A DNA stretch of 64,000 nt from Sinomonas mesophila (GTDB lineage Bacteria > Actinomycetota > Actinomycetes > Actinomycetales > Micrococcaceae). Shown piece after piece: positions 1-64,000 of the stretch. Position numbers and translations under genes: made by a program. A model generated the notes under the pieces. That model did not search any database, was not told the origin of the DNA, and worked only from the letters and a program-made list of their open reading frames with translations. Within the stretch, counting starts at the first letter, position 1. Each line of letters starts with the position of its first letter. The stretch spans positions 248,001 to 312,000 of the forward strand of contig NZ_KV908322.1 in assembly GCF_001999765.1 (NCBI RefSeq), in the 5' to 3' direction.

Positions 1-1
1 C

Positions 2-2893
2 GAAACGATCTTCGGAAACCTGGGCCGCGACGACATCACCGGCGGCAGCTCCGACTTCTTCAAGCTCGAGACTCCCGGTGCGCGTCCGGACGACGCGGAC
101 ATGCTGTTCGGCGGCTCCGGCACGCGGATCAGCCGCAACTACGACGAGCCGATCAACCTCCACGGCCGCGACTCCGACAACATCGTCGGCGACAACGGCA
201 ACATCTACCGCCTCGTGAGCACCGCCGGCGCGTTCCTGACCTTCACGTACGACAACTACGGCAGCGCGAACGGCGAGATCCGCCTGCTGCCTCGCGCCGT
301 TACGCTGCTCGACTACACGCAGGGCGGACCTGACTACACGCCGGGCGCGGTCAACGACATCGGGGTTGCGGACGAGATCCACGGCGAGTCGGGCGACGAC
401 ACGGTGTACGCGGGTCGCGGTGAGGACGTCGTCTTCGGCGACTCCGGTGACGACGACATCATCGGCGGCTGGGGTCACGACTGGATCTCGGGCGGCACCG
501 GCATCGACGGCATCCTCGGCGACGACGGACGCATCTTCACCAGCCGCAACGGCAGCGCCGAGGTGCTCAACGGTGTGACGACCGCGACGACCGAGACCGA
601 GATCACCACACCGGGCCGCGTGCAGGTCGCGATCATCAACCCGAACGGCAAGCTGACCAAGCGCGTCGATCTCACGCCGTTCGCGATCAACGGCCAGTAC
701 ACGGACACGCTCTACCGCGCGGTCTACGCGAACGACGTCATCTTCGGCGGGTGGGACGGCGACTTCATCCACGGCGGTTCCGGCGACGACGCGATCTCGG
801 GCGCCGAGGCGCTGGTCGAGGGCTACGGGTTCGGCGGCTTCGCGACGAACGGTCAGGTCATCCGCATCCGCAGCGACTTCACGCGGCCGATCAACGACGG
901 CACGCTGCTCGGCTTCGATGTCGCCGCCGGAGAGTTCGCCCTCTATGACGAGTACGCGCCGATGAAGAAGATCCTGCTCGGCGGCTTCGAGTGGCTCCTG
1001 AACTTCAGCCACCTCGAGGGCCGTACCGACAGCGGCGTCACGTCCGACGGCGACGACGTGATCTTCGGCGACCACGGCAACGACTGGCTCGTGGGCGGCA
1101 CTGGACGCGACACCCTGTGGGGCGGCTGGGGCAACGACCTCATGAACGTCGACGACGTGCTCACCACGAACAACGGTCTCAACGACCAGCCCGACACGAA
1201 CGTCTCGTACGAGGATCGTGCCTACGGCGGCGCCGGACTCGACGTGCTGATCGGCAACACCGGCGGCGACCGCCTGATCGACTGGGTCGGCGAGTTCAAC
1301 AGCTTCCTCGTGCCGTTCGCGCCGTTCGGCCTCGGCACCGTCAGCCGCCAGGTCGCGCCGGGCCTGTACGACTTCCTCTACGCGCTGTCGATCGCGCAGG
1401 GCGCGGACTTCACGATCGTCGAGTACGCCGGCAACATGCTGGCCCCGCGCAACGGCGAGCCGTACGGCGAGATCGGCCTCGTCACGCAGCAGGACGACTA
1501 CTGGCAGGACCAGACAGGTGGCCCGCGCGACCCGCAGCCCGGCAACGTGCCCGGAGGTGCGCGCGACGTGCTCCGCTCCGCGTCCTTCACGAACGGCAGC
1601 GACGCGTTCTTCGCCGACTCCGGTGTCTTCGCGGTGCAGGGCGGCGCGCTGACGGTGACGGCGACGTCGACGACCGGCGATGCGACCGCGGTCTACTACA
1701 TCGACCAGTACCTGCCGATCTACTACGAGCTGCACGCGCAGGTCTACCTGACCAAGCCCACCGGTGGTTGGAAGGCCAACGCGTACGTCATTTTCGACTA
1801 CTTCTCGCCGACCGACTTCACGTTCGCAGGCGTCGACCAGTCGACGAACAAGCTCGTGATCGGCCGCCGCACGGCCTCGGGCTGGTGGGTCGACGTGCAG
1901 TCGTCGATCTCGGGCGGCGTCAAGTACAACGAGTGGTACGGCATGAAGGTGGCGGTCAACGGCACCACCGTGACGGTCGTGCTCGACGGCGTCGCCGCCT
2001 TCACGCATACCTTCGCCCCGCGCATCATCGACGGGGTCGCGGTCGGCCTCAACAAGGGCTTCGTCGGCGTCGGCTCGAACAGTGCGCGCGGTCGGTTCGA
2101 CAACATCTCGGTGCAGGTGCTGCCACCCACGATCACGCTGGACGTGACGGAGGAGTTCACGTCGGGACCGGGCGTCGCGGGCGGCGTCGTGCGCGGCACG
2201 TGGACTCCGGGATCGGGCACGCTCACCGGCACGGCGAACACCGGTGCCCCGGCGATCTCGCTGGTCGACCTCGGCACCGCCATCGACGCCAACGCGTACC
2301 TGGAGTTCACCGCCGTCCTGACGCTCGCCGCCGGTGCCCGCGCCGGAGTCGCGTACGACTACTACAGCGCCACCGACTACAAGTTCATCGTCCTCGACCT
2401 CGCCGCGCAGGCCGTGATCTTCGGCCACGTCATCGGCGGCGCGACCGTGGTCGACGAGCGAGTGAGCCGCACGCTCACCGCCGGCACGAAGCACACCATG
2501 CTCGTCACGATCAAGGGCGCGTCGGTCTCGCTCATGCTCAACGGCGAGTTCATCCTCTCGCGCGCCTACAACTCGGCGCTCGCCGACGGGCGACTCGGGC
2601 TCGTTGTCGCCGCGGGTTCAGCGACGTACGACTCGGTGCGCGTCCGTACCGACGGGTATACCCCGCCGGGTACAGCGTCACAATCAGAGCCGCAGACGAC
2701 AACCACAACCTCAACAAGTTCCACAACAACCTCAACAAGTTCCACCTCGACGTCGACGAGTTCGACCTCGACGACGTCGCCCTCGGGCTCGAGCGTGACG
2801 ACGAGTGAGCCCAGCCCCGCGCCGGAGCCGACTCCCGAGCCGACACCGTCGCCGGAGCCCGTCACGACGAAGCCTGGGCGCGGCAAGAACTGA
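2..2893 (+). CDS. RTX-type calcium-binding surface/secreted protein, 5' truncated by window
   Basis: The frame is open from base 2, so the true start lies upstream and only the C-terminal 963 residues are visible. The first ~430 residues carry scattered RTX/hemolysin-type nonapeptides (GGSGDDAIS, GGTGRDTLWGG and FGDHGNDW are examples), which in this family bind calcium as a parallel beta-roll. Two successive LamG/concanavalin-like beta-sandwich segments follow (about visible residues 530-715 and 725-870; both contain YDYYS- or FDYFS-type strands). The tail is a Ser/Thr-rich linker and a PEPTPEPTPSPEP stretch ending GRGKN. There is no LPxTG signal and no C-terminal membrane segment, so cell attachment is not explained. 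Role is inferred as a large extracellular adhesin- or S-layer-like protein. A 20-bp direct repeat encodes part of the linker. Confidence 0.8.
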   Translation, partial: ETIFGNLGRDDITGGSSDFFKLETPGARPDDADMLFGGSGTRISRNYDEPINLHGRDSDNIVGDNGNIYRLVSTAGAFLTFTYDNYGSANGEIRLLPRAVTLLDYTQGGPDYTPGAVNDIGVADEIHGESGDDTVYAGRGEDVVFGDSGDDDIIGGWGHDWISGGTGIDGILGDDGRIFTSRNGSAEVLNGVTTATTETEITTPGRVQVAIINPNGKLTKRVDLTPFAINGQYTDTLYRAVYANDVIFGGWDGDFIHGGSGDDAISGAEALVEGYGFGGFATNGQVIRIRSDFTRPINDGTLLGFDVAAGEFALYDEYAPMKKILLGGFEWLLNFSHLEGRTDSGVTSDGDDVIFGDHGNDWLVGGTGRDTLWGGWGNDLMNVDDVLTTNNGLNDQPDTNVSYEDRAYGGAGLDVLIGNTGGDRLIDWVGEFNSFLVPFAPFGLGTVSRQVAPGLYDFLYALSIAQGADFTIVEYAGNMLAPRNGEPYGEIGLVTQQDDYWQDQTGGPRDPQPGNVPGGARDVLRSASFTNGSDAFFADSGVFAVQGGALTVTATSTTGDATAVYYIDQYLPIYYELHAQVYLTKPTGGWKANAYVIFDYFSPTDFTFAGVDQSTNKLVIGRRTASGWWVDVQSSISGGVKYNEWYGMKVAVNGTTVTVVLDGVAAFTHTFAPRIIDGVAVGLNKGFVGVGSNSARGRFDNISVQVLPPTITLDVTEEFTSGPGVAGGVVRGTWTPGSGTLTGTANTGAPAISLVDLGTAIDANAYLEFTAVLTLAAGARAGVAYDYYSATDYKFIVLDLAAQAVIFGHVIGGATVVDERVSRTLTAGTKHTMLVTIKGASVSLMLNGEFILSRAYNSALADGRLGLVVAAGSATYDSVRVRTDGYTPPGTASQSEPQTTTTTSTSSTTTSTSSTSTSTSSTSTTSPSGSSVTTSEPSPAPEPTPEPTPSPEPVTTKPGRGKN
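2696..2799 (+). repeat. Low-complexity Ser/Thr-coding repeats in the RTX-protein linker
   Basis: The DNA encoding the Ser/Thr linker contains a 20-base unit (ACAACCTCAACAAGTTCCAC) at 2705 and again at 2726, a period of 21 bases, followed by degenerate TCGACG/TCGACC repeats. It lies within the coding frame and is typical of length-variable surface-protein stalks. Confidence 0.7.
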
Positions 2894-2989
2894 GCCCGCG
2901 CCGCCCCCGCGTGCAGCATCCCGTGTCAGCGGTGCGTCCCGGGGGTAATGCCTCGGGGCAAGCACTGGATCGCACGAGGGAGGGGCACG

Positions 2990-3841
2990 ATGGACATGAG
3001 GAGGGTGGCGCCGGCCGGACTCGCCGCCGCGGCGATGCTGACGGTCGCTGGCTGCACGGGCGGGGGAGGGCCGACGGCCTCGCCCACGGCGACCGCCACG
3101 CCGGACCGCGTGTACAGCGCGGACGAGCTGCGGGGCCTGATCAGCGGCCTGCACGACTCCGAGGGCAACGAGCTCAGGCTCTACTCCGAGGCACAGGTTG
3201 CCCAGGGCAAGGGCCTCGGGGACATCCTCCTGGACGCTGCCACCGTTGACCCCGCGGACTGCAAGGAGATCGCGACGGCGGGTCTCGAGACGAGCGTGGA
3301 CCGCGGCTCCGTCGCCGTGGCGATCTCCGAGAGCCAGGAGCCGAGGACCGTCTCGGCACAGTCCGGCTCCGAGGGGCCCAACGCCAAGCAGATCCTCAGC
3401 GACATCAGGGGGAAGATGGGCGGCTGCTCCACGTTCACCGTCGAGGTCCTCGGGCAGCGGACCACCGTCTCGAGCGAGGAGCTCGACGCGAGGACCAACG
3501 CGGACGAGACCTTCGGGACCGTCAGCACGCGCGACAACAACACCTCCGACATGCTCATGCAGGTCTCCGGCGCGGAGGGCAGGCTGCTCGTCGTCGCCAC
3601 CAAGAGCGGCGCCGGCCTCTCCGACGACGACCGGACGGAGCTCGAGGGGCTCGTCAACGAGGTTCTGGACCGGGCCACCTCGCCCTCACCGAGCCCGACG
3701 ACAACGACCACCAGGCCGACGACGACGTCCCCGGCCACGCGCGGCACGGACACCGCCACCGACGGGACGATGAGCCCGGCGACGCCGGGCGCGACAGGGA
3801 CGATTCTCCCGACGGGAGCCACCACGACGCCGACGCCGTGA
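2990..3841 (+). CDS. Predicted lipoprotein with Ser/Thr-rich C-terminal tail
   Basis: This 283-residue protein starts MDMRR and has a hydrophobic segment ending in the lipobox TVAGC, with Cys at residue 22, so it should be exported and lipid-anchored to the membrane's outer face. The start at 2990 is preferred because AGGGAGGGG lies just upstream; an ATG at 2948 would put a non-signal extension before the signal peptide, and 2996 is also possible. The mature part has two cysteines in each half (DCKE; GGCST) and ends in a Thr/Ser/Pro-rich tail of about 60 residues. I do not recognise a named domain. It lies about 100 bases after the RTX gene and may be separately transcribed. Confidence 0.75.
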   Translation: MDMRRVAPAGLAAAAMLTVAGCTGGGGPTASPTATATPDRVYSADELRGLISGLHDSEGNELRLYSEAQVAQGKGLGDILLDAATVDPADCKEIATAGLETSVDRGSVAVAISESQEPRTVSAQSGSEGPNAKQILSDIRGKMGGCSTFTVEVLGQRTTVSSEELDARTNADETFGTVSTRDNNTSDMLMQVSGAEGRLLVVATKSGAGLSDDDRTELEGLVNEVLDRATSPSPSPTTTTTRPTTTSPATRGTDTATDGTMSPATPGATGTILPTGATTTPTP

Positions 3842-3936
3842 CGCCCCGCGGCGGCGGCCTGACCCTGCCCCGGCGGCGGCCACGCGCCGTCGTCCGCCGG
3901 CCGGCACAGGAGAAGAAGAGAAAATCCCTGCCCGGA

Positions 3937-3963
3937 TGTCGATCTGCGCCTTTCCCGTTCGAC
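3937..3963 (+). promoter_or_regulatory. Candidate ECF42-type promoter (TGTCGA - 17 bp - CGAC)
   Basis: TGTCGA at 3937-3942 and CGAC at 3960-3963 are separated by 17 bases, about 55 bases before the YCII start. The match to the motif reported for ECF42 sigma factors (TGTCGA at -35, CGA/TC at -10, from memory) suggests the downstream sigma factor controls its own operon. Confidence 0.6.
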
Positions 3964-4018
3964 CTAGGGATGAAAGGGTCGAGAGGCGACCCCGACGACA
4001 CTCCAGGAGAGAACCACC

Positions 4019-4438
4019 ATGGCCAAGTACATGCTGATCTGGCGCAACACCGACGAGTCCCTCAAGGCGATGATGGACACGCCGTTCGACGAGATGCTCG
4101 AGTCGGTGGGCCGGTTCAACGACGAGCTCATCAAGGCCGGCGTCCTCGTCGCCGCCGAGGGCCTCGACGACCCCTCCACGGGCGTCGTCGTCGACTACAG
4201 CGGCGAGACCCCCGTCGTCACCGACGGGCCCTACGGCGAGACGAAGGAGCTCTTCGGCGGCTTCTACATCCTCGACGTCGCTTCCCAGGAGGAGGCCGTC
4301 GAGTGGGCCCGCCGCATGCCCGCCGTGCCCGGCTCGAAGTGCGAGATCCGCCGCGTGCCCGGTATCGAGGAGTTCCCGCAGGACAACGAGTGGATCGTCA
4401 GGGAGCGCGCGTGGCGCGAGCGGACGGGCCAGCTCTGA
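4019..4438 (+). CDS. YCII-domain (DGPF family) protein
   Basis: This 139-residue protein of the YCII/DGPF superfamily has the family motif as VTDGPYGETKELFGGFYI at about residues 66-83 and a ferredoxin-like fold pattern around it. The start follows AGGAGAG with good spacing. It is the first gene of a two-gene operon and overlaps the sigma-factor gene by 28 bases. DGPF proteins are the standard partners of ECF42 sigma factors. Their biochemical role is still unclear; they are proposed effectors or regulators of the sigma factor. Confidence 0.88.
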   Translation: MAKYMLIWRNTDESLKAMMDTPFDEMLESVGRFNDELIKAGVLVAAEGLDDPSTGVVVDYSGETPVVTDGPYGETKELFGGFYILDVASQEEAVEWARRMPAVPGSKCEIRRVPGIEEFPQDNEWIVRERAWRERTGQL

Positions 4439-5736
4439 GCCCGACTGAGCAGGCCGCGCGGCCGGCGCGGCGGGCCGTGGAGGCCGTGTGGCGGATCGAG
4501 TCGCCGCGGATCGTCGGCGCGCTCGCCCGCTACACCGGCGACTTCGCCCTCGCCGAGGACGTGGCCCAGGAGGCCGTCGCGGAGGCCCTTGTGGCCTGGG
4601 ACCGCGACGGCCTCCCGGCCAACCCGGCCGTCTGGCTGCTCTCGGCCGCGCGGCGCCGCGCGATCGACGCGTTCCGCCGGCGCTCCGCCCTCGACGCGCG
4701 GTACGGCCTGCTCGCGGGGCAGCTCGCGGAGGGGCAGACGACGACGGGGGCGGCAGTCCCGCCCGAGCGCGCCGACGGCCTGCTCTGGGACCCGGACAGG
4801 GTCGACGACGACGTCCTCGCCCTCGTCTTCACCGCGTGCCACCCCGTGGTCTCCCCGGAGGCCCGCATCGCCCTGACCCTGCGCGTCGTCGCGGGCCTGA
4901 CGAGCGAGGAGATCGCCCGCGCGTTCCTCGTCCCGGTGGCGACCGTCCAGGCGCGCATCACGCGGGCCAAGAAGACCATCGCGGCCGCGGCGGTGCCCTT
5001 CGAGGTGCCGCCCGCGGACGAGCGCCGGGAGCGGCTCGCCGCCGTCCTGAGCGTGCTCTATGTGGTCTTCACGGAGGGCTCGACGGCGACGAGCGGCGAC
5101 AGCCTGCTGCGCACCGACCTCGCGCGGGAGGCCATAAGGCTCGCGCGCATGCTCGTCGCGACGCTTCCCGGCGAGCCGGAGGCGCACGGGCTCCTGGCGC
5201 TGTTCGAGCTGACCGCGGCCCGCTTCCCCGCGCGCACCGGGCCCGACGGCGAGGCGATCCTGCTCGAAGATCAGGACCGCCGGCTGTGGGACCGCTCGGC
5301 GATCCGGCGCGGCACGGCCGCGCTCGAGCGTGCCCAGGCCGCGGGCCGCGGGTTGGGGCCCTACGGCCTGCAGGCCGCGATCGCCGCGTGCCACGCCTCG
5401 GCGCCCTCCGTCGAGGAGACCGACTGGGAGCGCATCGTGCTGCTGTACGAGGCGCTCGGCCGCGTCGCGCCCTCGCCCGTCGTCGAGCTCAACCGCGCCG
5501 TCGCCGTCGCCATGGCCGTGGGGCCCGCCGAAGCGCTGGGGATGGTGGACGAGCTCGTCGTGTCGGGAAGGCTCGCCGGCTCCCACCTGCTCCCGGGCGT
5601 CCGCGGGGAGCTCCTGGCGAGGCTCGGCCGCCGGGACGAGGCGAGGGCCGAGCTCGAGCTCGCCGCCCGCCTCTGCGCCAACGACCGCGAGCGCACCGTC
5701 CTCGTGCGCAAGGCGGCGGCCCTCACCTCCGGCTGA
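4411..5736 (+). CDS. ECF RNA polymerase sigma factor, ECF42 type, with C-terminal extension
   Basis: This 441-residue protein has a sigma region 2 (ALARYTGDFALAEDVAQEA to about residue 85), a region 4 helix-turn-helix (GLTSEEIARAFLVPVATVQAR, about residues 150-175) and a long C-terminal TPR-like extension of about 230 residues. That extension distinguishes ECF42 proteins from classical ECF sigmas and replaces a membrane anti-sigma factor; none is encoded nearby. I chose GTG 4411 because GGGAG precedes it and homology to region 2 begins soon after. It overlaps the YCII stop, implying translational coupling. The TGTCGA/CGAC promoter upstream suggests autoregulation. Confidence 0.88.
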   Translation: MARADGPALSPTEQAARPARRAVEAVWRIESPRIVGALARYTGDFALAEDVAQEAVAEALVAWDRDGLPANPAVWLLSAARRRAIDAFRRRSALDARYGLLAGQLAEGQTTTGAAVPPERADGLLWDPDRVDDDVLALVFTACHPVVSPEARIALTLRVVAGLTSEEIARAFLVPVATVQARITRAKKTIAAAAVPFEVPPADERRERLAAVLSVLYVVFTEGSTATSGDSLLRTDLAREAIRLARMLVATLPGEPEAHGLLALFELTAARFPARTGPDGEAILLEDQDRRLWDRSAIRRGTAALERAQAAGRGLGPYGLQAAIAACHASAPSVEETDWERIVLLYEALGRVAPSPVVELNRAVAVAMAVGPAEALGMVDELVVSGRLAGSHLLPGVRGELLARLGRRDEARAELELAARLCANDRERTVLVRKAAALTSG

Positions 5737-5800
5737 CAACGCCGCATCGCAACACGCCGTTATCCCGGCCGGATAGCAGCGTGTTGCGATGCGGCGTTGT
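5736..5800. repeat. 22-bp perfect inverted repeat between sigma gene and coiled-coil gene
   Basis: Arms at 5736-5757 and 5779-5800 are perfectly complementary over 22 bases, starting right at the last base of the sigma-factor stop codon. The 21-base loop holds a second dyad (TATC...GATA around CGGCCG). There is no T-tract on either side. It could terminate the sigma operon, but the right arm also covers the candidate -35 of the next gene, so an operator role is possible. Confidence 0.85.
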
Positions 5801-5824
5801 GGCTCTGGGCCCGGCGCCTATGAT
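5797..5824 (+). promoter_or_regulatory. Candidate promoter for a leaderless transcript
   Basis: TTGTGG (5797-5802), a 16-base spacer and TATGAT (5819-5824) place the transcription start at or next to ATG 5832. This would give a leaderless mRNA, consistent with the lack of a ribosome-binding site. The -35 lies inside the right arm of the long inverted repeat. Confidence 0.5.
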
Positions 5825-5831
5825 GCGAGGC

Positions 5832-6950
5832 ATGGACCTGGCCGACGTCGCCGCCGAGCTCTACGCCCTGCTGCCCGCGGAGTTCACCGCGGCGCGCAAC
5901 CGGCGGGCCAAGGACGCGAAGACCGAGGGGCACCCGCTGCTCGCCAAGCAGGTTGCCCGGCTGCCCAAGCCCACGGCGTCCGCGTGGGCCGTCAACCTGA
6001 TCGCCCGGCAGCACCCGGAGGAGCTGGCTCCCGTGCTCGACCTCGGCGCGGCCATGCGCGACGCGCAGGAGATGCTCGACGCCGGGCGGCTTCGCGCGCT
6101 GGGGCAGCAGCGCAGCCAGGTGCTGGCCGCCGCCGTCCGCCGCGCGCGCTCCGCCGCCGAGGCGCTCGGGGTCACGATCTCCGATGCCGCGGCGGGCGAG
6201 ATCGAGCAGACTCTGCGCGCCGCGATGGGGGACCCGGACGCCGCCGCGGCGGTGCGCAGCGGGCTGCTCGTGCGCCCCTTCGCGGGCGGGGGCTTCGGCC
6301 CCGCGGACCTCTCGGGGGCCGTCGCCGTGCCGGGGGCACTGGCCGACGGCGGGACCCGCGCTGCCGTCGAGACTGTGGATACCGGGACGCGGACGACGGC
6401 GAGGGCAGCGCGAGCCACGGCGGCGACCTCGGAGACGGCGACCTCGGAGACGGCGACCTCGGAGACGGCAACGTCGAAAACCGAGGGGAAGAAGCCGGAC
6501 TCCACCGCGGTGGATGCGGAGACGGAACGGGCGGACAGGGACATGGCCGCGAAGGACAGGGCCAAGGCCGAGGCGGAGGAGGTGAAGCGGCTCGAGGCGG
6601 AGGAGGCCGAGGCCCGCCGGGAGGCGCAGCGTCAGGCGGAGGAGGCCAGGCGGCGCGAGCGCGAGGAGGCGCAGGCCGACCTCGCCGAGGCCGAGGAGGC
6701 CCTTGCGGCGGCCGAGGCCGAGCTCGAGGACGCCGAGCGCCAGGCGGAGGAGGCCACGTCCCGCCGCGAGTCCCTCGAGGGCGAGCTCGCCGGGCTGCGC
6801 ACACGGGTCGCCGAGCTCGAGGAGGACCTCGACGGCGCCGAGCGGGAGGAGGGCCTCGCCGGGCGCGCCCGGAGGCTCGCCGCGCGCCTCGCGGAGCAGG
6901 AGCGCCGGGCCGTCGCGAGGGCCCGCGAGCGCCTCGACCGGCTGACCTGA
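5832..6950 (+). CDS. Uncharacterised Ala/Glu-rich coiled-coil protein
   Basis: This 372-residue protein has a conserved-looking N-terminal helical region (residues 1-160, with AKDAKTEGHPLLAKQVARLPKPT), a low-complexity TATSETATSETATSE linker at about 195-215, and a long heptad-rich Ala/Glu/Arg coiled coil from about 240 to the end. No catalytic motif, signal peptide or membrane segment is visible. Similar N-termini recur in actinobacterial hypothetical proteins, but I know of no assigned function. The start at 5832 rests on the leaderless promoter; ATGs at 5820 and 5823 are in frame and possible. Confidence 0.7.
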   Translation: MDLADVAAELYALLPAEFTAARNRRAKDAKTEGHPLLAKQVARLPKPTASAWAVNLIARQHPEELAPVLDLGAAMRDAQEMLDAGRLRALGQQRSQVLAAAVRRARSAAEALGVTISDAAAGEIEQTLRAAMGDPDAAAAVRSGLLVRPFAGGGFGPADLSGAVAVPGALADGGTRAAVETVDTGTRTTARAARATAATSETATSETATSETATSKTEGKKPDSTAVDAETERADRDMAAKDRAKAEAEEVKRLEAEEAEARREAQRQAEEARRREREEAQADLAEAEEALAAAEAELEDAERQAEEATSRRESLEGELAGLRTRVAELEEDLDGAEREEGLAGRARRLAARLAEQERRAVARARERLDRLT

Positions 6951-7010
6951 CAGGTCCCGGCTGCCCCGCACGGATTCGCGAACGCGGTGCGGGCCGTGGC
7001 GCAAGGAGGC

Positions 7011-8738
7011 TCAGATCATCCGCCGCATCCCGGGGTGCTGGATGCGCAGCCACGCGTGCCCGTAGCCGTCGAGCGCGAGCTCCACGCCGCCGTCGGCCGC
7101 GACGGGAAGCCCGCTGTCCGGGATGTCACCCGAGGAGAGCAGGTCCAGCAGCACGACGCCGTCCCAGCTCCGCCCGCCGTCCGGGGAGGGCCCGGAGGGC
7201 GGCTCGCCGAGGTCCAGCCGGAAGCTCACGGCCTCGGAGGACAGGTTGTGCACCGCGAGCAAGCCCGCGTCCTCCCACGTGCAGCGGTGCGCGAGGACGG
7301 CATCGGCACGGTGGTCGAGGACCTCGCACTGGCCCCAGCCCAGCTCCGGGCACTCCCGGTAGCGCTGCGCGAGCCGCGTGATGAAGTTCAGCAGGGAGTC
7401 GGGGTCGCGGCGGGCCGCGGCGACGCTGACGTGCGCCGGCCCGTAGCCCCCGCCCGGGATCCTACTCACGAGGCGGTTCGGCGGCGCGGCCGAGAAGCCG
7501 GCGCTCGGCTCCGCGGTCCACTGCATGGGGGTGCGCACGGCCATCCGGCCCTCGGCCGAGAGGTCCTCGCCCATGCCGATCTCCTCGCCGTAGTACAGGA
7601 CGGGCGTGCCCGGGAGCGTGAAGAGCAGCGAGTACAGGAGCCGGATCCGGCGCGGATCGCCGTCGAGCATGGGAGGGACACGCCGCTTGAGTCCGCGGCC
7701 GTAGACCTGCATCTCGGGCTCGGGGCCGAACGCGGCGAAGACCTCCTGCCGCTCCTCCTCGGAGAGCTTGTCGAGGGTCAGCTCGTCGTGGTTGCGCACG
7801 AACGTGGCCCACTGGTTGTCTGGGGCGATCTGCGGCCGCTTCCGGAGCGCCTTCGCGAGCGGCCGGGCGTCCTGCCGGGCCATCGCGAGGTACGTGTTCT
7901 GCATGACGATGAAGTCGAACATCATCGTCAGCTCGTCCCCCTCGGGGCCGCCGAAGTAGGTCAGCTGGTCCCTGTAGGGGAGGTTGACCTCGCCGAGGAG
8001 GACCGACTCGCCGCTGCGGCGGCCCATGAACTTCCGCAGCGCCCGCAGGTACTCGTGCGGGTCGCTGAACTGCCCGAGCTCCTTCCCGTCGACGCCCGCG
8101 GTCGAGAGGAAGTAGGGCACGGCGTCGACGCGGAAGCCGCTCAGGCCCACGTGCAGCCAGAAGCCGATGGCCTTCGCGATCTCGTCCCGCACCCTCGGGT
8201 TGGCCACGTTGAGGTCCGGCTGGTGCTTGTAGAAGTGGTGCAGGTACCACTCGCCGGTCTTCTCGTCGAGGGTCCAGATCGACTGCTCCTGGTCCGGGAA
8301 CACGACCTGGCGGGACGTGTCCGGCGGCGGGTCTGAGCGCCATACGTAGAAGTCGCGGTAGGGGCTGTCCTTCGCCGAGCGCGCGGCCTTGAACCAGGGG
8401 TGCCGGTCCGAGGTGTGGTTGACCACGAGGTCCGCGATGACGCGCATCCCCCGGTCCTTGGCCGTGCGGATGAGCTCGACGAGGTCGCCGTGGTGGCCCA
8501 GGCGGTGGTCGACGCCGTAGAAGTCGGTCACGTCGTAGCCGTCGTCCCGGTCGGGAGTCGGGTAGAAGGGCATCAGCCACAGGCACGTGACGCCGAGCTC
8601 GGCGAGGTAGTCCACGCGCTGGGCGAGGCCCGCGAGGTCCCCGATGCCGTCGCCGTCGGAGTCGAAGAAGGTCTCGACGTCGAGGCAGTACACGACGGCG
8701 GTCTTCCACCACAGGTCGGACGTGTCCGTGATGCGCAT
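7011..8738 (-). CDS. GH13 alpha-amylase-family enzyme, trehalose synthase (TreS)-like
   Basis: This 575-residue cytoplasmic protein has a full GH13 (beta/alpha)8 barrel: region I VVNHTSD, the nucleophile in GFRVDAVPY, the acid/base in LLGEVNLP and the third acid in FVRNHDEL. The opening (WWKTAVVYCLDVETFFDSDGDGIGD) and the C-terminal beta domain resemble TreS and related maltose/trehalose isomerases. It is somewhat shorter than classical TreS and lacks a maltokinase fusion, so the exact substrate is uncertain. The start at 8738 follows GAGGGAG. It is 10 bases downstream of the flavin oxidoreductase gene and should share its transcript. Confidence 0.85.
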   Translation of the reverse strand: MRITDTSDLWWKTAVVYCLDVETFFDSDGDGIGDLAGLAQRVDYLAELGVTCLWLMPFYPTPDRDDGYDVTDFYGVDHRLGHHGDLVELIRTAKDRGMRVIADLVVNHTSDRHPWFKAARSAKDSPYRDFYVWRSDPPPDTSRQVVFPDQEQSIWTLDEKTGEWYLHHFYKHQPDLNVANPRVRDEIAKAIGFWLHVGLSGFRVDAVPYFLSTAGVDGKELGQFSDPHEYLRALRKFMGRRSGESVLLGEVNLPYRDQLTYFGGPEGDELTMMFDFIVMQNTYLAMARQDARPLAKALRKRPQIAPDNQWATFVRNHDELTLDKLSEEERQEVFAAFGPEPEMQVYGRGLKRRVPPMLDGDPRRIRLLYSLLFTLPGTPVLYYGEEIGMGEDLSAEGRMAVRTPMQWTAEPSAGFSAAPPNRLVSRIPGGGYGPAHVSVAAARRDPDSLLNFITRLAQRYRECPELGWGQCEVLDHRADAVLAHRCTWEDAGLLAVHNLSSEAVSFRLDLGEPPSGPSPDGGRSWDGVVLLDLLSSGDIPDSGLPVAADGGVELALDGYGHAWLRIQHPGMRRMI

Positions 8739-8748
8739 GGAGGCTCCC

Positions 8749-9747
8749 TCAGTAGGTGACCTGCTCGTCGGCGGGGCTGAGGTTCTCGGTCGTGAGCAGG
8801 GCGGGGATGACCCTCCGGCCGAACGTCTCGATGAAGCCGCTCTGCTCCTTCCCGACGTGGTGCAGGTAGAGCTCGTCGAAGCCGAGGTCGATGAATTCCT
8901 GGAGCCACGCGGCATGCTGCTCGGGGTCGGGGGAGACGAGCACCGTGGCGCGCACCTGCTCCTCGGTCACGTCCCGGCCGGCCTCGTCGAACTCGGCGGC
9001 GGTCGCGACGTCCCAGGTGCGCGGGTGGGGGACGGCGCCGGAGCGCCACTGGTCGTGCGCGATCGCGATCGCCTCGTCGTCGCTCTCGGCCCAGGAGAGG
9101 TGCACCTGCAGGACGGCCTTGCCGTGCCCGCCGCGGGAGCGGTAGGCCGCGAGCACCTCCCGCAGCGTCGCGTGGTCCTGGTGGACGGTGATGAGCCCGT
9201 CGGCCCAGCGGGCCGAGCGGGCGGCGGTCTCTGCCGTCACCGCCGGCGCGACGAGGGCGGGGGTCGGGTCGGGGAGGTCCCAGACGCGCGCCCGGTCCAC
9301 GCGCACGAGGCCCCGGTGGGTCACCTCCTCGCCGTCGAGCAGCCGGCGGATGACGTCGACGCTCTCCTCGAGCCGCGCCTGCCGCTCCTCCTTGGGCGGC
9401 CACGGATCGCCCGTGATGTGCTCGTTCATGTTCTCGCCGCTGCCGAGGGCGATCCAGAAGCGGCCGGGGAACATGCACCCGAGCGTCGCTGCGGCATGCG
9501 CGACGACGGCGGGATGGTAGCGCTGCCCCGGCGCGTTGACGACGCCGAAGCGCAGCCGCGTCGTGGCCAGGGCCGCACCGAGCCAGGAGAACGCGAACCC
9601 CGAGTGGCCCTGCCGGGCAGACCACGGCTCGATGTGGTCCGAGCACATGGCGCCCTGGAAGCCCGCTCGCTCGGCATGCTGGACGTCGCGCAGGAGCTGC
9701 GCCGGGCCGATCTGTTCGTGTGAGGCATGGAAGCCGATGACAGCCAC
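8749..9747 (-). CDS. LLM-class flavin oxidoreductase (TIGR03885-like, probably non-F420)
   Basis: This 332-residue luciferase-like TIM-barrel protein (GFHASHEQIGP..., MCSDHIEPWS, GSGENMNEHITG) would use FMN or F420 to oxidise or reduce an unknown substrate. The sequence is most like the group annotated as probable non-F420 flavinoid oxidoreductases. It is the promoter-proximal gene of the two-gene unit with the GH13 enzyme, an association I recall from other Micrococcaceae but whose biochemical meaning is unknown. Confidence 0.8.
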   Translation of the reverse strand: MAVIGFHASHEQIGPAQLLRDVQHAERAGFQGAMCSDHIEPWSARQGHSGFAFSWLGAALATTRLRFGVVNAPGQRYHPAVVAHAAATLGCMFPGRFWIALGSGENMNEHITGDPWPPKEERQARLEESVDVIRRLLDGEEVTHRGLVRVDRARVWDLPDPTPALVAPAVTAETAARSARWADGLITVHQDHATLREVLAAYRSRGGHGKAVLQVHLSWAESDDEAIAIAHDQWRSGAVPHPRTWDVATAAEFDEAGRDVTEEQVRATVLVSPDPEQHAAWLQEFIDLGFDELYLHHVGKEQSGFIETFGRRVIPALLTTENLSPADEQVTY

Positions 9748-9844
9748 CTCCCGTGTCTAGCAGCGCGCCGGGACGGTGTCGAGGGCCCAAGAGGCAACCC
9801 GCGCTGCCGGGCGCGGGGCGGGCGCTGGGGATCGGCTAAGCTGG

Positions 9845-9876
9845 TGAATTGCGCAAGGGGCAGCTTGCGCAATTCA
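9845..9876. promoter_or_regulatory. Inverted repeat holding two TTGCGCAA palindromes
   Basis: TGAATTGCGCAAG (9845-9857) and its exact reverse complement (9864-9876) flank a 6-base loop. Each arm contains the self-complementary octamer TTGCGCAA (9849-9856 and 9865-9872), centres 16 bases apart. It lies between the divergent 9747 and 9892 genes, immediately before the ribosome-binding site of the latter. It may be a dimeric operator or an mRNA leader hairpin. Confidence 0.65.
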
Positions 9877-9891
9877 CGGCGGGAGGTGCGC

Positions 9892-10428
9892 ATGGACGCG
9901 ATCCTCTCCCTGCCCTTCGCCCTGGCCGTGGCGATCCTCTTCTGCATCGTGCTCCTGCGCACCAACGCGACCTACTGGGCCGGCCGCGGCGCCGCGGCGG
10001 GCCTCGCGCACAGCCGCCGCCTCTCGGCCCGCCTCGCGCGCCCCCGCCCCGCCTGGGCGCTGGCCCGCGCCGGCCGGCTCATCGAGCGCTGGGGGCCGAT
10101 CGCCGTCGTCCTCGCCTACCTCACCGTGGGGCTCCAGACCGCGATCCACCTCGCCGCCGGCTCGGCGCGCATGAGCCTGAAGCACTACCTGCCCGCGGCC
10201 GTCGTGGGCTCGGCAGCGTGGGCCTTCCTCTACGCGACGATCGGCCTCGCGGCGATCGAGCTGTGGGTCGACTCCGCCTTGGCCTCCCCGTGGCTGTGGC
10301 TCGTGGCGGGCGCGGCGGTGCTCGCCGCCGTCGTGCGCGTGCTCCTGGTCCGGCGCCTTCGGCGGCCCCGCGATACTGTGGACGAGGCCGCCCAGAGTAG
10401 GGCAGGCCATGAGAGGAGCGGGACGTGA
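9892..10428 (+). CDS. DedA/SNARE-associated (VTT domain)-like membrane protein
   Basis: This 178-residue integral membrane protein starts after GGGAGG. Hydrophobic helices lie at about residues 3-22, 65-85, 100-122 and 133-155. The segment RWGPIAVVLAYLTVGLQTAIHLAAGSARM followed by HYLPAAVVGSAAWAFLYATIG matches the order of conserved features in DedA/VTT proteins (membrane flippase-related), though it is shorter than full-length DedA. Its stop overlaps the thioesterase start by 4 bases (GTGA), so the two genes are co-translated. Confidence 0.7.
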   Translation: MDAILSLPFALAVAILFCIVLLRTNATYWAGRGAAAGLAHSRRLSARLARPRPAWALARAGRLIERWGPIAVVLAYLTVGLQTAIHLAAGSARMSLKHYLPAAVVGSAAWAFLYATIGLAAIELWVDSALASPWLWLVAGAAVLAAVVRVLLVRRLRRPRDTVDEAAQSRAGHERSGT

Positions 10429-11243
10429 CGCAGGCGTCTGAATGGACGGCGCAGCTGCCGGAGCTGGCCGAGGGCGACTCCTACTACGAGGACCTCGGCG
10501 GCGGCCGTTTCCGCTCCACGATCCACGCCCAGGGCGCGTGGAACCCGCACGAGCAGCACATGGCCCCGGCGTCCGGCATCATCGCCCACTGCCTCGCCCA
10601 GCATGAGGCCCGGCCCGGGATGCGGCTCGCGCGCCTGAGCTATGAGATCCTCGGGCTCATCCACGCCGGCGAGTTCGAGGTCGCGGTCCGGACCGCCCGC
10701 CCAGGCAGGACCATCGAGCTCCTCGAGGCCGAGCTCACCGCCGCGGGGCGCGTCGCGATCCGGGCGAACGCGTGGCGGCTCGTCACGAGCGACAGCTCCG
10801 AGGTCGCCGCCGTCGAGGACGCGCCGATCACCCCGGTCGAGGAGTGCGAGCGCTGGTACGGCTCCGAGTGGCCAGGCGGCTACATCCGCTCCCTCGAGAT
10901 GTACCAGGCCCCGCACCACCGCTCCGGCCGCGGGACCGTGTGGATCCGCACGTCCCACCCGCTCGTCGGGGCGGTCCCGAGCCCGGACTGGGTGCGCCTC
11001 ATCGGCCTCGTGGACACGGCCAACGGCATCGCGACCCGCGTGCCCCCGGGCCCGGGCAGCTGGGCCTTCCCGAACGTGGACCTCCAGATCCACCTGTACC
11101 GCGAGCCCACGGGCGAATGGCTCGGGATCGACAACGCCGTCACTTTCGGCACCGACGGCATCGGGCTCACGTCCTCCGTGCTCCACGACGCGAGCGGGCC
11201 CTTCGGCCGGGCGGAGCAGATCCTGACCCTGCGCAGGGCCTGA
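10425..11243 (+). CDS. Thioesterase-family (TesB-like, double hotdog) protein
   Basis: This 272-residue protein has the layout of acyl-CoA thioesterase superfamily proteins: an N-terminal hotdog (FRSTIHAQGAWNPHEQHMAPASGIIAHCL...) and a C-terminal hotdog ending with an Asp/Asn-containing strand (VDLQIHLYREPTGEWLGIDNAVTFGTDGIGLTSSVLHD), typical of TesB-type repeats. It likely hydrolyses an acyl-CoA, substrate unknown. The GTG start overlaps the previous stop, and the lipoate ligase-like gene follows after 3 bases, forming a three-gene operon. Confidence 0.75.
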   Translation: MTQASEWTAQLPELAEGDSYYEDLGGGRFRSTIHAQGAWNPHEQHMAPASGIIAHCLAQHEARPGMRLARLSYEILGLIHAGEFEVAVRTARPGRTIELLEAELTAAGRVAIRANAWRLVTSDSSEVAAVEDAPITPVEECERWYGSEWPGGYIRSLEMYQAPHHRSGRGTVWIRTSHPLVGAVPSPDWVRLIGLVDTANGIATRVPPGPGSWAFPNVDLQIHLYREPTGEWLGIDNAVTFGTDGIGLTSSVLHDASGPFGRAEQILTLRRA

Positions 11244-11246
11244 GGC

Positions 11247-12008
11247 ATGGCGGAGTGGAACGAGGGCGGCTCCGTCCGCCTCGACGTCGTCGCCGGGCTG
11301 CCCGCGGGCTCCGGCGCGGCCGCCGAGCTCGGCGGGGCGGCCGAACTCCTCGACGAGGTCAAGCGGGGGCTCCGCGGCGGGACCCTGCGCCTCTACCGGC
11401 CGCGGCCCACCATGGCGTTCGGGCAGCGGGACACGCGCCTGCCGGGGTTCGAGGCGGCACGTGAGGCGTCCCGTGCCCACGGCTTCGAGCCCGTCGTGCG
11501 CAAGGCCGGGGGCCGGGCGGCGGCCTACCACGGCGGCACGCTCATCGTGGACCACATCGAGCCCGCGCACGAGGCGATGGTCGGGCACCGGCATCGCTTC
11601 GAGGTCTTCGGCGAGCTCTACGCGCGCGTCCTGCGGTCCCTCGGCGTCGATGCACGGGTCGGGGAGATCCCCGGCGAGTACTGCCCCGGCGAGTTCAGCG
11701 TCCACGGCGTCCCGGACGGGGTACTGGCCGGGGCGGACGATCCCGAGCTCACGACGGCGGCCGGCCGGGTCAAGCTCGTCGGCACGGCCCAGCGCGTGGT
11801 CGCCGGGGCGTGGCTCTTCTCCTCGGTCTTCGTCGTGAGCGACGCCGTGCCCGTCCGGGCGGTCCTCACTGACGTCTACCGCGCCCTCGACCTCCCGTTC
11901 GACCCGGCCACGGCCGGCGCCGCCGACGACCTCGTGCCGGGCCTCGCCGTCGACGAGGTCGAGGCGGCGCTCCTCGCGATGTACCGAGAGCACGGCGCGC
12001 TCGCCTGA
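11247..12008 (+). CDS. Lipoate-protein ligase A-like protein (BPL/LPL fold)
   Basis: This 253-residue protein has the cofactor-ligase catalytic-domain signatures: LYRPRPTMAFGQRD, VRKAGGRAAAYHGGTL (the RxxGGxAxYH motif), EYCPGEFSVH and KLVGTAQRVV with the conserved lysine that contacts the acyl-adenylate in LplA/LipB folds. The expected reaction is attachment or transfer of lipoyl or octanoyl groups to lipoyl domains. It is last in the operon with the membrane protein and thioesterase. Which acyl group it handles cannot be told from sequence. Confidence 0.8.
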   Translation: MAEWNEGGSVRLDVVAGLPAGSGAAAELGGAAELLDEVKRGLRGGTLRLYRPRPTMAFGQRDTRLPGFEAAREASRAHGFEPVVRKAGGRAAAYHGGTLIVDHIEPAHEAMVGHRHRFEVFGELYARVLRSLGVDARVGEIPGEYCPGEFSVHGVPDGVLAGADDPELTTAAGRVKLVGTAQRVVAGAWLFSSVFVVSDAVPVRAVLTDVYRALDLPFDPATAGAADDLVPGLAVDEVEAALLAMYREHGALA

Positions 12009-12066
12009 GCCCTCCTTCGAGGATTCCCCGTTGCCGATCCCGGGCGCCGGTGCTAGACCTTCAGCT

Positions 12067-14355
12067 ATGGCGAGGAAGCCGCCCACACACGACGTCGACG
12101 ATTCGCACCTCACGGTAGGGCCGCCGAGGCGCTCGGCCGCGGGCCTCGAGAGCGTGGCCGAGACCCTCCCGCTGGCCGTGTCCCGGCTCGGGGCGGTGCG
12201 GGCGGCAACCGCCCTGGCGAACCTCAACCAGCGCGGCGGCTACGACTGCATGAGCTGCGCGTGGCCCGACCCGCCCGATCGGAAGGTCGCGGAGTTCTGC
12301 GAGAACGGCGCGAAGGCGGTCATCTGGGAGGCCGAGCCGCTGCGGATCCCGAGCTCGTTCTGGGCCGAGCACCCGCTCAGCGAGCTGCGAGGGCGCACCG
12401 AGTACTGGCTCGGCCAGCAGGGACGGCTCGTCGAGCCCGTCTACCGGAATCCGGGGACCGACCACTACGTCCCGATCAGCTGGGAGGAGGCGTTCGCCGT
12501 CGTCCGCCGCGCCCTCGCCGCGCTCGCCTCGCCCGACGAGGCCACGTTCTACACGTCCGGCCGGACGAGCAACGAGGCGGCGTTCGCCTACCAGCTCTTC
12601 GTGCGCTCCTTCGGCACGAACAACCTGCCCGACTGCTCGAACATGTGCCACGAGTCCACGGGCGCGGCGATGGGGGCCACGCTCGGCGTCGGGAAGAGCG
12701 CGATCTCGTACGAGGACTTCGCGAAGGCGGACCTCATCGTGATCATGGGCCAGAACCCCGGCACGTGCCACCCGCGCATGCTCACGGCCCTCGAGGAGGC
12801 CAAGGCGGCCGGGGCGCAGATCGTCGCCGTCAACCCGCTCCCGGAGGCCGGGCTCATCAACTTCCGCAACCCCCAGCGACCGCGCGGGCTCCTCGGGCAC
12901 GGCACCGACCTCGCGGACCAGTTCCTGCAGATCCGGCTCGCCGGCGACATGGCGCTCCTGCAGGCGGTGTCCAAGCGCGTCCTCGCCGCGGAGGCCGCCG
13001 CGCCGGGAACGGTCCTGGACCAGGCCTTCCTCGACGAGCACTGCGAGGGGCTCGAGGCCTTCGCCGCGCACATGGCGGCGCTCGACGACGACGAGGTGCG
13101 GGCCGCGACCGGGCTGCGGGACGAGGAGATCGACGAGCTCGCCGCGCGGTACATCGCCTCCGAGCGGACCATCATCACGTGGGCCATGGGGCTGACCCAG
13201 CACCGCAAGGCCGTCCCCACGATCCGGGAGATCGTCAACCTCCTGCTGCTGCGCGGGAACATCGGCAGGCCGGGCGCGGGGCCGTCGCCCATCCGCGGGC
13301 ACTCGAACGTCCAGGGCGACCGGACCATGGGGATCTGGGAGAGGATGCCCGAGCCGTTCCTGACGCGGCTCGGCGCCGAGTTCGGGATCGACGTGCCGCT
13401 CGAGCCTGGGCTCGACTCCGTCGAGAGCATCCGCGCGCTCGCGGACGGGCGGGTCAAGGCGTTCGTCGCGCTCGGCGGGAACCTCGTCTCGGCGATCTCG
13501 GACACCGCCGTCGCCGAGCGGGCCCTGAGCGGGGCGCGGCTCTCCGTGGCCATCTCGACGAAGCTCAACCGGACGCACGCGTTCGCCGGCGAGGAGGCCC
13601 TCATCCTGCCCACGCTCGGGCGCACGGAGGTGGACCTGCAGGCCTCCGGGCCGCAGTTCGTGAGCGTTGAGGACACAGTCTGCGCCGTGCACGCGTCCGA
13701 GGGGAAGCTCGCCCCGATCGCCCCCGGCGTGCTCTCGGAGGTCTCGATCGTCGCGCGCATGGCCCGGGCGGTCCTGGGGCCCGGGCACCCGGTGGACTGG
13801 GAGGGCTTCGAGGCGGACTACGACGCGATCCGGGAGCGGATCGCGCGCGTCGTGCCGGGCTGCGAGGACTACAACGCGCGCATCCGGCGCCCCGGCGGGT
13901 TCGTGCTGGCGCACGGGCCGCGGGACGAGCGCCGCTTCCCCACGGCGACCGGGAAGGCCAGGATCACGGTCAACGAGCTCGAGACGATCCGCGTGCCGGC
14001 CGGGCGCCTGCTCCTGCAGTCGGTGCGCTCGCACGACCAGTTCAACACCACGATGTACGGCCTCAACGACCGCTACCGCGGCATCCACAACGGTCGGCAC
14101 GTCCTGTTCGTCAACCCCGACGACCTCGCGGAGCTGGGCCTCGCCGACGGGCAGCATGTGGACGTCCACTCCGAGGCGGACGACGGCGTGGACCGCACCC
14201 TGCCCGGGCTGCGGCTCGTCGCGTACCCGACCGCGCGGGGCTGCGCCGCGACGTACTTCCCCGAGGCGAACGTCCTCGTTCCCTTGGGCGCGACCGCGGA
14301 GGTGAGCAACACGCCGGCGTCCAAGTCCGTCGTCGTGCGCCTCGAGCCGGTCTGA
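12067..14355 (+). CDS. FdhF/YdeP-family molybdopterin oxidoreductase
   Basis: This 762-residue cytoplasmic molybdopterin enzyme belongs to the formate dehydrogenase alpha-like YdeP group. Visible are GGYDCMSCAWPDPP and FCENGAKA near the N-terminus, TFYTSGRTSNEAAF, the NMCHESTGAAM active-site region, LIVIMGQNPGTCHPR, the GNIGRPGAGPSPIRGHSNVQGDRTMG cofactor loop (around residue 410) and a C-terminal MopB domain (DQFNTTMYGLNDRYRGI). Formate is not certain as substrate; YdeP proteins are tied to acid resistance in enterobacteria. No ribosome-binding site precedes ATG 12067, so the transcript may be leaderless; a TTG at 12031 is in frame. Confidence 0.85.
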   Translation: MARKPPTHDVDDSHLTVGPPRRSAAGLESVAETLPLAVSRLGAVRAATALANLNQRGGYDCMSCAWPDPPDRKVAEFCENGAKAVIWEAEPLRIPSSFWAEHPLSELRGRTEYWLGQQGRLVEPVYRNPGTDHYVPISWEEAFAVVRRALAALASPDEATFYTSGRTSNEAAFAYQLFVRSFGTNNLPDCSNMCHESTGAAMGATLGVGKSAISYEDFAKADLIVIMGQNPGTCHPRMLTALEEAKAAGAQIVAVNPLPEAGLINFRNPQRPRGLLGHGTDLADQFLQIRLAGDMALLQAVSKRVLAAEAAAPGTVLDQAFLDEHCEGLEAFAAHMAALDDDEVRAATGLRDEEIDELAARYIASERTIITWAMGLTQHRKAVPTIREIVNLLLLRGNIGRPGAGPSPIRGHSNVQGDRTMGIWERMPEPFLTRLGAEFGIDVPLEPGLDSVESIRALADGRVKAFVALGGNLVSAISDTAVAERALSGARLSVAISTKLNRTHAFAGEEALILPTLGRTEVDLQASGPQFVSVEDTVCAVHASEGKLAPIAPGVLSEVSIVARMARAVLGPGHPVDWEGFEADYDAIRERIARVVPGCEDYNARIRRPGGFVLAHGPRDERRFPTATGKARITVNELETIRVPAGRLLLQSVRSHDQFNTTMYGLNDRYRGIHNGRHVLFVNPDDLAELGLADGQHVDVHSEADDGVDRTLPGLRLVAYPTARGCAATYFPEANVLVPLGATAEVSNTPASKSVVVRLEPV

Positions 14356-14356
14356 C

Positions 14357-14456
14357 GCCGAGGTGGGGGTGTGTGCCGCCGACGTGGGGGTGTGTGGACC
14401 CGCGTAGTGGGGGTGTGTGCCGCCGAGGTGGGGACCCAGGCCCCCCACTTCGGCGG
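14357..14456. repeat. Four G-rich repeats plus complementary arm between convergent genes
   Basis: Four copies of a GTGGGGGTGTGT-type unit begin at 14363, 14384, 14407 and 14428 (spacing 21, 23, 21), most preceded by GCCGAG or GCCGAC; the fourth is truncated. A single complementary arm (CCCCCCACTTCGGCGG) follows at 14441-14456, so the last unit forms a 12-bp hairpin (one G-T pair) and the others offer alternatives. It sits between converging genes and probably works as a bidirectional terminator. Confidence 0.7.
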
Positions 14457-14460
14457 GGGC

Positions 14461-14721
14461 TCAGACGCCCAGCTTCTCCTTCACGTGCGCGGCCGAGGGG
14501 TTCGTCGCGGCCGAGCCGTCCGGGAAGATCACGGTCGGGACGGTGCGGTTGCCGCCGTTGATCTGCTCGACGAGCTCCGCGGTGCCCTCGACCTCTTCGA
14601 TGTTGACCTCGGTGTAGCCGATGCCCTGGGCGTCGAGCTGCTTCTTGAGCCGGGTGCAGTAGCCGCACCAGGTCGTGGAGAACATCGTGATCGTGCCGTC
14701 GGCGGGGGTGAAGCTGTCCAT
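14461..14721 (-). CDS. mrx1: Mycoredoxin (glutaredoxin-like, CGYC active site)
   Basis: This 86-residue thioredoxin-fold protein has the active site TTWCGYCTRLKK at residues 17-28 and the cis-Pro/TVP element NRTVPTVIFPDG. CGYC and overall length match mycoredoxin-1, which uses mycothiol to reduce mixed disulfides in actinobacterial cytoplasm. It starts after AGGAGCAC. It is monocistronic, with a converging neighbour downstream. Confidence 0.85.
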   Translation of the reverse strand: MDSFTPADGTITMFSTTWCGYCTRLKKQLDAQGIGYTEVNIEEVEGTAELVEQINGGNRTVPTVIFPDGSAATNPSAAHVKEKLGV

Positions 14722-14858
14722 GCGTGTGCTCCTGTCATGGGAAAACGGGGATCCTCCGAATCAACGGTACGGGGCAGCGCGGTATTCCGGGCGCTCGGTT
14801 AAGGGCCGTGACTCAGGCAGGGGGCTCGACTGAGGCAAGGGCTCGGCCCAGCACGGCG

Positions 14859-15596
14859 TCAGTCGGCCGGCTGGATGAGCTCCGGGCCGTTGTTGCGCAC
14901 GCTGTTGACCATGTCGCCCACGATCCGGGGGACGAGGTGGGGCTCGGGCATCGAGTCGATGAGGGCACGCACGTCCGCCTCCTTCGTCGTCCCGGGGTCG
15001 AGCCAGTCGGCCCACATCTCGCGCGGGACGATGACCGGGGTGCGGTCGTGAATGTAGCCCAAGGAGTCCGACGCCGGCCCGGTGAGGATCGTGCACGTGC
15101 GCAGCCACCGCTCGGGGTGGTCGGGCGGCAGCGACGGGTCCGGCCAGTTCTCGAACAGGGCCGCGAAGGCGAGCAGCCCGCCGTCGGCCGGGTGCAGGTA
15201 AGTGGGCACCTTGACGAGCTTTCCCTTTCCCCCATCCGCCCCAGCAGGCTCCCGCTTCTCCCACTCGTAGTACCCGTCGGCGGGGACGAGCGCGCGCTTC
15301 GTCGCCGCGGCCTTGCGGAACGAGGGCTTCTCGGTGACCGTCTCCCGGCGGGCGTTGATGAGCCGCGCGGCGCCCTTCGTGTCCTTGGACCAGGGCGGGA
15401 CGAGGCCCCAGCGGGCGGTCACGAGCTTGCGCGAGGCCTCGCCTGTGTCCTTGTCGGTTCGGTCCAGGACGAGGGGGACGGGGTCCGTCGGGGCGATGTT
15501 CCACGATGGGGCCAGCTCGTCGATGTAGGTCTCGTCGACGTCGAACTCCGCCACGAGGTCGCCGACGGCCCGGGCCATGACGTATCTGCCGCACAT
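14859..15596 (-). CDS. SOS response-associated protein YedK/HMCES (abasic-site DNA-protein crosslinker)
   Basis: This 245-residue SRAP-domain protein starts at 15596 so that Cys2 follows the initiator Met (MCGRY), as required for the thiazolidine crosslink to abasic sites. Other family residues are present: Asn in LINARRET, Glu in DGYYEWEK and His in YIHDRTPV, plus WGLVPPW. It shields abasic sites in single-stranded DNA. It is divergent from the dnaE2 operon with the LexA box between them, so SOS co-induction is plausible though the box is about 97 bases from its start codon. Confidence 0.9.
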   Translation of the reverse strand: MCGRYVMARAVGDLVAEFDVDETYIDELAPSWNIAPTDPVPLVLDRTDKDTGEASRKLVTARWGLVPPWSKDTKGAARLINARRETVTEKPSFRKAAATKRALVPADGYYEWEKREPAGADGGKGKLVKVPTYLHPADGGLLAFAALFENWPDPSLPPDHPERWLRTCTILTGPASDSLGYIHDRTPVIVPREMWADWLDPGTTKEADVRALIDSMPEPHLVPRIVGDMVNSVRNNGPELIQPAD

Positions 15597-15692
15597 GGGG
15601 CCATTATGTCCTGCGGCCTCGACGGCACGAGAGAGGCGGGGGAGGCGCAGGGCATTCACGGCTGTCGGAGGCCGGGTCTACACTGGAAGGGT

Positions 15693-15708
15693 TCGAAGAT
15701 ATATTCGA
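15693..15708. promoter_or_regulatory. LexA (SOS) box with candidate promoter
   Basis: TCGAAGATATATTCGA is a perfect dyad (TCGAA-N6-TTCGA) matching the actinobacterial SOS box TCGAAC-N4-GTTCGA in all but the innermost base pair. A candidate promoter TTCACG (15655-15660) - 18 bases - TACACT (15679-15684) puts the start about 15691, so LexA would cover the start site. A 14-base direct repeat (GAGGCGAACTGCAG at 15718 and 15741) follows in the leader. Confidence 0.75.
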
Positions 15709-15800
15709 TACGAGTGGGAGGCGAACTGCAGCTCAACTGCGAGGCGAACTGCAGTTCACAGAAGGTCAACGTCAGTTTCTTCAGGGTCCGGGAGCGTCCG

Positions 15801-16136
15801 ATGGGCATGTTCAGCGAGGCGGTGCAGGTCTGGTCCTCCGCCGACGGGCGGCCCGAGCGCCTGCGCTGGAAGGGCACCGACTACCGCTTCGCGTCCGAGC
15901 CCGTGCGCTGGTTCGAGCGGCGGCCCTGGTGGCGCGACGAGGGCCGCGCACCCGTGGGCTACGGGCCGGGGCTCGTGGACCACGAGATCTGGCAGGTCCA
16001 GGCGGTGCCCGAGGGCGCGTCCCCCGAGGCCGCCCAGGAGCCCGTGACCCTCGAGATCGTCCGCTACGGGGCCACCGGGGTGTGGCGCCTCCTGCGCGTG
16101 CACCGCGGCGAGGCCATGTCCCGCAGGCTGGCCTGA
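15801..16136 (+). CDS. DUF6504-family protein linked to DnaE2
   Basis: This 111-residue protein (GRPERLRWKGTDYRFASEPVRWFERRPWWRDE...) matches the small DUF6504 family commonly encoded beside ImuB and DnaE2 in actinobacteria. The start at 15801 follows GGGAG with 7-base spacing. It is first in a two-gene operon, 10 bases before dnaE2 and below the LexA box. It presumably acts in the translesion mutasome, but no function is proven. The usual imuA'/imuB genes are absent here. Confidence 0.75.
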   Translation: MGMFSEAVQVWSSADGRPERLRWKGTDYRFASEPVRWFERRPWWRDEGRAPVGYGPGLVDHEIWQVQAVPEGASPEAAQEPVTLEIVRYGATGVWRLLRVHRGEAMSRRLA

Positions 16137-16146
16137 GGGGAGGCGC

Positions 16147-19100
16147 ATGGCATCGGCATCCTTCACGCACCTGCACGTCTCGAGCGCGTTCAGCGCCCAC
16201 TACGGCGTGTCCTGGCCGGACGAGCTCGCCGCGGCGGCGCAGGCCGACGGCGCGACGGCGCTCGCATGCACCGACCGCGACGGCCTCTACGGCGCCGTCA
16301 AGCACTTCAAGGCCTGCCGGGAGCACGGCATCGACCCGATCGTCGGCGTCGACCTCGCCCTGCTCGCCGACCCCGAGGAGGCGCACGACGGCGGCGCGCG
16401 CCCGGGCGCGAAACAGCGGCGCGGCGCGGCAGGCGTGGCGGGGCGCGTCGTCGTGCTCGCGCACGGCCGCAACGGCGGGGCGGGCTGGAAGGCTCTGTGC
16501 CGCCTCGTCTCCGACGCCCATGCCTACACCACGGGGAAGGCCAACAGCCCCGTGCCCGCCGGCGTGACCCGCGCCGAGCTCGCCGCGCGCTGCCTCGACG
16601 AGGAGACCGGACGGCCCGTCCTGACCGTCCTGATCGGGCCGGACTCGGACGTGGGGCGCGCGATGGGCGGGCGCCGCTTCCTGCGCCCCCGCACGCTCTT
16701 CCGCGACTGGCTCGACGCGATGCCCGTCGGGGTGCTCGCCGTCGAGCTCGTGACGCACCTGAGCGCGCCCGGGCAGCCGCTGAGCACGAGCCACGCCGTG
16801 CGCATGCTCCGGCTCGCGAACGAGCACGGCATCCCCGCCGTCCTGACCAACGCCGTGCGCTACGTCGAGGAGGACGGCGCGGCCACCGCGGACGTGCTCG
16901 ACGCCGCCCGCACCCTCACCCCGCTCGAGCGGCTCATCGCCCCTCTGGACGGCGACGGCGAGTACCCGCTCGGTCCCTCCCTGCAGCCCACGGGCCAGGG
17001 CTGGCTCAAGCCGGCCGGGCTCATGCAGGCCCTCGGCCGCGAGGTCATCCACGCCGCCGGGCTCGGGGGGAAGGACCTCGACCACCTGCTCTCCAACACC
17101 GAGCGCATCGCCGACCGCTGCCGGCTCGACCCGGTCGCGGACGCAGGGTGGGGGAGGCCGGTCGTTCCCGAGGCCTCGGTCATCGGCATCACGGGGGAGC
17201 CGCAGCGCCAACTGCGCGAGCGCGCGTACGCGGGCATCGGGCGCCGCTTCCCCGCGCTCGCGGAGGGCGAGTTCGCCCGGGTCAAGGGCCGCCTCGAGCA
17301 CGAGCTGTCGATCATCGGGGACCTCGGCTTCGCCTCGTACTTCCTCACCGTCGCGGAGGTCGCGGAGATGATCCGCGGGATGGGCGTCCGCTCGGCCGCG
17401 CGCGGCTCCGGCGCGTCGAGCCTCGTGAACTACCTCCTCGGCATCAGCCACGTCGACCCTCTGCGGCACGACCTGATCTTCGAGCGCTTCCTCTCCCGGG
17501 ACCGCTCGACCCTGCCGGACATCGACATCGACGTCGAGAGCGCGGAGCGGCACAACGTCTACCGGAGGATCTTCGAGCGCTTCGGTGCCGAGCGGGTCAC
17601 CCTCATGAGCATGCAGAACGGCTACCGGGCCCGCGGTGCCGTGCGGGATGCCGGGCTCGCCCTCGGCCTCGATGAGGAGGAGGTCGGGGACATCGCCAAG
17701 CAGCTGTGGCGCTTCTCCGCGAGCCACTTCCGCGAGGCGCTCGCGGAGAAGCCCGAGCTGCGGGGCTTCTCCGAGCAGGTGGGCCAGAACCAGCAGCTCG
17801 AGCTCCTCGTCGACCTCACCGAGCGGCTCGACCGGCTCCCGCGGCACATCTCGATGCACCCGTGCGGCGTGATCCTCGGCGACGCGGGGCTCCTCGACCG
17901 CACCCCGATCCAGCCCAGCGGCATGGGGCTGCCCATGAGCCAGTTCGACAAGCACGACATGGACCCCATGGGCATGCTCAAGCTCGACGTCCTCGGGGTG
18001 CGCATGCAGAGCTCGATGGCCTTCGCCGTCCGGGAGGCCGAGCGGATCGACGGGACCAGGATCGACCTCGACGCCGTCCCGCTCGACGACGAGGCCACGT
18101 ACGAGCTCATCCGCTCGACGCACACGCTCGGCTGCTTCCAGATCGAGTCCCCGGGCCAGCGGGAGCTCGTGGGGAAGATGGCCCCCCGCGAGTTCAACGA
18201 CCTCATCATCGACATCTCCCTCTTCCGTCCAGGGCCCATGAAGAGCGACATGGTCCGGCCGTTCCTCGAGCACCGGCACGGCTTCGCGCCGGAGCGCTAC
18301 CCGCATCCGGACATGAAGCCCTATCTCGCCGAGACCCACGGCGTGACCGTGTTCCACGAGCAGGTCCTGCGCACCTTCGACACGTTCACGGGCTGCGGGC
18401 TCGCGAAGGCGGACGAGTTCCGCCGGCTCCTCGGCAACGAGGCCAAGGAGCCCGGTGTCGAGGCCTACTTCCGCGAGCGCGCAGCGGCCAACGGCTACAG
18501 CCCCGAGGTCATCGAGAAGGTGTGGGGGACGCTCAAGGCCTTCGGAAGCTTCGGCTTCTGCAAGGCCCACGGCGCCGCGTTCGCGGTGCCCACCTACCAG
18601 TCGGCCTGGCTCAAGGCCCACCATCCCGAGGCGTTCCTCGCGGGGATCTTCGAGCACGATCCGGGCATGTACCCCAAGCGGCTCCTCGTCGCCGAGGCCA
18701 GGCGCATGGGCATCCCGATCCTGCCCGTGGACATCAACGCGAGCCGGGACGAGTACCGCGTCGAGCGGATCGCCGCGGGGCCCGACGCCGGCAGGCTCGG
18801 CATCAGGCTCACGCTCAAAGGCATCTACGGGCTCTCCGAGGGCGAGCTCGCCCGGATCGTCGCGGGCCAGCCGTACGCCTCGATCGCCGACGTGCGGGAC
18901 AGGGCCAGGCTCACCCGCTCGAGCCTGAGGCGGCTCGCCGAGCTCGGCGCGTTCGACTCGCTGCACCGGGCGGTGGGCGCGCGGGGGAGCCGGGCCGACC
19001 TCGTCGCCCACCTCGCGGAGCTCGCGCCCCGCCCCTCGGCGCGGCGGGACGCCCCGATCGAGGGGCAGCTCTCGCTCGAGATCGGGGACGTCGAGCTCGC

Positions 19101-19581
19101 CAACCTGCCCGCGCGGCTGCCCGAGCCTTCTCCGGCGGAGAAGGTCCGCACGGAGCTGGACCTCATGGCCGTGGACGCGAGCGCGCACCTCATGGACAGC
19201 CACCGCCCGCTCCTGGACCGGCTCGGCGTGACGACGGCGGACAGGCTCCTGTCCCTGCGCAACGGCAGCCAGGTGCTCGTCGCGGGGGTGCGCGTCGCGA
19301 CCCAGACCCCGCCCATGCGCGGCGGGCGGCGGGTCGTGTTCATCAGCGTCGACGACGGGACCGGCTGCGTCGACTCCGTGTTCTTCACCGAGGCCCAGGA
19401 GAGGACGGGCCCGCTGCTGTTCGGCACACGCCTGCTCCTCATCCGCGGGACGACGCGCCGGACCGGCCCGCGCGGGATCAGCCTCAGCGCCGACATGGCC
19501 TGGGACCTCGCCGAGCTCGAGGGCTCGCTGGACCACGAGAACCCCGTCCTGCCCGAGCCCGGGCACACCCCCGCCGCGTGA
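16147..19581 (+). CDS. dnaE2: Error-prone DNA polymerase III alpha subunit DnaE2
   Basis: This 1144-residue C-family polymerase begins with the PHP domain (FTHLHVSSAFSAHYGVSWPDEL), then palm and fingers with the catalytic aspartates in LPDIDIDVES (about residues 456-465), a GSFGFCKAHGAAFA region at about 800, tandem HhH/beta-binding segments and a C-terminal OB fold (VLVAGVRVATQTPP...). The N-terminal sequence is characteristic of DnaE2, not replicative DnaE1. It performs SOS-induced, mutagenic lesion bypass with ImuB. A strong GAGGGGAGG site precedes ATG. Confidence 0.93.
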   Translation: MASASFTHLHVSSAFSAHYGVSWPDELAAAAQADGATALACTDRDGLYGAVKHFKACREHGIDPIVGVDLALLADPEEAHDGGARPGAKQRRGAAGVAGRVVVLAHGRNGGAGWKALCRLVSDAHAYTTGKANSPVPAGVTRAELAARCLDEETGRPVLTVLIGPDSDVGRAMGGRRFLRPRTLFRDWLDAMPVGVLAVELVTHLSAPGQPLSTSHAVRMLRLANEHGIPAVLTNAVRYVEEDGAATADVLDAARTLTPLERLIAPLDGDGEYPLGPSLQPTGQGWLKPAGLMQALGREVIHAAGLGGKDLDHLLSNTERIADRCRLDPVADAGWGRPVVPEASVIGITGEPQRQLRERAYAGIGRRFPALAEGEFARVKGRLEHELSIIGDLGFASYFLTVAEVAEMIRGMGVRSAARGSGASSLVNYLLGISHVDPLRHDLIFERFLSRDRSTLPDIDIDVESAERHNVYRRIFERFGAERVTLMSMQNGYRARGAVRDAGLALGLDEEEVGDIAKQLWRFSASHFREALAEKPELRGFSEQVGQNQQLELLVDLTERLDRLPRHISMHPCGVILGDAGLLDRTPIQPSGMGLPMSQFDKHDMDPMGMLKLDVLGVRMQSSMAFAVREAERIDGTRIDLDAVPLDDEATYELIRSTHTLGCFQIESPGQRELVGKMAPREFNDLIIDISLFRPGPMKSDMVRPFLEHRHGFAPERYPHPDMKPYLAETHGVTVFHEQVLRTFDTFTGCGLAKADEFRRLLGNEAKEPGVEAYFRERAAANGYSPEVIEKVWGTLKAFGSFGFCKAHGAAFAVPTYQSAWLKAHHPEAFLAGIFEHDPGMYPKRLLVAEARRMGIPILPVDINASRDEYRVERIAAGPDAGRLGIRLTLKGIYGLSEGELARIVAGQPYASIADVRDRARLTRSSLRRLAELGAFDSLHRAVGARGSRADLVAHLAELAPRPSARRDAPIEGQLSLEIGDVELANLPARLPEPSPAEKVRTELDLMAVDASAHLMDSHRPLLDRLGVTTADRLLSLRNGSQVLVAGVRVATQTPPMRGGRRVVFISVDDGTGCVDSVFFTEAQERTGPLLFGTRLLLIRGTTRRTGPRGISLSADMAWDLAELEGSLDHENPVLPEPGHTPAA

Positions 19582-19704
19582 GCCGCCGCGCCCGGCGCCC
19601 GGCGCCCGTACATGCCTGAGTTGTTCGATACGCTTGTCCGTGGCTGGCTGTGGTCACCGTACGCCACAAGCTATGAAGCCGACAGACGAAGAGGAGACAC
19701 CCCC

Positions 19705-21720
<2,016 letters not shown>

Positions 21721-21721
21721 G

Positions 21722-22396
21722 ATGGCGGAGTCCACGGGGATGGGGGCCGCGCGCGAGGGAGGGCCGGAGGCTGTCCCCAGCGGCAGCGTGCCGGACCGGG
21801 AGGTGACGGACGGCTTCGAGCTGGCCGGGACGCCCGACGCCTTCGGGCGCCTGTGGACTCCGCACCGCATGGCCTACGTGACGGGCGGGCAGGGCCGCTT
21901 CCGCAACGAGGACGAGTGCCCGTTCTGCGCCGCGCCGCGCCGCAGCGACGAGGAGTCGCTCATCGTGTACCGCGGCGCTACGTGCTTCGCCGTCCTGAAC
22001 CTGTTCCCGTACAACCCCGGCCACCTGCTCGTGTGCCCCTACCGCCACGTGGCCGACTACACGGACATCTCCGCCGAGGAGACCGCCGAGATGGCGGAGA
22101 TCACCCAGACGGCGATGCGCGTGATCCGGAAGGTCGCCGGCCCGCACGGATTCAACATCGGGGTCAACCAGGGCGACGCCGGAGGGGCGGGCATCGCGGG
22201 CCACCTCCACCAGCACGTCGTGCCCCGATGGGGCGGCGACGCGAACTTCCTGCCGATCATCGCCCAGACGAAGCAGATCACGCAGACCCTCCAGGAGACC
22301 CGGGCGCTGATCGCCGAGGCGTGGCCCGAGGCGGCCCCGGCGGACGACGGCGGGCGGCTCGCGCAGGACGGCGGGAAGGCGCCGGGTGCTCAATAG
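21722..22396 (+). CDS. HIT-family hydrolase/phosphorylase (Rv2613c/Ap4A phosphorylase-like)
   Basis: This 224-residue protein has the histidine triad HLHQHVVPRW with His161, His163 and His165, preceded by a CPFC pair (67-70). That layout and its position between thrS and pgsA match the mycobacterial HIT protein characterised as a diadenosine tetraphosphate phosphorylase. ATG 21722 lies one base after the thrS stop, and its 3' end overlaps pgsA by 11 bases, so translation is coupled across the operon. The Ala/Gly-rich tail after about residue 205 looks disordered. Confidence 0.88.
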   Translation: MAESTGMGAAREGGPEAVPSGSVPDREVTDGFELAGTPDAFGRLWTPHRMAYVTGGQGRFRNEDECPFCAAPRRSDEESLIVYRGATCFAVLNLFPYNPGHLLVCPYRHVADYTDISAEETAEMAEITQTAMRVIRKVAGPHGFNIGVNQGDAGGAGIAGHLHQHVVPRWGGDANFLPIIAQTKQITQTLQETRALIAEAWPEAAPADDGGRLAQDGGKAPGAQ

Positions 22397-23012
22397 GCAC
22401 GCGCGCAAGCTGTTCACGCGGCTCTTCACGCCGCTTGCCGCCCTCCTGCTGCGGTGGCACGTGTCCCCCGACGCCGTGACGGCAGTAGGCACGATCGGGG
22501 TCTCGGCGAGCGCCCTCGTCCTGTACCCCCTCGGGGAGCTGTTCTGGGGGACGATCGCGATCACGCTCTTCGTCTTCTCGGACGTCGTCGACGGGATCAT
22601 GGCCCGGCTCGCGGGCCGGTCCGGGCGCAGCGGGAACTGGGGGAGCTTCCTCGACTCGACACTCGACCGCGTCCAGGACGGGGCCGTGTTCGCGGGGATC
22701 GCCTTCTGGTTCTTCGCCGGCGGCGCGAACTTCGCGACGGGAGTGCTCGCCGTCGTGTGCCTCGCGCTCGGCTACCTCGTCTCCTATGCGCGGGCCAAGG
22801 CCGAGTCCCTCGGCTACGAGGCGAACGTGGGGATCGCCGAACGGGCGGAGCGGCTCGTGGCCACGCTCGTCGTCACGGGCCTGTGCGGGCTCGGCCTTCC
22901 CATCCCGGTCCTGACCTGGACCTTCGTGCTCCTCGCCGCGGCGAGCGCCATCACCGTCGTCCAGCGTGTCGCGGCGGTGCGGGCGCAGGCCATCACCGGT
23001 CACGCCGCCTGA
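22386..23012 (+). CDS. pgsA: CDP-alcohol phosphatidyltransferase, phosphatidylinositol phosphate synthase type
   Basis: This 208-residue polytopic membrane enzyme has the CDP-alcohol signature spread over residues 66-94 (D66, D69-G70, A73-R74, G86, D90, D94), which binds CDP-diacylglycerol and metal. In actinobacteria the gene after the HIT gene makes phosphatidylinositol phosphate, precursor of PI mannosides. Its GTG start overlaps the HIT gene. In many relatives an acyltransferase and pimA follow; here they do not, and pdxS comes next. Confidence 0.88.
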
Positions 23013-23146
23013 AGGCCCTGTGCAGGCATCCAGAGCGTCCGCGCAGCCGTTGGGAGTCATGCCAGTCACAGCCGGTCCGCGGCGGGGATAGACTGGGGTG
23101 TCCCCACAGACGTATCCAGCTTTTTCGCGACAAGAAAGACGAGTAC

Positions 23147-24055
23147 GTGTCTACTGAAGCAAACGCCTCGGCGCCGACGACTGGCAGCAACCGCGTCAAG
23201 CGCGGCATGGCCGAGATGCTCAAGGGCGGCGTCATCATGGACGTCGTCAACGTCGAGCAGGCGAAGATCGCCGAGGACGCCGGCGCCGTGGCCGTGATGG
23301 CCCTCGAGCGCGTCCCTGCTGACATCCGCGCCCAGGGCGGCGTCTCCCGCATGTCCGATCCGGACATGATCGACTCGATCATCAACGCCGTCTCGATCCC
23401 GGTCATGGCCAAGGCCCGTATCGGGCACTTCGTCGAGGCCCAGGTCCTGCAGTCCCTCGGCGTGGACTACATCGACGAGTCCGAGGTCCTGACCCCGGCC
23501 GACTACGAGAACCACATCGACAAGTGGGCCTTCACGGTCCCGTTCGTGTGCGGTGCGACCAACCTGGGCGAGGCGCTGCGCCGCATCAACGAGGGCGCGG
23601 CCATGATCCGCTCCAAGGGCGAGGCCGGCACCGGCGACGTCTCCAACGCCACCACGCACATGCGCAAGATCCGCGCCGAGATCCGCCGGCTGTCCTCGCT
23701 GCCCGAGGACGAGCTGTACGTCGCGGCGAAGGAGCTGCAGGCCCCGTACGAGCTCGTGAAGGAGATCGCCGAGACCGGCAAGCTCCCGGTCGTGCTGTTC
23801 ACCGCCGGCGGCATCGCGACCCCCGCGGACGCGGCGATGATGATGCAGCTGGGCGCGGACGGCGTGTTCGTCGGCTCGGGCATCTTCAAGTCCGGCAACC
23901 CGGCCCAGCGCGCCGCGGCCGTCGTGAAGGCCACGACCTTCTTCGACGACCCGGACATGATCGCCAAGGTCTCCCGCGGCCTCGGCGAGGCCATGGTCGG
24001 GATCAACGTCGACGAGATTGCGGCCCCTCACCGGCTTGCTGAACGTGGCTGGTAA
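23147..24055 (+). CDS. pdxS: Pyridoxal 5'-phosphate synthase lyase subunit PdxS
   Basis: This 302-residue TIM-barrel protein makes PLP from ribose 5-phosphate, glyceraldehyde 3-phosphate and ammonia. Highly conserved stretches include [47 protein letters not shown] with the catalytic lysines, and [11 protein letters not shown] 23147 is the start; TAGACT at 23089 is a possible -10. The glutaminase partner PdxT normally lies immediately downstream, but there is no pdxT or recognisable fragment after it here. Confidence 0.95.
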
Positions 24056-24885
24056 GCCTGATAAATGAGGGTTTCTCGGCTCGTGCTGCTGCTGACACGG
24101 CTGCGCGAGCAGGGACCCAAGCCGTGGTCCAAGATTGGTGACCTTGCAGGATTGCGTCGAGCGTGAAACTGGTTGACGAGGAATTCGTTCTGTCATTTCG
24201 TCAGACCACCGTTCAGACAGCGGCCCTGTGAAAGCTGAGAGTGACGAAGCCCCAAGGCGGATGCCTTGGGGCTTCGTTCATTCTGGGGCAATGCTGATGC
24301 AGGCCGCTCAGCCTGCTCGACCGAATGGCTTCAGCTGCAGGTGTTGACGCTGGAGGTGTCGAAGTCGACAAGTCGGATTTCTCCCCGGGGTCGATGCCCT
24401 CAACCATGTATGCGCGGAGGCTCATTTCGACGCCGTCCCTCTAGGGTCGGAGGACACGCGTGGGCGTCACGTCGTCGAACGTGACCGCCGGGCCGACCTG
24501 CTCGTCGCCGTCGGCGCGGGAAAACGCCAGTCACCGCAGCGTGGGGATCGCCATCATCGGCCGTCGGACCTGGCTGCCGTCATTTTCCGCTCGAGGGGGA
24601 AGGTCGCGGGTTCGATCATGACTCGGGTGCGACGGTCTGGAGATCGAGGGCGCGTATCCGATCCGCTGCCCGGACTGTTGCGCCATCTCTAGACCGTTGC
24701 ACGCTTCCGTTGCAGGAGGCCTGGTGCTGACCCTCGTGCCATGCATGTCGGCCGGTAGGGGAGTGTTGCGGGGTGCACCCCAACGCAATTGCACCTTTTG
24801 GCCTGACGTACGGTCCCAGGTCCAGTCTCTCCTGTCTGATGGACGGACGATCCGCCGCGGGGATCCGGGACCTGGGCCGACGCGC
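24056..24885. other. Gene-free stretch after pdxS; possible island boundary
   Basis: These 830 bases hold a terminator hairpin (24244-24277) but no reading frame with protein-like composition. A short segment at 24523-24542 (AAAACGCCAGTCACCGCAG) nearly repeats the left arm of the terminator at 27135. A tRNA T-arm-like string lies near 24600 but does not fold. I read this as decayed DNA where the core genome meets the catabolic island. Confidence 0.5.
24244..24277 (+). terminator. Intrinsic terminator hairpin downstream of pdxS
   Basis: A 15-bp perfect stem (24244-24258 with 24263-24277) with a 4-base loop is followed by TCATTCT. It lies about 190 bases after the pdxS stop, farther than usual. 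Confidence 0.75.
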
Positions 24886-25839
24886 TCACGCAGCCTTACG
24901 GGAGACAGGGCCATTGAGCGACGGCATTCCTTGCGAGAACAGGCTCGAGGACGTGGCCTTGATGAGGTCGAGCGTCTGGGCGACGAGCGGATGACTCGCG
25001 CCGCCTTTGCGCGTGGAGGTCATGATCCGTCGCGCGGGCGCAGGTTCCCCGGACAGCCGGATGCTCGTGACGGGCCACCGTGGGGTAATGAGTCCGAGGC
25101 GTGGCATGAGCATGACCCCGAGCCCTTGGGCGACCAGCGCCGCGCCGGTTTCCCATTCATCGGCTTGATGGGCCTGCTGCGGGGTGAAGCCAGCCGCTAC
25201 ACATGCCGTGACCGTGAGCTGGTGGTACGCCCCTCCGGGAGTGCCGATGATCCAAGGCTCCCGGGCGGCGTCAGCGAGCGTGACCGTGTCGCATGCTGTC
25301 AGCGGGTGATCGTTGGGGACGACAAGGTCCAGCGGGTCGTCCAGCAGCAGCTGCTGGTCAAAGCGCTCGTCGCCCAGTGGTGGGGTGTCGGCGGTCACCA
25401 TCACCAGCGCCAGGTCTGCCTCGTGCGTCGCGAGCATTTCGAAGCAGCGGGCGGGCTCGGCCTCGACCACGCGAAGGCTGAGCCGCGGATGGCGGTCACG
25501 CAGCCGGGCGGCGGCAAGGGGGAGCAGGTGGGTCGCGGCGGTGGAGAAGCCGCACAGGGTGAACTGGCCTGCGGACTCCTCGCTCGCGGCGGCGAGTTCG
25601 CTGCGCGCCTGCTCCCACTGTGCCTGCAGCACCGCCGCGTGTCGCAGCAGGGTGTGCGCCGCCGTCGTCAGCTTGATGCCCCGCCCTGCCGGCTCGATCA
25701 GCGTGACCCCGAGTTGCTCGGACAGCTGGCGCAATTGGTAGGAGATGGCCGACGGCGTGTAGCTCAGAGCCGCTGCGGCGGCCGTGACGCTGCCATAGTG
25801 ATCGAGGACCTGCAGGACCTTGAGCTTCCCGTCAATCAT
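24886..25839 (-). CDS. LysR-family transcriptional regulator
   Basis: This 317-residue regulator has an N-terminal winged helix-turn-helix (LKVLQVLDHYGSVTAAAAALSYTPSAISYQLRQLSEQLG, residues 6-44) and a periplasmic-binding-type effector domain (about 90-295). It starts at 25839, exactly 7 bases after a TACAGT -10, with no ribosome-binding site, so the mRNA is probably leaderless. It is encoded on the same strand as the dioxygenase, which lies upstream of it. LysR proteins usually control adjacent genes, but its target here is not evident. Confidence 0.88.
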   Translation of the reverse strand: MIDGKLKVLQVLDHYGSVTAAAAALSYTPSAISYQLRQLSEQLGVTLIEPAGRGIKLTTAAHTLLRHAAVLQAQWEQARSELAAASEESAGQFTLCGFSTAATHLLPLAAARLRDRHPRLSLRVVEAEPARCFEMLATHEADLALVMVTADTPPLGDERFDQQLLLDDPLDLVVPNDHPLTACDTVTLADAAREPWIIGTPGGAYHQLTVTACVAAGFTPQQAHQADEWETGAALVAQGLGVMLMPRLGLITPRWPVTSIRLSGEPAPARRIMTSTRKGGASHPLVAQTLDLIKATSSSLFSQGMPSLNGPVSRKAA

Positions 25840-25877
25840 GGAAGCAACTGTAGAAAGAGCGGTCAGAGGATGCTTCC
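25840..25877 (-). promoter_or_regulatory. Leaderless LysR promoter flanked by inverted repeat
   Basis: On the minus strand TACAGT (25852-25847) precedes the ATG by 7 bases. GGAAGCA (25840-25846) and TGCTTCC (25871-25877) form an inverted repeat bracketing the promoter and could be the autoregulatory operator. Confidence 0.5.
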
Positions 25878-25894
25878 ACCCAGAGCGAGGAGAC

Positions 25895-25930
25895 GCCCCC
25901 GGCGTTCGACATGAGTCGAACGCCGGGGGC
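25895..25930 (-). terminator. Terminator-like hairpin after the dioxygenase gene
   Basis: A 16-bp perfect stem (25895-25910 with 25915-25930) with ATGA loop lies 22 bases after the dioxygenase stop. There is no T-tract, as is common in high-GC actinobacteria. Confidence 0.75.
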
Positions 25931-25952
25931 GCGCAGCATTCCGTCCTGAGAG

Positions 25953-26957
25953 TCAGGAGACGGGGGTGAGATCCTTGTCCGCTTCCTGGAGATGGGGGTA
26001 AACGTCCACAAATCGGCTGTACTTGTACTCACCGCAGGTGAAGGGCTTGAAATCGACCGGGTTCTCCGCGTCAATGCAAGTCGCCACCGGCTCGACGATG
26101 GCATCGAAGTCGAGGTCGATGAAGAACGGAATGGAGTAGCGTGCCACGCCGCTCGTGTTGACGACCCGGTGCACGGTCGAGGAGTAGCGGCCGTTGGTCA
26201 TGGCCTGGACGAGGTCGCCGATGTTGATGATGAAGGTGCCCTCCACAGGCGGTGCGCTGACCCACTCACCGTCCTTGTTCTGGACCTGCAGACCGCCGAC
26301 GCTGTCCTGGGACAGGATCGTCAGGAAGCCGTAGTCGGTGTGCGCGCCGATGCCGATCTCGTCCTTGGAGGCCGAGACGTCCTGCGACGGGTAGTGGAGG
26401 AGACGCTGGATCGTGATCGGGTGCTGCTGCTTCTTCTCGAAGTAGTCCGCGGGGAGGCCGAGGCTGAGGGCGAACGCGCTGACCAGCTTGCGCGCCAGCC
26501 CCATCATCGCGTCGTGGTACTCCTCGCAGGCCTCCTTGAACGAGGGCAGGCCCTCCGGCATGGGGTTGGGCCCGAAGAAGGGGGAAACCTCGTCCGTGTG
26601 AACGCCGTAGTCGAAAACCTCCTTGAGGTCGCGGGTGTTCTTCGGGTCCGCGTTCTCGCCGTACGGGGGGATGTAGCCGCGCAGCGTGGGGCCTGACTTG
26701 GCCACGTGCAGGCGCTCCTTGACCTCCAGCGGCAGCTCGAAGAACTCCTTGGTGGCCGCGTACATGCGCTGGACCAGATCTGCGGGGACCCCGTGGTTCT
26801 TGACGTAGAAGAAGCCGACCTCCTCGCAGGACTTGCCGATCTTCTCGGCGACGCCCTGGGGGTCGCTCCCATCGACCAGTGCGGCGATGTCGATGATCGG
26901 AATCTCGCTGAACGCCGTCTGCCGGCTGGCGAAGCGGTTGTCGGATGCGTTGGTCAC
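25953..26957 (-). CDS. Fe(II)/2-oxoglutarate-dependent dioxygenase, isopenicillin-N-synthase family
   Basis: This 334-residue protein has the two-domain DIOX_N/2OG-FeII layout: IPIIDIAALVDG and VGFFYVKNHGVP at the N-terminus, then the metal facial triad in HTDYGFLTIL (His and Asp) and TVHRVVN (distal His), and RYSIPFF for 2-oxoglutarate. GTG 26957 follows AAAGGAGAG. Such enzymes hydroxylate, desaturate or demethylate small molecules. In this island a nitrogenous substrate is likely. It is a separate unit from the cupin gene because a terminator intervenes. Confidence 0.88.
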   Translation of the reverse strand: MTNASDNRFASRQTAFSEIPIIDIAALVDGSDPQGVAEKIGKSCEEVGFFYVKNHGVPADLVQRMYAATKEFFELPLEVKERLHVAKSGPTLRGYIPPYGENADPKNTRDLKEVFDYGVHTDEVSPFFGPNPMPEGLPSFKEACEEYHDAMMGLARKLVSAFALSLGLPADYFEKKQQHPITIQRLLHYPSQDVSASKDEIGIGAHTDYGFLTILSQDSVGGLQVQNKDGEWVSAPPVEGTFIINIGDLVQAMTNGRYSSTVHRVVNTSGVARYSIPFFIDLDFDAIVEPVATCIDAENPVDFKPFTCGEYKYSRFVDVYPHLQEADKDLTPVS

Positions 26958-27134
26958 GGGGACTCTCCTTTGAGTTCTGACAGGAATTGGATCACCGGCA
27001 TTTCCGATAACTCGTGGTGCCGTCACTAAGAATTCTGTCCGGGATCACCGCTGAGAAAAAGCAAATGATTTCTCGCTGGACTGTGCAAATACTCTTCATG
27101 ATCAGAAAGGCCGCCTGCGGCGGTTGCAGAGAAA

Positions 27135-27179
27135 AACGCCAGTGGCCGCAGGGAGTGTATCCCTGCAGCCACTGGCGTT
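27135..27179 (-). terminator. Rho-independent terminator after the cupin gene
   Basis: A 19-bp stem with one mismatch (27135-27153 with 27161-27179) and a 7-base loop is followed on the minus strand by TTTTCTC. It ends the AGCS-cupin transcript. Confidence 0.85.
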
Positions 27180-27206
27180 GCCCGACAGTTCCGTGGAGAA
27201 CGCGGC

Positions 27207-27557
27207 CTAGGCCGCCGGAGGCTCGCCCGGACCGCCGGCCCAGACCATGAGGACGGGCTCGGCGCTGCGGTTGTGGATCCGGTGCGGGACGTTCGGCGGG
27301 ACAGCGAGAGCGTCGCCGGCGCTTAGCGGATACTCGCGCTCGCCATCGTCGATGATGCCCTCCCCGGAGACGCAGTAGAACACCTCCCACGCTCCGTCGT
27401 GACCGGGGTCGACGGCGCCAGTGTCGCCCGGGTTCACGAGAGAGCTGCCGAACCAGAGGTCATCGTTGCGGAAGTACTCCCGGCAGAGCTCGGGGCCCTC
27501 GTAGAAAACCTTCGCGTCGTCGGGGCGGACGATGTACGGGACGGTGGTCGTGCTCAT
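27207..27557 (-). CDS. Small cupin-domain protein
   Basis: This 116-residue single-domain cupin has motif 1 GHDGAWEVFYCVSGEGIIDDGE and motif 2 LSAGDALAVPPNVPHRIHN. ATG 27557 follows AAAGGAG. Motif 1 lacks one of the two classical HxH histidines (GHDGAWE in place of HxH), so metal binding may differ. It may act as a small-molecule isomerase, dioxygenase or ligand sensor in the pathway encoded by its neighbours. It is 56 bases downstream of the AGCS symporter gene and probably co-transcribed. Confidence 0.8.
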   Translation of the reverse strand: MSTTTVPYIVRPDDAKVFYEGPELCREYFRNDDLWFGSSLVNPGDTGAVDPGHDGAWEVFYCVSGEGIIDDGEREYPLSAGDALAVPPNVPHRIHNRSAEPVLMVWAGGPGEPPAA

Positions 27558-27613
27558 GGTGCTCCTTTGCGTCATTTGCTTGCGGTGGTCGTTCTGGTTG
27601 GTGGGGGGAGGAA

Positions 27614-29080
27614 TCAGTGGAAGGCGGAGGCGACCGTCGCCTTGCGCTCCTCGACGGGGGACTCCCAGAAGACCGCGCCGCGGATGCCGAGGGCCTTGGG
27701 GTCGAAGACCGGGTCGATACCCATCTTCCTCTGGCGGTCGTAGTCACGGCAGACCTTGATGATGACCGGGGACAGCAGCACCAGGCAGGCCATGTTGCAC
27801 CAGGCGAGGAGGCCGAAGCCGATGTCGCCAGCCGCCCACACGGCACCGGCGTTGGCCACGGAGCCGAAGAACGAGATGCCGAGCGCCCCGAGCTTGATCA
27901 CGACGCCGAGCACCTTTCGGGCCTGCTCGTTCTTGACAAGGAAGAACAGGTTGGTGGTCGCGACGTAGAAGTAGAAGATCTGCGATGTGAATGCGAAGAG
28001 GAGGACGGCGATCGAGACGAAGGCGGGACCCATGCCGGGAATGGCCGTGTCGATGGCCGACTGGACGAAGTTCGGCCCGGCCACGAGGCCCGGGACACCC
28101 TCGAAGATGTATCCGCCCTTGCCGTCGGTGACGTTGTAGGTGCCGGCGACGACCATCATGAGGCCCGTCGCCATGCAGATGAGCAGCACGGTGACGTAGA
28201 TGCTGAACGCCTGCACGATGCCCTGCTTGCCCGGGTGGGTGTTCTGCGCCGCGGCGGCCGCGTATGTCCCCTCGCCGTCGCCGGCGGCGGAGGCGAAGAC
28301 CGCGCGCCGAACGCCCCACTGCACCGCGAAGCCCACGATGCCGGCGTACATCTGGTCGATGCCGAGCGCCGAGGTCACGATGAGCGTGATCGCGGCTGGA
28401 ACCTTGTCGAGGTTCACGAAGATGATGACGATCGCGCACAGGAAGAACCCGATGGACATGACGGGGACGACGGCCTGGGAGAAGTTCACGATGCGCTTGG
28501 TCCCGCCCACGATGACGAGGGCCAGCAGCGCGGTGACGATGATGCCGGTCACCCAGGTCTCGAGGCCGAAGGCGAGCTTGGCGCTCGAGGCGATGTTGTT
28601 CACCTGGATGCCGGGGAAGATGAAGCCGTAGCCGGTCACGCTGATGAGGGCGACGATCACGGCCAGCCATGGCGCCCGGAGACCGTACCTGATGTAGAAG
28701 GGCATGCCGCCGCGCTGCTCGCCGGCCACGCGCTGCTTGAACACCTGGGCGAGGACGGCCTCGGCGTAGGCGACGGTCGAGCCGAGCAGGGCGGTGACGG
28801 CCATCCACAGGAGGGCCCCGGGGCCGCCGGCCGCGATCGCCGTTGCGACGCCGGCGATGGATCCGACACCGACGCGCGCCGACAGCGTGAGGGCGAGGGC
28901 CTGGAAGGCGGACAGGCCGCCCTCGCCGCCGTGGCCTTGGCGGATCTGCCGCAGCATGTCCGGGAACCTGCGGATCTGGACGCCGAAGGTGGCGATGGTG
29001 AAAAGCAAGCCGAGCCCCAGGACCACGTAGGCCAGTGGGCTCCAGAGCGTGCTGCTGAAGGCTGCCAGGGTTTCTTCCAT
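27614..29080 (-). CDS. Amino acid carrier, alanine/glycine:cation symporter (AGCS) family
   Basis: This 488-residue protein has about 11 hydrophobic segments and the AGCS signature region LSARVGVGSIAGVATAIAAGGPGALLWM, followed by EAVLAQVFKQR. The family imports alanine, glycine or related small amino acids with Na+ or H+. No strong ribosome-binding site marks the start; ATG 29080 is preferred and a GTG at 29113 is in frame. It follows a terminator, so it likely heads its own transcript with the cupin gene. Its place in a catabolic block suggests it imports the substrate or a product. Confidence 0.87.
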   Translation of the reverse strand: MEETLAAFSSTLWSPLAYVVLGLGLLFTIATFGVQIRRFPDMLRQIRQGHGGEGGLSAFQALALTLSARVGVGSIAGVATAIAAGGPGALLWMAVTALLGSTVAYAEAVLAQVFKQRVAGEQRGGMPFYIRYGLRAPWLAVIVALISVTGYGFIFPGIQVNNIASSAKLAFGLETWVTGIIVTALLALVIVGGTKRIVNFSQAVVPVMSIGFFLCAIVIIFVNLDKVPAAITLIVTSALGIDQMYAGIVGFAVQWGVRRAVFASAAGDGEGTYAAAAAQNTHPGKQGIVQAFSIYVTVLLICMATGLMMVVAGTYNVTDGKGGYIFEGVPGLVAGPNFVQSAIDTAIPGMGPAFVSIAVLLFAFTSQIFYFYVATTNLFFLVKNEQARKVLGVVIKLGALGISFFGSVANAGAVWAAGDIGFGLLAWCNMACLVLLSPVIIKVCRDYDRQRKMGIDPVFDPKALGIRGAVFWESPVEERKATVASAFH

Positions 29081-29180
29081 GGGTGTATCCAATGCAGAGG
29101 GGTGAATGGGCACAGGCCGGCTCAGCGTTGAGGCCGGTGAAGGCCGACCTCAGCGTCGGGCGGTGCTGTGCGGTGGCGGT

Positions 29181-29215
29181 CCCGGGGGAGGGGGCAGGGC
29201 TCCGCCTCCCCCGGG
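29181..29215 (-). terminator. GC-rich terminator hairpin after the DapA-family gene
   Basis: CCCGGGGGAGG (29181-29191) pairs with CCTCCCCCGGG (29205-29215) around a 13-base loop. It sits 15 bases after the DapA-family stop and separates it from the AGCS gene. Confidence 0.7.
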
Positions 29216-29230
29216 GGCTGGGGAGTCGGG

Positions 29231-30112
29231 CTAGGCGAGACCGGCCAGCGCGTCCTTGAGCCGGAGGACGTCGTCGTGCGGAGTCTCCAGGAAGGGCTCG
29301 CGCGGCGAGCCGGCGTCCACGCCCTGGAGCCGGAGTCCTGCCTTGACGGCCTGGGAGAACGGGAGCTGCAGGAGGGCGTCGATCACGGGGTACACGCGGC
29401 GCCACTGCTCGCGGGCGCCCTCGATGTCGCCGGAGCGGACGGCACGCACGACGCCGGCGATCTCGTCGGGGACGACGTTGGCGGCCCCGGCCATGACGCC
29501 GGTCGCGCCCTCGAGGAGGGCGCTGAAGAGGAAGCTGTCCCACCCGACGATGAGGCCGATGTCGTCCTTGTAGTAGTGGATGAGCCGCAGGGCCTGCTCC
29601 CAGTCTCCGCTGGAGTCCTTGACGTACTTGACGTTCTCGATCTCCCGGCCGAAGCGCGCGAGGGTCTCGGCGTCGAGGTTCACCCCGGTCACCGAGGGGT
29701 TGTTGTAGAGCATGACCGGGATCGAGATGGAAGCGGCGACGTCGGTGAAGTACCGGGTGATCTCCTCGATCGTAAGCGGCTCGTAGTACGGGGCGGCGAG
29801 CATGATGGCGTCGGCGCCCGCGCGCTCGGCGGCCTGGGCGAGGCGGATAGCGCGCTTGGCCGTGAGCGAGCCGCTGTTGGCGACCACGGGGACGCGACCG
29901 GCGGTGTGCTCGACGACGACCTCGAAGACGTGGATGCGCTCCTCGTCGCTCAGGGCGGCGACCTCGCCGGTCCCGCCGCCGGCGACGAGCGCGTCGATGC
30001 CCGCATTGACCGAGCGGTCGACGAGAAGCCGGAGGACGGCGTCGTCGATCTCGCCGTTCTCATCGAAGGGGGTGGACAGCGCGGTCAGGACGCCGTTGAT
30101 TTCCTTGGACAT
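29231..30112 (-). CDS. DapA/N-acetylneuraminate lyase-family aldolase or dehydratase
   Basis: This 293-residue TIM barrel has the Schiff-base Lys165 (VKYVKDSSGD), the proton-relay Tyr136 (MLYNNPS) and GGGTGE at 45-50. The superfamily cleaves or dehydrates 2-oxo acids. Members include hydroxyproline-pathway deaminases and 5-keto-4-deoxyglucarate dehydratase. True DapA is unlikely because the gene lies among amine-oxidase and kinase genes, not lysine-biosynthesis genes. It is 43 bases downstream of the FAD amine oxidase gene, probably last in the 33.8-29.2 kb operon. Confidence 0.87.
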   Translation of the reverse strand: MSKEINGVLTALSTPFDENGEIDDAVLRLLVDRSVNAGIDALVAGGGTGEVAALSDEERIHVFEVVVEHTAGRVPVVANSGSLTAKRAIRLAQAAERAGADAIMLAAPYYEPLTIEEITRYFTDVAASISIPVMLYNNPSVTGVNLDAETLARFGREIENVKYVKDSSGDWEQALRLIHYYKDDIGLIVGWDSFLFSALLEGATGVMAGAANVVPDEIAGVVRAVRSGDIEGAREQWRRVYPVIDALLQLPFSQAVKAGLRLQGVDAGSPREPFLETPHDDVLRLKDALAGLA

Positions 30113-30155
30113 TCAGGATTCCTTGTCTGGCTGGTGGAAGGTCGGGGGCGGGGGC

Positions 30156-31514
30156 TCAGCGGCCGCGCTGCAGACCCGTGGAGAGGAGGCTCGCGGCTTC
30201 CTGCGCCGCGGTGAACCCGGAGCTGATGGCGGTCTCGGTGTAGAGCGTGCCGAGGTAGTCGCCGGCCAGGAAGATCCGCTCCGACGGACGGGTGAGGATG
30301 GGCTGGAGCTTGCTGCGGCCCGGGAAGCAGTACGGCGAGCCGAACTCGAACTTCTCGACGCGGGCCTCCTCGACGATTCCCTCGAAGCCTGGGAAGATCT
30401 CGTCGAGCTCGCTGATGTACGTCTTGGCGATCGTGTCCGCGTCAACGTCCCACAGGCGCCGGCCCATGCTCGCGGGCGAGAACGTCATCATGCTGCCGCC
30501 GGGCTGCCGGTAGGCCTCGCGGCCGCGGACGAGGTTGCCCTGGTTGAGCGCCACCGTGAAGGACTTGTTCGCGACCGCGATCCCGTACGTGTTGTCGTAC
30601 GGCATGGGGTGTGTCTCGTTGGTCAGGAACGCGCCGGCGACGTGGGGGCCGTACTCGATCTTCGACAGCGCGTCCCGGAGGTCCTGCGGGAGGTTCACGG
30701 CGACGCGGTGGGTGATCGGCGCGGGCGTGGCCATGACGGCGGCGCGCGCCGTGACCTCATGGGCGACGCCGTCCTGGGTGTAGCGGACGACGACGTGGTC
30801 GCGGTTCTGGATGACCTCCTCCACGACCGCGCCGAGCTCGACCCGGTCACGCAGGGCCTGGGCGATCCCCTCGGTCAGGGTCGAGGCGCCTCCGGCGATG
30901 GCGCGCCCGAGTCCCTGGCCGATGTTCCAGATGAGGCTGAAGTAGCCGATGCCGGCGCCGGCGGAGAGCTGGTCCGGATCGGCGGCGGAGCGCATGACGA
31001 CGGGGATGAAGAATTTCTTCGCGTCCTCGGAGAGCTGGCCGATGTAGTCGGCGAAAGTGCGGTCGTTCTCGAAGTCGTAGATGCGCTGCTGGCGCACCTC
31101 GGGCGTCTCGCCTGGGCGGGAGGCGACGGCGCGCGTGTAGCGCAGGACGTCGAGGCTGAGCTTGATGCCCGGCTTGAGGATGGACAGGCGCCCGGAGGCC
31201 TTCATCGGGAACCGGAAGGGGTACGTCATGACGGGGCCGGTCGTGAGGAACTTGCCGTTCATGGCCATGCCCTGGAGCGATCCCGGGATCCGCATCGAGC
31301 GGGTGCCGGTCTCGGCGAGCAGCTCGGTGGTCGAGCTGCCCTCGCCCGCGTACATGTGCCCGCCCCAGTTCATGACGTACTGGCCGCGCTTCTCGGACAT
31401 GACCCGGCCGCCCACACGACGGTCGGACTCGAGGACCTGGATGTCCCAGTGGCGGAGGCGCCACGCCGCGGAGAGGCCTGCGAGGCCACCGCCGATGATG
31501 ACTGCGTCCTTCAT
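30156..31514 (-). CDS. FAD-dependent amine oxidase/protoporphyrinogen oxidase-like protein
   Basis: This 452-residue flavoprotein has the Rossmann dinucleotide motif VIIGGGLAGLSAAW (residues 5-18), ESDRRVGGRV and a C-terminal FAD motif (IFLAGDYLGTLYTETAISSG). It should oxidise an amine or C-N/C-C bond with O2 or a quinone. It differs clearly from the two paralogous amine oxidases at 34.9 and 53.1 kb. ATG follows AAGGAG. It lies between the FGGY kinase and DapA-family genes in one operon. Confidence 0.85.
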   Translation of the reverse strand: MKDAVIIGGGLAGLSAAWRLRHWDIQVLESDRRVGGRVMSEKRGQYVMNWGGHMYAGEGSSTTELLAETGTRSMRIPGSLQGMAMNGKFLTTGPVMTYPFRFPMKASGRLSILKPGIKLSLDVLRYTRAVASRPGETPEVRQQRIYDFENDRTFADYIGQLSEDAKKFFIPVVMRSAADPDQLSAGAGIGYFSLIWNIGQGLGRAIAGGASTLTEGIAQALRDRVELGAVVEEVIQNRDHVVVRYTQDGVAHEVTARAAVMATPAPITHRVAVNLPQDLRDALSKIEYGPHVAGAFLTNETHPMPYDNTYGIAVANKSFTVALNQGNLVRGREAYRQPGGSMMTFSPASMGRRLWDVDADTIAKTYISELDEIFPGFEGIVEEARVEKFEFGSPYCFPGRSKLQPILTRPSERIFLAGDYLGTLYTETAISSGFTAAQEAASLLSTGLQRGR

Positions 31515-31544
31515 GGAAGGCTCCTTCTTGGAATTCGGGGGTGT

Positions 31545-33074
31545 CTAGTGGAAGTCCTCGGCCGGCTGGAGCAGCGGCTTGAGGGATTCCTGGAGGGTCA
31601 TGTAGCGGGAGAACAGCTGGTCGTAGACCTCGGCGTTCTCCGGCCGCGGCTTGAACGAGCGGTCAAGCTCGATGCCCGAGCGCGCCACCGGGACGGCGGA
31701 GTCGAGAAGGCCGACGGCGGCTCCCGCGATGAGTGCCGCGCCGCGGCACGCCGCGCTCTCGGCGCCCCGCAGGGTGTGCACGGGAGTCTGGGTGGCGTCC
31801 GCCTTGATCTGGCACCAGGCGTCGCTCTTCGACCCGCCGCTGAGCGAGATGATCTCCTCCACGTGCACGCCGAGCCGGGTGGTGGAGTCGATCATCCGGC
31901 GCAGCACCATGGCGACGCCCTCCATGATCCCGCGCGAGAGGTGCTGCTTCTTGTGCGCGAGCGTGAGGCCGAAGATGGCGCCGCGCGCGTAGGGGTCGAG
32001 GTCGGGCGGTCCGGAGCCCTGCAGGTGGGGCAGGACGATGAGACCGTCGCAGCCCGCTTCGACCTGCTGCACCTCCTGGTCGATGAGGTAGTAGGCGTTG
32101 ATCCCGCAGAGCTGCTCGATCTGGGTCTCTGTGGGGCAGAACTCGTCCCGGTACCAGCGCATGACCATGCCGCCGGTGGAGAAGTTGTGCAGCATGTACT
32201 GCCCCGGGATGGCCGCCGGGAAGCAGGGGACGCGGCCCGAGGCGTCGAGCGCGAGCTCCTCGACGATCGTCACGCTCGTCAGGGCGGAGCCGGTGCTCTC
32301 GGAGAAGATCCCGGGGACGGCGTTGCCGACACCGAGGGCGCCGCAGGCCTGGTCGAGCGCGCCGACAGAGACAGGAAGGCCGGCCGGGAGCGCGAGGTGG
32401 GCGGCGCCGTCGTCCGTCACGGTCCCGACGATCTCGCCCTGGCCCGCGATCTCGGGCAGCTGGTCCGCGCTGATGCCCAGGTACTCGAGCATCTCGGGCC
32501 AGTACTGGCGCGTGTTGATGTCCCACAGGATCGTCGAGCACAGCAGCGAGTCCTCGCTCACGAGCCGCCCGGTGAGCCGGTACACGAGGTAGTCCTTGAG
32601 CAGCACGAACTTCGCTGTCCGCTCGAACACCTCGGGCTCGTGCCGCTTGAGCCACAGGATCTTCGCTGCGGGCCAGATGGCGTCCATGGCGACCTGGCCG
32701 GTCGTCGAGTGGATCGCGGGGCGGCCGAAGTGCCGCTCGATCTCCTCGGATTCAGCCGTCGCGCGGTTGTCCATCCACACGATCGCGCGGCCGATGGGCC
32801 TGTTGTCCGCGTCGAGGCAGAGCATCGTCTCGCCCTGCGCGGAAAGTCCCAGCGCGGCGAGATCCCCGACGGCGCCCGGCACCTCCTCCAGGACGCGGCG
32901 GACGGCGAGGGCGAACGTGCTCGTGTACGTCTCGGCGTCGAGCTCGACGCGGCCCGCGCGGGGGGTCAGCAGTGAGTACTCCTCCGAGTGGCTGCCGAGC
33001 TCGGCGCCGGCCGCGTTGAAGACGGCGGCCTTGATCGCGGTCGTGCCGACGTCGACTCCCAGAAGGTGGGTCAT
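31545..33074 (-). CDS. FGGY-family carbohydrate kinase (xylulokinase-like)
   Basis: This 509-residue protein has two actin-like ATPase domains: LLGVDVGTTAIKAAVF at the N-terminus, WMDNRA for substrate, GALDQACGALGVG, and the C-terminal signature around GGSKSDAWCQIKADATQTPVH. It should phosphorylate a polyol or keto-sugar with ATP. A kinase inside an amine catabolic operon suggests a substrate with a sugar-like or polyol moiety. The start overlaps the previous stop by 4 bases (ATGA) and has a GGGGAGG site. Confidence 0.87.
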   Translation of the reverse strand: MTHLLGVDVGTTAIKAAVFNAAGAELGSHSEEYSLLTPRAGRVELDAETYTSTFALAVRRVLEEVPGAVGDLAALGLSAQGETMLCLDADNRPIGRAIVWMDNRATAESEEIERHFGRPAIHSTTGQVAMDAIWPAAKILWLKRHEPEVFERTAKFVLLKDYLVYRLTGRLVSEDSLLCSTILWDINTRQYWPEMLEYLGISADQLPEIAGQGEIVGTVTDDGAAHLALPAGLPVSVGALDQACGALGVGNAVPGIFSESTGSALTSVTIVEELALDASGRVPCFPAAIPGQYMLHNFSTGGMVMRWYRDEFCPTETQIEQLCGINAYYLIDQEVQQVEAGCDGLIVLPHLQGSGPPDLDPYARGAIFGLTLAHKKQHLSRGIMEGVAMVLRRMIDSTTRLGVHVEEIISLSGGSKSDAWCQIKADATQTPVHTLRGAESAACRGAALIAGAAVGLLDSAVPVARSGIELDRSFKPRPENAEVYDQLFSRYMTLQESLKPLLQPAEDFH

Positions 33075-33763
33075 GACTGGCCTCCCCAGAACGTGGCGTC
33101 GATCTCCACGACGCGCTCCAGATTGTCGCGGAAGGACCCACCGGGCACGAACGCACCCTCGAACAGGGCCCCACCCATCGTGTAGCCGAGGGGGCGGATC
33201 TCCTGCATCCGGCGGATGCGATCGGCCGAGTTGATGCTGCCTGCGATGATCAGATTCTGGCCCCCCAGCTGGTATTCCACCAGCTTCGCAAGCTGGATCG
33301 GGTCACCGTCCGCAAAGCGGTAGGCGACGAGGTCAACACCGTCGGCGCCGAGCCCACGGAGCCGGACGGCGTCGCTGATGACGTCCTCGGGGGAGCCGGT
33401 GAGCTCGATCGGCGAGCCGCCGACGCTGCCGCAGAACGGGAAGTACTTCATCCCGGCCTCGCGGACGCGCCCGAGGACGGCCTCCGAGAACACGCCCCCG
33501 GTGAAGTACTCGACGCCGCACGCCGTGGCGAGGGCTGCGGCGTTGAGCAGGTCCTTCTCGTCGAAGCTCACGACCTCCAGGACCGGGGTCTTCCCGGCGT
33601 CCTTGAAGTCGGCGACGAGCTGCTCCATCTCGCGCGTGGACAGGCCGACGTCCTTGAAGCCCCAGTACTTGACGGGGAGGTCGGCCGCGTTGCGGAAGCA
33701 TTCGCGGGCGTTGGACACGGTCACGTCATTGTGCGTGAGCATCACGATGATCTCTGGCTTCAC
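33071..33763 (-). CDS. TIM-barrel (phosphate-binding type) protein of unknown function
   Basis: This 230-residue protein begins VKPEIIVMLTHNDVTVSNARE and has eight alternating beta-alpha units ending in NLIIAGSINSADRIRRM and YTMGGALFEGAF, a C-terminal phosphate-binding pattern like HisA/TrpF barrels. I do not know its reaction; an aldolase or isomerase acting on the kinase product would fit. GTG 33763 is chosen because alignment-like sequence begins there and GGAG lies 12 bases upstream; ATG 33946 is in frame but adds 61 atypical residues. It is promoter-proximal in the operon, with a leader of about 210 bases. Confidence 0.7.
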   Translation of the reverse strand: MKPEIIVMLTHNDVTVSNARECFRNAADLPVKYWGFKDVGLSTREMEQLVADFKDAGKTPVLEVVSFDEKDLLNAAALATACGVEYFTGGVFSEAVLGRVREAGMKYFPFCGSVGGSPIELTGSPEDVISDAVRLRGLGADGVDLVAYRFADGDPIQLAKLVEYQLGGQNLIIAGSINSADRIRRMQEIRPLGYTMGGALFEGAFVPGGSFRDNLERVVEIDATFWGGQS

Positions 33764-33954
33764 GGGCTCGGCTTTCTCCAGGGGGATAGGGCGGACAACT
33801 TGTGGGAGGCAGATCTCTGACTTGTTCACGGTCTGCCGGGAATTGATGGCAAGCACTCCATCGGCGAAGGGTTCCAGTCCCCTGTCGAGGCGATGCGGGT
33901 GCGAGTTGGTCACAACAATGGGGCTTGACAACTCAAGTGGTCCCATGTCTCTAA

Positions 33955-34010
33955 AGTTGTCCTACATCTTCGACAAATCGACTGTAGGAGACGTAGGTCA
34001 CCTGTGTCAA
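33955..34010 (-). promoter_or_regulatory. Operon promoter with AGTTGTCCTACATC operator
   Basis: On the minus strand TTGACA (34010-34005), 18 bases and TACAGT (33986-33981) make a strong promoter with start near 33974. AGTTGTCCTACATC (33955-33968, plus strand) lies at about +6 to +19, a repressor position. A further GACAACT half-site is at 33927-33933. Confidence 0.75.
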
Positions 34011-34053
34011 CAGACGGACCGAGAGCAGACTTGTCCTCTCAATGCAGGGGCAA

Positions 34054-34079
34054 AGTTGTCCTACCGTTGTACGATGTAG
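34054..34079 (+). promoter_or_regulatory. GntR autoregulatory operator overlapping leaderless promoter
   Basis: AGTTGTCCTAC at 34054-34064 and the inverted GATGTAG at 34073-34079 surround TACGAT (34070-34075), a -10 that ends 7 bases before ATG 34083. The mRNA is probably leaderless and self-repressed. Confidence 0.65.
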
Positions 34080-34082
34080 TGC

Positions 34083-34898
34083 ATGCAGACACAGGTGGAA
34101 GCCGCTGGGCCGGAGCCCAAGGCCGCGGGGGAAGCCTCCCAGCGGCTCAGTGCGAAGGATCGGGCGGTCCAGGGCTTGCGCCGCCGGCTCTCGGAGGAGG
34201 CGTGGTCGGCGGGGGACCGGCTGCCCTCAGAGCCGGCTCTCGCCAAGGAGCTGGGCGTCAGCAGGGTCAGTGTGCGGGCCGCCCTCGCTGAGCTGGAGAA
34301 GGAAGGCCTCGTCGACCGGCGGCATGGGTCGGGCACGTACGTGAATTCGGTCAGGCCGCTCGTGAGCAGCCTGCACCTCAACGTGGGCTCGGACGAACTC
34401 ATCAAGTCCCGGGGCCATGTGCCGGGGATCTCCGAGATGACCTGGAGGCAGGAGGAAGCGGACGAGGACCTCGCCGAGCGCCTCGGCATCGATGTGGGGA
34501 CGCCGGTCATCCACCTCTACCGCGTCCGCACCTCGGACAGGACGCCGGTGACGATCTCCCATGACTACTTCGCATCCTCACTGCTTCCGGACCAGCCCAT
34601 GAGCCTGGGCCTGGGCCCGTCCCTCTACGCCTTTCTCTCCAGCGTCTGCGGGGTGGACGTGAAGTTCGGTGTCGCGACGCTCGAGCCGGCGCAGGTCGGC
34701 GAGCTGCTCGCGCCTGTGTTCGGTGTCGCGCCTGAAGAGCTGTGCCTCGTGATCAGGCAGGTCGACTACGACCTGATGGAGCGCCCGGTCTCGTACTCGG
34801 TCGAGCACCATCTGGCCAGTGCCTTCGACTTCCAGTTGGTCCGCGAAGGCCCAGCGGTTCGGGCAGCATCCCGGAGTGAAAGCGCCCGTGAGGTATAG
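34083..34898 (+). CDS. GntR/HutC-family regulator with UTRA domain (first copy)
   Basis: This 271-residue regulator has an N-terminal winged helix (GDRLPSEPALAKELGVSRVSVRAALAELEKEGLVDRRHGSGTYV, about residues 44-88) and a UTRA ligand-binding domain (about 105-250, with PVIHLYRVRTSDRTPVTISHDYFASSLLP). It is divergent from the 33.8-29.2 kb operon and is the best candidate to bind the AGTTGTCC operators there, upstream of itself, the amine oxidase and the ABC operon. A close paralogue lies at 39778. The ligand is presumably the substrate amine. Confidence 0.9.
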   Translation: MQTQVEAAGPEPKAAGEASQRLSAKDRAVQGLRRRLSEEAWSAGDRLPSEPALAKELGVSRVSVRAALAELEKEGLVDRRHGSGTYVNSVRPLVSSLHLNVGSDELIKSRGHVPGISEMTWRQEEADEDLAERLGIDVGTPVIHLYRVRTSDRTPVTISHDYFASSLLPDQPMSLGLGPSLYAFLSSVCGVDVKFGVATLEPAQVGELLAPVFGVAPEELCLVIRQVDYDLMERPVSYSVEHHLASAFDFQLVREGPAVRAASRSESAREV

Positions 34899-34934
34899 GG
34901 GTTCACTGCATAGGTCGGAGTCTGGAGAGCGGGC

Positions 34935-36263
34935 TTAGAGCCCTCTGCCGCCAACCACGTCCGCTGCCACGCGGTCGGCCTCCACGAACGCTCCGTGCGA
35001 TCCCGCCGTCGTGGAACTCCAGTCGCCTGCAAAGTGCAGGCCATCAACCGGGCGGCGGATCTCGGAGAGGGCGTCCGCGCGCTCCAGGCCCAGGAGCGCG
35101 AAACAGTGCTGCCACGTCTGGATGTGATGACCTCTGATCCGTCCGCGCAGGGCCGGAGCGACTGAGAGGAAGTCTTCGAGCCACTCTTCTTCGGCGACCC
35201 GATTTCCGGGCACATTGGGCTGATATCCGGCCTGGTTCGCGTAGCACATGTAGTGCACGATCCCGGGCTCGTCTGCGCTGCGCCAGCGGCCTGGGGTGGA
35301 GTTGAGGATGCAGTCGAAGCGATGGCCGACTGTGGTCACCATTCCCCAGTCCCGATGCTCCGGGACGTCCGACACATCCGCGGCGATCACCATCGTCGTG
35401 TTGCCAGGAGTCGAGGCCGCATCGAGCGCGACCTTCTTCCACTCAGGCAGGCGGGGAACGATCGCCTCGATCAGCGGGGCAGGGACGGCCAGGAGAACCT
35501 CTCGCCCTTCGAATTCAGTCTCGCCTTCGGGGGTCACGGCCGTGACGGTGTATACAGCGCGGATCGGATCGAACTCCACCTTCGTCACTGACGCCGACGT
35601 GCTGATCGCCCCCGGATCCAGCCGCTCCGCCATGGCCAGCACGACGGACTGCATGCCGTCGATGAGCACCCGCCGGTTCCGCGTCTCATGCGCGGGATAG
35701 CTCGCGAAGTAGCGCAGTGCATACTGCGCAATGATCTCGCTGGCTTCGCCGACGGCACCTGCCCGGATGGCTGTCGCAACGATCTCGCGCACTCTGGGCG
35801 ACAGCCCCTCGAGGCGTTCAGCGACCGTGATCGATGCCAGGCCCTCTGCGCGGTCGGTGAAGACGCCGCCGGCGGTCACCGTCGCGTACTCATTGACCGA
35901 GTCGTCGAGGAGCCGGAGCAGTTCAGCGCTTTCGCCGTCGGTGAGCGGGAGCCCCGACACGACCTCGTCATTGGTGCACCCCACTGAGGTGACTCCCTTG
36001 TAGGCGATGCCGTACGTCCGGGGCTCGAAGGGGATCGTGTCGAGGCCGAGCTCCTCCACGAGTTCGTGCGTCCGAGTACCCACGTAGACGAACTGTGCAC
36101 CCGCATTGGCTGCACCTCCTGGAAGGGTGACGCTTTTCGTCCGCCCGCCGACCTGACCTGCAGCTTCCAGGAGCTTCACCGCAAGGCCACTCTCCCGCAA
36201 TTGGTAGGCGGTCCCAACGCCGGCCGGTCCTCCACCGACGATCACCAGATCATAGAAAGTCAT
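34935..36263 (-). CDS. Flavin monoamine oxidase-like FAD enzyme (first copy)
   Basis: This 442-residue MAO-like flavoprotein has the FAD-binding VIVGGGPAGVGTAYQL (residues 7-22), EAAGQVGGRTKS and a C-terminal LHFAGDWSSTTAGSHGAFVEADRVA that closes the FAD site. It oxidises a primary or secondary amine to aldehyde, ammonia and H2O2. ATG 36263 follows GAGGAA. It is strongly similar along its length to the oxidase at 53099-54445, so the two are paralogues in this island. The promoter carries an AGTTGTC-type palindrome. Confidence 0.88.
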   Translation of the reverse strand: MTFYDLVIVGGGPAGVGTAYQLRESGLAVKLLEAAGQVGGRTKSVTLPGGAANAGAQFVYVGTRTHELVEELGLDTIPFEPRTYGIAYKGVTSVGCTNDEVVSGLPLTDGESAELLRLLDDSVNEYATVTAGGVFTDRAEGLASITVAERLEGLSPRVREIVATAIRAGAVGEASEIIAQYALRYFASYPAHETRNRRVLIDGMQSVVLAMAERLDPGAISTSASVTKVEFDPIRAVYTVTAVTPEGETEFEGREVLLAVPAPLIEAIVPRLPEWKKVALDAASTPGNTTMVIAADVSDVPEHRDWGMVTTVGHRFDCILNSTPGRWRSADEPGIVHYMCYANQAGYQPNVPGNRVAEEEWLEDFLSVAPALRGRIRGHHIQTWQHCFALLGLERADALSEIRRPVDGLHFAGDWSSTTAGSHGAFVEADRVAADVVGGRGL

Positions 36264-36283
36264 TCTTGTTCCTCTTTGAATCC

Positions 36284-36340
36284 AGTTGTCGAACAACTTG
36301 CGAGGTCTTGATGCTAGGAGTCGCGACCTCTAGTAGTCAA
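36284..36340 (-). promoter_or_regulatory. Amine oxidase promoter with AGTTGT-CGA-ACAACT operator
   Basis: On the minus strand TTGACT (36340-36335), 18 bases and TAGCAT (36316-36311) set a start near 36304. The perfect palindrome AGTTGTCGAACAACT (36284-36298) lies at about +6 to +20, the same position as the operator in the 33.97 kb promoter. Confidence 0.7.
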
Positions 36341-36419
36341 TGAACACAGGAGAACTAGGGCTGCGGACCCCACCTTCGCCTCCTGCCATCTACACCCCTT
36401 GGATCAGGATCAATCCCAA

Positions 36420-36473
36420 GTCGTCCTACATCGCGAGGAAGATGTAGACAACTTCCAGACATCTGGCTACAGT
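36420..36473 (+). promoter_or_regulatory. ABC operon promoter with extended GntR-type operator
   Basis: AAGTCGTCCTACATC (36420-36434) faces GATGTAGACAACTT (36441-36454) as an inverted repeat. The right arm contains TAGACA (36445-36450), which with a 17-base spacer and TACAGT (36468-36473) forms the promoter; start near 36480. Confidence 0.72.
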
Positions 36474-36626
36474 GATATCGAGCACACGATGTTGCAGGGA
36501 TCACACCCGATAGGGACCCAGCCGCTTGTGCCAGCACCAAACAAGTCGCCCGGCTGCGGCCAGGGCACGCCATCCCTGCGGACCGGTCTCAGGACCAAGC
36601 GCGTCCGCTACGCGAAGGAACGAAGA

Positions 36627-37418
36627 ATGGTCTTCAGTTTTGGCACGAGAACTCCCCCGACCGCGCTCACTGGTGAGGTAGTGGTCTCTGGGCTCGGCAA
36701 GAGTTATGGCGCAAGCCGAGTGTTGTCGGATGTGAATCTGACGATGAACGAGGGCGAAGTGGTCTCGATCATCGGGCCGTCGGGGGCGGGCAAGAGCACG
36801 TTCCTGCGATGCCTGAACTACCTGGAGACGCCGACGGAGGGGACGATCGAGATCGGCGGTGCCCGCGTGGTGGCCGGTGGCAAGCGGCCGGACAAGGCAA
36901 GCCTCGACCACCTCCGGCGCGTCACGGGCATGGTCTTCCAGAGCTTCAACCTGTTCCCCCACCTCACCGTGATGGAGAACATCACCCTCCCGCAGCGGAA
37001 GGTGCTGGGCGCGAGCAAGGAGGAAGCGCAGGAGGTCGCGAACAAGCTGCTCAAGCGCGTCGGCCTTCCCGACAAGGCCGAGCAGTATCCCGCGCGTCTC
37101 TCGGGTGGACAGCAGCAGCGCATCGCCATCGCGCGTGCTCTCGCCCTGTCGCCGAAGGTCATGCTCTTCGACGAGCCGACCTCGGCCCTCGATCCCGAGA
37201 TCGGCCTCGAGGTCCTCGCCGTCATGCGTGACCTCGCCGACGAGGGCATGACTATGATCGTGGTCACGCACGAGATGCACTTCGCACGTGACGTCTCGGA
37301 CCGAATCATGGTGATGGGCAACGGCGGGGTGCTGGAGATCGGCCCGAGCGAGCAGGTGATGTCGCAGCCTCAGAACGAACGCACGCGGCAGTTCCTCAAG
37401 GCCGTGCTGGATCGGTGA
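36627..37418 (+). CDS. Polar amino acid-type ABC transporter, ATP-binding protein
   Basis: This 263-residue GlnQ-type ATPase has Walker A GPSGAGKS, Q-loop MVFQSFNLFPHLTV, signature LSGGQQQR, Walker B VMLFDEPTSALD and H-loop VVTHEM. ATG 36627 follows AAGGA; the leader is about 147 bases. It starts an operon with two permeases and a binding protein. Polar amino-acid importers of this family often carry amines, opines or ectoine-like solutes, consistent with the flanking amine oxidase. Operator control by the adjacent GntR protein is likely. Confidence 0.93.
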   Translation: MVFSFGTRTPPTALTGEVVVSGLGKSYGASRVLSDVNLTMNEGEVVSIIGPSGAGKSTFLRCLNYLETPTEGTIEIGGARVVAGGKRPDKASLDHLRRVTGMVFQSFNLFPHLTVMENITLPQRKVLGASKEEAQEVANKLLKRVGLPDKAEQYPARLSGGQQQRIAIARALALSPKVMLFDEPTSALDPEIGLEVLAVMRDLADEGMTMIVVTHEMHFARDVSDRIMVMGNGGVLEIGPSEQVMSQPQNERTRQFLKAVLDR

Positions 37419-37425
37419 GGCGGCC

Positions 37426-38073
37426 ATGATTGCGCAGCTCTTGCTCACGATCGCCCAGGGCGTCGGACTCACTCTCTACGTCACCGGTGCATCGCTGCTG
37501 TTCGGGGGCGCTATCGGCCTGGTGCTCGTCGCCGCCGTACGCTCGCGGATCCCGGTGATCAGCGGTATCGCCACCCTGTACATCAATGTGGTCCGGGTCG
37601 TCCCGCCGATCACGTGGCTGTTCCTGATCTACTTCGGCCTGCCCCAGTACGCCCTGCGGCTGTCGGCCATCCAGGCGGCGATCGTCGGGTTCTCCCTCAT
37701 CGCCTCGGCGTTCATGGCCGAGATCTACCGCTCGGGACTGCTCAGCATCCCGGACGCGCAACGCGAAGCCGCCCACGCCCTCGGGCTGAGCCCGGTCGCC
37801 ACCGTCGGGCACATCATCACCCCGCAGGCGTTCCGGGTCGCGCTGCCGGCGGTGGCCTCGTATGCCATCGGTCTTCTCAAGGACTCCGCCCTGGCTTCCA
37901 CGATCGGGGTGCGTGAGATCACCTACTACGCCCAGCAGAGTGCAAGGCAGACGCATGAGGGATTGTTGTCGTTCATCATTGCCGGGGTGCTCTACATCGT
38001 GATCAGCCTCGTCGTCGCCGTCATCTCCCGGCGGGTCGACCTGAGGCTGCGCAGGAAGATCGGAGTGGCCTGA
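37426..38073 (+). CDS. ABC transporter permease, polar amino acid type (first)
   Basis: This 215-residue HisM/GlnP-type permease has about 5 transmembrane helices and the EAA loop SGLLSIPDAQREAAHALGLS (about residues 103-122) that contacts the ATPase. It follows the ATPase gene by 7 bases and overlaps the next permease at TGATG. The two permeases are expected to form a heterodimeric channel. Confidence 0.92.
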   Translation: MIAQLLLTIAQGVGLTLYVTGASLLFGGAIGLVLVAAVRSRIPVISGIATLYINVVRVVPPITWLFLIYFGLPQYALRLSAIQAAIVGFSLIASAFMAEIYRSGLLSIPDAQREAAHALGLSPVATVGHIITPQAFRVALPAVASYAIGLLKDSALASTIGVREITYYAQQSARQTHEGLLSFIIAGVLYIVISLVVAVISRRVDLRLRRKIGVA

Positions 38074-38735
38074 TGGACATGCTCACCCAATGGGTCGGAT
38101 GGCTGCCGAACCTCGCTCCAGGGGTTCTCGTCAGCCTCCAGTTGACCGGATTCTCGCTGCTCTTCGGCTTCCCGCTCGGGCTGCTGTTCGCCGTGATGGC
38201 AGAGGCGAAATTCCTGCCCCTGCAGTGGATTTCTTTCCTGTTCGTCGAGGTCGGCCGCGGACTTCCTGCTCTGGTGCTGCTGTACCTGCTGTACTTCAGC
38301 CTCCCGGATGCCGGCATCACGCTGACGTCGCTGACGACGGCGATCATCGCCCTGAGCTGGAATGCAGGAGCGTACGCCTCTGAGTACTTCCGGGCAGGAC
38401 TTGCCGCGGTACCACTGGGACAGAAAGAAGCGGCGATCACCTCAGGGCTGCGCGGGTGGACAGGATTCCGGATTGTCATCCTGCCTCAGGCACTGCGGAT
38501 CTCCACCCCGCCCCTGGCCGGACTTGCCGTGCTGATGTTCCAGGGCAGTTCACTCGCCTTCGTGATCGCCGTACCCGAGCTGATGTCCAAGGCCTTCCAG
38601 ATCGCCTCCATCACCTTCGAGTACATCAGCGTCTATACCCTCACCGCAGTGATCTACGGCTCCATCACCCTCGTCTTCCTGGGCTTCGTCCGGGTGCTCG
38701 AACGGCGCCTCGGCCGCCATCTGGAACGCAGATGA
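38073..38735 (+). CDS. ABC transporter permease, polar amino acid type (second)
   Basis: This 220-residue polytopic protein is the partner permease, with the EAA-type loop AGLAAVPLGQKEAAITSGLRGWTG (about residues 108-131) and hydrophobic helices at 20-45, 60-80, 85-105, 150-170 and 190-210. Its ATG overlaps the upstream stop by one base, indicating coupled translation. The binding-protein gene follows after 62 bases. Confidence 0.92.
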   Translation: MDMLTQWVGWLPNLAPGVLVSLQLTGFSLLFGFPLGLLFAVMAEAKFLPLQWISFLFVEVGRGLPALVLLYLLYFSLPDAGITLTSLTTAIIALSWNAGAYASEYFRAGLAAVPLGQKEAAITSGLRGWTGFRIVILPQALRISTPPLAGLAVLMFQGSSLAFVIAVPELMSKAFQIASITFEYISVYTLTAVIYGSITLVFLGFVRVLERRLGRHLERR

Positions 38736-38797
38736 AGCAAACCGCCCCTCCACCTCTCGGGGGCAACCCGCCCCACCTCCACCGTTAAGGATCAACC

Positions 38798-39664
38798 ATG
38801 TCAAGAAATCCCCGCACCCTCGTGCGCACGCTTTCCGCCGGCACCGCCGCTGGCCTGCTCGCGATCTCCCTTGCCGCCTGCGGCGGCGGCAACACGGCAG
38901 GCGTCGGATCCGACTGCACCCCGGCCCACGACGGTCTCAAGACGGTCGCCGACGGCGAGCTCACGGTCGCCAGCTACGAGTATCCGCCCGTCACCATGCT
39001 GGACGGCGAGACCTTCACCGGCATGGAAGGCGACCTGATCACGGAGATAGCCAAGATGGAGTGCCTCAAGGTCACGGTGACCTCCTCCGGCGGAGCCGGC
39101 GCAGTGATCCCCTCCGTCCAGTCAGGCCGGGCCGACATTGGCTCGGGCAACTGGCTGCGCACGAAGGCACGGAAGTCGATCGTGTACATGAGCACCCCCT
39201 TGTGGAGCGATCCGCAGGCGATCGTGTCCAAGTCCGGTCTCACCAGCGACGATCTCGAAGGAAAGGTGGTCGGCTCGGTTGCCGGCAACCTCTGGAACGA
39301 CAGTATGCAGAAGTGGCTCGGGGACAACTTCAGGATCTATCAGGACGACGAGTCGATCTATGGAGACCTTGAGGCGGGGCGCATCGATGCGCTCGTCGCA
39401 GGGGCTGCAGTCGCCACCCACCGGTTCAAGGACAACCCGATTGAGGGTGCCACGGTGATCAACGTCAAGCCGAACCCGAACGTCCCCGAGTTCGCTGCTG
39501 TCGGCCAGGTCATGCTGCCGTCCAGCCTCGGCAACCAGGAGTTCGGCGAGGCGCTGGACGAGGACATCGAGAAGCTCCGCCAAGACGGAACCATCAAGAA
39601 GATCCTCGAGAAGTACGGACTCGACCCCGCCGTCGGCGAGCCGGGCGCACCCAGCGAGCTCTGA
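38798..39664 (+). CDS. Family 3 solute-binding lipoprotein of the ABC importer (first copy)
   Basis: This 288-residue extracellular binding protein has a signal peptide with lipobox LAAC (Cys28) and a type 2 periplasmic fold (LTVASYEYPPVTMLDGETFTGMEGDLITEIA at its start; GKVVGSVAGNLWNDSMQKWL in domain 2). It should capture the amine/amino-acid substrate and deliver it to the permeases upstream. A paralogue encoded alone at 54524-55408 shares the same layout (GxVxGNLWNDxxQK, QxGRxD), so two ligand specificities may share one importer. Confidence 0.92.
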   Translation: MSRNPRTLVRTLSAGTAAGLLAISLAACGGGNTAGVGSDCTPAHDGLKTVADGELTVASYEYPPVTMLDGETFTGMEGDLITEIAKMECLKVTVTSSGGAGAVIPSVQSGRADIGSGNWLRTKARKSIVYMSTPLWSDPQAIVSKSGLTSDDLEGKVVGSVAGNLWNDSMQKWLGDNFRIYQDDESIYGDLEAGRIDALVAGAAVATHRFKDNPIEGATVINVKPNPNVPEFAAVGQVMLPSSLGNQEFGEALDEDIEKLRQDGTIKKILEKYGLDPAVGEPGAPSEL

Positions 39665-39685
39665 CGCTGGCGTCGCACTGCACTC

Positions 39686-39718
39686 GGGCGGCGTCGGATG
39701 TCTCATCCGACGCCGCCC
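39686..39718 (+). terminator. Terminator of the ABC operon
   Basis: A 15-bp perfect stem (39686-39700 with 39704-39718) and 3-base loop lies 21 bases after the binding-protein stop. Confidence 0.8.
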
Positions 39719-39777
39719 TTGCGCTGTCCTCGGTGCCAGACGGTGGCGCAACTCGTACCAGTCCTGAGAGGTTGCAC

Positions 39778-40548
39778 ATGCTTGGACCCATCAGTGTCCG
39801 CCGGCCCCCACGTCCGAGCGCTACAGCCCGCGCGGTCGAATCGCTCCGGCTTCTGCTGGCGGAGAGGTCATGGGGCACCGGGGACAAGCTGCCGTCCGAG
39901 CCCGCGCTCGCCACACAGATCGGGGTGAGCCGCGTGAGCGTTCGGGCGGCACTCGCGATACTCGAGAGCGAGGGATTGGTCACCAGGCGACGCGGCTCGG
40001 GGACCTACCTCACCTCCGTTCGCCCGATCGTGAACAGTCTCCATCTCAACACCGGCTCCAGTCAGCTGCTCAGGTCCCGTGGGCGTGTTCCCGGCATCTC
40101 GGAGATGTCCTGGCGTGAGGTGGGGGCAGACGCTGAAGTAGCGGTCAGCCTCGGACTTGAGCTGGGTACCCCAGTGATCGACCTCTATCGTGTGCGGACC
40201 TCGGATGGAACGCCGGTGACGGTCGAACACGGCTATTTCGCCGCCTCACTGCTGCCTGAGCAGATGATTGACGTGGGACCGTCCCTCTACGACTTCCTGT
40301 CCACAGCGTGCGGAGTCGACGTGGTGTTCGGCATCGCGACCTTGGAACCGGCTCCCGTGGGCGAAGAGCTCTCTGGGATCTTCGGGGTCGGCAGTGAGGA
40401 GCTGTGCCTGGTGATGAAGCAGGTGGACTACGACGCGGCCGAGCGTAGTGTCGCTTACTGCGTGGAACGCCACTTGGCGGACGCATTCGACTTCCAGCTA
40501 GTGCGCCAGCCGCCGGTCCACCCGGCTTCCCGCCCAGGGCGCCCATAG
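39778..40548 (+). CDS. GntR/HutC-family regulator with UTRA domain (second copy)
   Basis: This 256-residue paralogue of the regulator at 34083 has the same winged helix (GDKLPSEPALATQIGVSRVSVRAALAILESEGLVTRRRGSGTYL) and UTRA domain (TPVIDLYRVRTSDGTPVTVEHGYFAASLLP). ATG 39778 follows GAGAGG. Recognition-helix residues SRVSVRAAL are identical in both, so they may bind overlapping operators while sensing different ligands. Its own upstream region lacks AGTTGTCC but has an imperfect GCAACTC/GAGGTTGC inverted repeat (39749-39774 region). It probably arose by duplication within the island. Confidence 0.88.
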   Translation: MLGPISVRRPPRPSATARAVESLRLLLAERSWGTGDKLPSEPALATQIGVSRVSVRAALAILESEGLVTRRRGSGTYLTSVRPIVNSLHLNTGSSQLLRSRGRVPGISEMSWREVGADAEVAVSLGLELGTPVIDLYRVRTSDGTPVTVEHGYFAASLLPEQMIDVGPSLYDFLSTACGVDVVFGIATLEPAPVGEELSGIFGVGSEELCLVMKQVDYDAAERSVAYCVERHLADAFDFQLVRQPPVHPASRPGRP

Positions 40549-40596
40549 AAGCCTTCTGGCGCGTTGCCCACTGAGCTCACACATCCCTGACACTCT

Positions 40597-40637
40597 GAAA
40601 GCCCGGCCCCCGAGTGATCCTCGGGGGCCGGGCTTTC
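40597..40637 (+). terminator. Strong hairpin terminator after second GntR gene
   Basis: An 18-bp perfect stem (40597-40614 with 40620-40637) with a 5-base loop is followed by CTGGTTG on the plus strand; on the minus strand the stem is preceded by the small gene at 40703, so it may serve both. Confidence 0.85.
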
Positions 40638-40702
40638 CTGGTTGCCGCCCAACGGTTCTTCATTGGACGGCAGATCCCTATGCAATAACCGCTTCGGCGC
40701 AA

Positions 40703-40909
40703 CTAGACCCTCCAGACGCTCGCGTCATCCTTGATATGGAGCGCGATGCGGCCTCGGCCGGCTTCCCCCCATACCCAGAAGACGGAGGAGTCGTTCGCGA
40801 TCATGTCGATGACCCCGGTGACTTCCGTATCCAGCCCCCTCCGGACGAACACCCTGTCGCCAGGAGCGAACGACTGCCATTGCTCAGGGGGAACGGGCAG
40901 TCCATACAT
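40703..40909 (-). CDS. Small conserved-looking hypothetical protein (SH3-like)
   Basis: This 68-residue protein starts MYGLPVPPEQWQSFAPGDRVFVRRGLD and continues with alternating beta-type residues (VTGVIDMIAND, VFWVWGEAGRGRIALH), suggesting a small beta-barrel similar to SH3/KOW folds. There is no clear ribosome-binding site at ATG 40909, although codon-position G+C bias supports coding. I recognise no named family. It is on the opposite strand from the second GntR gene and converges with it. Confidence 0.5.
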   Translation of the reverse strand: MYGLPVPPEQWQSFAPGDRVFVRRGLDTEVTGVIDMIANDSSVFWVWGEAGRGRIALHIKDDASVWRV

Positions 40910-41102
40910 GGGATGAGGTTCGCCGGGAGAAGGCGGGAATGCTTCCGGATGCTCCCCGGAGGTGCCCTCAGACCCTCGAGTTCCCTGTCGTCCGATGAAG
41001 TGCGTCCTGGACTTCACGTACTGACTCCGTTCTCTCTGCCAGACGCCGAAGCGCCGACAGACTCCGTCGGCGCTTCGACCACATCTGCTCCACTGACCGC
41101 TA

Positions 41103-42269
41103 CTACCGGATGCCGATCTCGGCATAGGGCGCGTTGTCGCCAACACGCTGGTACCCGAACGGCGTCAGATCGATCGTGAGGTACTTGCCGGTCGTGATGT
41201 GCTCCGCGATGGCCCGCCCGACGCCGAGCGCGTGCATGAACCCGTGGCCGGAGAAGCCTGCCGCGACATAGAAGTTGTCGTACCGCCCCTGCCAGTTGCC
41301 CACGATGGCATTGCCGTCGAAGCGGTTCTGGTCGTAGAGGCCGGTCCAGGTGCGCTGCTCACGGAAGTCCGTGGCGCCGGAGATGCGGTGTGCCAGGGCC
41401 GGCTCGACCACCTTCGCATAGTACTCGGGGTCGATCGTGAACTCTTCGCCGCCTGGGTGGTCGAAGTCCACGAGGCCCACCGAGACGCCCCCGAGGTGGG
41501 CATGGATGGCCAGGCCGGCGATGTCCTTGATGAAGGGGAGGTGGTCGAGCGGCTTCGACGCGACGGCGTAGTGCTCGTGCCGGCGCATCGGCTCGACGGG
41601 GAGGTCCATGCCCAGCTGCGCCGCCAGGCCAGGGGCCCAGGTCCCTGCGGTGTTCACGAAGGCATCGGCCGTCAGGACCGGCCCGGACGCGAGGCGGACC
41701 CCGGTGACCTTGGGCGAATCGGCGATGAGCCCCTGGACCTCGTCCTCGAGGACCGTGACGCCGGCGTGCCGCGCGCGGTTCTGCACGCCCTCGAAGAAGG
41801 CCTTCGGATCGAGCCAGCCGTCACGGGAGGAGAGCACCGCGCCGCGAAGGTCGTCGGTGCGGATCTCCGGATACCTCCTGCCGAGCTCAGCCGGCTCGAT
41901 CCACTCGGCGTCCACCCCGCACGCGCGCTGCGTCTCGTAGTTCCGGGCGAGGATGTCGACGTCCTTCTCGCCGGCGATGAACAGGTAGCCGTTCGAGCGC
42001 CACTTCAGGTCCGGCGTCGAGACGCCCGGGACGGCAGCCCAGTCCCCCCAGTTCTCGACGATGTCGAGCGTGTACTGCGAGAGCGCGATGTTCTCCGGGC
42101 GGGTGAAGAGCTGGCGGATCCCGCCGGTCCCCTTGCCCGTGGCCGCCTTCGCGTAGGTCGGATCCTTCTCGACGATGACGACCTCGGCGTGTGGGTCGGT
42201 GAGCTTCATCTGCAGGGCGGTGGCGAATCCGACGATTCCGCCGCCGATGACAACAACGTCTGCCTTCAT
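41103..42269 (-). CDS. FAD-dependent DadA/sarcosine-oxidase-type amino acid oxidase
   Basis: This 388-residue DAO-superfamily flavoprotein has VVVIGGGIVGFATALQMK at the N-terminus, KGTGGIRQLF (isoalloxazine contact region), and the C-terminal YVAAGFSGHGFMHALGVGRAIAEHI motif typical of sarcosine oxidase and related N-methyl or D-amino acid dehydrogenases. ATG 42269 follows AGGAGTGG. It is 30 bases downstream of the GMC dehydrogenase gene, so both probably come from the PucR-type promoter at 44.0 kb. A substrate with a secondary or N-methylated amine is likely. Confidence 0.88.
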   Translation of the reverse strand: MKADVVVIGGGIVGFATALQMKLTDPHAEVVIVEKDPTYAKAATGKGTGGIRQLFTRPENIALSQYTLDIVENWGDWAAVPGVSTPDLKWRSNGYLFIAGEKDVDILARNYETQRACGVDAEWIEPAELGRRYPEIRTDDLRGAVLSSRDGWLDPKAFFEGVQNRARHAGVTVLEDEVQGLIADSPKVTGVRLASGPVLTADAFVNTAGTWAPGLAAQLGMDLPVEPMRRHEHYAVASKPLDHLPFIKDIAGLAIHAHLGGVSVGLVDFDHPGGEEFTIDPEYYAKVVEPALAHRISGATDFREQRTWTGLYDQNRFDGNAIVGNWQGRYDNFYVAAGFSGHGFMHALGVGRAIAEHITTGKYLTIDLTPFGYQRVGDNAPYAEIGIR

Positions 42270-42299
42270 GGGTCGTTCCACTCCTGTATTCACGTGCGA

Positions 42300-43952
42300 T
42301 CAGATCTTCCGGGTGCTCTGGCCTGACGAGCGGTAGAAACCGGCCGTCGAGGGCTCGAGGGCGGGCACGCCGCGGACCTGGTCTGCGATCTTCTCGGCCA
42401 TCATCATCACGGGGGCGTTGATGTTGCCCGTGATGACCTTCGGCATGATCGAGGCGTCCGCGATCCGCAGGCCGCCGACGGCGTAGACCCGGCCCTGCTG
42501 GTCGACGACGGCCTCGTCGTCGAGGCCCATGCGGCACGTGCCCGAGGCGTGGTACGAGGTCCCGACACTCTTGCGCACGAAGGCCTCGATCTCCGCGTCC
42601 GTCTGCGCCCCGGCTCCGGGGCTGAGCTCGGTGGGGGAGAACCGCTGCCAGGCGCGCTGCCGCACGAGCCTGCGGGCCAGCTTGACGCCATCGACCAGAT
42701 CCTTCAGGTCCTGTCGCTGCTCGAGGTGGTTGAAGACAACAGAGGGGTTCTCGGCCGGGTCGGCCGACTTCAGCCTGACGGCACCGCGGCTCAGCGGCCG
42801 TGCGAGGTCCATCCAGAACTGGAAGCCGGGCACCGGGACGACCTTGCCGCGGTGCAGGCGGCGGGTGATCGGCAGGAACTCGTACTGCATGTTGCCGTAC
42901 TCGACATCGTCGCGGGTCTTGAGGAAGGCGCCGGTCTCGAAGAAGTTGGTGGTGCCGAGCCCCTTGCGCGCCAGGAACCATTCGGCCCCGAGCCGGCCGC
43001 GGCCGAGGATACCCAGCTCGCTCGTGAGCGAGTGCTCGTGCGCCGTGCCGAATTGGATGTCGACGCCGGGGTGGTTCTGCAGGTTGCGCCCGACGCCGGC
43101 GACGTCGGCGATGAGGGGGATGCCGTGCTGGCGCAGCTCCTCAGCCGGTCCGATGCCAGAGAGCATGAGCAGCTTCGGGGTGTTGACCGCCCCAGCGCAC
43201 AGGATCACCTCCCGCTCGCTCGAGATCGTCCGGGAGGTCCCGTCTTCGTCGACCGCGATCCCGCGGACCATGCCGTCGCTGACGACGAGGCCCTTGACCA
43301 TCGTGCGCAGCATGACCGTCAGGTTCGGACGGCCCGCCGCGGGGCGGAGATAGGCCCTAGAGGTGCTCCAGCGCACGCCGTCGTCGATGAACGACTGGGC
43401 GATATGCAGGCCCTCCTGGCGGTAGGCGTTGTGGTCCGGCGTCACCTCGAAGCCGGCCTGCTCGCCGCCGCGCAGGAACGCGTCGTAAAACTGGTGGGCG
43501 GCACGTGCCCGGGTGATACGGACTGGGCCGTCCCCCCCGCGCCACTCGTTGGCGCCCTCAGAGAAGCTCTCCATCTTCCGGAAGTAGGGGAGGACGTTCG
43601 CGTAGGACCACTGGTCGAGGCCGTCGGCGGCCCAGCCCTCGTAGTCGAGCGGATTGCCGCGATTGAAGATCATCGCGTTGATCGAGGATGAGCCGCCGAG
43701 CAGCTTGCCGGACTTCTCGTCGATGGTCTTGCCGTGCGCATGGGGCTCGGGACCGGACTGCAGGCCCCACTGGATGCGCTTGTTCTGATAGATGAACGGA
43801 AGGGCGGCCGGCATCGCGAGAATCGGATTCCGGTCGCTGCCCCCGGCCTCCACGAGGAGGACCCTCAGGGACGGGTCCTCGGAGAGGCGGGACGCCACAA
43901 TGCATCCGGCAGTACCTGCTCCGACCACGATGTAGTCGTACGAATCAGCCAT
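42300..43952 (-). CDS. GMC-family oxidoreductase (choline dehydrogenase-like)
   Basis: This 550-residue flavoprotein has the FAD motif VVGAGTAGCIVASRL, GMC signature 1 around GGSSSINAMIFNRG, signature 2 GAVNTPKLLMLSGIGP and the catalytic His in SYHASGTCRMG followed by GNINAPVMMMAEKIADQV. It oxidises an alcohol to an aldehyde. In quaternary-amine pathways such enzymes act on choline-like alcohols. ATG follows AAGGAG, 27 bases after the predicted transcription start. First gene of a two-gene operon with the DadA-like oxidase. Confidence 0.9.
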   Translation of the reverse strand: MADSYDYIVVGAGTAGCIVASRLSEDPSLRVLLVEAGGSDRNPILAMPAALPFIYQNKRIQWGLQSGPEPHAHGKTIDEKSGKLLGGSSSINAMIFNRGNPLDYEGWAADGLDQWSYANVLPYFRKMESFSEGANEWRGGDGPVRITRARAAHQFYDAFLRGGEQAGFEVTPDHNAYRQEGLHIAQSFIDDGVRWSTSRAYLRPAAGRPNLTVMLRTMVKGLVVSDGMVRGIAVDEDGTSRTISSEREVILCAGAVNTPKLLMLSGIGPAEELRQHGIPLIADVAGVGRNLQNHPGVDIQFGTAHEHSLTSELGILGRGRLGAEWFLARKGLGTTNFFETGAFLKTRDDVEYGNMQYEFLPITRRLHRGKVVPVPGFQFWMDLARPLSRGAVRLKSADPAENPSVVFNHLEQRQDLKDLVDGVKLARRLVRQRAWQRFSPTELSPGAGAQTDAEIEAFVRKSVGTSYHASGTCRMGLDDEAVVDQQGRVYAVGGLRIADASIMPKVITGNINAPVMMMAEKIADQVRGVPALEPSTAGFYRSSGQSTRKI

Positions 43953-43985
43953 GAACGGGCTCCTTGCGGTCGCTGATGTGGCTCG

Positions 43986-44061
43986 ATCGTACGGGCGTGA
44001 TCTAGCCGACCGCTTCGGAGAATGGAACGAAGCCGCAGCCCGTTTTTCGACAGGAGTCGAA
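43986..44061 (-). promoter_or_regulatory. PucR-type promoter A: TTCGACAGGAGTCGAA box and TACGAT -10
   Basis: The dyad TTCGACAGGAGTCGAA (44046-44061) is centred at 44053.5. On the minus strand TACGAT lies at 43991-43986, 62.5 bases from the dyad centre, in the context CCGTACGATCGAGC. The -35 position (AGCGGT) is non-consensus, as expected for an activator-dependent promoter. It reads toward the GMC gene. Confidence 0.75.
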
Positions 44062-44091
44062 GGGGCAGGAACCGCGGCTCAGCAGCAGAAG

Positions 44092-45123
44092 TCAGGCCTC
44101 CAGAGCCCGCCGGTACGCGTCGAGCCACAGCGCCAGCTGGAGCGGCGTGCGCGTCGCGCCGACCCGGAGGTCGACGCCGGTCAGCTCGGCGATGCGGTCG
44201 AGCCGGTAGTACAGCGTGGTGCGATGGATGTGCAGCTCGTCGGCGGCGGCGGTGACGTCGCCGCCGTAGTCGAGGAAGGTGCGGGCGGTGGCCAGGAGTT
44301 CGTCGCGCTGCTGGGACCGGAGGACCTCGACCGCGGGGTGCAGGTCGGCGGGGCCGAGGGACGCCGGAGCGTCGACGACGAGCCGCCAGGCGCCCAGACT
44401 GTCCCACGAGACTGGGTCGAGGCGGGCACCGGCCGCGACGGCCGTGAGCGTGGCCCTGGCCCTCGCGACGGCGGTCGAGAGGGCGACGAGAGGCACGGGC
44501 GAGCCGCTCGTCGCCGTCCTCCGCCGATGGGTCACCACGGGGTAGGCGTACAGGCCGCCGGGCAGCGGCCACGCTCCCGTGCGCACCGCGGCATCGACCT
44601 GGACTTCGGCATCGTGCGGCAGCTGTTCCTGGCGGGCAAGCTCCCGCGCGGCCTCGGCGTCCGGGCCCTCGAGGAGGGCGGCGATGAGCTCGTTGCGGCG
44701 ACGCCGGACATCCTCGGCCGAGCCGTGCCGTGTGGCCAGGACGGAGGCGGCGAGGTCCGCACACTCGATGAGCGGCTCGAGGTCCTCCTCTCCGACGATG
44801 TGCTCGGGGTCCAGAACCCAGAGGTAGCCCATCAGGCGTCCCTCGCGGCGGGCCGGGACGCACCAGCGGGCCCACATGCCCCGCTCGGGCATCTCGGGCG
44901 TGCGAACGGGGCCGACCGCCCTGTCCAGGTTGAACTCCCGCACGACTTCCGCGGCCTTGGGGTCCACATGCCGGTCGAGAATCGTGGACATGCGCGTCTG
45001 GTCCACCGACCCCCTCGTGCTCCACCAGACGGGCCGCTGGTCGCGGTCCTCGACGAGCACGGACAGGTTCAGGGCGAGGGACAGCCGATCCACCGCTGCT
45101 TGCACGTCGCCGCTGTCCGCCAT
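44092..45123 (-). CDS. PucR-family transcriptional regulator
   Basis: This 343-residue protein has an N-terminal GAF-like sensory part (LVEDRDQRPVWWSTRGS... GYLWVLDPEHIVGEEDLEPLIECA) and a C-terminal PucR helix-turn-helix (DVTAAADELHIHRTTLYYRLDRIAELTGVDLRV, about residues 282-315). ATG 45123 follows GGAGAAGAG. PucR proteins are usually activators of purine, amino-acid or amine catabolism. It is divergent from the P5C dehydrogenase gene and sits among four promoters sharing one dyad box, for which it is the only suitable adjacent regulator. Confidence 0.9.
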   Translation of the reverse strand: MADSGDVQAAVDRLSLALNLSVLVEDRDQRPVWWSTRGSVDQTRMSTILDRHVDPKAAEVVREFNLDRAVGPVRTPEMPERGMWARWCVPARREGRLMGYLWVLDPEHIVGEEDLEPLIECADLAASVLATRHGSAEDVRRRRNELIAALLEGPDAEAARELARQEQLPHDAEVQVDAAVRTGAWPLPGGLYAYPVVTHRRRTATSGSPVPLVALSTAVARARATLTAVAAGARLDPVSWDSLGAWRLVVDAPASLGPADLHPAVEVLRSQQRDELLATARTFLDYGGDVTAAADELHIHRTTLYYRLDRIAELTGVDLRVGATRTPLQLALWLDAYRRALEA

Positions 45124-45269
45124 TGATCTCTTCTCCACTCCAGTCAGCAACCCATCCTACAGATGCCGAAAACGGCTGAAGGCTCTTCGACATCCAGACG
45201 CAGGCCGGGGCCAGTCCGCGAACCTAACCTGCTGGGGACCTCTATTCCCGACATGCTGGAGAACGCCTC

Positions 45270-46895
45270 GTGACCGCACTTGCCGCATCCATCGCCGCGC
45301 AGGACTTCGACCTGGTGCCCAGCCGGTCGTACCGTGCCGGCTCCCCTGAGAGGGCCCGGCTTGAAGCCGCACTCACGGAGGTCCGGTCGGCCGCCTACGA
45401 CCTCCCGCTCGTCATCGGGGGCCGTGAGGTCCGCACGGGGAACACGTTCCCCATCCTTGCACCACACGAGCGCGCAACGGCGCTCGGAAGCGTCCACACC
45501 GGCTCGGCGCCGGAGGTCGAGGCTGCCGTCGCTGCAGCACGCGAAGCCGGGAGGACGTGGGGCCGGCTGCCCGCCGATGAGCGAGCTGCCCCGTTCCTCA
45601 GGGCTGCTGACATGCTGAGCGAGGGGCCATGGCGTGACCGGCTCGTGGCCGCGACCATGGTCGAGCTGTCCAAGACAGCCGCCCAGGCCGACGGCGACGT
45701 CGCCGAGGCTGCCGACTTCATCCGCGCCAACGTAGCCAACATGGCGGCCCTTGAGAGTGTGCAGCCCGTATCGCCTGCGGGCTTCGTCAACCACGTCGAC
45801 TATCGCCCCCTCGAGGGCTTCGTCCTCGCCATCTCGCCGTTCAACTACACTTCCATGAACAATCTCGCCTTCGGCCCCGCGCTGCTCGGCAACTCTGTGC
45901 TCTGGAAGCCCGCGTCCACCGCGGCCCTCGTCGCGAACCTCTCGCTGCAGCTGCTGCGCGAGGCCGGCCTGCCCGACGGCGTCATCAGCCTCCTCAACGG
46001 GGAGGGCCGCGAGATCGGCGATCTGGTGGTCCGCCATCCCGAGCTCGCGGCGATCCACTTCACCGGATCGACTCGCACCTTCCGCTCCATCTGGGACACC
46101 GTGGGCCGGAACGTCTCCCGCTACCGCGACTTCCCCCGCATCGTCGGCGAGACTGGCGGCAAGGGCTTCGTAGCTGTCCACCCGTCGGCCGACGTCGAGG
46201 CCGTCGCGGTCGCTTGCGTCCGGGGCGCCTATGAGTACCAGGGCCAGAAGTGCGCCGCCGTCACCCGCGTCTACGCGCCGCGGAGCCTCTGGCCGGCGCT
46301 GAAGGAGCGGCTCATCGAGCAGACTGAGGCACTCGCCGTCGGCGACCCGACCATGCCCGGAACACAGTTGGGCGCCGTCATCAGCGGCCGCCAGCACGCA
46401 GGGCACGTGGACGCCCTCGCCCAGGCGCGGGAGGAGAACCTGGTCCTCGCCGGCGGTGACGCCTGGGACACCCCCGGCTGGTTCGTCCAGCCCACGCTGC
46501 TCGAGGTCTCCGACCCCAGGTCGCGGTTCATGACCGAGGAGTTCTTCGGGCCGATCATGGCCGTCTACGTCTACGAGGACTCCGCGTGGGAGGAGACCCT
46601 CCGGCTCGTCGATGGCACCTCCGAGTACGGCCTCACGGGCGCGGTCTTCGCCGCTGATGAGAGTGCGATCGCGAAAGCCGACCGGGTCCTGCGCTACACG
46701 GCCGGCAACTACTACATCAACGACAAGCCGACCGGCGCTGCCGTCGGCCAGCAGCCCTTCGGCGGCGCACGCGCCTCGGGCACGAACGACAAGGCGGGCA
46801 CCGTGTGGAACACGATCCGCTTCACGAGCCCCCGGACCACCAAGTGGACCCAGACGCCCGACTCCGGCTCCCGCATCGCGGCCCTCGACGGCTGA
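45270..46895 (+). CDS. L-glutamate gamma-semialdehyde (P5C) dehydrogenase
   Basis: This 541-residue aldehyde dehydrogenase is of PruA/ALDH4 type: FNYTSMNNLAFGPALLGNSVLWKPAS (NAD site), FTGSTRTFRSIW, general-base Glu in GETGGKG and nucleophile Cys in EYQGQKCAAVTRVY. It converts glutamate semialdehyde, in equilibrium with P5C, to glutamate using NAD+. GTG 45270 follows CTGGAG. It lacks the PutA proline dehydrogenase fusion, and no proline dehydrogenase gene is near. It is monocistronic with a strong terminator. It presumably takes the end product of the imino-acid pathway into central metabolism. Confidence 0.92.
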   Translation: MTALAASIAAQDFDLVPSRSYRAGSPERARLEAALTEVRSAAYDLPLVIGGREVRTGNTFPILAPHERATALGSVHTGSAPEVEAAVAAAREAGRTWGRLPADERAAPFLRAADMLSEGPWRDRLVAATMVELSKTAAQADGDVAEAADFIRANVANMAALESVQPVSPAGFVNHVDYRPLEGFVLAISPFNYTSMNNLAFGPALLGNSVLWKPASTAALVANLSLQLLREAGLPDGVISLLNGEGREIGDLVVRHPELAAIHFTGSTRTFRSIWDTVGRNVSRYRDFPRIVGETGGKGFVAVHPSADVEAVAVACVRGAYEYQGQKCAAVTRVYAPRSLWPALKERLIEQTEALAVGDPTMPGTQLGAVISGRQHAGHVDALAQAREENLVLAGGDAWDTPGWFVQPTLLEVSDPRSRFMTEEFFGPIMAVYVYEDSAWEETLRLVDGTSEYGLTGAVFAADESAIAKADRVLRYTAGNYYINDKPTGAAVGQQPFGGARASGTNDKAGTVWNTIRFTSPRTTKWTQTPDSGSRIAALDG

Positions 46896-46905
46896 ACCCC
46901 CTGCG

Positions 46906-46943
46906 GGCGAGCCCCGGTCATCGGCTGATGACCGGGGCTCGCC
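46906..46943. terminator. Bidirectional terminator between P5C dehydrogenase and proC
   Basis: A 16-bp perfect stem (46906-46921 with 46928-46943) with CGGCTG loop sits between converging genes and serves both. Confidence 0.85.
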
Positions 46944-46988
46944 TGTCTGGCTCCTGCCTCCGGGCTGCTTCTTCCCTCGGGCGAAGTG

Positions 46989-47813
46989 CTACCGCCGGAA
47001 GCGGCCCGTCATCGCGGAGACGAAGGCCGCGCGCACCGCGCGCTCATCGAGTTCGCCCATGGCCGCGACAGTGTTGCCGCCGGGGCTCGTGACGCGTTCG
47101 CGGAGCACCACCGGGTGCTCACCGGATTCCCTGAGCAGGGCGCCGGCGCCCACGATGGTCTGCACGACGACGCTGCGTGCCATGTCCCGGCGAAGGCCCA
47201 TTGCTACGCCGGCCTCGATCATGGCGTCGACGACGTAGAAGAAGTGCGCCGGCCCGGTGCCGCTGAGGGCCCCGACCGCCCGCTGCTGCTCCTCGGGCAC
47301 CACGATGACCTCGCCGGAGAGGGAGAAGAAGTCGCGCACCTTCTGCAGCTGCTCCTCCGAGCAGTTGAGACCCGGCGTGAGGACCGCGAGGCCCTCGCCC
47401 ACCTGCGCCGGCGTGTTGGGCATGACTCGGACGACGGCGCTCCCCTGACGCAGGTGCGCCTCGAGCTCCTGCGTGGTCACCCGAGCGGCCAGCGAGACGA
47501 CGACGGCGGTGCTGGGCAGCGCGTCGGCGATCTCGTCCAGCACACCGGCCACCTGCTCTGGCTCGACGCCCACGACGACGAGCTCCGCCGTCGTGACCGC
47601 CTCGCGGTTGTCCGTGCCGCCCGTGACCCCGTACTGAGTGGCGATGCGCTCCACGTGGTGCCGGCGGCGGGCGGTCGCGTGGACCCGCTGCGGGTCGAGG
47701 CCGCCCTTGAGGGCGCCGGCCATGATGGCCTCGCCCATGTTCCCGATGCCGATGAACGCGGTTGCTGTCGTTGACGTTGTCGTTGCCACGCCCTGGTCGC
47801 GGGTGATGGTCAT
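46989..47813 (-). CDS. proC: Pyrroline-5-carboxylate reductase
   Basis: This 274-residue protein has the Rossmann motif FIGIGNMGEAIMAGALKGG (residues 20-38), RVMPNTPAQVGEG and the C-terminal signature VTSPGGNTVAAM. It interconverts proline and P5C with NAD(P)H. A Thr-rich N-terminal extension of about 17 residues precedes the core. ATG 47813 follows GGAGGAGAC. It shares the PucR-type promoter design, so this is probably a catabolic copy, not the biosynthetic proC of the genome. Confidence 0.92.
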   Translation of the reverse strand: MTITRDQGVATTTSTTATAFIGIGNMGEAIMAGALKGGLDPQRVHATARRRHHVERIATQYGVTGGTDNREAVTTAELVVVGVEPEQVAGVLDEIADALPSTAVVVSLAARVTTQELEAHLRQGSAVVRVMPNTPAQVGEGLAVLTPGLNCSEEQLQKVRDFFSLSGEVIVVPEEQQRAVGALSGTGPAHFFYVVDAMIEAGVAMGLRRDMARSVVVQTIVGAGALLRESGEHPVVLRERVTSPGGNTVAAMGELDERAVRAAFVSAMTGRFRR

Positions 47814-47863
47814 TTGTCTCCTCCTTGAGGGGTTGCCTGTGTCTCGGCCACGGCCGTGGCTCC

Positions 47864-47940
47864 ACCGTAGGGACGCCCTTCGGGGCTGGGCTCTGACCGG
47901 TTGACGTAAACCTCCGGCCGCGTTCCGACAGGAATCGGAA
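47864..47940 (-). promoter_or_regulatory. PucR-type promoter B1: TTCCGACAGGAATCGGAA box and TACGGT -10
   Basis: The perfect 18-base dyad TTCCGACAGGAATCGGAA (47923-47940) is centred at 47931.5. On the minus strand TACGGT at 47869-47864 is 62.5 bases away, in the context CCCTACGGTGGAGC. It reads toward proC; predicted leader 44 bases. Confidence 0.7.
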
Positions 47941-47977
47941 GCCCAGAGGCCGGTCCGGGGTAGGGGGAGGGGCGCAC

Positions 47978-48053
47978 TTCGATTTTTGTCGGAACTGGGG
48001 CTCAGGGTTCCTTCCTCTGGTCGAAGAGATCCCGCGGCGATCGACCCTACGAT
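47978..48053 (+). promoter_or_regulatory. PucR-type promoter B2: TTCGATTTTTGTCGGAA box and TACGAT -10
   Basis: The dyad at 47978-47994 (centre 47985.5) lies 62.5 bases before TACGAT (48048-48053), in the context CCCTACGATCGAGC. It reads toward the flavoprotein at 48119. Boxes B1 and B2 serve divergent genes from one 305-base region. Confidence 0.72.
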
Positions 48054-48118
48054 CGAGCGACAGAGCCGCAGTGACCTTCCTCACTGATACATTCCTGAAG
48101 GCAAGGAGCAGTACACCC

Positions 48119-50164
48119 ATGACGGTGGAAACCCAGAAGGACCTCGACGTGAACGTGCCGCCAAGCAAGGACGATGCTTCCGAGGTGTCCCCGCGCAGCG
48201 ACGAGAAGTTCCCACTGCTGCTGAGCCCGCTGACCATCCGCGGGAAGTCCCTGCGCAACCGCATCGTATCCACGCCCCACGCGACGGGATGGGACACCCC
48301 CGGCGGCACTCTCGTCCAGGCCGAGGTCGACTACCACGTGCGCAAGGCAGCCGGTGGCTGCGGGCTCGTCATGACCTTCGGTTCCGCGAGCGTCGATCCT
48401 GAGACGGCGGCTTCCTATGGCGCCATCGCCCTCTGGGACCCCCGCAACGAGCCGGCGCTCCGCGCCTTGGCCGACGGCGTGCACCGCCACGGCAGCTTCG
48501 TGATGTCCCAGCTCACCCACATGGGCCGCAGGGGCGATTCGCGCAAGTCCGGCATCCCGGTGCGCGGCCCGTCCGACATCCCCGAGCCCGAGCACCGCGA
48601 GGTCCCGGTGCCCCTCACCACCGCAGAGATCAAGCGGATCGTCACCCGCTTCGTCGACGTCGCGAAGCGGCTCGAGGCCTGCGGCTGGGACGGCGCCGAA
48701 ATCACCTCGTTCGGCCACCTCATCGAACAGTTCTGGGACCCGAAGATCAACAACCGCACCGACGAGTACGGCGGCTCCCTCGAGAACCGCATGCGCTTCG
48801 GCATGGAGGTCGTCGAGGCCGTCCGTGCCGCGGTGAGTGAGAACTTCATCGTCGGCTTCCGGATGACCATCGACCAGCGCTCCGGCACGGACGAGGTCGG
48901 GCTGAACCCCCGCGAGCTCGCGGAGATCGCTGTCCGCATGGCCAACACAAGCCACATCGATGTCCTGTCCCTGACCGGCGGGGCGGCCATGACCAAGCAG
49001 GCCCTCGCCAACGCGATGGGCTCCGACTTCGTTCCCGAGGTCCCCTTCGGCGAGCTTGCCGCCAGCATCCGCAGCCAGATCCAGATCCCGGTCATCCTCG
49101 CCGGGCGCATTCTCGATGGCCAGCACGCCGAGGGCGCCATCCGCGACTATGGCGTGGACCTCGTCGGCATGACCCGCGCGATGATCGCCGATCCTGATCT
49201 GGGGAACAAGCTGGCCTCGGGGCAGCGCATCCGCCCCTGCATCGGCATCAACCAGGGCTGCATCGGCCGCCTCTACAACGGGCTCCCCGTGCGCTGCTCC
49301 GTCAACCCCGCCATCCGCGAACCCCAGCTGGGGACCCTCCTCCCGGCGCCCCGCGCCAAGAACGTCATCGTCGTCGGCGCGGGAGTGTCCGGGCTCGAGG
49401 CGGCCCGGTCGGCGGCGCTCCGAGGCCACAAGGTCGTCGTCCTCGACAGGGGACCCAAGGCCGGTGGCAGGGCGAGCATCAACGCCGAGCACGGCTGGCG
49501 CCCGACCTGGCAGCGCTACCTCGACTTCCTGATCGAGGAAGCCGCGGATGCCGGCGTCGACGTGCGCTACGGCATCGAGGCCACGGCCGAGGAGATCCTC
49601 GCGCTCTCGCCCGACGAGGTCATCTTGGCCACAGGCTCGAGGCTGCGCGAGGCGCTGCTGCCCGAGGGCGCCCTGCAGGTCCACGACGCCGACGAGATCA
49701 TCGTGCAGGCGCCGGCACCCGCAGGAGCCGGGACCGCCGTCGTCATCGACGAGGAGAACGGATTCTGCGGTCCGACGGCCGCCGTCGCCCTCGCCGAGAA
49801 GGGCTGGAACGTCGTCATCGCCACCCCGCTGCAGATGGTCGCGGGCGACGTCGACGGGACCGTCCTGCCCTTCGTCCACCGCAAGCTCGAGACGGCGAAG
49901 CCGACGATCCTCGTGAACATGCGTCTCCACGCCGCCGACCACCAGAGCGTCACGGTCGAGAACGTCCTCACCAGCACCCAGACGGTGATCCCCGACGTTG
50001 GCCTCCTGGTCGTCGCGGGCCACCGTCAGGGCACCCACGCACTGGCCCAGCAGCTCGCGGCGAAGGCACCGTCGCTGTCGGTCCATCTCGTCGGCGACGC
50101 GCTCTCGCCTCGCGGCTTCGACGACGCCACCGCCGAGGGAGCCCGAATGGGGGCCGCCGTCTGA
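48119..50164 (+). CDS. Old yellow enzyme/FAD bifunctional oxidoreductase, N-methylproline demethylase-like
   Basis: This 681-residue protein has an N-terminal FMN TIM barrel (LLSPLTIRGKSLRNRIVSTPHATG...; THMGRRGDSR; LIEQFWDPKINNRTDEYGG), an Fe-S region with only three cysteines (C-x6-C-x11-C) and a C-terminal FAD/NAD(P) part (VIVVGAGVSGLEAARSAALRG). It belongs to the dimethylglycine/trimethylamine dehydrogenase, dienoyl-CoA reductase and StcD/HpbB group. The latter removes N-methyl from N-methylproline. Context with proC and P5C dehydrogenase makes an N-methyl imino acid plausible. ATG 48119 follows AAGGAG. Confidence 0.8.
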   Translation: MTVETQKDLDVNVPPSKDDASEVSPRSDEKFPLLLSPLTIRGKSLRNRIVSTPHATGWDTPGGTLVQAEVDYHVRKAAGGCGLVMTFGSASVDPETAASYGAIALWDPRNEPALRALADGVHRHGSFVMSQLTHMGRRGDSRKSGIPVRGPSDIPEPEHREVPVPLTTAEIKRIVTRFVDVAKRLEACGWDGAEITSFGHLIEQFWDPKINNRTDEYGGSLENRMRFGMEVVEAVRAAVSENFIVGFRMTIDQRSGTDEVGLNPRELAEIAVRMANTSHIDVLSLTGGAAMTKQALANAMGSDFVPEVPFGELAASIRSQIQIPVILAGRILDGQHAEGAIRDYGVDLVGMTRAMIADPDLGNKLASGQRIRPCIGINQGCIGRLYNGLPVRCSVNPAIREPQLGTLLPAPRAKNVIVVGAGVSGLEAARSAALRGHKVVVLDRGPKAGGRASINAEHGWRPTWQRYLDFLIEEAADAGVDVRYGIEATAEEILALSPDEVILATGSRLREALLPEGALQVHDADEIIVQAPAPAGAGTAVVIDEENGFCGPTAAVALAEKGWNVVIATPLQMVAGDVDGTVLPFVHRKLETAKPTILVNMRLHAADHQSVTVENVLTSTQTVIPDVGLLVVAGHRQGTHALAQQLAAKAPSLSVHLVGDALSPRGFDDATAEGARMGAAV

Positions 50165-50279
50165 CCGCGGCCCCGCCCACGACTACTCCAGCACACGGCT
50201 GACCGCCCTTCCACCGGTCGCCGTCCACCGGGGCATCCGCCCCGGCCCTTGAACCATGCCTTCCGAAAGGAAATCGCAT

Positions 50280-51638
50280 ATGTCCCATGTAGTCGACGAC
50301 GCACCGCTGTCGTCCTTCCACAAGAAGCTTGCGCTGTACTCCTCAGGCGGCCCGTTCGTGGACGGGTACATCCTGAGCATCATCGGCGTCGCAATGATCC
50401 AGATCACGCCGCAATTCAACCTCTCCGCCTCGGAGCAGGGCCTTGTGGGCGCCGCTGCCCTTGTGGGCATCTTCTTCGGAGCCTTCCTCGGCGGGTGGCT
50501 CACCGACAAGTTCGGCCGGCATGTCCTCTTCACCGTGGACCTCATCGCCCTCGTGGTCTGCTCCATCGTCCAGGCGTTCGTCGCGGATGCCTTCTGGCTC
50601 ATCATCCTGCGCCTGCTCATCGGCGCCGCCGTCGGCGCGGACTACCCGATCGCGACTTCGCTCCTCGCGGAGTTCACCCCGAGCCGCTGGCGCGGCCCGC
50701 TGCTCGGGGCGTTCACGACGATGTGGTTCGTCGGCGCGGCCGTCGCGTACATCGTGGGCCAGTTCCTGCTGACCTTCGAGGACGGGTGGCGGTGGATGCT
50801 CGCGAGCTCGGCGATCCCCGCACTCATCATCGTGCTCCTGCGCATGGGGACCCCCGAGTCCCCCCGCTGGCTGGCCAAGGTGGGCCGCCATGAGGAGGCC
50901 AACGAGGTCCTCGCCAAGGTCTACGGCCCCCACGTCACCTTGGCCGATCTGCCCGAAGAGAGCGGCAAGAATGTCAGCGTCGGCGAGCTCCTCAAGTCCG
51001 GCTATGGCAAGCGGATGGCCTTCATCACCATCTTCTGGACCTGCTCCATCGTCCCGCTCTTCGCCGTCTACGCGTTCGGCCCGGCCATCCTCGAGGCGCT
51101 CAAGCTCGGCGGAGACCTCGCCCACATCGGCTCGGCCGCGATCACAGTCCTCTTCCTCGTCGGCTGCCTCGTGGCCGTGTTCCTCGTCAACCGCATGGGC
51201 CGCCGGCCACTCCTGATCCACAGCTTCCTCTGGAGCGGCCTGGCCCTCCTGGCCCTGGGTCTGTTCCCTGAGGCCAACAACTGGGTCATCATGGCGTTCT
51301 TCGCGGCCTACGCCGTCTTCATCGGCGGGACGCAGATCATGCAGTGGGTCTACCCGAACGAGCTCTTCCCGACCGAAGTGCGCGGCTCCGCCGTCGGCCT
51401 CGCCTCCTCCCTCAGCCGCATCGGCGCGGCCGTCGGAACGTACCTGGTGCCTGTAGCGCTGGTGAGCCTCGGAATCGGACCCACGATGGTGATCGCCGCC
51501 GTCGTGACCCTGCTCGGGGTCGCCGTGTCCATGGCGTGGGCGCCAGAGACGCGCGGCCTGACCCTCGGCCAGTCCGCCGCCCTGACGGCCGGGACCTCGC
51601 AGCAGCCCGAGCGGCCGCGGGAAGACGCCCTGCGCTAG
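50280..51638 (+). CDS. Major facilitator superfamily metabolite:H+ symporter
   Basis: This 452-residue transporter has 12 predicted helices, the loop 2-3 motif GGWLTDKFGRHVLF, RGPLLGAFTTMW and the sugar-porter-like PETRG near the C-terminus with WVYPNELFPTEVRGSAVG. ATG 50280 follows GAAAGGAA. It lies 115 bases after the N-methylproline demethylase-like gene and 40 bases before the reductase gene, so the three may form one operon. It likely imports the aromatic, betaine or imino-acid substrate. Confidence 0.88.
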   Translation: MSHVVDDAPLSSFHKKLALYSSGGPFVDGYILSIIGVAMIQITPQFNLSASEQGLVGAAALVGIFFGAFLGGWLTDKFGRHVLFTVDLIALVVCSIVQAFVADAFWLIILRLLIGAAVGADYPIATSLLAEFTPSRWRGPLLGAFTTMWFVGAAVAYIVGQFLLTFEDGWRWMLASSAIPALIIVLLRMGTPESPRWLAKVGRHEEANEVLAKVYGPHVTLADLPEESGKNVSVGELLKSGYGKRMAFITIFWTCSIVPLFAVYAFGPAILEALKLGGDLAHIGSAAITVLFLVGCLVAVFLVNRMGRRPLLIHSFLWSGLALLALGLFPEANNWVIMAFFAAYAVFIGGTQIMQWVYPNELFPTEVRGSAVGLASSLSRIGAAVGTYLVPVALVSLGIGPTMVIAAVVTLLGVAVSMAWAPETRGLTLGQSAALTAGTSQQPERPREDALR

Positions 51639-51678
51639 ATTGCAGGCCATAGAGGAGACCTCGAGCAAGGAGAGCGCC

Positions 51679-52701
51679 GTGGCCGCGAGGACGCCGAGGG
51701 CGAAGGGTGTCGACGAGCCACGGGTGCGCGTGGAGGCCGGAGAACTGTCGGAGCTGTGCAGGGCTGCTGTGCTGAGGCACGGCGGCAGCCCGGCGATGGC
51801 CGCCTCGCTGGCCGACGCGATCGTGCACGCCGAACTGCGGGGAAAGAGTTCAGTAGGGGTCGGACACCTCTTCGACTACCTCGACTCCCTTGTGGAAGGC
51901 CGGATCGACGGCGGCGCCCAGTCGGTCGCGACGTGGCCAACCCCGTCCCTGGCGCTCTCCGACGCCCGGGACTCCATCCCGCACCTTGCCTTCGACGGGG
52001 TCTTCGAGGAACTCGTCCAGTCCGCCCGTGCCAACGGGGTCTGTGTTCTCAGCGTCAGGAACGCCTACACGTGCGGCGAGGTGGGCTACTTCGTCGATCG
52101 CCTCGCCCGCAGCGGCCTCGTGGCGTTGGCCGTGGCCAATGCCACGGCGCTCATGTCCGTCGGAGGATCGAAGAGGCCCGTCCTCGGAACGAATCCCCTC
52201 GCCTTTGCGGTGCCGGGCGAGGACGGGCCCGCCCTCCTCGTGGATCAGGCCTCCAGCCACACGGCGTTCGTCAGCATCAGGCAGGCCGCGGAGGCCGGTG
52301 CGCCCATTCCCCGAGACTGGGCGCTCGACGGCGAAGGGGAGCCGACGTCGGACGCGCGGGAAGCCCTGGCGGGGGCCCTGCTGCCCTTCGGGGGATACAA
52401 AGGCGGCAACATCGCCCTCATGGTCGAGCTGCTCTCAGCCCTCTCGGGAGCGAGCTGGTCCGTCGACTCGGGGCCCTTCGACTCGGGCTCAAGAAGCCCG
52501 GCCGTCGGCATGTTCGTCCTGTGCCTCGACCCGGCGCGCTTCGACCCCGCCTACGTCTCGAGGGTGAGCGAGCACTTGGACCGGCTGGAGACCGAGCACG
52601 GCGCCCGGCTGCCAGGGCGGGGCAAGGCCGAAGCGGCGAGAGCGCGGGGCTGCGAGATCCCCGCGGACATCCTGGCCAAGCTCCGGAAGCTCGCTGCCTG
52701 A
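51679..52701 (+). CDS. Malate/lactate dehydrogenase-family (DpkA-like) imine reductase
   Basis: This 340-residue Ldh_2-fold protein has ELRGKSSVGVGHLFDYLDSL near the start, VLGTNPLAFAVPGEDGPALLVDQASSHTAF in the middle and LPFGGYKGGNIALMVELLSALSGASW near the end. The family includes ureidoglycolate and malate dehydrogenases and, relevant here, delta1-piperideine/pyrroline-2-carboxylate reductase, which makes pipecolate or proline from the cyclic imine. GTG 51679 follows AAGGAG; TTG 51640 is in frame. It completes a set that could channel a D- or 3-hydroxyproline-like imine to proline. Confidence 0.82.
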   Translation: MAARTPRAKGVDEPRVRVEAGELSELCRAAVLRHGGSPAMAASLADAIVHAELRGKSSVGVGHLFDYLDSLVEGRIDGGAQSVATWPTPSLALSDARDSIPHLAFDGVFEELVQSARANGVCVLSVRNAYTCGEVGYFVDRLARSGLVALAVANATALMSVGGSKRPVLGTNPLAFAVPGEDGPALLVDQASSHTAFVSIRQAAEAGAPIPRDWALDGEGEPTSDAREALAGALLPFGGYKGGNIALMVELLSALSGASWSVDSGPFDSGSRSPAVGMFVLCLDPARFDPAYVSRVSEHLDRLETEHGARLPGRGKAEAARARGCEIPADILAKLRKLAA

Positions 52702-53054
52702 CCAGGCCCAGGGGGAGCGCTGGCTGCTCGAGCCCGCCTCGATCAGTCACGTGGCATGGCCTTCTCCCCAGAGTGAAGCGACCGAGTGCTGGAACAGCGC
52801 GGCCATGCGAAAGCGCCGGGCAGGCCAGCAGCCCCGCCTCCCGGGTAGGCGGACTCGTCAGGCGATGCCTCCTCACGCCGGCCCGCCACTGCAGATCTCA
52901 TGCCATCGGTTCGGGATCTGAGGCGGGAGCATCTGGCGAGGCAGGCAGGCTGCCTCATTGCCAGGGGGAGACCCGAGCGACGGTGACTGCGGCGATGCTC
53001 CTATTTGGTCGACTTCGCAGGACAGGCCCAGCCGATGTGGTCGCTGAAAGCAGA
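52702..53054. other. Intergenic stretch without a gene
   Basis: No reading frame here looks like protein and no ribosome-binding site is followed by a plausible start. It separates the plus-strand transporter/reductase unit from the minus-strand amine oxidase and may hold the 3' end of the former transcript. Confidence 0.5.
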
Positions 53055-53084
53055 AGTGCCCCCGGCCGGCTGGCCGGGGGCACT
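53055..53084 (-). terminator. Terminator of second amine oxidase gene
   Basis: AGTGCCCCCGGCC (53055-53067) pairs with 53072-53084 as a 13-bp stem, followed on the minus strand by TCTGCTTTC, 14 bases after the stop codon. Confidence 0.8.
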
Positions 53085-53098
53085 CGTCCGCGTGGGGT

Positions 53099-54445
53099 CT
53101 ACCTGCGTTGCAATGAATCCGGGACCGACTGCCGGACGAGTTCCGCCACCCGGTGAGCCTCTGCATAGGCCCCGTGGGAGCCCGCCGTGGCGGAGGTGTA
53201 GTCCCCGGCGAAGTGCACTCGTCCCACCGGGCGCTGCAGCTCCGGCAGGACCTGGGCTCGCTCGGGTGTGAGAAGTGAGAAGCAATGCTCCCAGGACTGG
53301 CCGTGCACTCCGAGGATGTTTCCGCGCAGGGCGGGAGCGACCTTCAGGAAGTCCTCCACCCACTCGTGTATCAGCGCAGGATCATCGGAGAAGCCCGGCA
53401 CGTGGCCTGCAGTGTTTCCATAGCAGACGAAGCGCACGATGCCCGGGGGAGTGCCAGGAGCGGCCACGCCGGGCAGCGGGTTGATGATGGCGTCGAACCG
53501 AGTGCCCACCGTGGTGAGGAAGGACCATTGCGCAACCTCTGGGCACTGGTTCGCGTCGGCGACGATGTTGAGGGTGGTGCTGCCGGGAGTCTTGACGCGG
53601 GCCAGGGCCCGGGACTTCCAGTCGGGCAGCCCGGGGCACAGCTGCGCGACCAGCGGCGACGGGACAGCCATCACGACCTGGCGACTGCTCAGGGTGAGGC
53701 TGCCTGTCGGAGTCGTGGCATGGATGCGGTAGAGGTCAGCCTCTGAGTCAAAACGCACTTCAGTGACGCGTGTGCCCAGCTGGACTGTGTGCTCGGGCAG
53801 CCTGCGGACCATGGCCTGAGGAATGGCCTGCATCCCGTCCACGAGGTAGAGACGGTTGTTCTTCTCCCGCGCCAGATAGCTGGCAAAGTAGCGCAGGGCA
53901 TACTTGGCCGACAGCTCCTGTGGTTTCCCCACCGCGCCCCCCTTGATGGCCGCCTCGAGGATGGCCACGACCTGAGGGTCCAACCCGGTGAGCGAGTCAG
54001 CGACAGTGTGGTCCTCCAGCGAGTCAGCCGCACGGCTCAAGGCACCGTCGGCGGTGAACGAGCTGTACTCGTCCAGGACATTCGCCATGAACTCCCGCAG
54101 CTGCCGCTTTCCGCGCAACGGCAGAGGCAGACGCTCGACGAGCTCGTCGTCGTCGGTCGAGACCGAGGTGACGCCGGCGACGTGGATCCCGTAGGTGGTG
54201 GGGCGGAAGGGGATCAGCCGCAGGCCCAGTTCGGTGGCCAGCGACTCGCTCATCGTGTCCCTGTAGACGAAAAGCGCCCCGGTGTTGGCCGGCACGCCAG
54301 CGACATGGACAGTCTTCGTCCGGCCTCCAACTTCCGCGGCGGCCTCCACGACGCGCACGTCAAGCCCGGATCCGCGGAGGAAGTATGCCGTGCCGACCCC
54401 GGCCGGCCCTCCGCCCACGACGACAACGTCATGCACAGTACTCAT
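53099..54445 (-). CDS. Flavin monoamine oxidase-like FAD enzyme (second copy)
   Basis: This 448-residue paralogue of the oxidase at 34935-36263 shares its FAD motif (VVVVGGGPAGVGTAYFL), EAAAEVGGRTKTVH, the GGAVGKPQELSAKYALRYFASY region and the C-terminal VHFAGDYTSATAGSHGAYAEAHRVAE. It oxidises an amine with H2O2 release. ATG follows GGAG. It lies downstream of the binding-protein gene on the same strand, but a terminator intervenes. The amine oxidase plus binding protein pairing is repeated from the first half of the island. Confidence 0.88.
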   Translation of the reverse strand: MSTVHDVVVVGGGPAGVGTAYFLRGSGLDVRVVEAAAEVGGRTKTVHVAGVPANTGALFVYRDTMSESLATELGLRLIPFRPTTYGIHVAGVTSVSTDDDELVERLPLPLRGKRQLREFMANVLDEYSSFTADGALSRAADSLEDHTVADSLTGLDPQVVAILEAAIKGGAVGKPQELSAKYALRYFASYLAREKNNRLYLVDGMQAIPQAMVRRLPEHTVQLGTRVTEVRFDSEADLYRIHATTPTGSLTLSSRQVVMAVPSPLVAQLCPGLPDWKSRALARVKTPGSTTLNIVADANQCPEVAQWSFLTTVGTRFDAIINPLPGVAAPGTPPGIVRFVCYGNTAGHVPGFSDDPALIHEWVEDFLKVAPALRGNILGVHGQSWEHCFSLLTPERAQVLPELQRPVGRVHFAGDYTSATAGSHGAYAEAHRVAELVRQSVPDSLQRR

Positions 54446-54476
54446 CAGTCTCCTTCACAGTGATGATGCAAAAGGG

Positions 54477-54512
54477 AGGGGCAGCCTGGCTGTCAGCAAC
54501 CAGGCTGCCCCT
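54477..54512 (-). terminator. Intrinsic terminator of second binding-protein gene
   Basis: A 13-bp stem (54477-54489 with 54500-54512) with a 10-base loop is followed on the minus strand by CCCTTTTGC, 12 bases after the stop. Confidence 0.85.
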
Positions 54513-54523
54513 AGGAGGGAGCG

Positions 54524-55408
54524 CTACAGGAGATACGGCTCGCCGGTGTTGCTCGCCGACTCGTCAAGGTCATACTTCTTGAGCGTCTCGGCGATGAAGC
54601 CCTCCTCGCGGAGCTTCTTGATCTGGTCATTCAGGGCCTGGGTGAGCCCAGGGTTGCCCTTTGCCGTGGGCCAGTTCAGCTGGCCGGGCCGGGACGTGAC
54701 CGCGATGCGGGAGTCGGGCTTCAGCGGCACGATCTTGGCGCCGTCTACCGGAGCGGACTCGAACCGGTGGGTGGTGGCCGCGACACTGTCGATGACGGCA
54801 TCGAGGCGTCCGCTGGCGAGGTCCTGGAAGACGGCTTCGGGGTCCTGGTAGACGGAGAAGCTGTCGCCGAAGATCTTCTGCAGATCGTCGTTCCAGAGAT
54901 TGCCGACGACGGATCCGATCTTCTTGCCGTCGAGTTCGCTGATCGCCTGGTAACCGGCAATGGAGACGAGAGCGCCCTGGTCGAGGTAGACGGGGTCGCT
55001 GAGGGCGACGAGCTGGGAACGGGCCTGGGTGCGGTACCAGTCACCGGCCGCGAGATCAGATCTTCCCGTCTGCACCGAGGGGATGGCGGCGGCGGCGCCA
55101 CCGGCGGAGTCGACAACGAGCGTCAGGCACTCTCGCTTTGCGATCTCGGTGAGAAGTTCGCCTTCTATCCCGCCGAGGCCGCTGTCCTTGAGCATGGTGT
55201 GCGGAGGGAATTCGTAGGTGGAGACAGTCAGTTGACCCTCGTTGACGGTGCTGAACTCGTGCTCGGGAGTGCAGCTCGCCGTTCCGGAGCTCTCGGCCGA
55301 GCCGCCGCACGCCGACACCGACAGGGCCAGGGTCAAGGCGGCCCCTGCGGCGACGCTGCGGGCCAGATACTTACGGGGGACGTGGGTACTGCGAACGGAA
55401 TTGTTCAT
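54524..55408 (-). CDS. Family 3 solute-binding lipoprotein (second copy, orphan)
   Basis: This 294-residue lipoprotein has a signal peptide ending SVSAC (Cys32) and a type 2 binding-protein fold, with LTVSTYEFPPHTMLKDSGLGGIEGELLTEIA and GKKIGSVVGNLWNDDLQKIF. It is clearly related to the protein at 38798-39664, with no permease or ATPase genes beside it, so it probably docks to the importer at 36.6-38.7 kb. ATG 55408 follows GAGGAAAA; leader about 141 bases. Its promoter has the same box spacing as the proC and GMC promoters. Confidence 0.9.
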   Translation of the reverse strand: MNNSVRSTHVPRKYLARSVAAGAALTLALSVSACGGSAESSGTASCTPEHEFSTVNEGQLTVSTYEFPPHTMLKDSGLGGIEGELLTEIAKRECLTLVVDSAGGAAAAIPSVQTGRSDLAAGDWYRTQARSQLVALSDPVYLDQGALVSIAGYQAISELDGKKIGSVVGNLWNDDLQKIFGDSFSVYQDPEAVFQDLASGRLDAVIDSVAATTHRFESAPVDGAKIVPLKPDSRIAVTSRPGQLNWPTAKGNPGLTQALNDQIKKLREEGFIAETLKKYDLDESASNTGEPYLL

Positions 55409-55555
55409 GGTTTTCCTCGGTTCGAAGGATGCGAGGCAACGCCGCCTTGCACCCATAGCGTCTGGAGTTCTGTTGGAGCCGCCCTTCCCAGGCGGCCCGT
55501 GCGGGGAAGGAGCTCGAGTCGCGTTCTCTCGAACCCGAGCGTCGAGGTGTGTTCG

Positions 55556-55631
55556 ATCGTAGGGTTGCGCTCCAGTGGAGCGCTTCGACGGACTGAAGGA
55601 ACCACCCCGTGCTCCTTCGACAAAAATCGAA
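55556..55631 (-). promoter_or_regulatory. PucR-type promoter C: TTCGACAAAAATCGAA box and TACGAT -10
   Basis: The dyad TTCGACAAAAATCGAA (55616-55631) is centred at 55623.5. On the minus strand TACGAT at 55561-55556 is 62.5 bases away, in context CCCTACGATCGAAC. The -35 position (AGCGCT) is non-consensus. It reads toward the orphan binding protein. Confidence 0.75.
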
Positions 55632-56276
55632 AGGCAACATCCCGCTCCGCTCGGCCAGGAGCCCTCTTGAGCAGTTTGCTCGGACCGCCGACCGAAGCAA
55701 TTAGGGCTTCAGAGAGCTAGCACCCGTTAATGCTGTCTCTGGCCCATGTCGTCTCTGCTAGTAAGACAAGCGAGCCCTCAGCGGGGAAGCACTATGTGAA
55801 GCAATAGCTTGACATAATATCCGCTCTCGACGGCAGCAGCGTCGGCCGTGGGGTGGGTACCGTTACAGGAAGTGGCGGTACCGAGCTTCCATCCAGTTGT
55901 GGCGGGGAGAGGACCGGCTTGCCGTTGCAGCGGGTTTGGCCGGCGTGCTTTGTCTGATCTCGGGACGTAAAGAACATGTGGTGGTCGCAGCGAGTGGAGC
56001 CTGTTTGTGCTGATTTAGCAGGCAGGAATTTGCCTCAGAAACGAATGCCAAACATACTCCTCGCATTGACCCCCGGGTCCACAATCCTAAATGATGAGAT
56101 GGCGGGAGCCTCGTAAAGCAGCAACCCGGCATCGAAGGGCTGGTTCGGATCATCGGCCAGCGCTCCGATTCCCGCGGCGAGCACGTCGTCTACGGTTTGA
56201 TCGTCGAAGGCAGGATGGTCGTCGCCCGCGGCCGCATCGACGCGTCGTTCAGCGGCGCGGTCGAGGTCCGGCGACG
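55632..56276. other. Gene-free stretch upstream of accessory region
   Basis: About 645 bases lack any frame with convincing protein composition or start signals. A+T content rises here relative to the island. TTGACATAATAT at 55809 looks promoter-like but leads to no gene. This is probably the far edge of the catabolic island. Confidence 0.5.
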
Positions 56277-56460
56277 ACCATGGACCCCGGCTTCTGTGCT
56301 ACCGGTACAGCGATCGGGCGTCCGCCCGAATGCCGTCCGGAACGCGCTGACGAAGGCGCTGGGAGAGGAGAAGCCGCAGGTCGCGGCGGCCTGCGTGACG
56401 GCCCGCCCCCTCGGCGAGCGTGAGGACTCTGCAGGCAACTGGAGTGCAGCGGACAAGGCG
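56277..56460 (-). pseudogene. Remnant of an AraC-family DNA-binding domain
   Basis: Reading the minus strand, GRAVTQAAATCGFSSPSAFV and SAFRTAFGRTPDRC match the second helix-turn-helix and C-terminal signature of AraC/XylS regulators. The preceding helix (CRVLTLAEG) is in another frame, so at least one frameshift exists, and the N-terminal sensor is missing. No start codon or ribosome-binding site is present. It is a decayed fragment. Confidence 0.6.
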
Positions 56461-56523
56461 GCTGGAGGATGGCGGCGTGAGCGCCACGCGGCCACTATTC
56501 TCGAGGGCGCACAGCCGCACAGG

Positions 56524-57429
56524 ATGGTTTCTGGCATCTTCCTTATGGAAGGGCGTCGATCCTATCATGCGCTTGTGGATGAGGGGGGAGGCGGCCCTGC
56601 CGGAAGGCGAATCCTGGTCGCGGTGCTTTGGCCCATGCTGCTGGGTGCTGTCGGGGTCGGCGGCGTCTTGGCCGTCAATTCGGTGCTCGGCCCGGTCTAC
56701 GCTCCGTCGGCGACTCTCCCCGCTCGCAGTGCGGCGGCCTCCCAGCCCAGCCCGAAGGCCCTGACTAGTGCCCCCACACTGGATACGGGCTTGTTCGCCC
56801 GGAGCTCCGCGGCCACCAAGCGTGCGGCAGCGTCGACCCCTGCCTCTGTCCCGACCCCACCTCCGGCTCCGTCTCTGGCCGCCCCGGCACCTGCGCCTCA
56901 AACACCTCGAACGACCGCAATACAGCCGACCGTCCCCAGGTCCCCTCGACAGGCACTGGAGTGCCCGTCGGGTGCCGTGACGGTCACTCTGGACAATATG
57001 AGTGCCACAGACATTGGAGTCTGGTTCGGTGCCTTCGACGTCGAAGTGCGAGGGCGGGCCGTGAACAATATGAACGCTCCGGTGAGCGTCTGGCTTACCG
57101 GGCCCTGGATAAGGGGCCTCAACACCTCTGGTGAAGATGTCTACAGCCTCAGCAACTCTGAATTTCTGACACCACCGCCACCCTTGGGAACGCCGGCACC
57201 AAGCCAGTACACCCTGCAACCCGGTGCAAGTCTGGAGTTCGTGGCGAACACCGAAGATCTGAACGAGTCCCTCATGCGGCAAGTGGCCTCTTGGTACATG
57301 GAGCCACCGAAGTACTCCTTCGACTTCGACATCGATCTCCAAGTGAGGGGATGCGACACAGTCCTCGAGATCCCACCGGGCCGGGGTGCGATCGCCAATA
57401 CATTCGTTCCCCACCCCGGAGCGCCATAG
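56524..57429 (+). CDS. Membrane-anchored protein with extracellular domain, unknown function
   Basis: This 301-residue protein has one transmembrane helix (ILVAVLWPMLLGAVGVGGVLAV, about residues 29-50), a Pro/Ala/Thr-rich linker (about 55-135) and a C-terminal beta-rich domain with two cysteines (LECPSGAVTV; RGCDTVLEI) that likely form a disulfide outside the cell. I do not recognise the domain. The start is uncertain: ATG 56524 has AGG nearby and ATG 56545 is possible. TATTCT at 56492 could be its -10. Confidence 0.6.
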   Translation: MVSGIFLMEGRRSYHALVDEGGGGPAGRRILVAVLWPMLLGAVGVGGVLAVNSVLGPVYAPSATLPARSAAASQPSPKALTSAPTLDTGLFARSSAATKRAAASTPASVPTPPPAPSLAAPAPAPQTPRTTAIQPTVPRSPRQALECPSGAVTVTLDNMSATDIGVWFGAFDVEVRGRAVNNMNAPVSVWLTGPWIRGLNTSGEDVYSLSNSEFLTPPPPLGTPAPSQYTLQPGASLEFVANTEDLNESLMRQVASWYMEPPKYSFDFDIDLQVRGCDTVLEIPPGRGAIANTFVPHPGAP

Positions 57430-57850
57430 TCCGTGCTGCCTCCGCTGTCACCTGAACTCGGAGCCCCCTACCTCCCTCCGAATAGACTCCGCTGCCTTCG
57501 GAGCCCTCAGCCGGTTCTTCTCCACTTGCCACAGCCACTCGACCACAACCCTTCCCCATCCTGACCAACACGATGGGGCCCTCGTACGACGATGGCGCGC
57601 AAGATGGCGCAACCATTAGGAACTGCGTCCCGGCGTTACCGATCCAACATGACCGAACCCTGAATCGCTCGGTAGGCGTCAGGGCGTTGTGTCAGACCGC
57701 CAACATGGAGCAGCCGTCGGCCGAGTGGGGTTGGGAGCGATCGGGCCCGGCATGGGGTGCCCGGCCTTTCGTACCGGGCGGGGCCAGGACCACCTTGGTC
57801 TGGGCTCTGTGAGGTCGGACCGGATCCTGCTGCTGCGAACCATGAGCAGG
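57430..57850. other. Intergenic stretch without a gene
   Basis: About 420 bases between converging genes hold short open frames of no recognisable composition and a few weak GC-rich inverted repeats (GGGTGCCCGGC region near 57755). I see no supported gene. Confidence 0.5.
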
Positions 57851-58834
57851 CTAAAAGTTGGTATTGCGACGCTGCCACGACCCACTACCTGGACTTTCGA
57901 GGTTGCCGGTGTCCAAGTTGAAGGTCCATGTGTGATGTGAGGATTGTATGCCTTTCGCAGGACCTTTCACTTTCGCGTACGAATCTTTCAGGTCGATATG
58001 AATGCAAAGATGAGAGTAACCCCTCTCCTTTAGCTTGTTCACCAGCGCCGGGGCATCCTTTTGTGTGAAGTCCTTCAGGAGTTCGTTCCATTTTGGCTTG
58101 AAAGCAGTGATAAGTGCGGCCTCTGCTGCATCAACTGTCGCCTTCGAGACGGGGCCATCTGCCAGGACGTCCGCCCAGTTTTTCGCCATCGATCGGATCG
58201 TTGGTGAAAAATCTGTCCCGCGTTGAATCGTCTTGAAGTGTGCATTTATAGATGTTAGCTGCTGATCTATGGTGATGAACGCTACCGCGCGATTGTCAAC
58301 CAGATCTTGAGTATCGCTAAATATCTTGTCCACGGTCTTGTGACCCTGAGTCAGGCGATCTATCGCTTTGCTGCTGCCATCCGTCCCATACGATTGGCCA
58401 ATGTAGGCAACCTCGAAATAGAAAAGCCCTTCAAGAGCGTCCACTTGCCAAGTCTCAGCCTTGATAACTGCTTTCGCTACCTCAGCGACTGTGACCCTTC
58501 GCGGCTGACCACCGCCCGAATCGGGAACGAGGACGAGCGATTTTGTGGGATCGAACGACAATGTGGACTCGGGGAATGCAGTCTTGGGCACCCTGAGGGT
58601 TTGGGGCATTGTGCTGTCCGTGGTTCCATAGGTGAAGTCCAGTTTCCACCCCAACCAATCGGGGGAAGTGCTGAGAGCGGTCGGCACCAACTTCGGGCCG
58701 ACCACGACAAAGTAGATGTGATGCTGCTGCACACGCGATAGCTCTGCCAAGTCTTCCCGAAAGCGTTCAGGGGCCGACCACGTCATGCTGGAACTGTTTT
58801 CAATGCCCAAGGTAACTTTAGGTTCGTCTGCCAT
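57851..58834 (-). CDS. Orphan protein with a YIG-type motif, possible nuclease-like
   Basis: This 327-residue cytoplasmic protein has central sequence GLFYFEVAYIGQSYGTDG followed by AIDRLTQGHKTVDKIF (about residues 135-178). An aromatic-rich strand, YIG, and a later R...GH.T..I helix recall GIY-YIG nucleases or related folds, but the full GIY half and catalytic Glu are not certain. Lower G+C and isolation suggest transfer. It lacks signal or membrane segments. Function unknown. Confidence 0.65.
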   Translation of the reverse strand: MADEPKVTLGIENSSSMTWSAPERFREDLAELSRVQQHHIYFVVVGPKLVPTALSTSPDWLGWKLDFTYGTTDSTMPQTLRVPKTAFPESTLSFDPTKSLVLVPDSGGGQPRRVTVAEVAKAVIKAETWQVDALEGLFYFEVAYIGQSYGTDGSSKAIDRLTQGHKTVDKIFSDTQDLVDNRAVAFITIDQQLTSINAHFKTIQRGTDFSPTIRSMAKNWADVLADGPVSKATVDAAEAALITAFKPKWNELLKDFTQKDAPALVNKLKERGYSHLCIHIDLKDSYAKVKGPAKGIQSSHHTWTFNLDTGNLESPGSGSWQRRNTNF

Positions 58835-59163
58835 AGTGTCTCCTGCTCTCCAACTGACAGCAGTTTAGGCAACATCCTGCCGGCTCGTCCTGGACCAGGC
58901 TCTCCGTCGCCAACGCATAAGTGATGATCACCCATCCGAACACCACGAGCCCCGCAGGCGAAACCAGCTGGCCGCGGACCAAAAGACCGCCCCGCTCAGC
59001 CCCCCGACAGCGAACAGCGCGCCGCCGACCGCGCAACGAAAACCGACAGCAGCCTGATTTCAGACTTGCGCAGCAGAAAACCCCGGTGAACCGCACCAAC
59101 CCGAGGAAGCGCTCCCCTCGCACGACTTCGGCTTGCGGCAGGCAAGTGGCGTCGCGCAGGAGC
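58835..59163. other. Intergenic stretch without a gene
   Basis: About 330 bases between two minus-strand genes contain an open frame rich in Arg and Cys, but it has the signature of an antisense shadow and no ribosome-binding site. No gene is supported. Confidence 0.5.
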
Positions 59164-60423
59164 TCAATCAGCAGGAAGACCGAAGTCCGGCGAGGAGGCG
59201 ACGCGGCTGGCTCTGAATACTTGGGCAAGCGTCGAAAGCGCTTCGAAGACGCCAAGGGTCTCGCTGAGGAACTCGAGATACGTCATCCCGGAGGGATCAT
59301 CGTCACTGACCACACGGCCTGTCTGGAGGTCGTGGTGCGCTGTCGCGTGGCCGATCGTATTGCGGCGGCGGTTATTGAGGAGATCCGCGAATGACTCCCA
59401 GCCCGGAACCTGAGTCACATACGCGACCTTGTAGGCATTCGGCAGCTTGTCGAACTTCTCGAGGCTCTTGGGGCGCTTGTTCGCGGGCACGCTCTCGGGA
59501 TGGACCTCTCCGAAGTCATCGGGGCTACCGCGCTTCACGGTGTTCTGAGCCGCAACGAGCGGCCAGAGGCACTTGCAGGCGAGCTCGAATCCATGTTGGT
59601 ACAGGTCCCTCACTGTCGAGAACTCGTCGCGGTAGAGCACCAATTTGTTGAAGGCGACCTTCTCTTCCGGCCCGACGAACCTGCCGAGGAGCCCCATCTC
59701 CCAGGACTCGTGTTGCTCGACGAAACGGTTGAGCTCAGTGAAAAGGTCTCGTTCCAGCACGGCCGCCGCTTGACCCCGACGCCGAAAGGCCAAGAGGTGG
59801 TCTCTGTGCCGGTTCATCGCTGCGGTGTGCTTCCGCGAGAACCGGCCGATCACTCTCTCGCTGGTGGTCCCAGTGCTCCCCGTGATCATCTCCGTGGCTG
59901 TTCCCAGGGCTTGGTAAGCGACAGTCGTTCGCTCATGGCTCGTGCTCGGGTCCCAGTCAAGCCCGAATCGCTGCTTCGCGATGCGAGAAAACATCTGGGT
60001 GTTGCCTTGGAGGTAGTACTGAAACAACACGCGGACGTGTGGCCACATGGCCCGGCTTGCCTCAAGCGCAGTATGCCGTTCGGACTCGAACTCGATGAAG
60101 ACGTCTTCGCCGAGGATCTGAAAGAGCGTCATATTTGGGAAGGCCCCGGTCGGAGCGAAGGAGTCAGCTTCGTAGAGCGACGGCACGAACGGGTTGATGG
60201 TCAAGACGAGCGCGCCGGGAAGCTCTGAGGAGGGGTTCAACACGTCGCATTCAATGTCGATCCGGTGGTTTTCAAGTTCGGTGCCCGACATGGAGCCTCG
60301 GATCGGCAGACGGCAATGCGGACAAGGGAGATAGAAGCGCGTACCTCTGGTCGGTTCCACACCCAGCCGTGCGACGAACACTTCTCCACATCCGTGGCAC
60401 TTGAGGTGGTAGCGGGAGATCAC
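59164..60423 (-). CDS. Zinc-ribbon protein with HEPN-like Rx4H motif, unknown function
   Basis: This 419-residue protein opens with a zinc ribbon (CHGCGEVF at residues 9-16 and CPHCRLPI at 34-41), then a long all-helical body. Near residue 348-362 the sequence LNNRRRNTIGHATAHHD contains R-x4-H (RNTIGH), the catalytic motif of HEPN ribonucleases found in toxins and abortive-infection proteins. The family is not otherwise recognised. It may be a defence protein or a nucleic-acid-binding orphan. Confidence 0.7.
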   Translation of the reverse strand: MISRYHLKCHGCGEVFVARLGVEPTRGTRFYLPCPHCRLPIRGSMSGTELENHRIDIECDVLNPSSELPGALVLTINPFVPSLYEADSFAPTGAFPNMTLFQILGEDVFIEFESERHTALEASRAMWPHVRVLFQYYLQGNTQMFSRIAKQRFGLDWDPSTSHERTTVAYQALGTATEMITGSTGTTSERVIGRFSRKHTAAMNRHRDHLLAFRRRGQAAAVLERDLFTELNRFVEQHESWEMGLLGRFVGPEEKVAFNKLVLYRDEFSTVRDLYQHGFELACKCLWPLVAAQNTVKRGSPDDFGEVHPESVPANKRPKSLEKFDKLPNAYKVAYVTQVPGWESFADLLNNRRRNTIGHATAHHDLQTGRVVSDDDPSGMTYLEFLSETLGVFEALSTLAQVFRASRVASSPDFGLPAD

Positions 60424-60509
60424 GGTGCCAGATTAATCCATGCGAGGGTCCTTCGCCGCGCAGGCCGCCTTGCCGAATCAACACCACCGGTTTAGGGACA
60501 CAATCGGCT

Positions 60510-60728
60510 TCAGCCCTTGGCACCCAGGAAGCTGTCGACGACCCGCCGGTCGTCAGCCAGGGCGAGCAGGTTGGCCCGGTCGCTGGTCACCTGGAAAATC
60601 GTCCGCTGGTTCAGGGTCTTCTGCGGTTCTCCGCTCGTCCGGGAAGATTGCTGGGAGGGACCGATGGAGGCCTGGTTCGCCGGGCTCAGAGTCACATGGG
60701 CGGGCAGTTGCTGAAGGCGCACCGCCAT
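60510..60728 (-). CDS. Short hypothetical protein or gene fragment
   Basis: A 72-residue frame (MAVRLQQLPAHVTL..., ending TSDRANLLALADDRRVVDSF) has protein-like composition and could be the remnant of a larger gene. No family is recognised and no good ribosome-binding site is seen. Low confidence. Confidence 0.3.
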   Translation of the reverse strand: MAVRLQQLPAHVTLSPANQASIGPSQQSSRTSGEPQKTLNQRTIFQVTSDRANLLALADDRRVVDSFLGAKG

Positions 60729-60805
60729 GAACAGATCGCATCCTTGGGCAGTCGCTCGAATTGAGGACGCCAGCTTGGGATCGAAGGATCACGGGAAGTG
60801 GGAAG

Positions 60806-61534
60806 ATGGCCGCTGTGGCGATCACCCTCACAGCGAGCCTTGCGCCGGGGGCAGAAGTCCGCGCCGTGAAAGTGCTGCGGCACTGCTTTGCGCATATTGG
60901 CGGGACACGCAGCGGATTCACGGGAGGATGCTGGGATGCGTTCGACCCGAGTGGGATGCGTACTGCCTCGACCAACACCTTCACTTCTGATGATCTGATT
61001 GCCTGCTCCCTGTTGTCTTCGCCTATTGGCGGGGGAGCGGCCGTCAGCCTTCTCCAGGGCCGGCGTCGCGAGTTCGAGGTGCTCTTGGAGCAGATCGGCC
61101 CGGATCGCGACTTCATCACCCTCGATACGACTGAAGGGTCTGAGTTTGCGCCGGTCAGGGCGCTGTACACGGCACTGTGTTCGTTGCCTAGGATCGGTCA
61201 GACGCATGCGACCAAACTTCTGGCTCGCAAGCGACCTCGCCTGGTGCCCATCATCGACCAGGTGATCCTCGAGGCAGTCTTCAACGGAGCGCCCCGGCAG
61301 TGGCAGCTCCTTCACGAGGAGTTCCGCGCCGAAGACAATGCGCTGTGGAATCGACTCATCCGCCTGCGCGAGGCCGCCGGGCTCGGGGTTGAGGTGCCCA
61401 TCATGCGCGTGTTCGATGTCCTCGCGTGGATGGACGGAAGTGGAAACTCCGAGCGAGCCCTCGGGAACGGTGCAATCGTCGACACCTTGGACCCAACGGT
61501 GCAGCTCAGGGATATGGGCAATCGCGGCGGCTGA
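60806..61534 (+). CDS. DUF6308-family-like protein
   Basis: This 242-residue protein has FTGGCWDAFDP, FTSDDLIACSLLSSPIGGGAAVSLL and SLPRIGQTHATKLLARKRPRLVPIIDQVI (about residues 122-150). The last segment resembles a helix-hairpin-helix with a KLLARKRP element, as I recall for actinobacterial DUF6308 proteins. These have no known function; a nucleic-acid role is possible. ATG 60806 has GGGAAG close by; ATG 60761 is in frame. Confidence 0.65.
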   Translation: MAAVAITLTASLAPGAEVRAVKVLRHCFAHIGGTRSGFTGGCWDAFDPSGMRTASTNTFTSDDLIACSLLSSPIGGGAAVSLLQGRRREFEVLLEQIGPDRDFITLDTTEGSEFAPVRALYTALCSLPRIGQTHATKLLARKRPRLVPIIDQVILEAVFNGAPRQWQLLHEEFRAEDNALWNRLIRLREAAGLGVEVPIMRVFDVLAWMDGSGNSERALGNGAIVDTLDPTVQLRDMGNRGG

Positions 61535-62130
61535 GCCGGTCGTTGAAGTCCGAGTCGGCGCTGTCAAAGTGCAGGCAGGCCCAGACGACGTCGGAGATCA
61601 GCGGCAAGCGCCCCGTTCTCCTGGCAGCCGGCCCCGAGGCGTCATCAGTTCCTGCGCTGGGCCGTGTCCGGCTCGAGGGTTGGGGACTCTCATTGCACCT
61701 CAGGCTGCCGAGTGGCGAGCATCAGGAATGGCGGGTTTCCTGCCTTGAGGATCAGAGCCTGGGAGGTGGGTCCCTCGGTGTTGCTGCGTGCCTCGTACCA
61801 GAGGCCGTCATGCTTCCGCCACGCGATCCCGGCCGCTGGCCCGACGCCTCCGCAATGTAGACCTTGGGAATCTTGAAAGGGGACCCACACGCGCAACTCG
61901 GCCGTCCGGCTAGGAACTGGCTGTGTCGGCTTCCGCCCACGGCGACTTGTCGATTTCACCCTGCCAACGGATTCGGACGGAGCCTCTGCATGAGGCTGTC
62001 CCCGCGCTACACATGGGAGTGGGACGAGCTGCTTGTAGTCAAAGCTGCATAACAGCCATCACCGGCTTCATACGGCACTTCCAATCGGCTGTCGGCTGGC
62101 CTATTCCGATTCTGGGCTATCGCCGCCTGT
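61535..62130. other. Gene-free stretch
   Basis: About 600 bases hold several short overlapping frames on both strands. One on the minus strand (61959-61690) reads partly protein-like (GIAWRKHDGLWYEARS) and might be a relic, but no start signal or family supports it. Confidence 0.4.
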
Positions 62131-62158
62131 TTTAGAACGATGTCAAGAAGACTACGAT
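62130..62158 (+). promoter_or_regulatory. Candidate leaderless promoter
   Basis: TTTTAG (62130-62135), 17 bases, and TACGAT (62153-62158) end 6 bases before ATG 62165, which has no ribosome-binding site. Confidence 0.5.
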
Positions 62159-62164
62159 CCTGCC

Positions 62165-63358
62165 ATGGAAGGGCAGACGACTTCGCGAATTTTTAGGGTG
62201 GCGCTCTTGGCGGAGTCCGCTGCCGTGTTCCCGGTGGACGACGATTGGAAAATCCAAATGCCGGATGATTCCGGCCGGCGGGTCCATCTGACTGCGCTAA
62301 CAAGATACGTCGGGGATGAGACCCTCCACACAGCACGAGAACTGGTGTGTCACTTCGAGATTGAAGCTGATCACATAGACGAGGCCATCGCAATAGGAAC
62401 GGAAGCGTCCTCATGGCTTCTTCCAATCATGGCGTTTGCCGCCAACGCTGAAATCGGAGAACCTCGACCCCACGTCGCCTATGAGCTCGCCCGCTCTGAG
62501 ACAGGGCGGGAGTTTTTGCAGTTCTACCGGGTCTTCCGTGATGATGAAGCCCCGCAACGAAGCCGGTTCATTCACAAGGGCTCCACCGAAGCAGTTGTTG
62601 CGGCAATTAGTGGCAATGAAGAGGAACAACGGCTATGGCGGTGTCTTTCCCAATATGCCTTTGCCCTGGAAAATTGGACCTTCGGAAACGAGTTTCTGGC
62701 ACTGAATCACCTTTGGATTGGCGTTGAGAACCTGAGCAAGGCAACCCTGAGAAACAAGTGCCGCAACTCCGGGATCACCGAAGGACAGCTGGCCGAGTCA
62801 TATGGGCTGGATCCTGCGGACCGGAACTGGCGGCGTGACTTACTCACGGCAGTCCGACTGCACTTGATCTTCCAAAGCGACCAATCGACTCACCAGCGTG
62901 CACGGGCGGTCAGCGATGGATTCGAGCACGGGTTCAGACCCGCGAGCGAGTTGCAGAGCGCAGCTGCTGAAATTTGCCCCAGAGTGTTCGCATACCTGCG
63001 TCAGGCCGTGCTGGATGTGTTGGAACTAAAGCCTGAGATCGCTTCGGCGATTATGGCTAGGGACCCTCTGGACTGGCGCTCGGCCCATAAGTTCATTCGA
63101 GGGTGGTTGGTCGGCGATCCCGACGATGATCGTCTCGGCTCGCCGGAAGTACTGTATCCGCAGCTGAACTGGGGCACAGTACTCAAAGAGATGAAGATCC
63201 ACGAGGATGAATCGATCAGCTACACGTACGATGAAAATTTGACCCCGATGCTCGGCATTGGAATGGGGTTCAAGCTCCGCGGTCTTGGTGCGAGCTGGCG
63301 ACCCCTGAACCATGACAGACAAGGGCTCAACCAGCCAGGCCAGTCGGAGGGAGAATAA
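62165..63358 (+). CDS. Orphan cytoplasmic protein of unknown function
   Basis: This 397-residue protein has no signal peptide or membrane segment. A helical core runs from about residue 150 to 300, with WRCLSQYAFALENWTFGNEFLALNHLWIGVENL and RARAVSDGFEHGF (about residues 243-255). The SDGFEHGF stretch recurs, as I recall, in hypothetical proteins of mobile regions. The second half ends in a beta-rich domain. Transcription probably begins at the ATG. Lower G+C than the catabolic island. Confidence 0.65.
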   Translation: MEGQTTSRIFRVALLAESAAVFPVDDDWKIQMPDDSGRRVHLTALTRYVGDETLHTARELVCHFEIEADHIDEAIAIGTEASSWLLPIMAFAANAEIGEPRPHVAYELARSETGREFLQFYRVFRDDEAPQRSRFIHKGSTEAVVAAISGNEEEQRLWRCLSQYAFALENWTFGNEFLALNHLWIGVENLSKATLRNKCRNSGITEGQLAESYGLDPADRNWRRDLLTAVRLHLIFQSDQSTHQRARAVSDGFEHGFRPASELQSAAAEICPRVFAYLRQAVLDVLELKPEIASAIMARDPLDWRSAHKFIRGWLVGDPDDDRLGSPEVLYPQLNWGTVLKEMKIHEDESISYTYDENLTPMLGIGMGFKLRGLGASWRPLNHDRQGLNQPGQSEGE

Positions 63359-63587
63359 GAACCTGCCGCCCGCTGAAAACTCAAAGCCAGACAGGATGTT
63401 CCTTCGCCAATGAAAACCATGAGTGCCGTTCCTTGGCCTTGGGGGAGCACTATCCGAAAGACCCGCAAGTCTGCCTGATGTCGGATCTCCGCTCGAATCG
63501 ACGATCCTCGGTTCAAGGTTCGACAAAGTACCGTCTTCTGAACGAGTTCAATGGCGTGGGCCACGCCCAGTCTGCGAGAATCGCCGT

Positions 63588-64000
63588 ATGGCTGGCCGCC
63601 CCGAGTCCGACGAGCACTATGTGCTTGACCTGTGCGACAAGATCCTCGGCGCGAGCGGCCGCCGCCAAGCAACGTTTGACTGGCTCCGCGGCGACCCGTC
63701 CCCTTCGAGACCCCTCGGCACAAAGCTCCCTGTGGACGGCTTCTGGCCCGGTCTCGAGCTCGTAGTCGAGTTCCAGGAGGAGCAGCATTCGAAGCCCTCG
63801 CCATTCTTCGACCGACGCCAGACCGTATCCGGCATCGGCCGCGGCGAGCAGCGCCGCCTCTACGACGAGCGCAAGAGTCTACTCATCCGCGAGAACGGGT
63901 TGCGTCTCGTGGTGATCGATAAGTCCGCGTTCGTCATCAGGTCGAAGCGGATCATGCGCGACCCTGGGAGAGACTGCGCCGTTGTCCGTCAGCACCTCAG
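63588..64000 (+). CDS. PD-(D/E)XK-like hypothetical nuclease, 3' end outside window
   Basis: The frame is open to the end of the window, showing the first 137 residues. RRQATFDWLRGD is followed by LPVDGFWPGLELVVEFQEEQH (Asp50, Glu61, Glu64, Gln66, His67) and VSGIGRGEQRRLYDERK. An Asp, a following Glu-x-Gln/Glu-x hydrophobic strand and a basic helix fit the PD-(D/E)XK nuclease core, as in Vsr-like and other small endonuclease folds. The pattern is widespread in actinobacterial hypothetical proteins. Confidence 0.7.
   Translation, partial: MAGRPESDEHYVLDLCDKILGASGRRQATFDWLRGDPSPSRPLGTKLPVDGFWPGLELVVEFQEEQHSKPSPFFDRRQTVSGIGRGEQRRLYDERKSLLIRENGLRLVVIDKSAFVIRSKRIMRDPGRDCAVVRQHL

Follow-up and report, generated by a model that had tools for sequence, protein, structure and literature searches.

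Results

Genes of the window

The window, by which we mean the whole analysed stretch of 64,000 nucleotides from Sinomonas mesophila, carries on its minus strand the gene of a PucR-type regulator (44092..45150, with an alternative ATG possible at 45123), which ends in an HTH_30 domain and is the proposed activator of this work. Divergent from it lies the plus-strand gene of an L-glutamate gamma-semialdehyde (P5C) dehydrogenase (45270..46895; TIGR01236, 629.2 bits versus a cut-off of 613.6), and beyond this the minus-strand gene of a pyrroline-5-carboxylate reductase (46989..47813), whose earlier designation as proC is borne out by the TIGR00112 model (234.9 bits versus a cut-off of 196.75). 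On the other side of the regulator gene, the gene of a GMC oxidoreductase (42300..43952, minus strand) is the first gene of what is likely a GMC-DAO operon, with a DAO-family FAD oxidoreductase gene (41103..42293, minus strand; Pfam DAO) 6 bp downstream. The preliminary description had named the former protein a GMC dehydrogenase, and indeed it matches Pfam GMC_oxred_N/C and exceeds the cut-off of the choline-dehydrogenase subfamily model NF002550 (647.9 bits versus 605); as a betA equivalog it scores 587 bits, under the cut-off of 732.

A second run of genes, OYE-MFS-Ldh_2, occupies the plus strand. It is headed by the gene of an OYE/FadH-type flavoenzyme (48071..50164, likely start at 48120; Pfam Oxidored_FMN), followed by those of an MFS transporter (50256..51638; Pfam Sugar_tr and MFS_1) and of an Ldh_2-family dehydrogenase (51640..52701; Pfam Ldh_2). 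Among the matches listed (25 of 47) the OYE protein stays below every NCBIfam cut-off; the name N-methylproline demethylase-like, which it had been given at first reading, is thus presumptive. Further along, on the minus strand, lie the gene of a family-3 solute-binding protein (54524..55456), 45% identical to another at 38798-39664, and, 78 bp downstream of it, that of a flavin amine oxidase (53099..54445; Pfam Amino_oxidase). The latter two genes belong to an island (30156-40548 and 53099-55456) with paralogous pairs of solute-binding proteins (45% identity), of amine oxidases (50%) and of HutC-type GntR regulators (34083-34898 and 39733-40548; 67%). These genes may encode a route that leads from a proline-like or N-methylated compound to P5C.

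Four promoters share a dyad at a fixed distance from the -10 hexamer

Four CGA-N6-TCG dyads, hereafter box1, are distributed over about 11 kb of this high-GC genome, on both strands, and each is centred exactly 62.5 bp upstream of the first base of a TACGRT hexamer, just as the preliminary description had it. In the GMC promoter box1 lies at 44046..44061 (minus strand, centre 44053.5) and the -10 hexamer TACGAT at 43986..43991; in the proC promoter at 47923..47940 (minus strand, centre 47931.5) with TACGGT at 47864..47869; in the OYE promoter at 47978..47994 (plus strand, centre 47985.5) with TACGAT at 48048..48053; and in the binding-protein promoter at 55616..55631 (minus strand, centre 55623.5) with TACGAT at 55556..55561. 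The sequence of box1, TTCGACANNNNTCGAA, makes a strong dyad, with 6, 6, 4 and 5 of 9 positions symmetric in the GMC, proC, OYE and binding-protein promoters, respectively.

That such phasing arose by chance is exceedingly improbable. CGA-N6-TCG is admittedly common, with 45 copies in a window of 68% GC that also holds 16 copies of TACGRT, yet of the five same-strand pairs of the two motifs between -10 and +120 bp of a dyad centre, four are spaced at 62.5 bp and one at 100.5 bp. None of 300 dinucleotide shuffles placed more than two pairs at any one spacing below 120 bp (maxima of 0, 1 and 2 pairs in 66, 232 and 2 shuffles), and the composite pattern of dyad and hexamer, with up to 3 mismatches, occurs four times in the window versus 0.02 expected. 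The earlier judgement that chance could hardly produce this arrangement is therefore upheld, and the whole-genome scan it proposed returned at the same stringency only these four sites in 4.0 Mb. When a 91-column matrix was trained on three of the promoters, the fourth ranked first of 127,820 positions in every case, training sites being excluded from the ranking.

The exact 16-mer of box1 has two more copies in the genome. The first, at 25905-25920 just past a 2OG oxygenase gene, sits at the tip of a perfect GC-rich hairpin whose arms measure 19 bp. The 110 bp to either side contain no TACGRT, but a TACAGT is found at a distance of 60.5 bp, separated by 7 bp from the start codon of a LysR gene. 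This copy, whose gapped-scan score of -0.4 is at noise level, may be a terminator or a degenerate extra site and was left out of the regulon. The other copy, on a different contig (C5), was set aside too, with neither TACGRT nor TANNNT near 62 bp. A tentative, degenerate version of the architecture precedes the P5C dehydrogenase gene (45154..45230, plus strand; box1 centre 45162.5, TAACCT at 45225) and is not significant alone, z being 4.2 by the four-promoter and 3.9 by a six-site matrix, and the gapped scan scoring it at 0.2.

A second dyad takes the place of the -35 element

With a spacer of 17 nt, the hexamers at the -35 position read AGCGGT, AGCCCA, AGAGAT and AGCGCT. None of them is TTGACA, in keeping with the preliminary description, and hence the promoters have no usable -35 element. 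What they have instead, as the ungapped alignment of the four reveals, is a common second dyad overlooked at first reading, TTC-N12-GAA(G) or box2, centred 31.5 bp upstream of the first base of the -10 hexamer, exactly 31 bp downstream of box1, and thus located where a -35 element would be. In leave-one-out matrices built from box2 alone and run over 127,820 positions, the copies of the OYE promoter (TTCCTTCCTCTGGTCGAA, 48008..48025, plus strand) and of the binding-protein promoter (TTCCTTCAGTCCGTCGAA, 55584..55601, minus strand) both ranked first, that of the GMC promoter (TTCGTTCCATTCTCCGAA, 44014..44031, minus strand) ranked third, and that of the proC promoter (47892..47909, minus strand), the weakest of the four, ranked 22nd. 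Box2 is degenerate as a palindrome, with 5, 2, 4 and 3 of 9 positions symmetric in the GMC, proC, OYE and binding-protein promoters.

A class I activator binds only upstream of the -35 element and has no site at it. Such an activator, acting from a lone dyad at -74, had been proposed for these promoters; since a second dyad, centred at about -43.5, sits at the missing -35, the operator layout is tandem rather than class I.

The position of box2 would also suit a repressor, in that a protein bound to the proximal dyad over the -35 position might block RNA polymerase. We regard repression as decidedly unlikely, for there is no usable -35 element to block, and the PucR-type proteins named in PMC7652997 are all activators except the PucR of Bacillus subtilis, which does both.

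The PucR-type protein

The product of 44092..45150 carries HTH_30 (PF13556) at its C-terminus (77 bits versus 27), which qualifies it as PucR-type. Its assignment to the PucR family in the preliminary description is thus confirmed for the DNA-binding part only: the N-terminal PucR domain (PF07905) was detected neither in the window protein (E 1e-3) nor in two relatives (E 0.1). In one of these relatives the GAF domain PF01590 is recognised (24.2 bits versus 22.4), and we call the N-terminus of the window protein GAF-like by way of this orthologue. Pfam found no GGDEF-like domain in the window protein or the two relatives; about half of the PucR-type members have one, according to PMC7652997. 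The best NCBIfam match of the protein, among the matches listed, is the AdeR equivalog NF058503, at 64.1 bits far below its cut-off of 700.

The architecture recurs beside PucR orthologues in two other genomes

A scan of the genome collection with the protein returned seven loci, of which one holds a close full-length relative, the other six matching over 35-63 residues. The close relative, 59-60% identical over its full length, is an orthologue in Streptomyces sp. CB02414, in whose neighbourhood there are homologues of the 2OG oxygenase (72%), the GMC oxidoreductase (66%), an aldehyde dehydrogenase (ALDH, 66%), the DAO (45%), the OYE (38%) and the MFS protein (38%). The ALDH promoter of this locus (StALDH) possesses box1, box2 and a TAGGGT at 62.5 bp, and the intergenic region between the MFS and 2OG genes contains box1, from which a TACAGT lies 62.5 bp away on the side of the 2OG gene (St2OG). 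Visual inspection and pattern matching had pointed to both sites before the matrix test, in which the matrix of the four window promoters ranked the ALDH promoter first and the 2OG promoter second of 75,820 positions. A second genome of the genus Streptomyces (G479) encodes an orthologue that is 49% identical over its full length, and here a promoter before a DAO-type gene ranked first of 35,820 positions with the four-promoter matrix; with the full six-site matrix it ranked second. It had been found by a six-site matrix with which a non-site window position scored higher. Its box1 is 63.5 bp from TACCGT, 1 bp farther than in the window, and the DAO-type protein is only 26% identical to the DAO of the window.

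When one bp of play was allowed, G479 scored 23.8 and StALDH 20.0 versus a maximum of 13.97 in a control of 519,620 positions from 54 loci; the top control locus had itself been chosen by the composite pattern, and the next scored 10.2. St2OG reached 11.6, with one control position higher and 0.15 expected. Taken singly, two of the three sites, St2OG and G479, do poorly in some of the tests. With the full ungapped matrix alone St2OG falls short of significance (0.58 expected by chance); ranked element by element among 75,820 positions, its box1 comes first, its box2 5,941st and its -10 941st. In view of the 0.58 expected and the higher control position, St2OG leans on box1 and the exact spacing. 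For G479, box1 in register ranks 4,067 of 35,820 and the ungapped site is expected 0.2-0.55 times by chance.

Matrix and gapped scans gave no clear site before the 2OG and P5C dehydrogenase genes of the window, and matrix scans ranked none before the GMC and DAO genes in Streptomyces, so that the target lists differ between the genomes. Since the promoters used for training and those found precede different genes, descent from a single promoter does not explain the sites. We further hold it very improbable that duplication of promoters while the cluster was assembled left these common sequences behind as relics, with no regulator involved. The island does contain paralogues (binding proteins, amine oxidases, GntR), but the sequence between the boxes differs while the boxes and their spacing are kept, the genes behind the sites are not paralogous, and in two genomes the sites turn up in front of other genes.

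Which protein, then, would bind them? Among four window regulators tested (LysR, the two GntR and PucR), PucR alone has a full-length match in both Streptomyces-genus loci. The boxes might nevertheless be operators of another regulator, such as one of the HutC-type GntR proteins, with PucR a mere bystander: both GntR genes lie within 10 kb, contrary to the earlier statement that the PucR-type gene is the only suitable adjacent regulator, and a GntR-like HTH stretch is found both at 7 kb from the PucR orthologue of CB02414 and adjoining that of G479. However, the GntR matches there span 49-65 residues only (E 4e-4 to 1e-6), whereas those of PucR are full length, and the Streptomyces PucR/pruBA promoters described below have a nearly equal geometry and a related GACA-NN-TGTC core. 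On this comparison of four window regulators we judge control by another regulator unlikely. Overall, the proposal of a PucR-tied regulon gains support from the occurrence of the operator/-10 architecture beside PucR orthologues in two other genomes, before other genes.

Distribution and origin of the cluster

With no more than 2 mismatches allowed, the composite pattern is absent from 14 genomes of the same genus, and its 19 matches in 394 other genomes of the family, one of them with a single mismatch, equal chance (20 in the reversed control). Nor do the 14 same-genus genomes contain a close PucR, the best match having an E value of 4e-12 versus 2e-230 for the protein itself; the PucR pieces in them are, among the matches listed, 28-48% identical and represent distant paralogues. 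With five first-look candidates scored per genome, among the matches listed, no further orthologue was found in 393 other genomes of the class at E <= 1e-25, and none by profile search in 395 other genomes of the phylum at E <= 1e-40; plasmids gave none at 1e-15. Of 392 genomes of the genus Streptomyces, two encode an orthologue at E <= 1e-40, one being the source of the query. A GMC protein at E <= 1e-60 is present in 9 of the 14 same-genus genomes; the best of these is 44% identical versus 66% in Streptomyces, a difference that hints at acquisition of the cluster from outside the genus. There are thus hints of horizontal acquisition for the island.

A paralogous PucR/pruBA promoter of Streptomyces

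A further PucR-type gene of the CB02414 genome is transcribed divergently from pruB-pruA; pruA passes its model's cut-off, and pruB matches best a proline-dehydrogenase model, below cut-off. The product of this PucR-type gene shares 44% identity with the window PucR across 99 residues at the C-terminal end and 27% across 153 at the N-terminal end. A pruBA-linked PucR gene exists in 39 of 41 searched genomes of the genus Streptomyces, and the PucR/pruB intergenic region holds a TCAKACANNTGTMTGA-like palindrome in all 30 returned loci (30 genomes). In 27 of them GACAGSTGTC follows exactly 33.0 bp downstream of the first palindrome, and a TANNNT (mostly TAGGTT or TAGATT) stands at 63.5 bp from the centre of that palindrome in 26 of the 27 and at 64.5 bp in the other one; the remaining three loci lack the combined pattern. 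The 27 loci are orthologous and hence stand for one conserved promoter, not 27 events. As in the window, the regulator gene is divergent from proline catabolic genes and there are two palindromes with a TANNNT at a near-equal distance, the core GACA-NN-TGTC being related to that of the window; the differences are another half-site, TCAKACANNTGTMTGA, a single promoter and a spacing 1-2 bp longer. The double palindrome is likely to be an operator of proline catabolism.

A general GACA-NN-TGTC palindrome was rejected as a marker in relatives, for it showed no enrichment (15 forward versus 14 reversed-control matches in 38 genomes), and of the 15 loci only that of the window genome itself matched three PucR-type queries. 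At this locus, on contig C6 of the S. mesophila genome, a palindrome TCAGACACTTGTCTGA (L130:4010-4030) lies between a PucR-type gene and the alanine dehydrogenase gene ald, with no TANNNT toward ald at about 50-80 bp. A second palindrome, CGACATCTGTCG at L130:7610-7635, is followed at 64.5 bp by TAGCCT and precedes a transporter gene of the D-Ser/D-Ala/Gly type.

It is conceivable, though we advance it tentatively, that the actinobacterial AdeR/PutR-like GAF-HTH_30 regulators follow a fixed grammar, with a pair of dyads set 31-33 bp apart, a TANNNT -10 hexamer at 62.5-63.5 bp from the distal member, no -35 element, and a half-site varying between paralogues. If so, regulons of this large and mostly uncharacterised family would be readable from sequence.

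Discussion

The window contains four promoters with the same two dyads in the same phase to a -10 hexamer and with no -35 element, and this layout recurs beside PucR orthologues in two further genomes. Four promoters of one layout, and a matching layout next to a related regulator gene in two other bacteria, argue for a real gene-control circuit, probably one for a proline-like nutrient. Judging from the sequence data, we take the regulon to be real, very probably with the PucR-type protein as its regulator, and we think it likely that the four promoters form one regulon which this protein activates from the two tandem dyads.

We suggest that the protein, with its GAF-like sensor and C-terminal HTH_30, would bind as dimers to both dyads, whose centres, if the -10 hexamer spans -12 to -7, would fall at about -74.5 and -43.5, three helical turns apart and on one face of the DNA, so that box2 would stand in for the missing -35. 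Upon binding a proline-like ligand the protein would recruit RNA polymerase, activating rather than repressing, and thereby switch on the presumed transcription units GMC-DAO, proC, OYE-MFS-Ldh_2 and binding protein-amine oxidase from the predicted start sites. The induced enzymes could then channel a pyrrolidine-type or N-methylated substrate towards P5C and glutamate. In such a circuit a PucR-type protein would have a regulon of several promoters, with a predicted operator, a spacing rule and candidate targets, and uncharacterised flavoenzymes and a transporter would be linked to an apparent proline-type catabolism. The near-equal geometry of the paralogous system could moreover make it easier to predict which genes other, as yet unassigned PucR-type proteins control.

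In the open-licence PMC literature we found no paper on the operator of the window or on that of Streptomyces PucR/pruBA. The nearest described systems are covered in PMC7652997. GabR of Corynebacterium glutamicum, which controls gabTDP, has a pair of inverted repeats immediately 5' of the -35 region; the bound region extends from -87 to -23 and strong binding needs both repeats. The window is alike in layout, with two dyads directly upstream of and at the -35 position of the core promoter, box2 being degenerate. Unlike GabR, which is assigned to PF07905 and termed a local regulator, the window PucR has no detected PF07905 and four promoters are involved. AdeR and PutR of B. subtilis are PucR-type activators of alanine and proline catabolism, respectively, and their operators, like the window boxes, are inverted repeats, of 24 and 17 bp (cited in PMC7652997). 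Taken together, the kind of regulator and the operator layout are known, whereas the regulon and the half-site appear to be new and the spacing rule is a candidate one.
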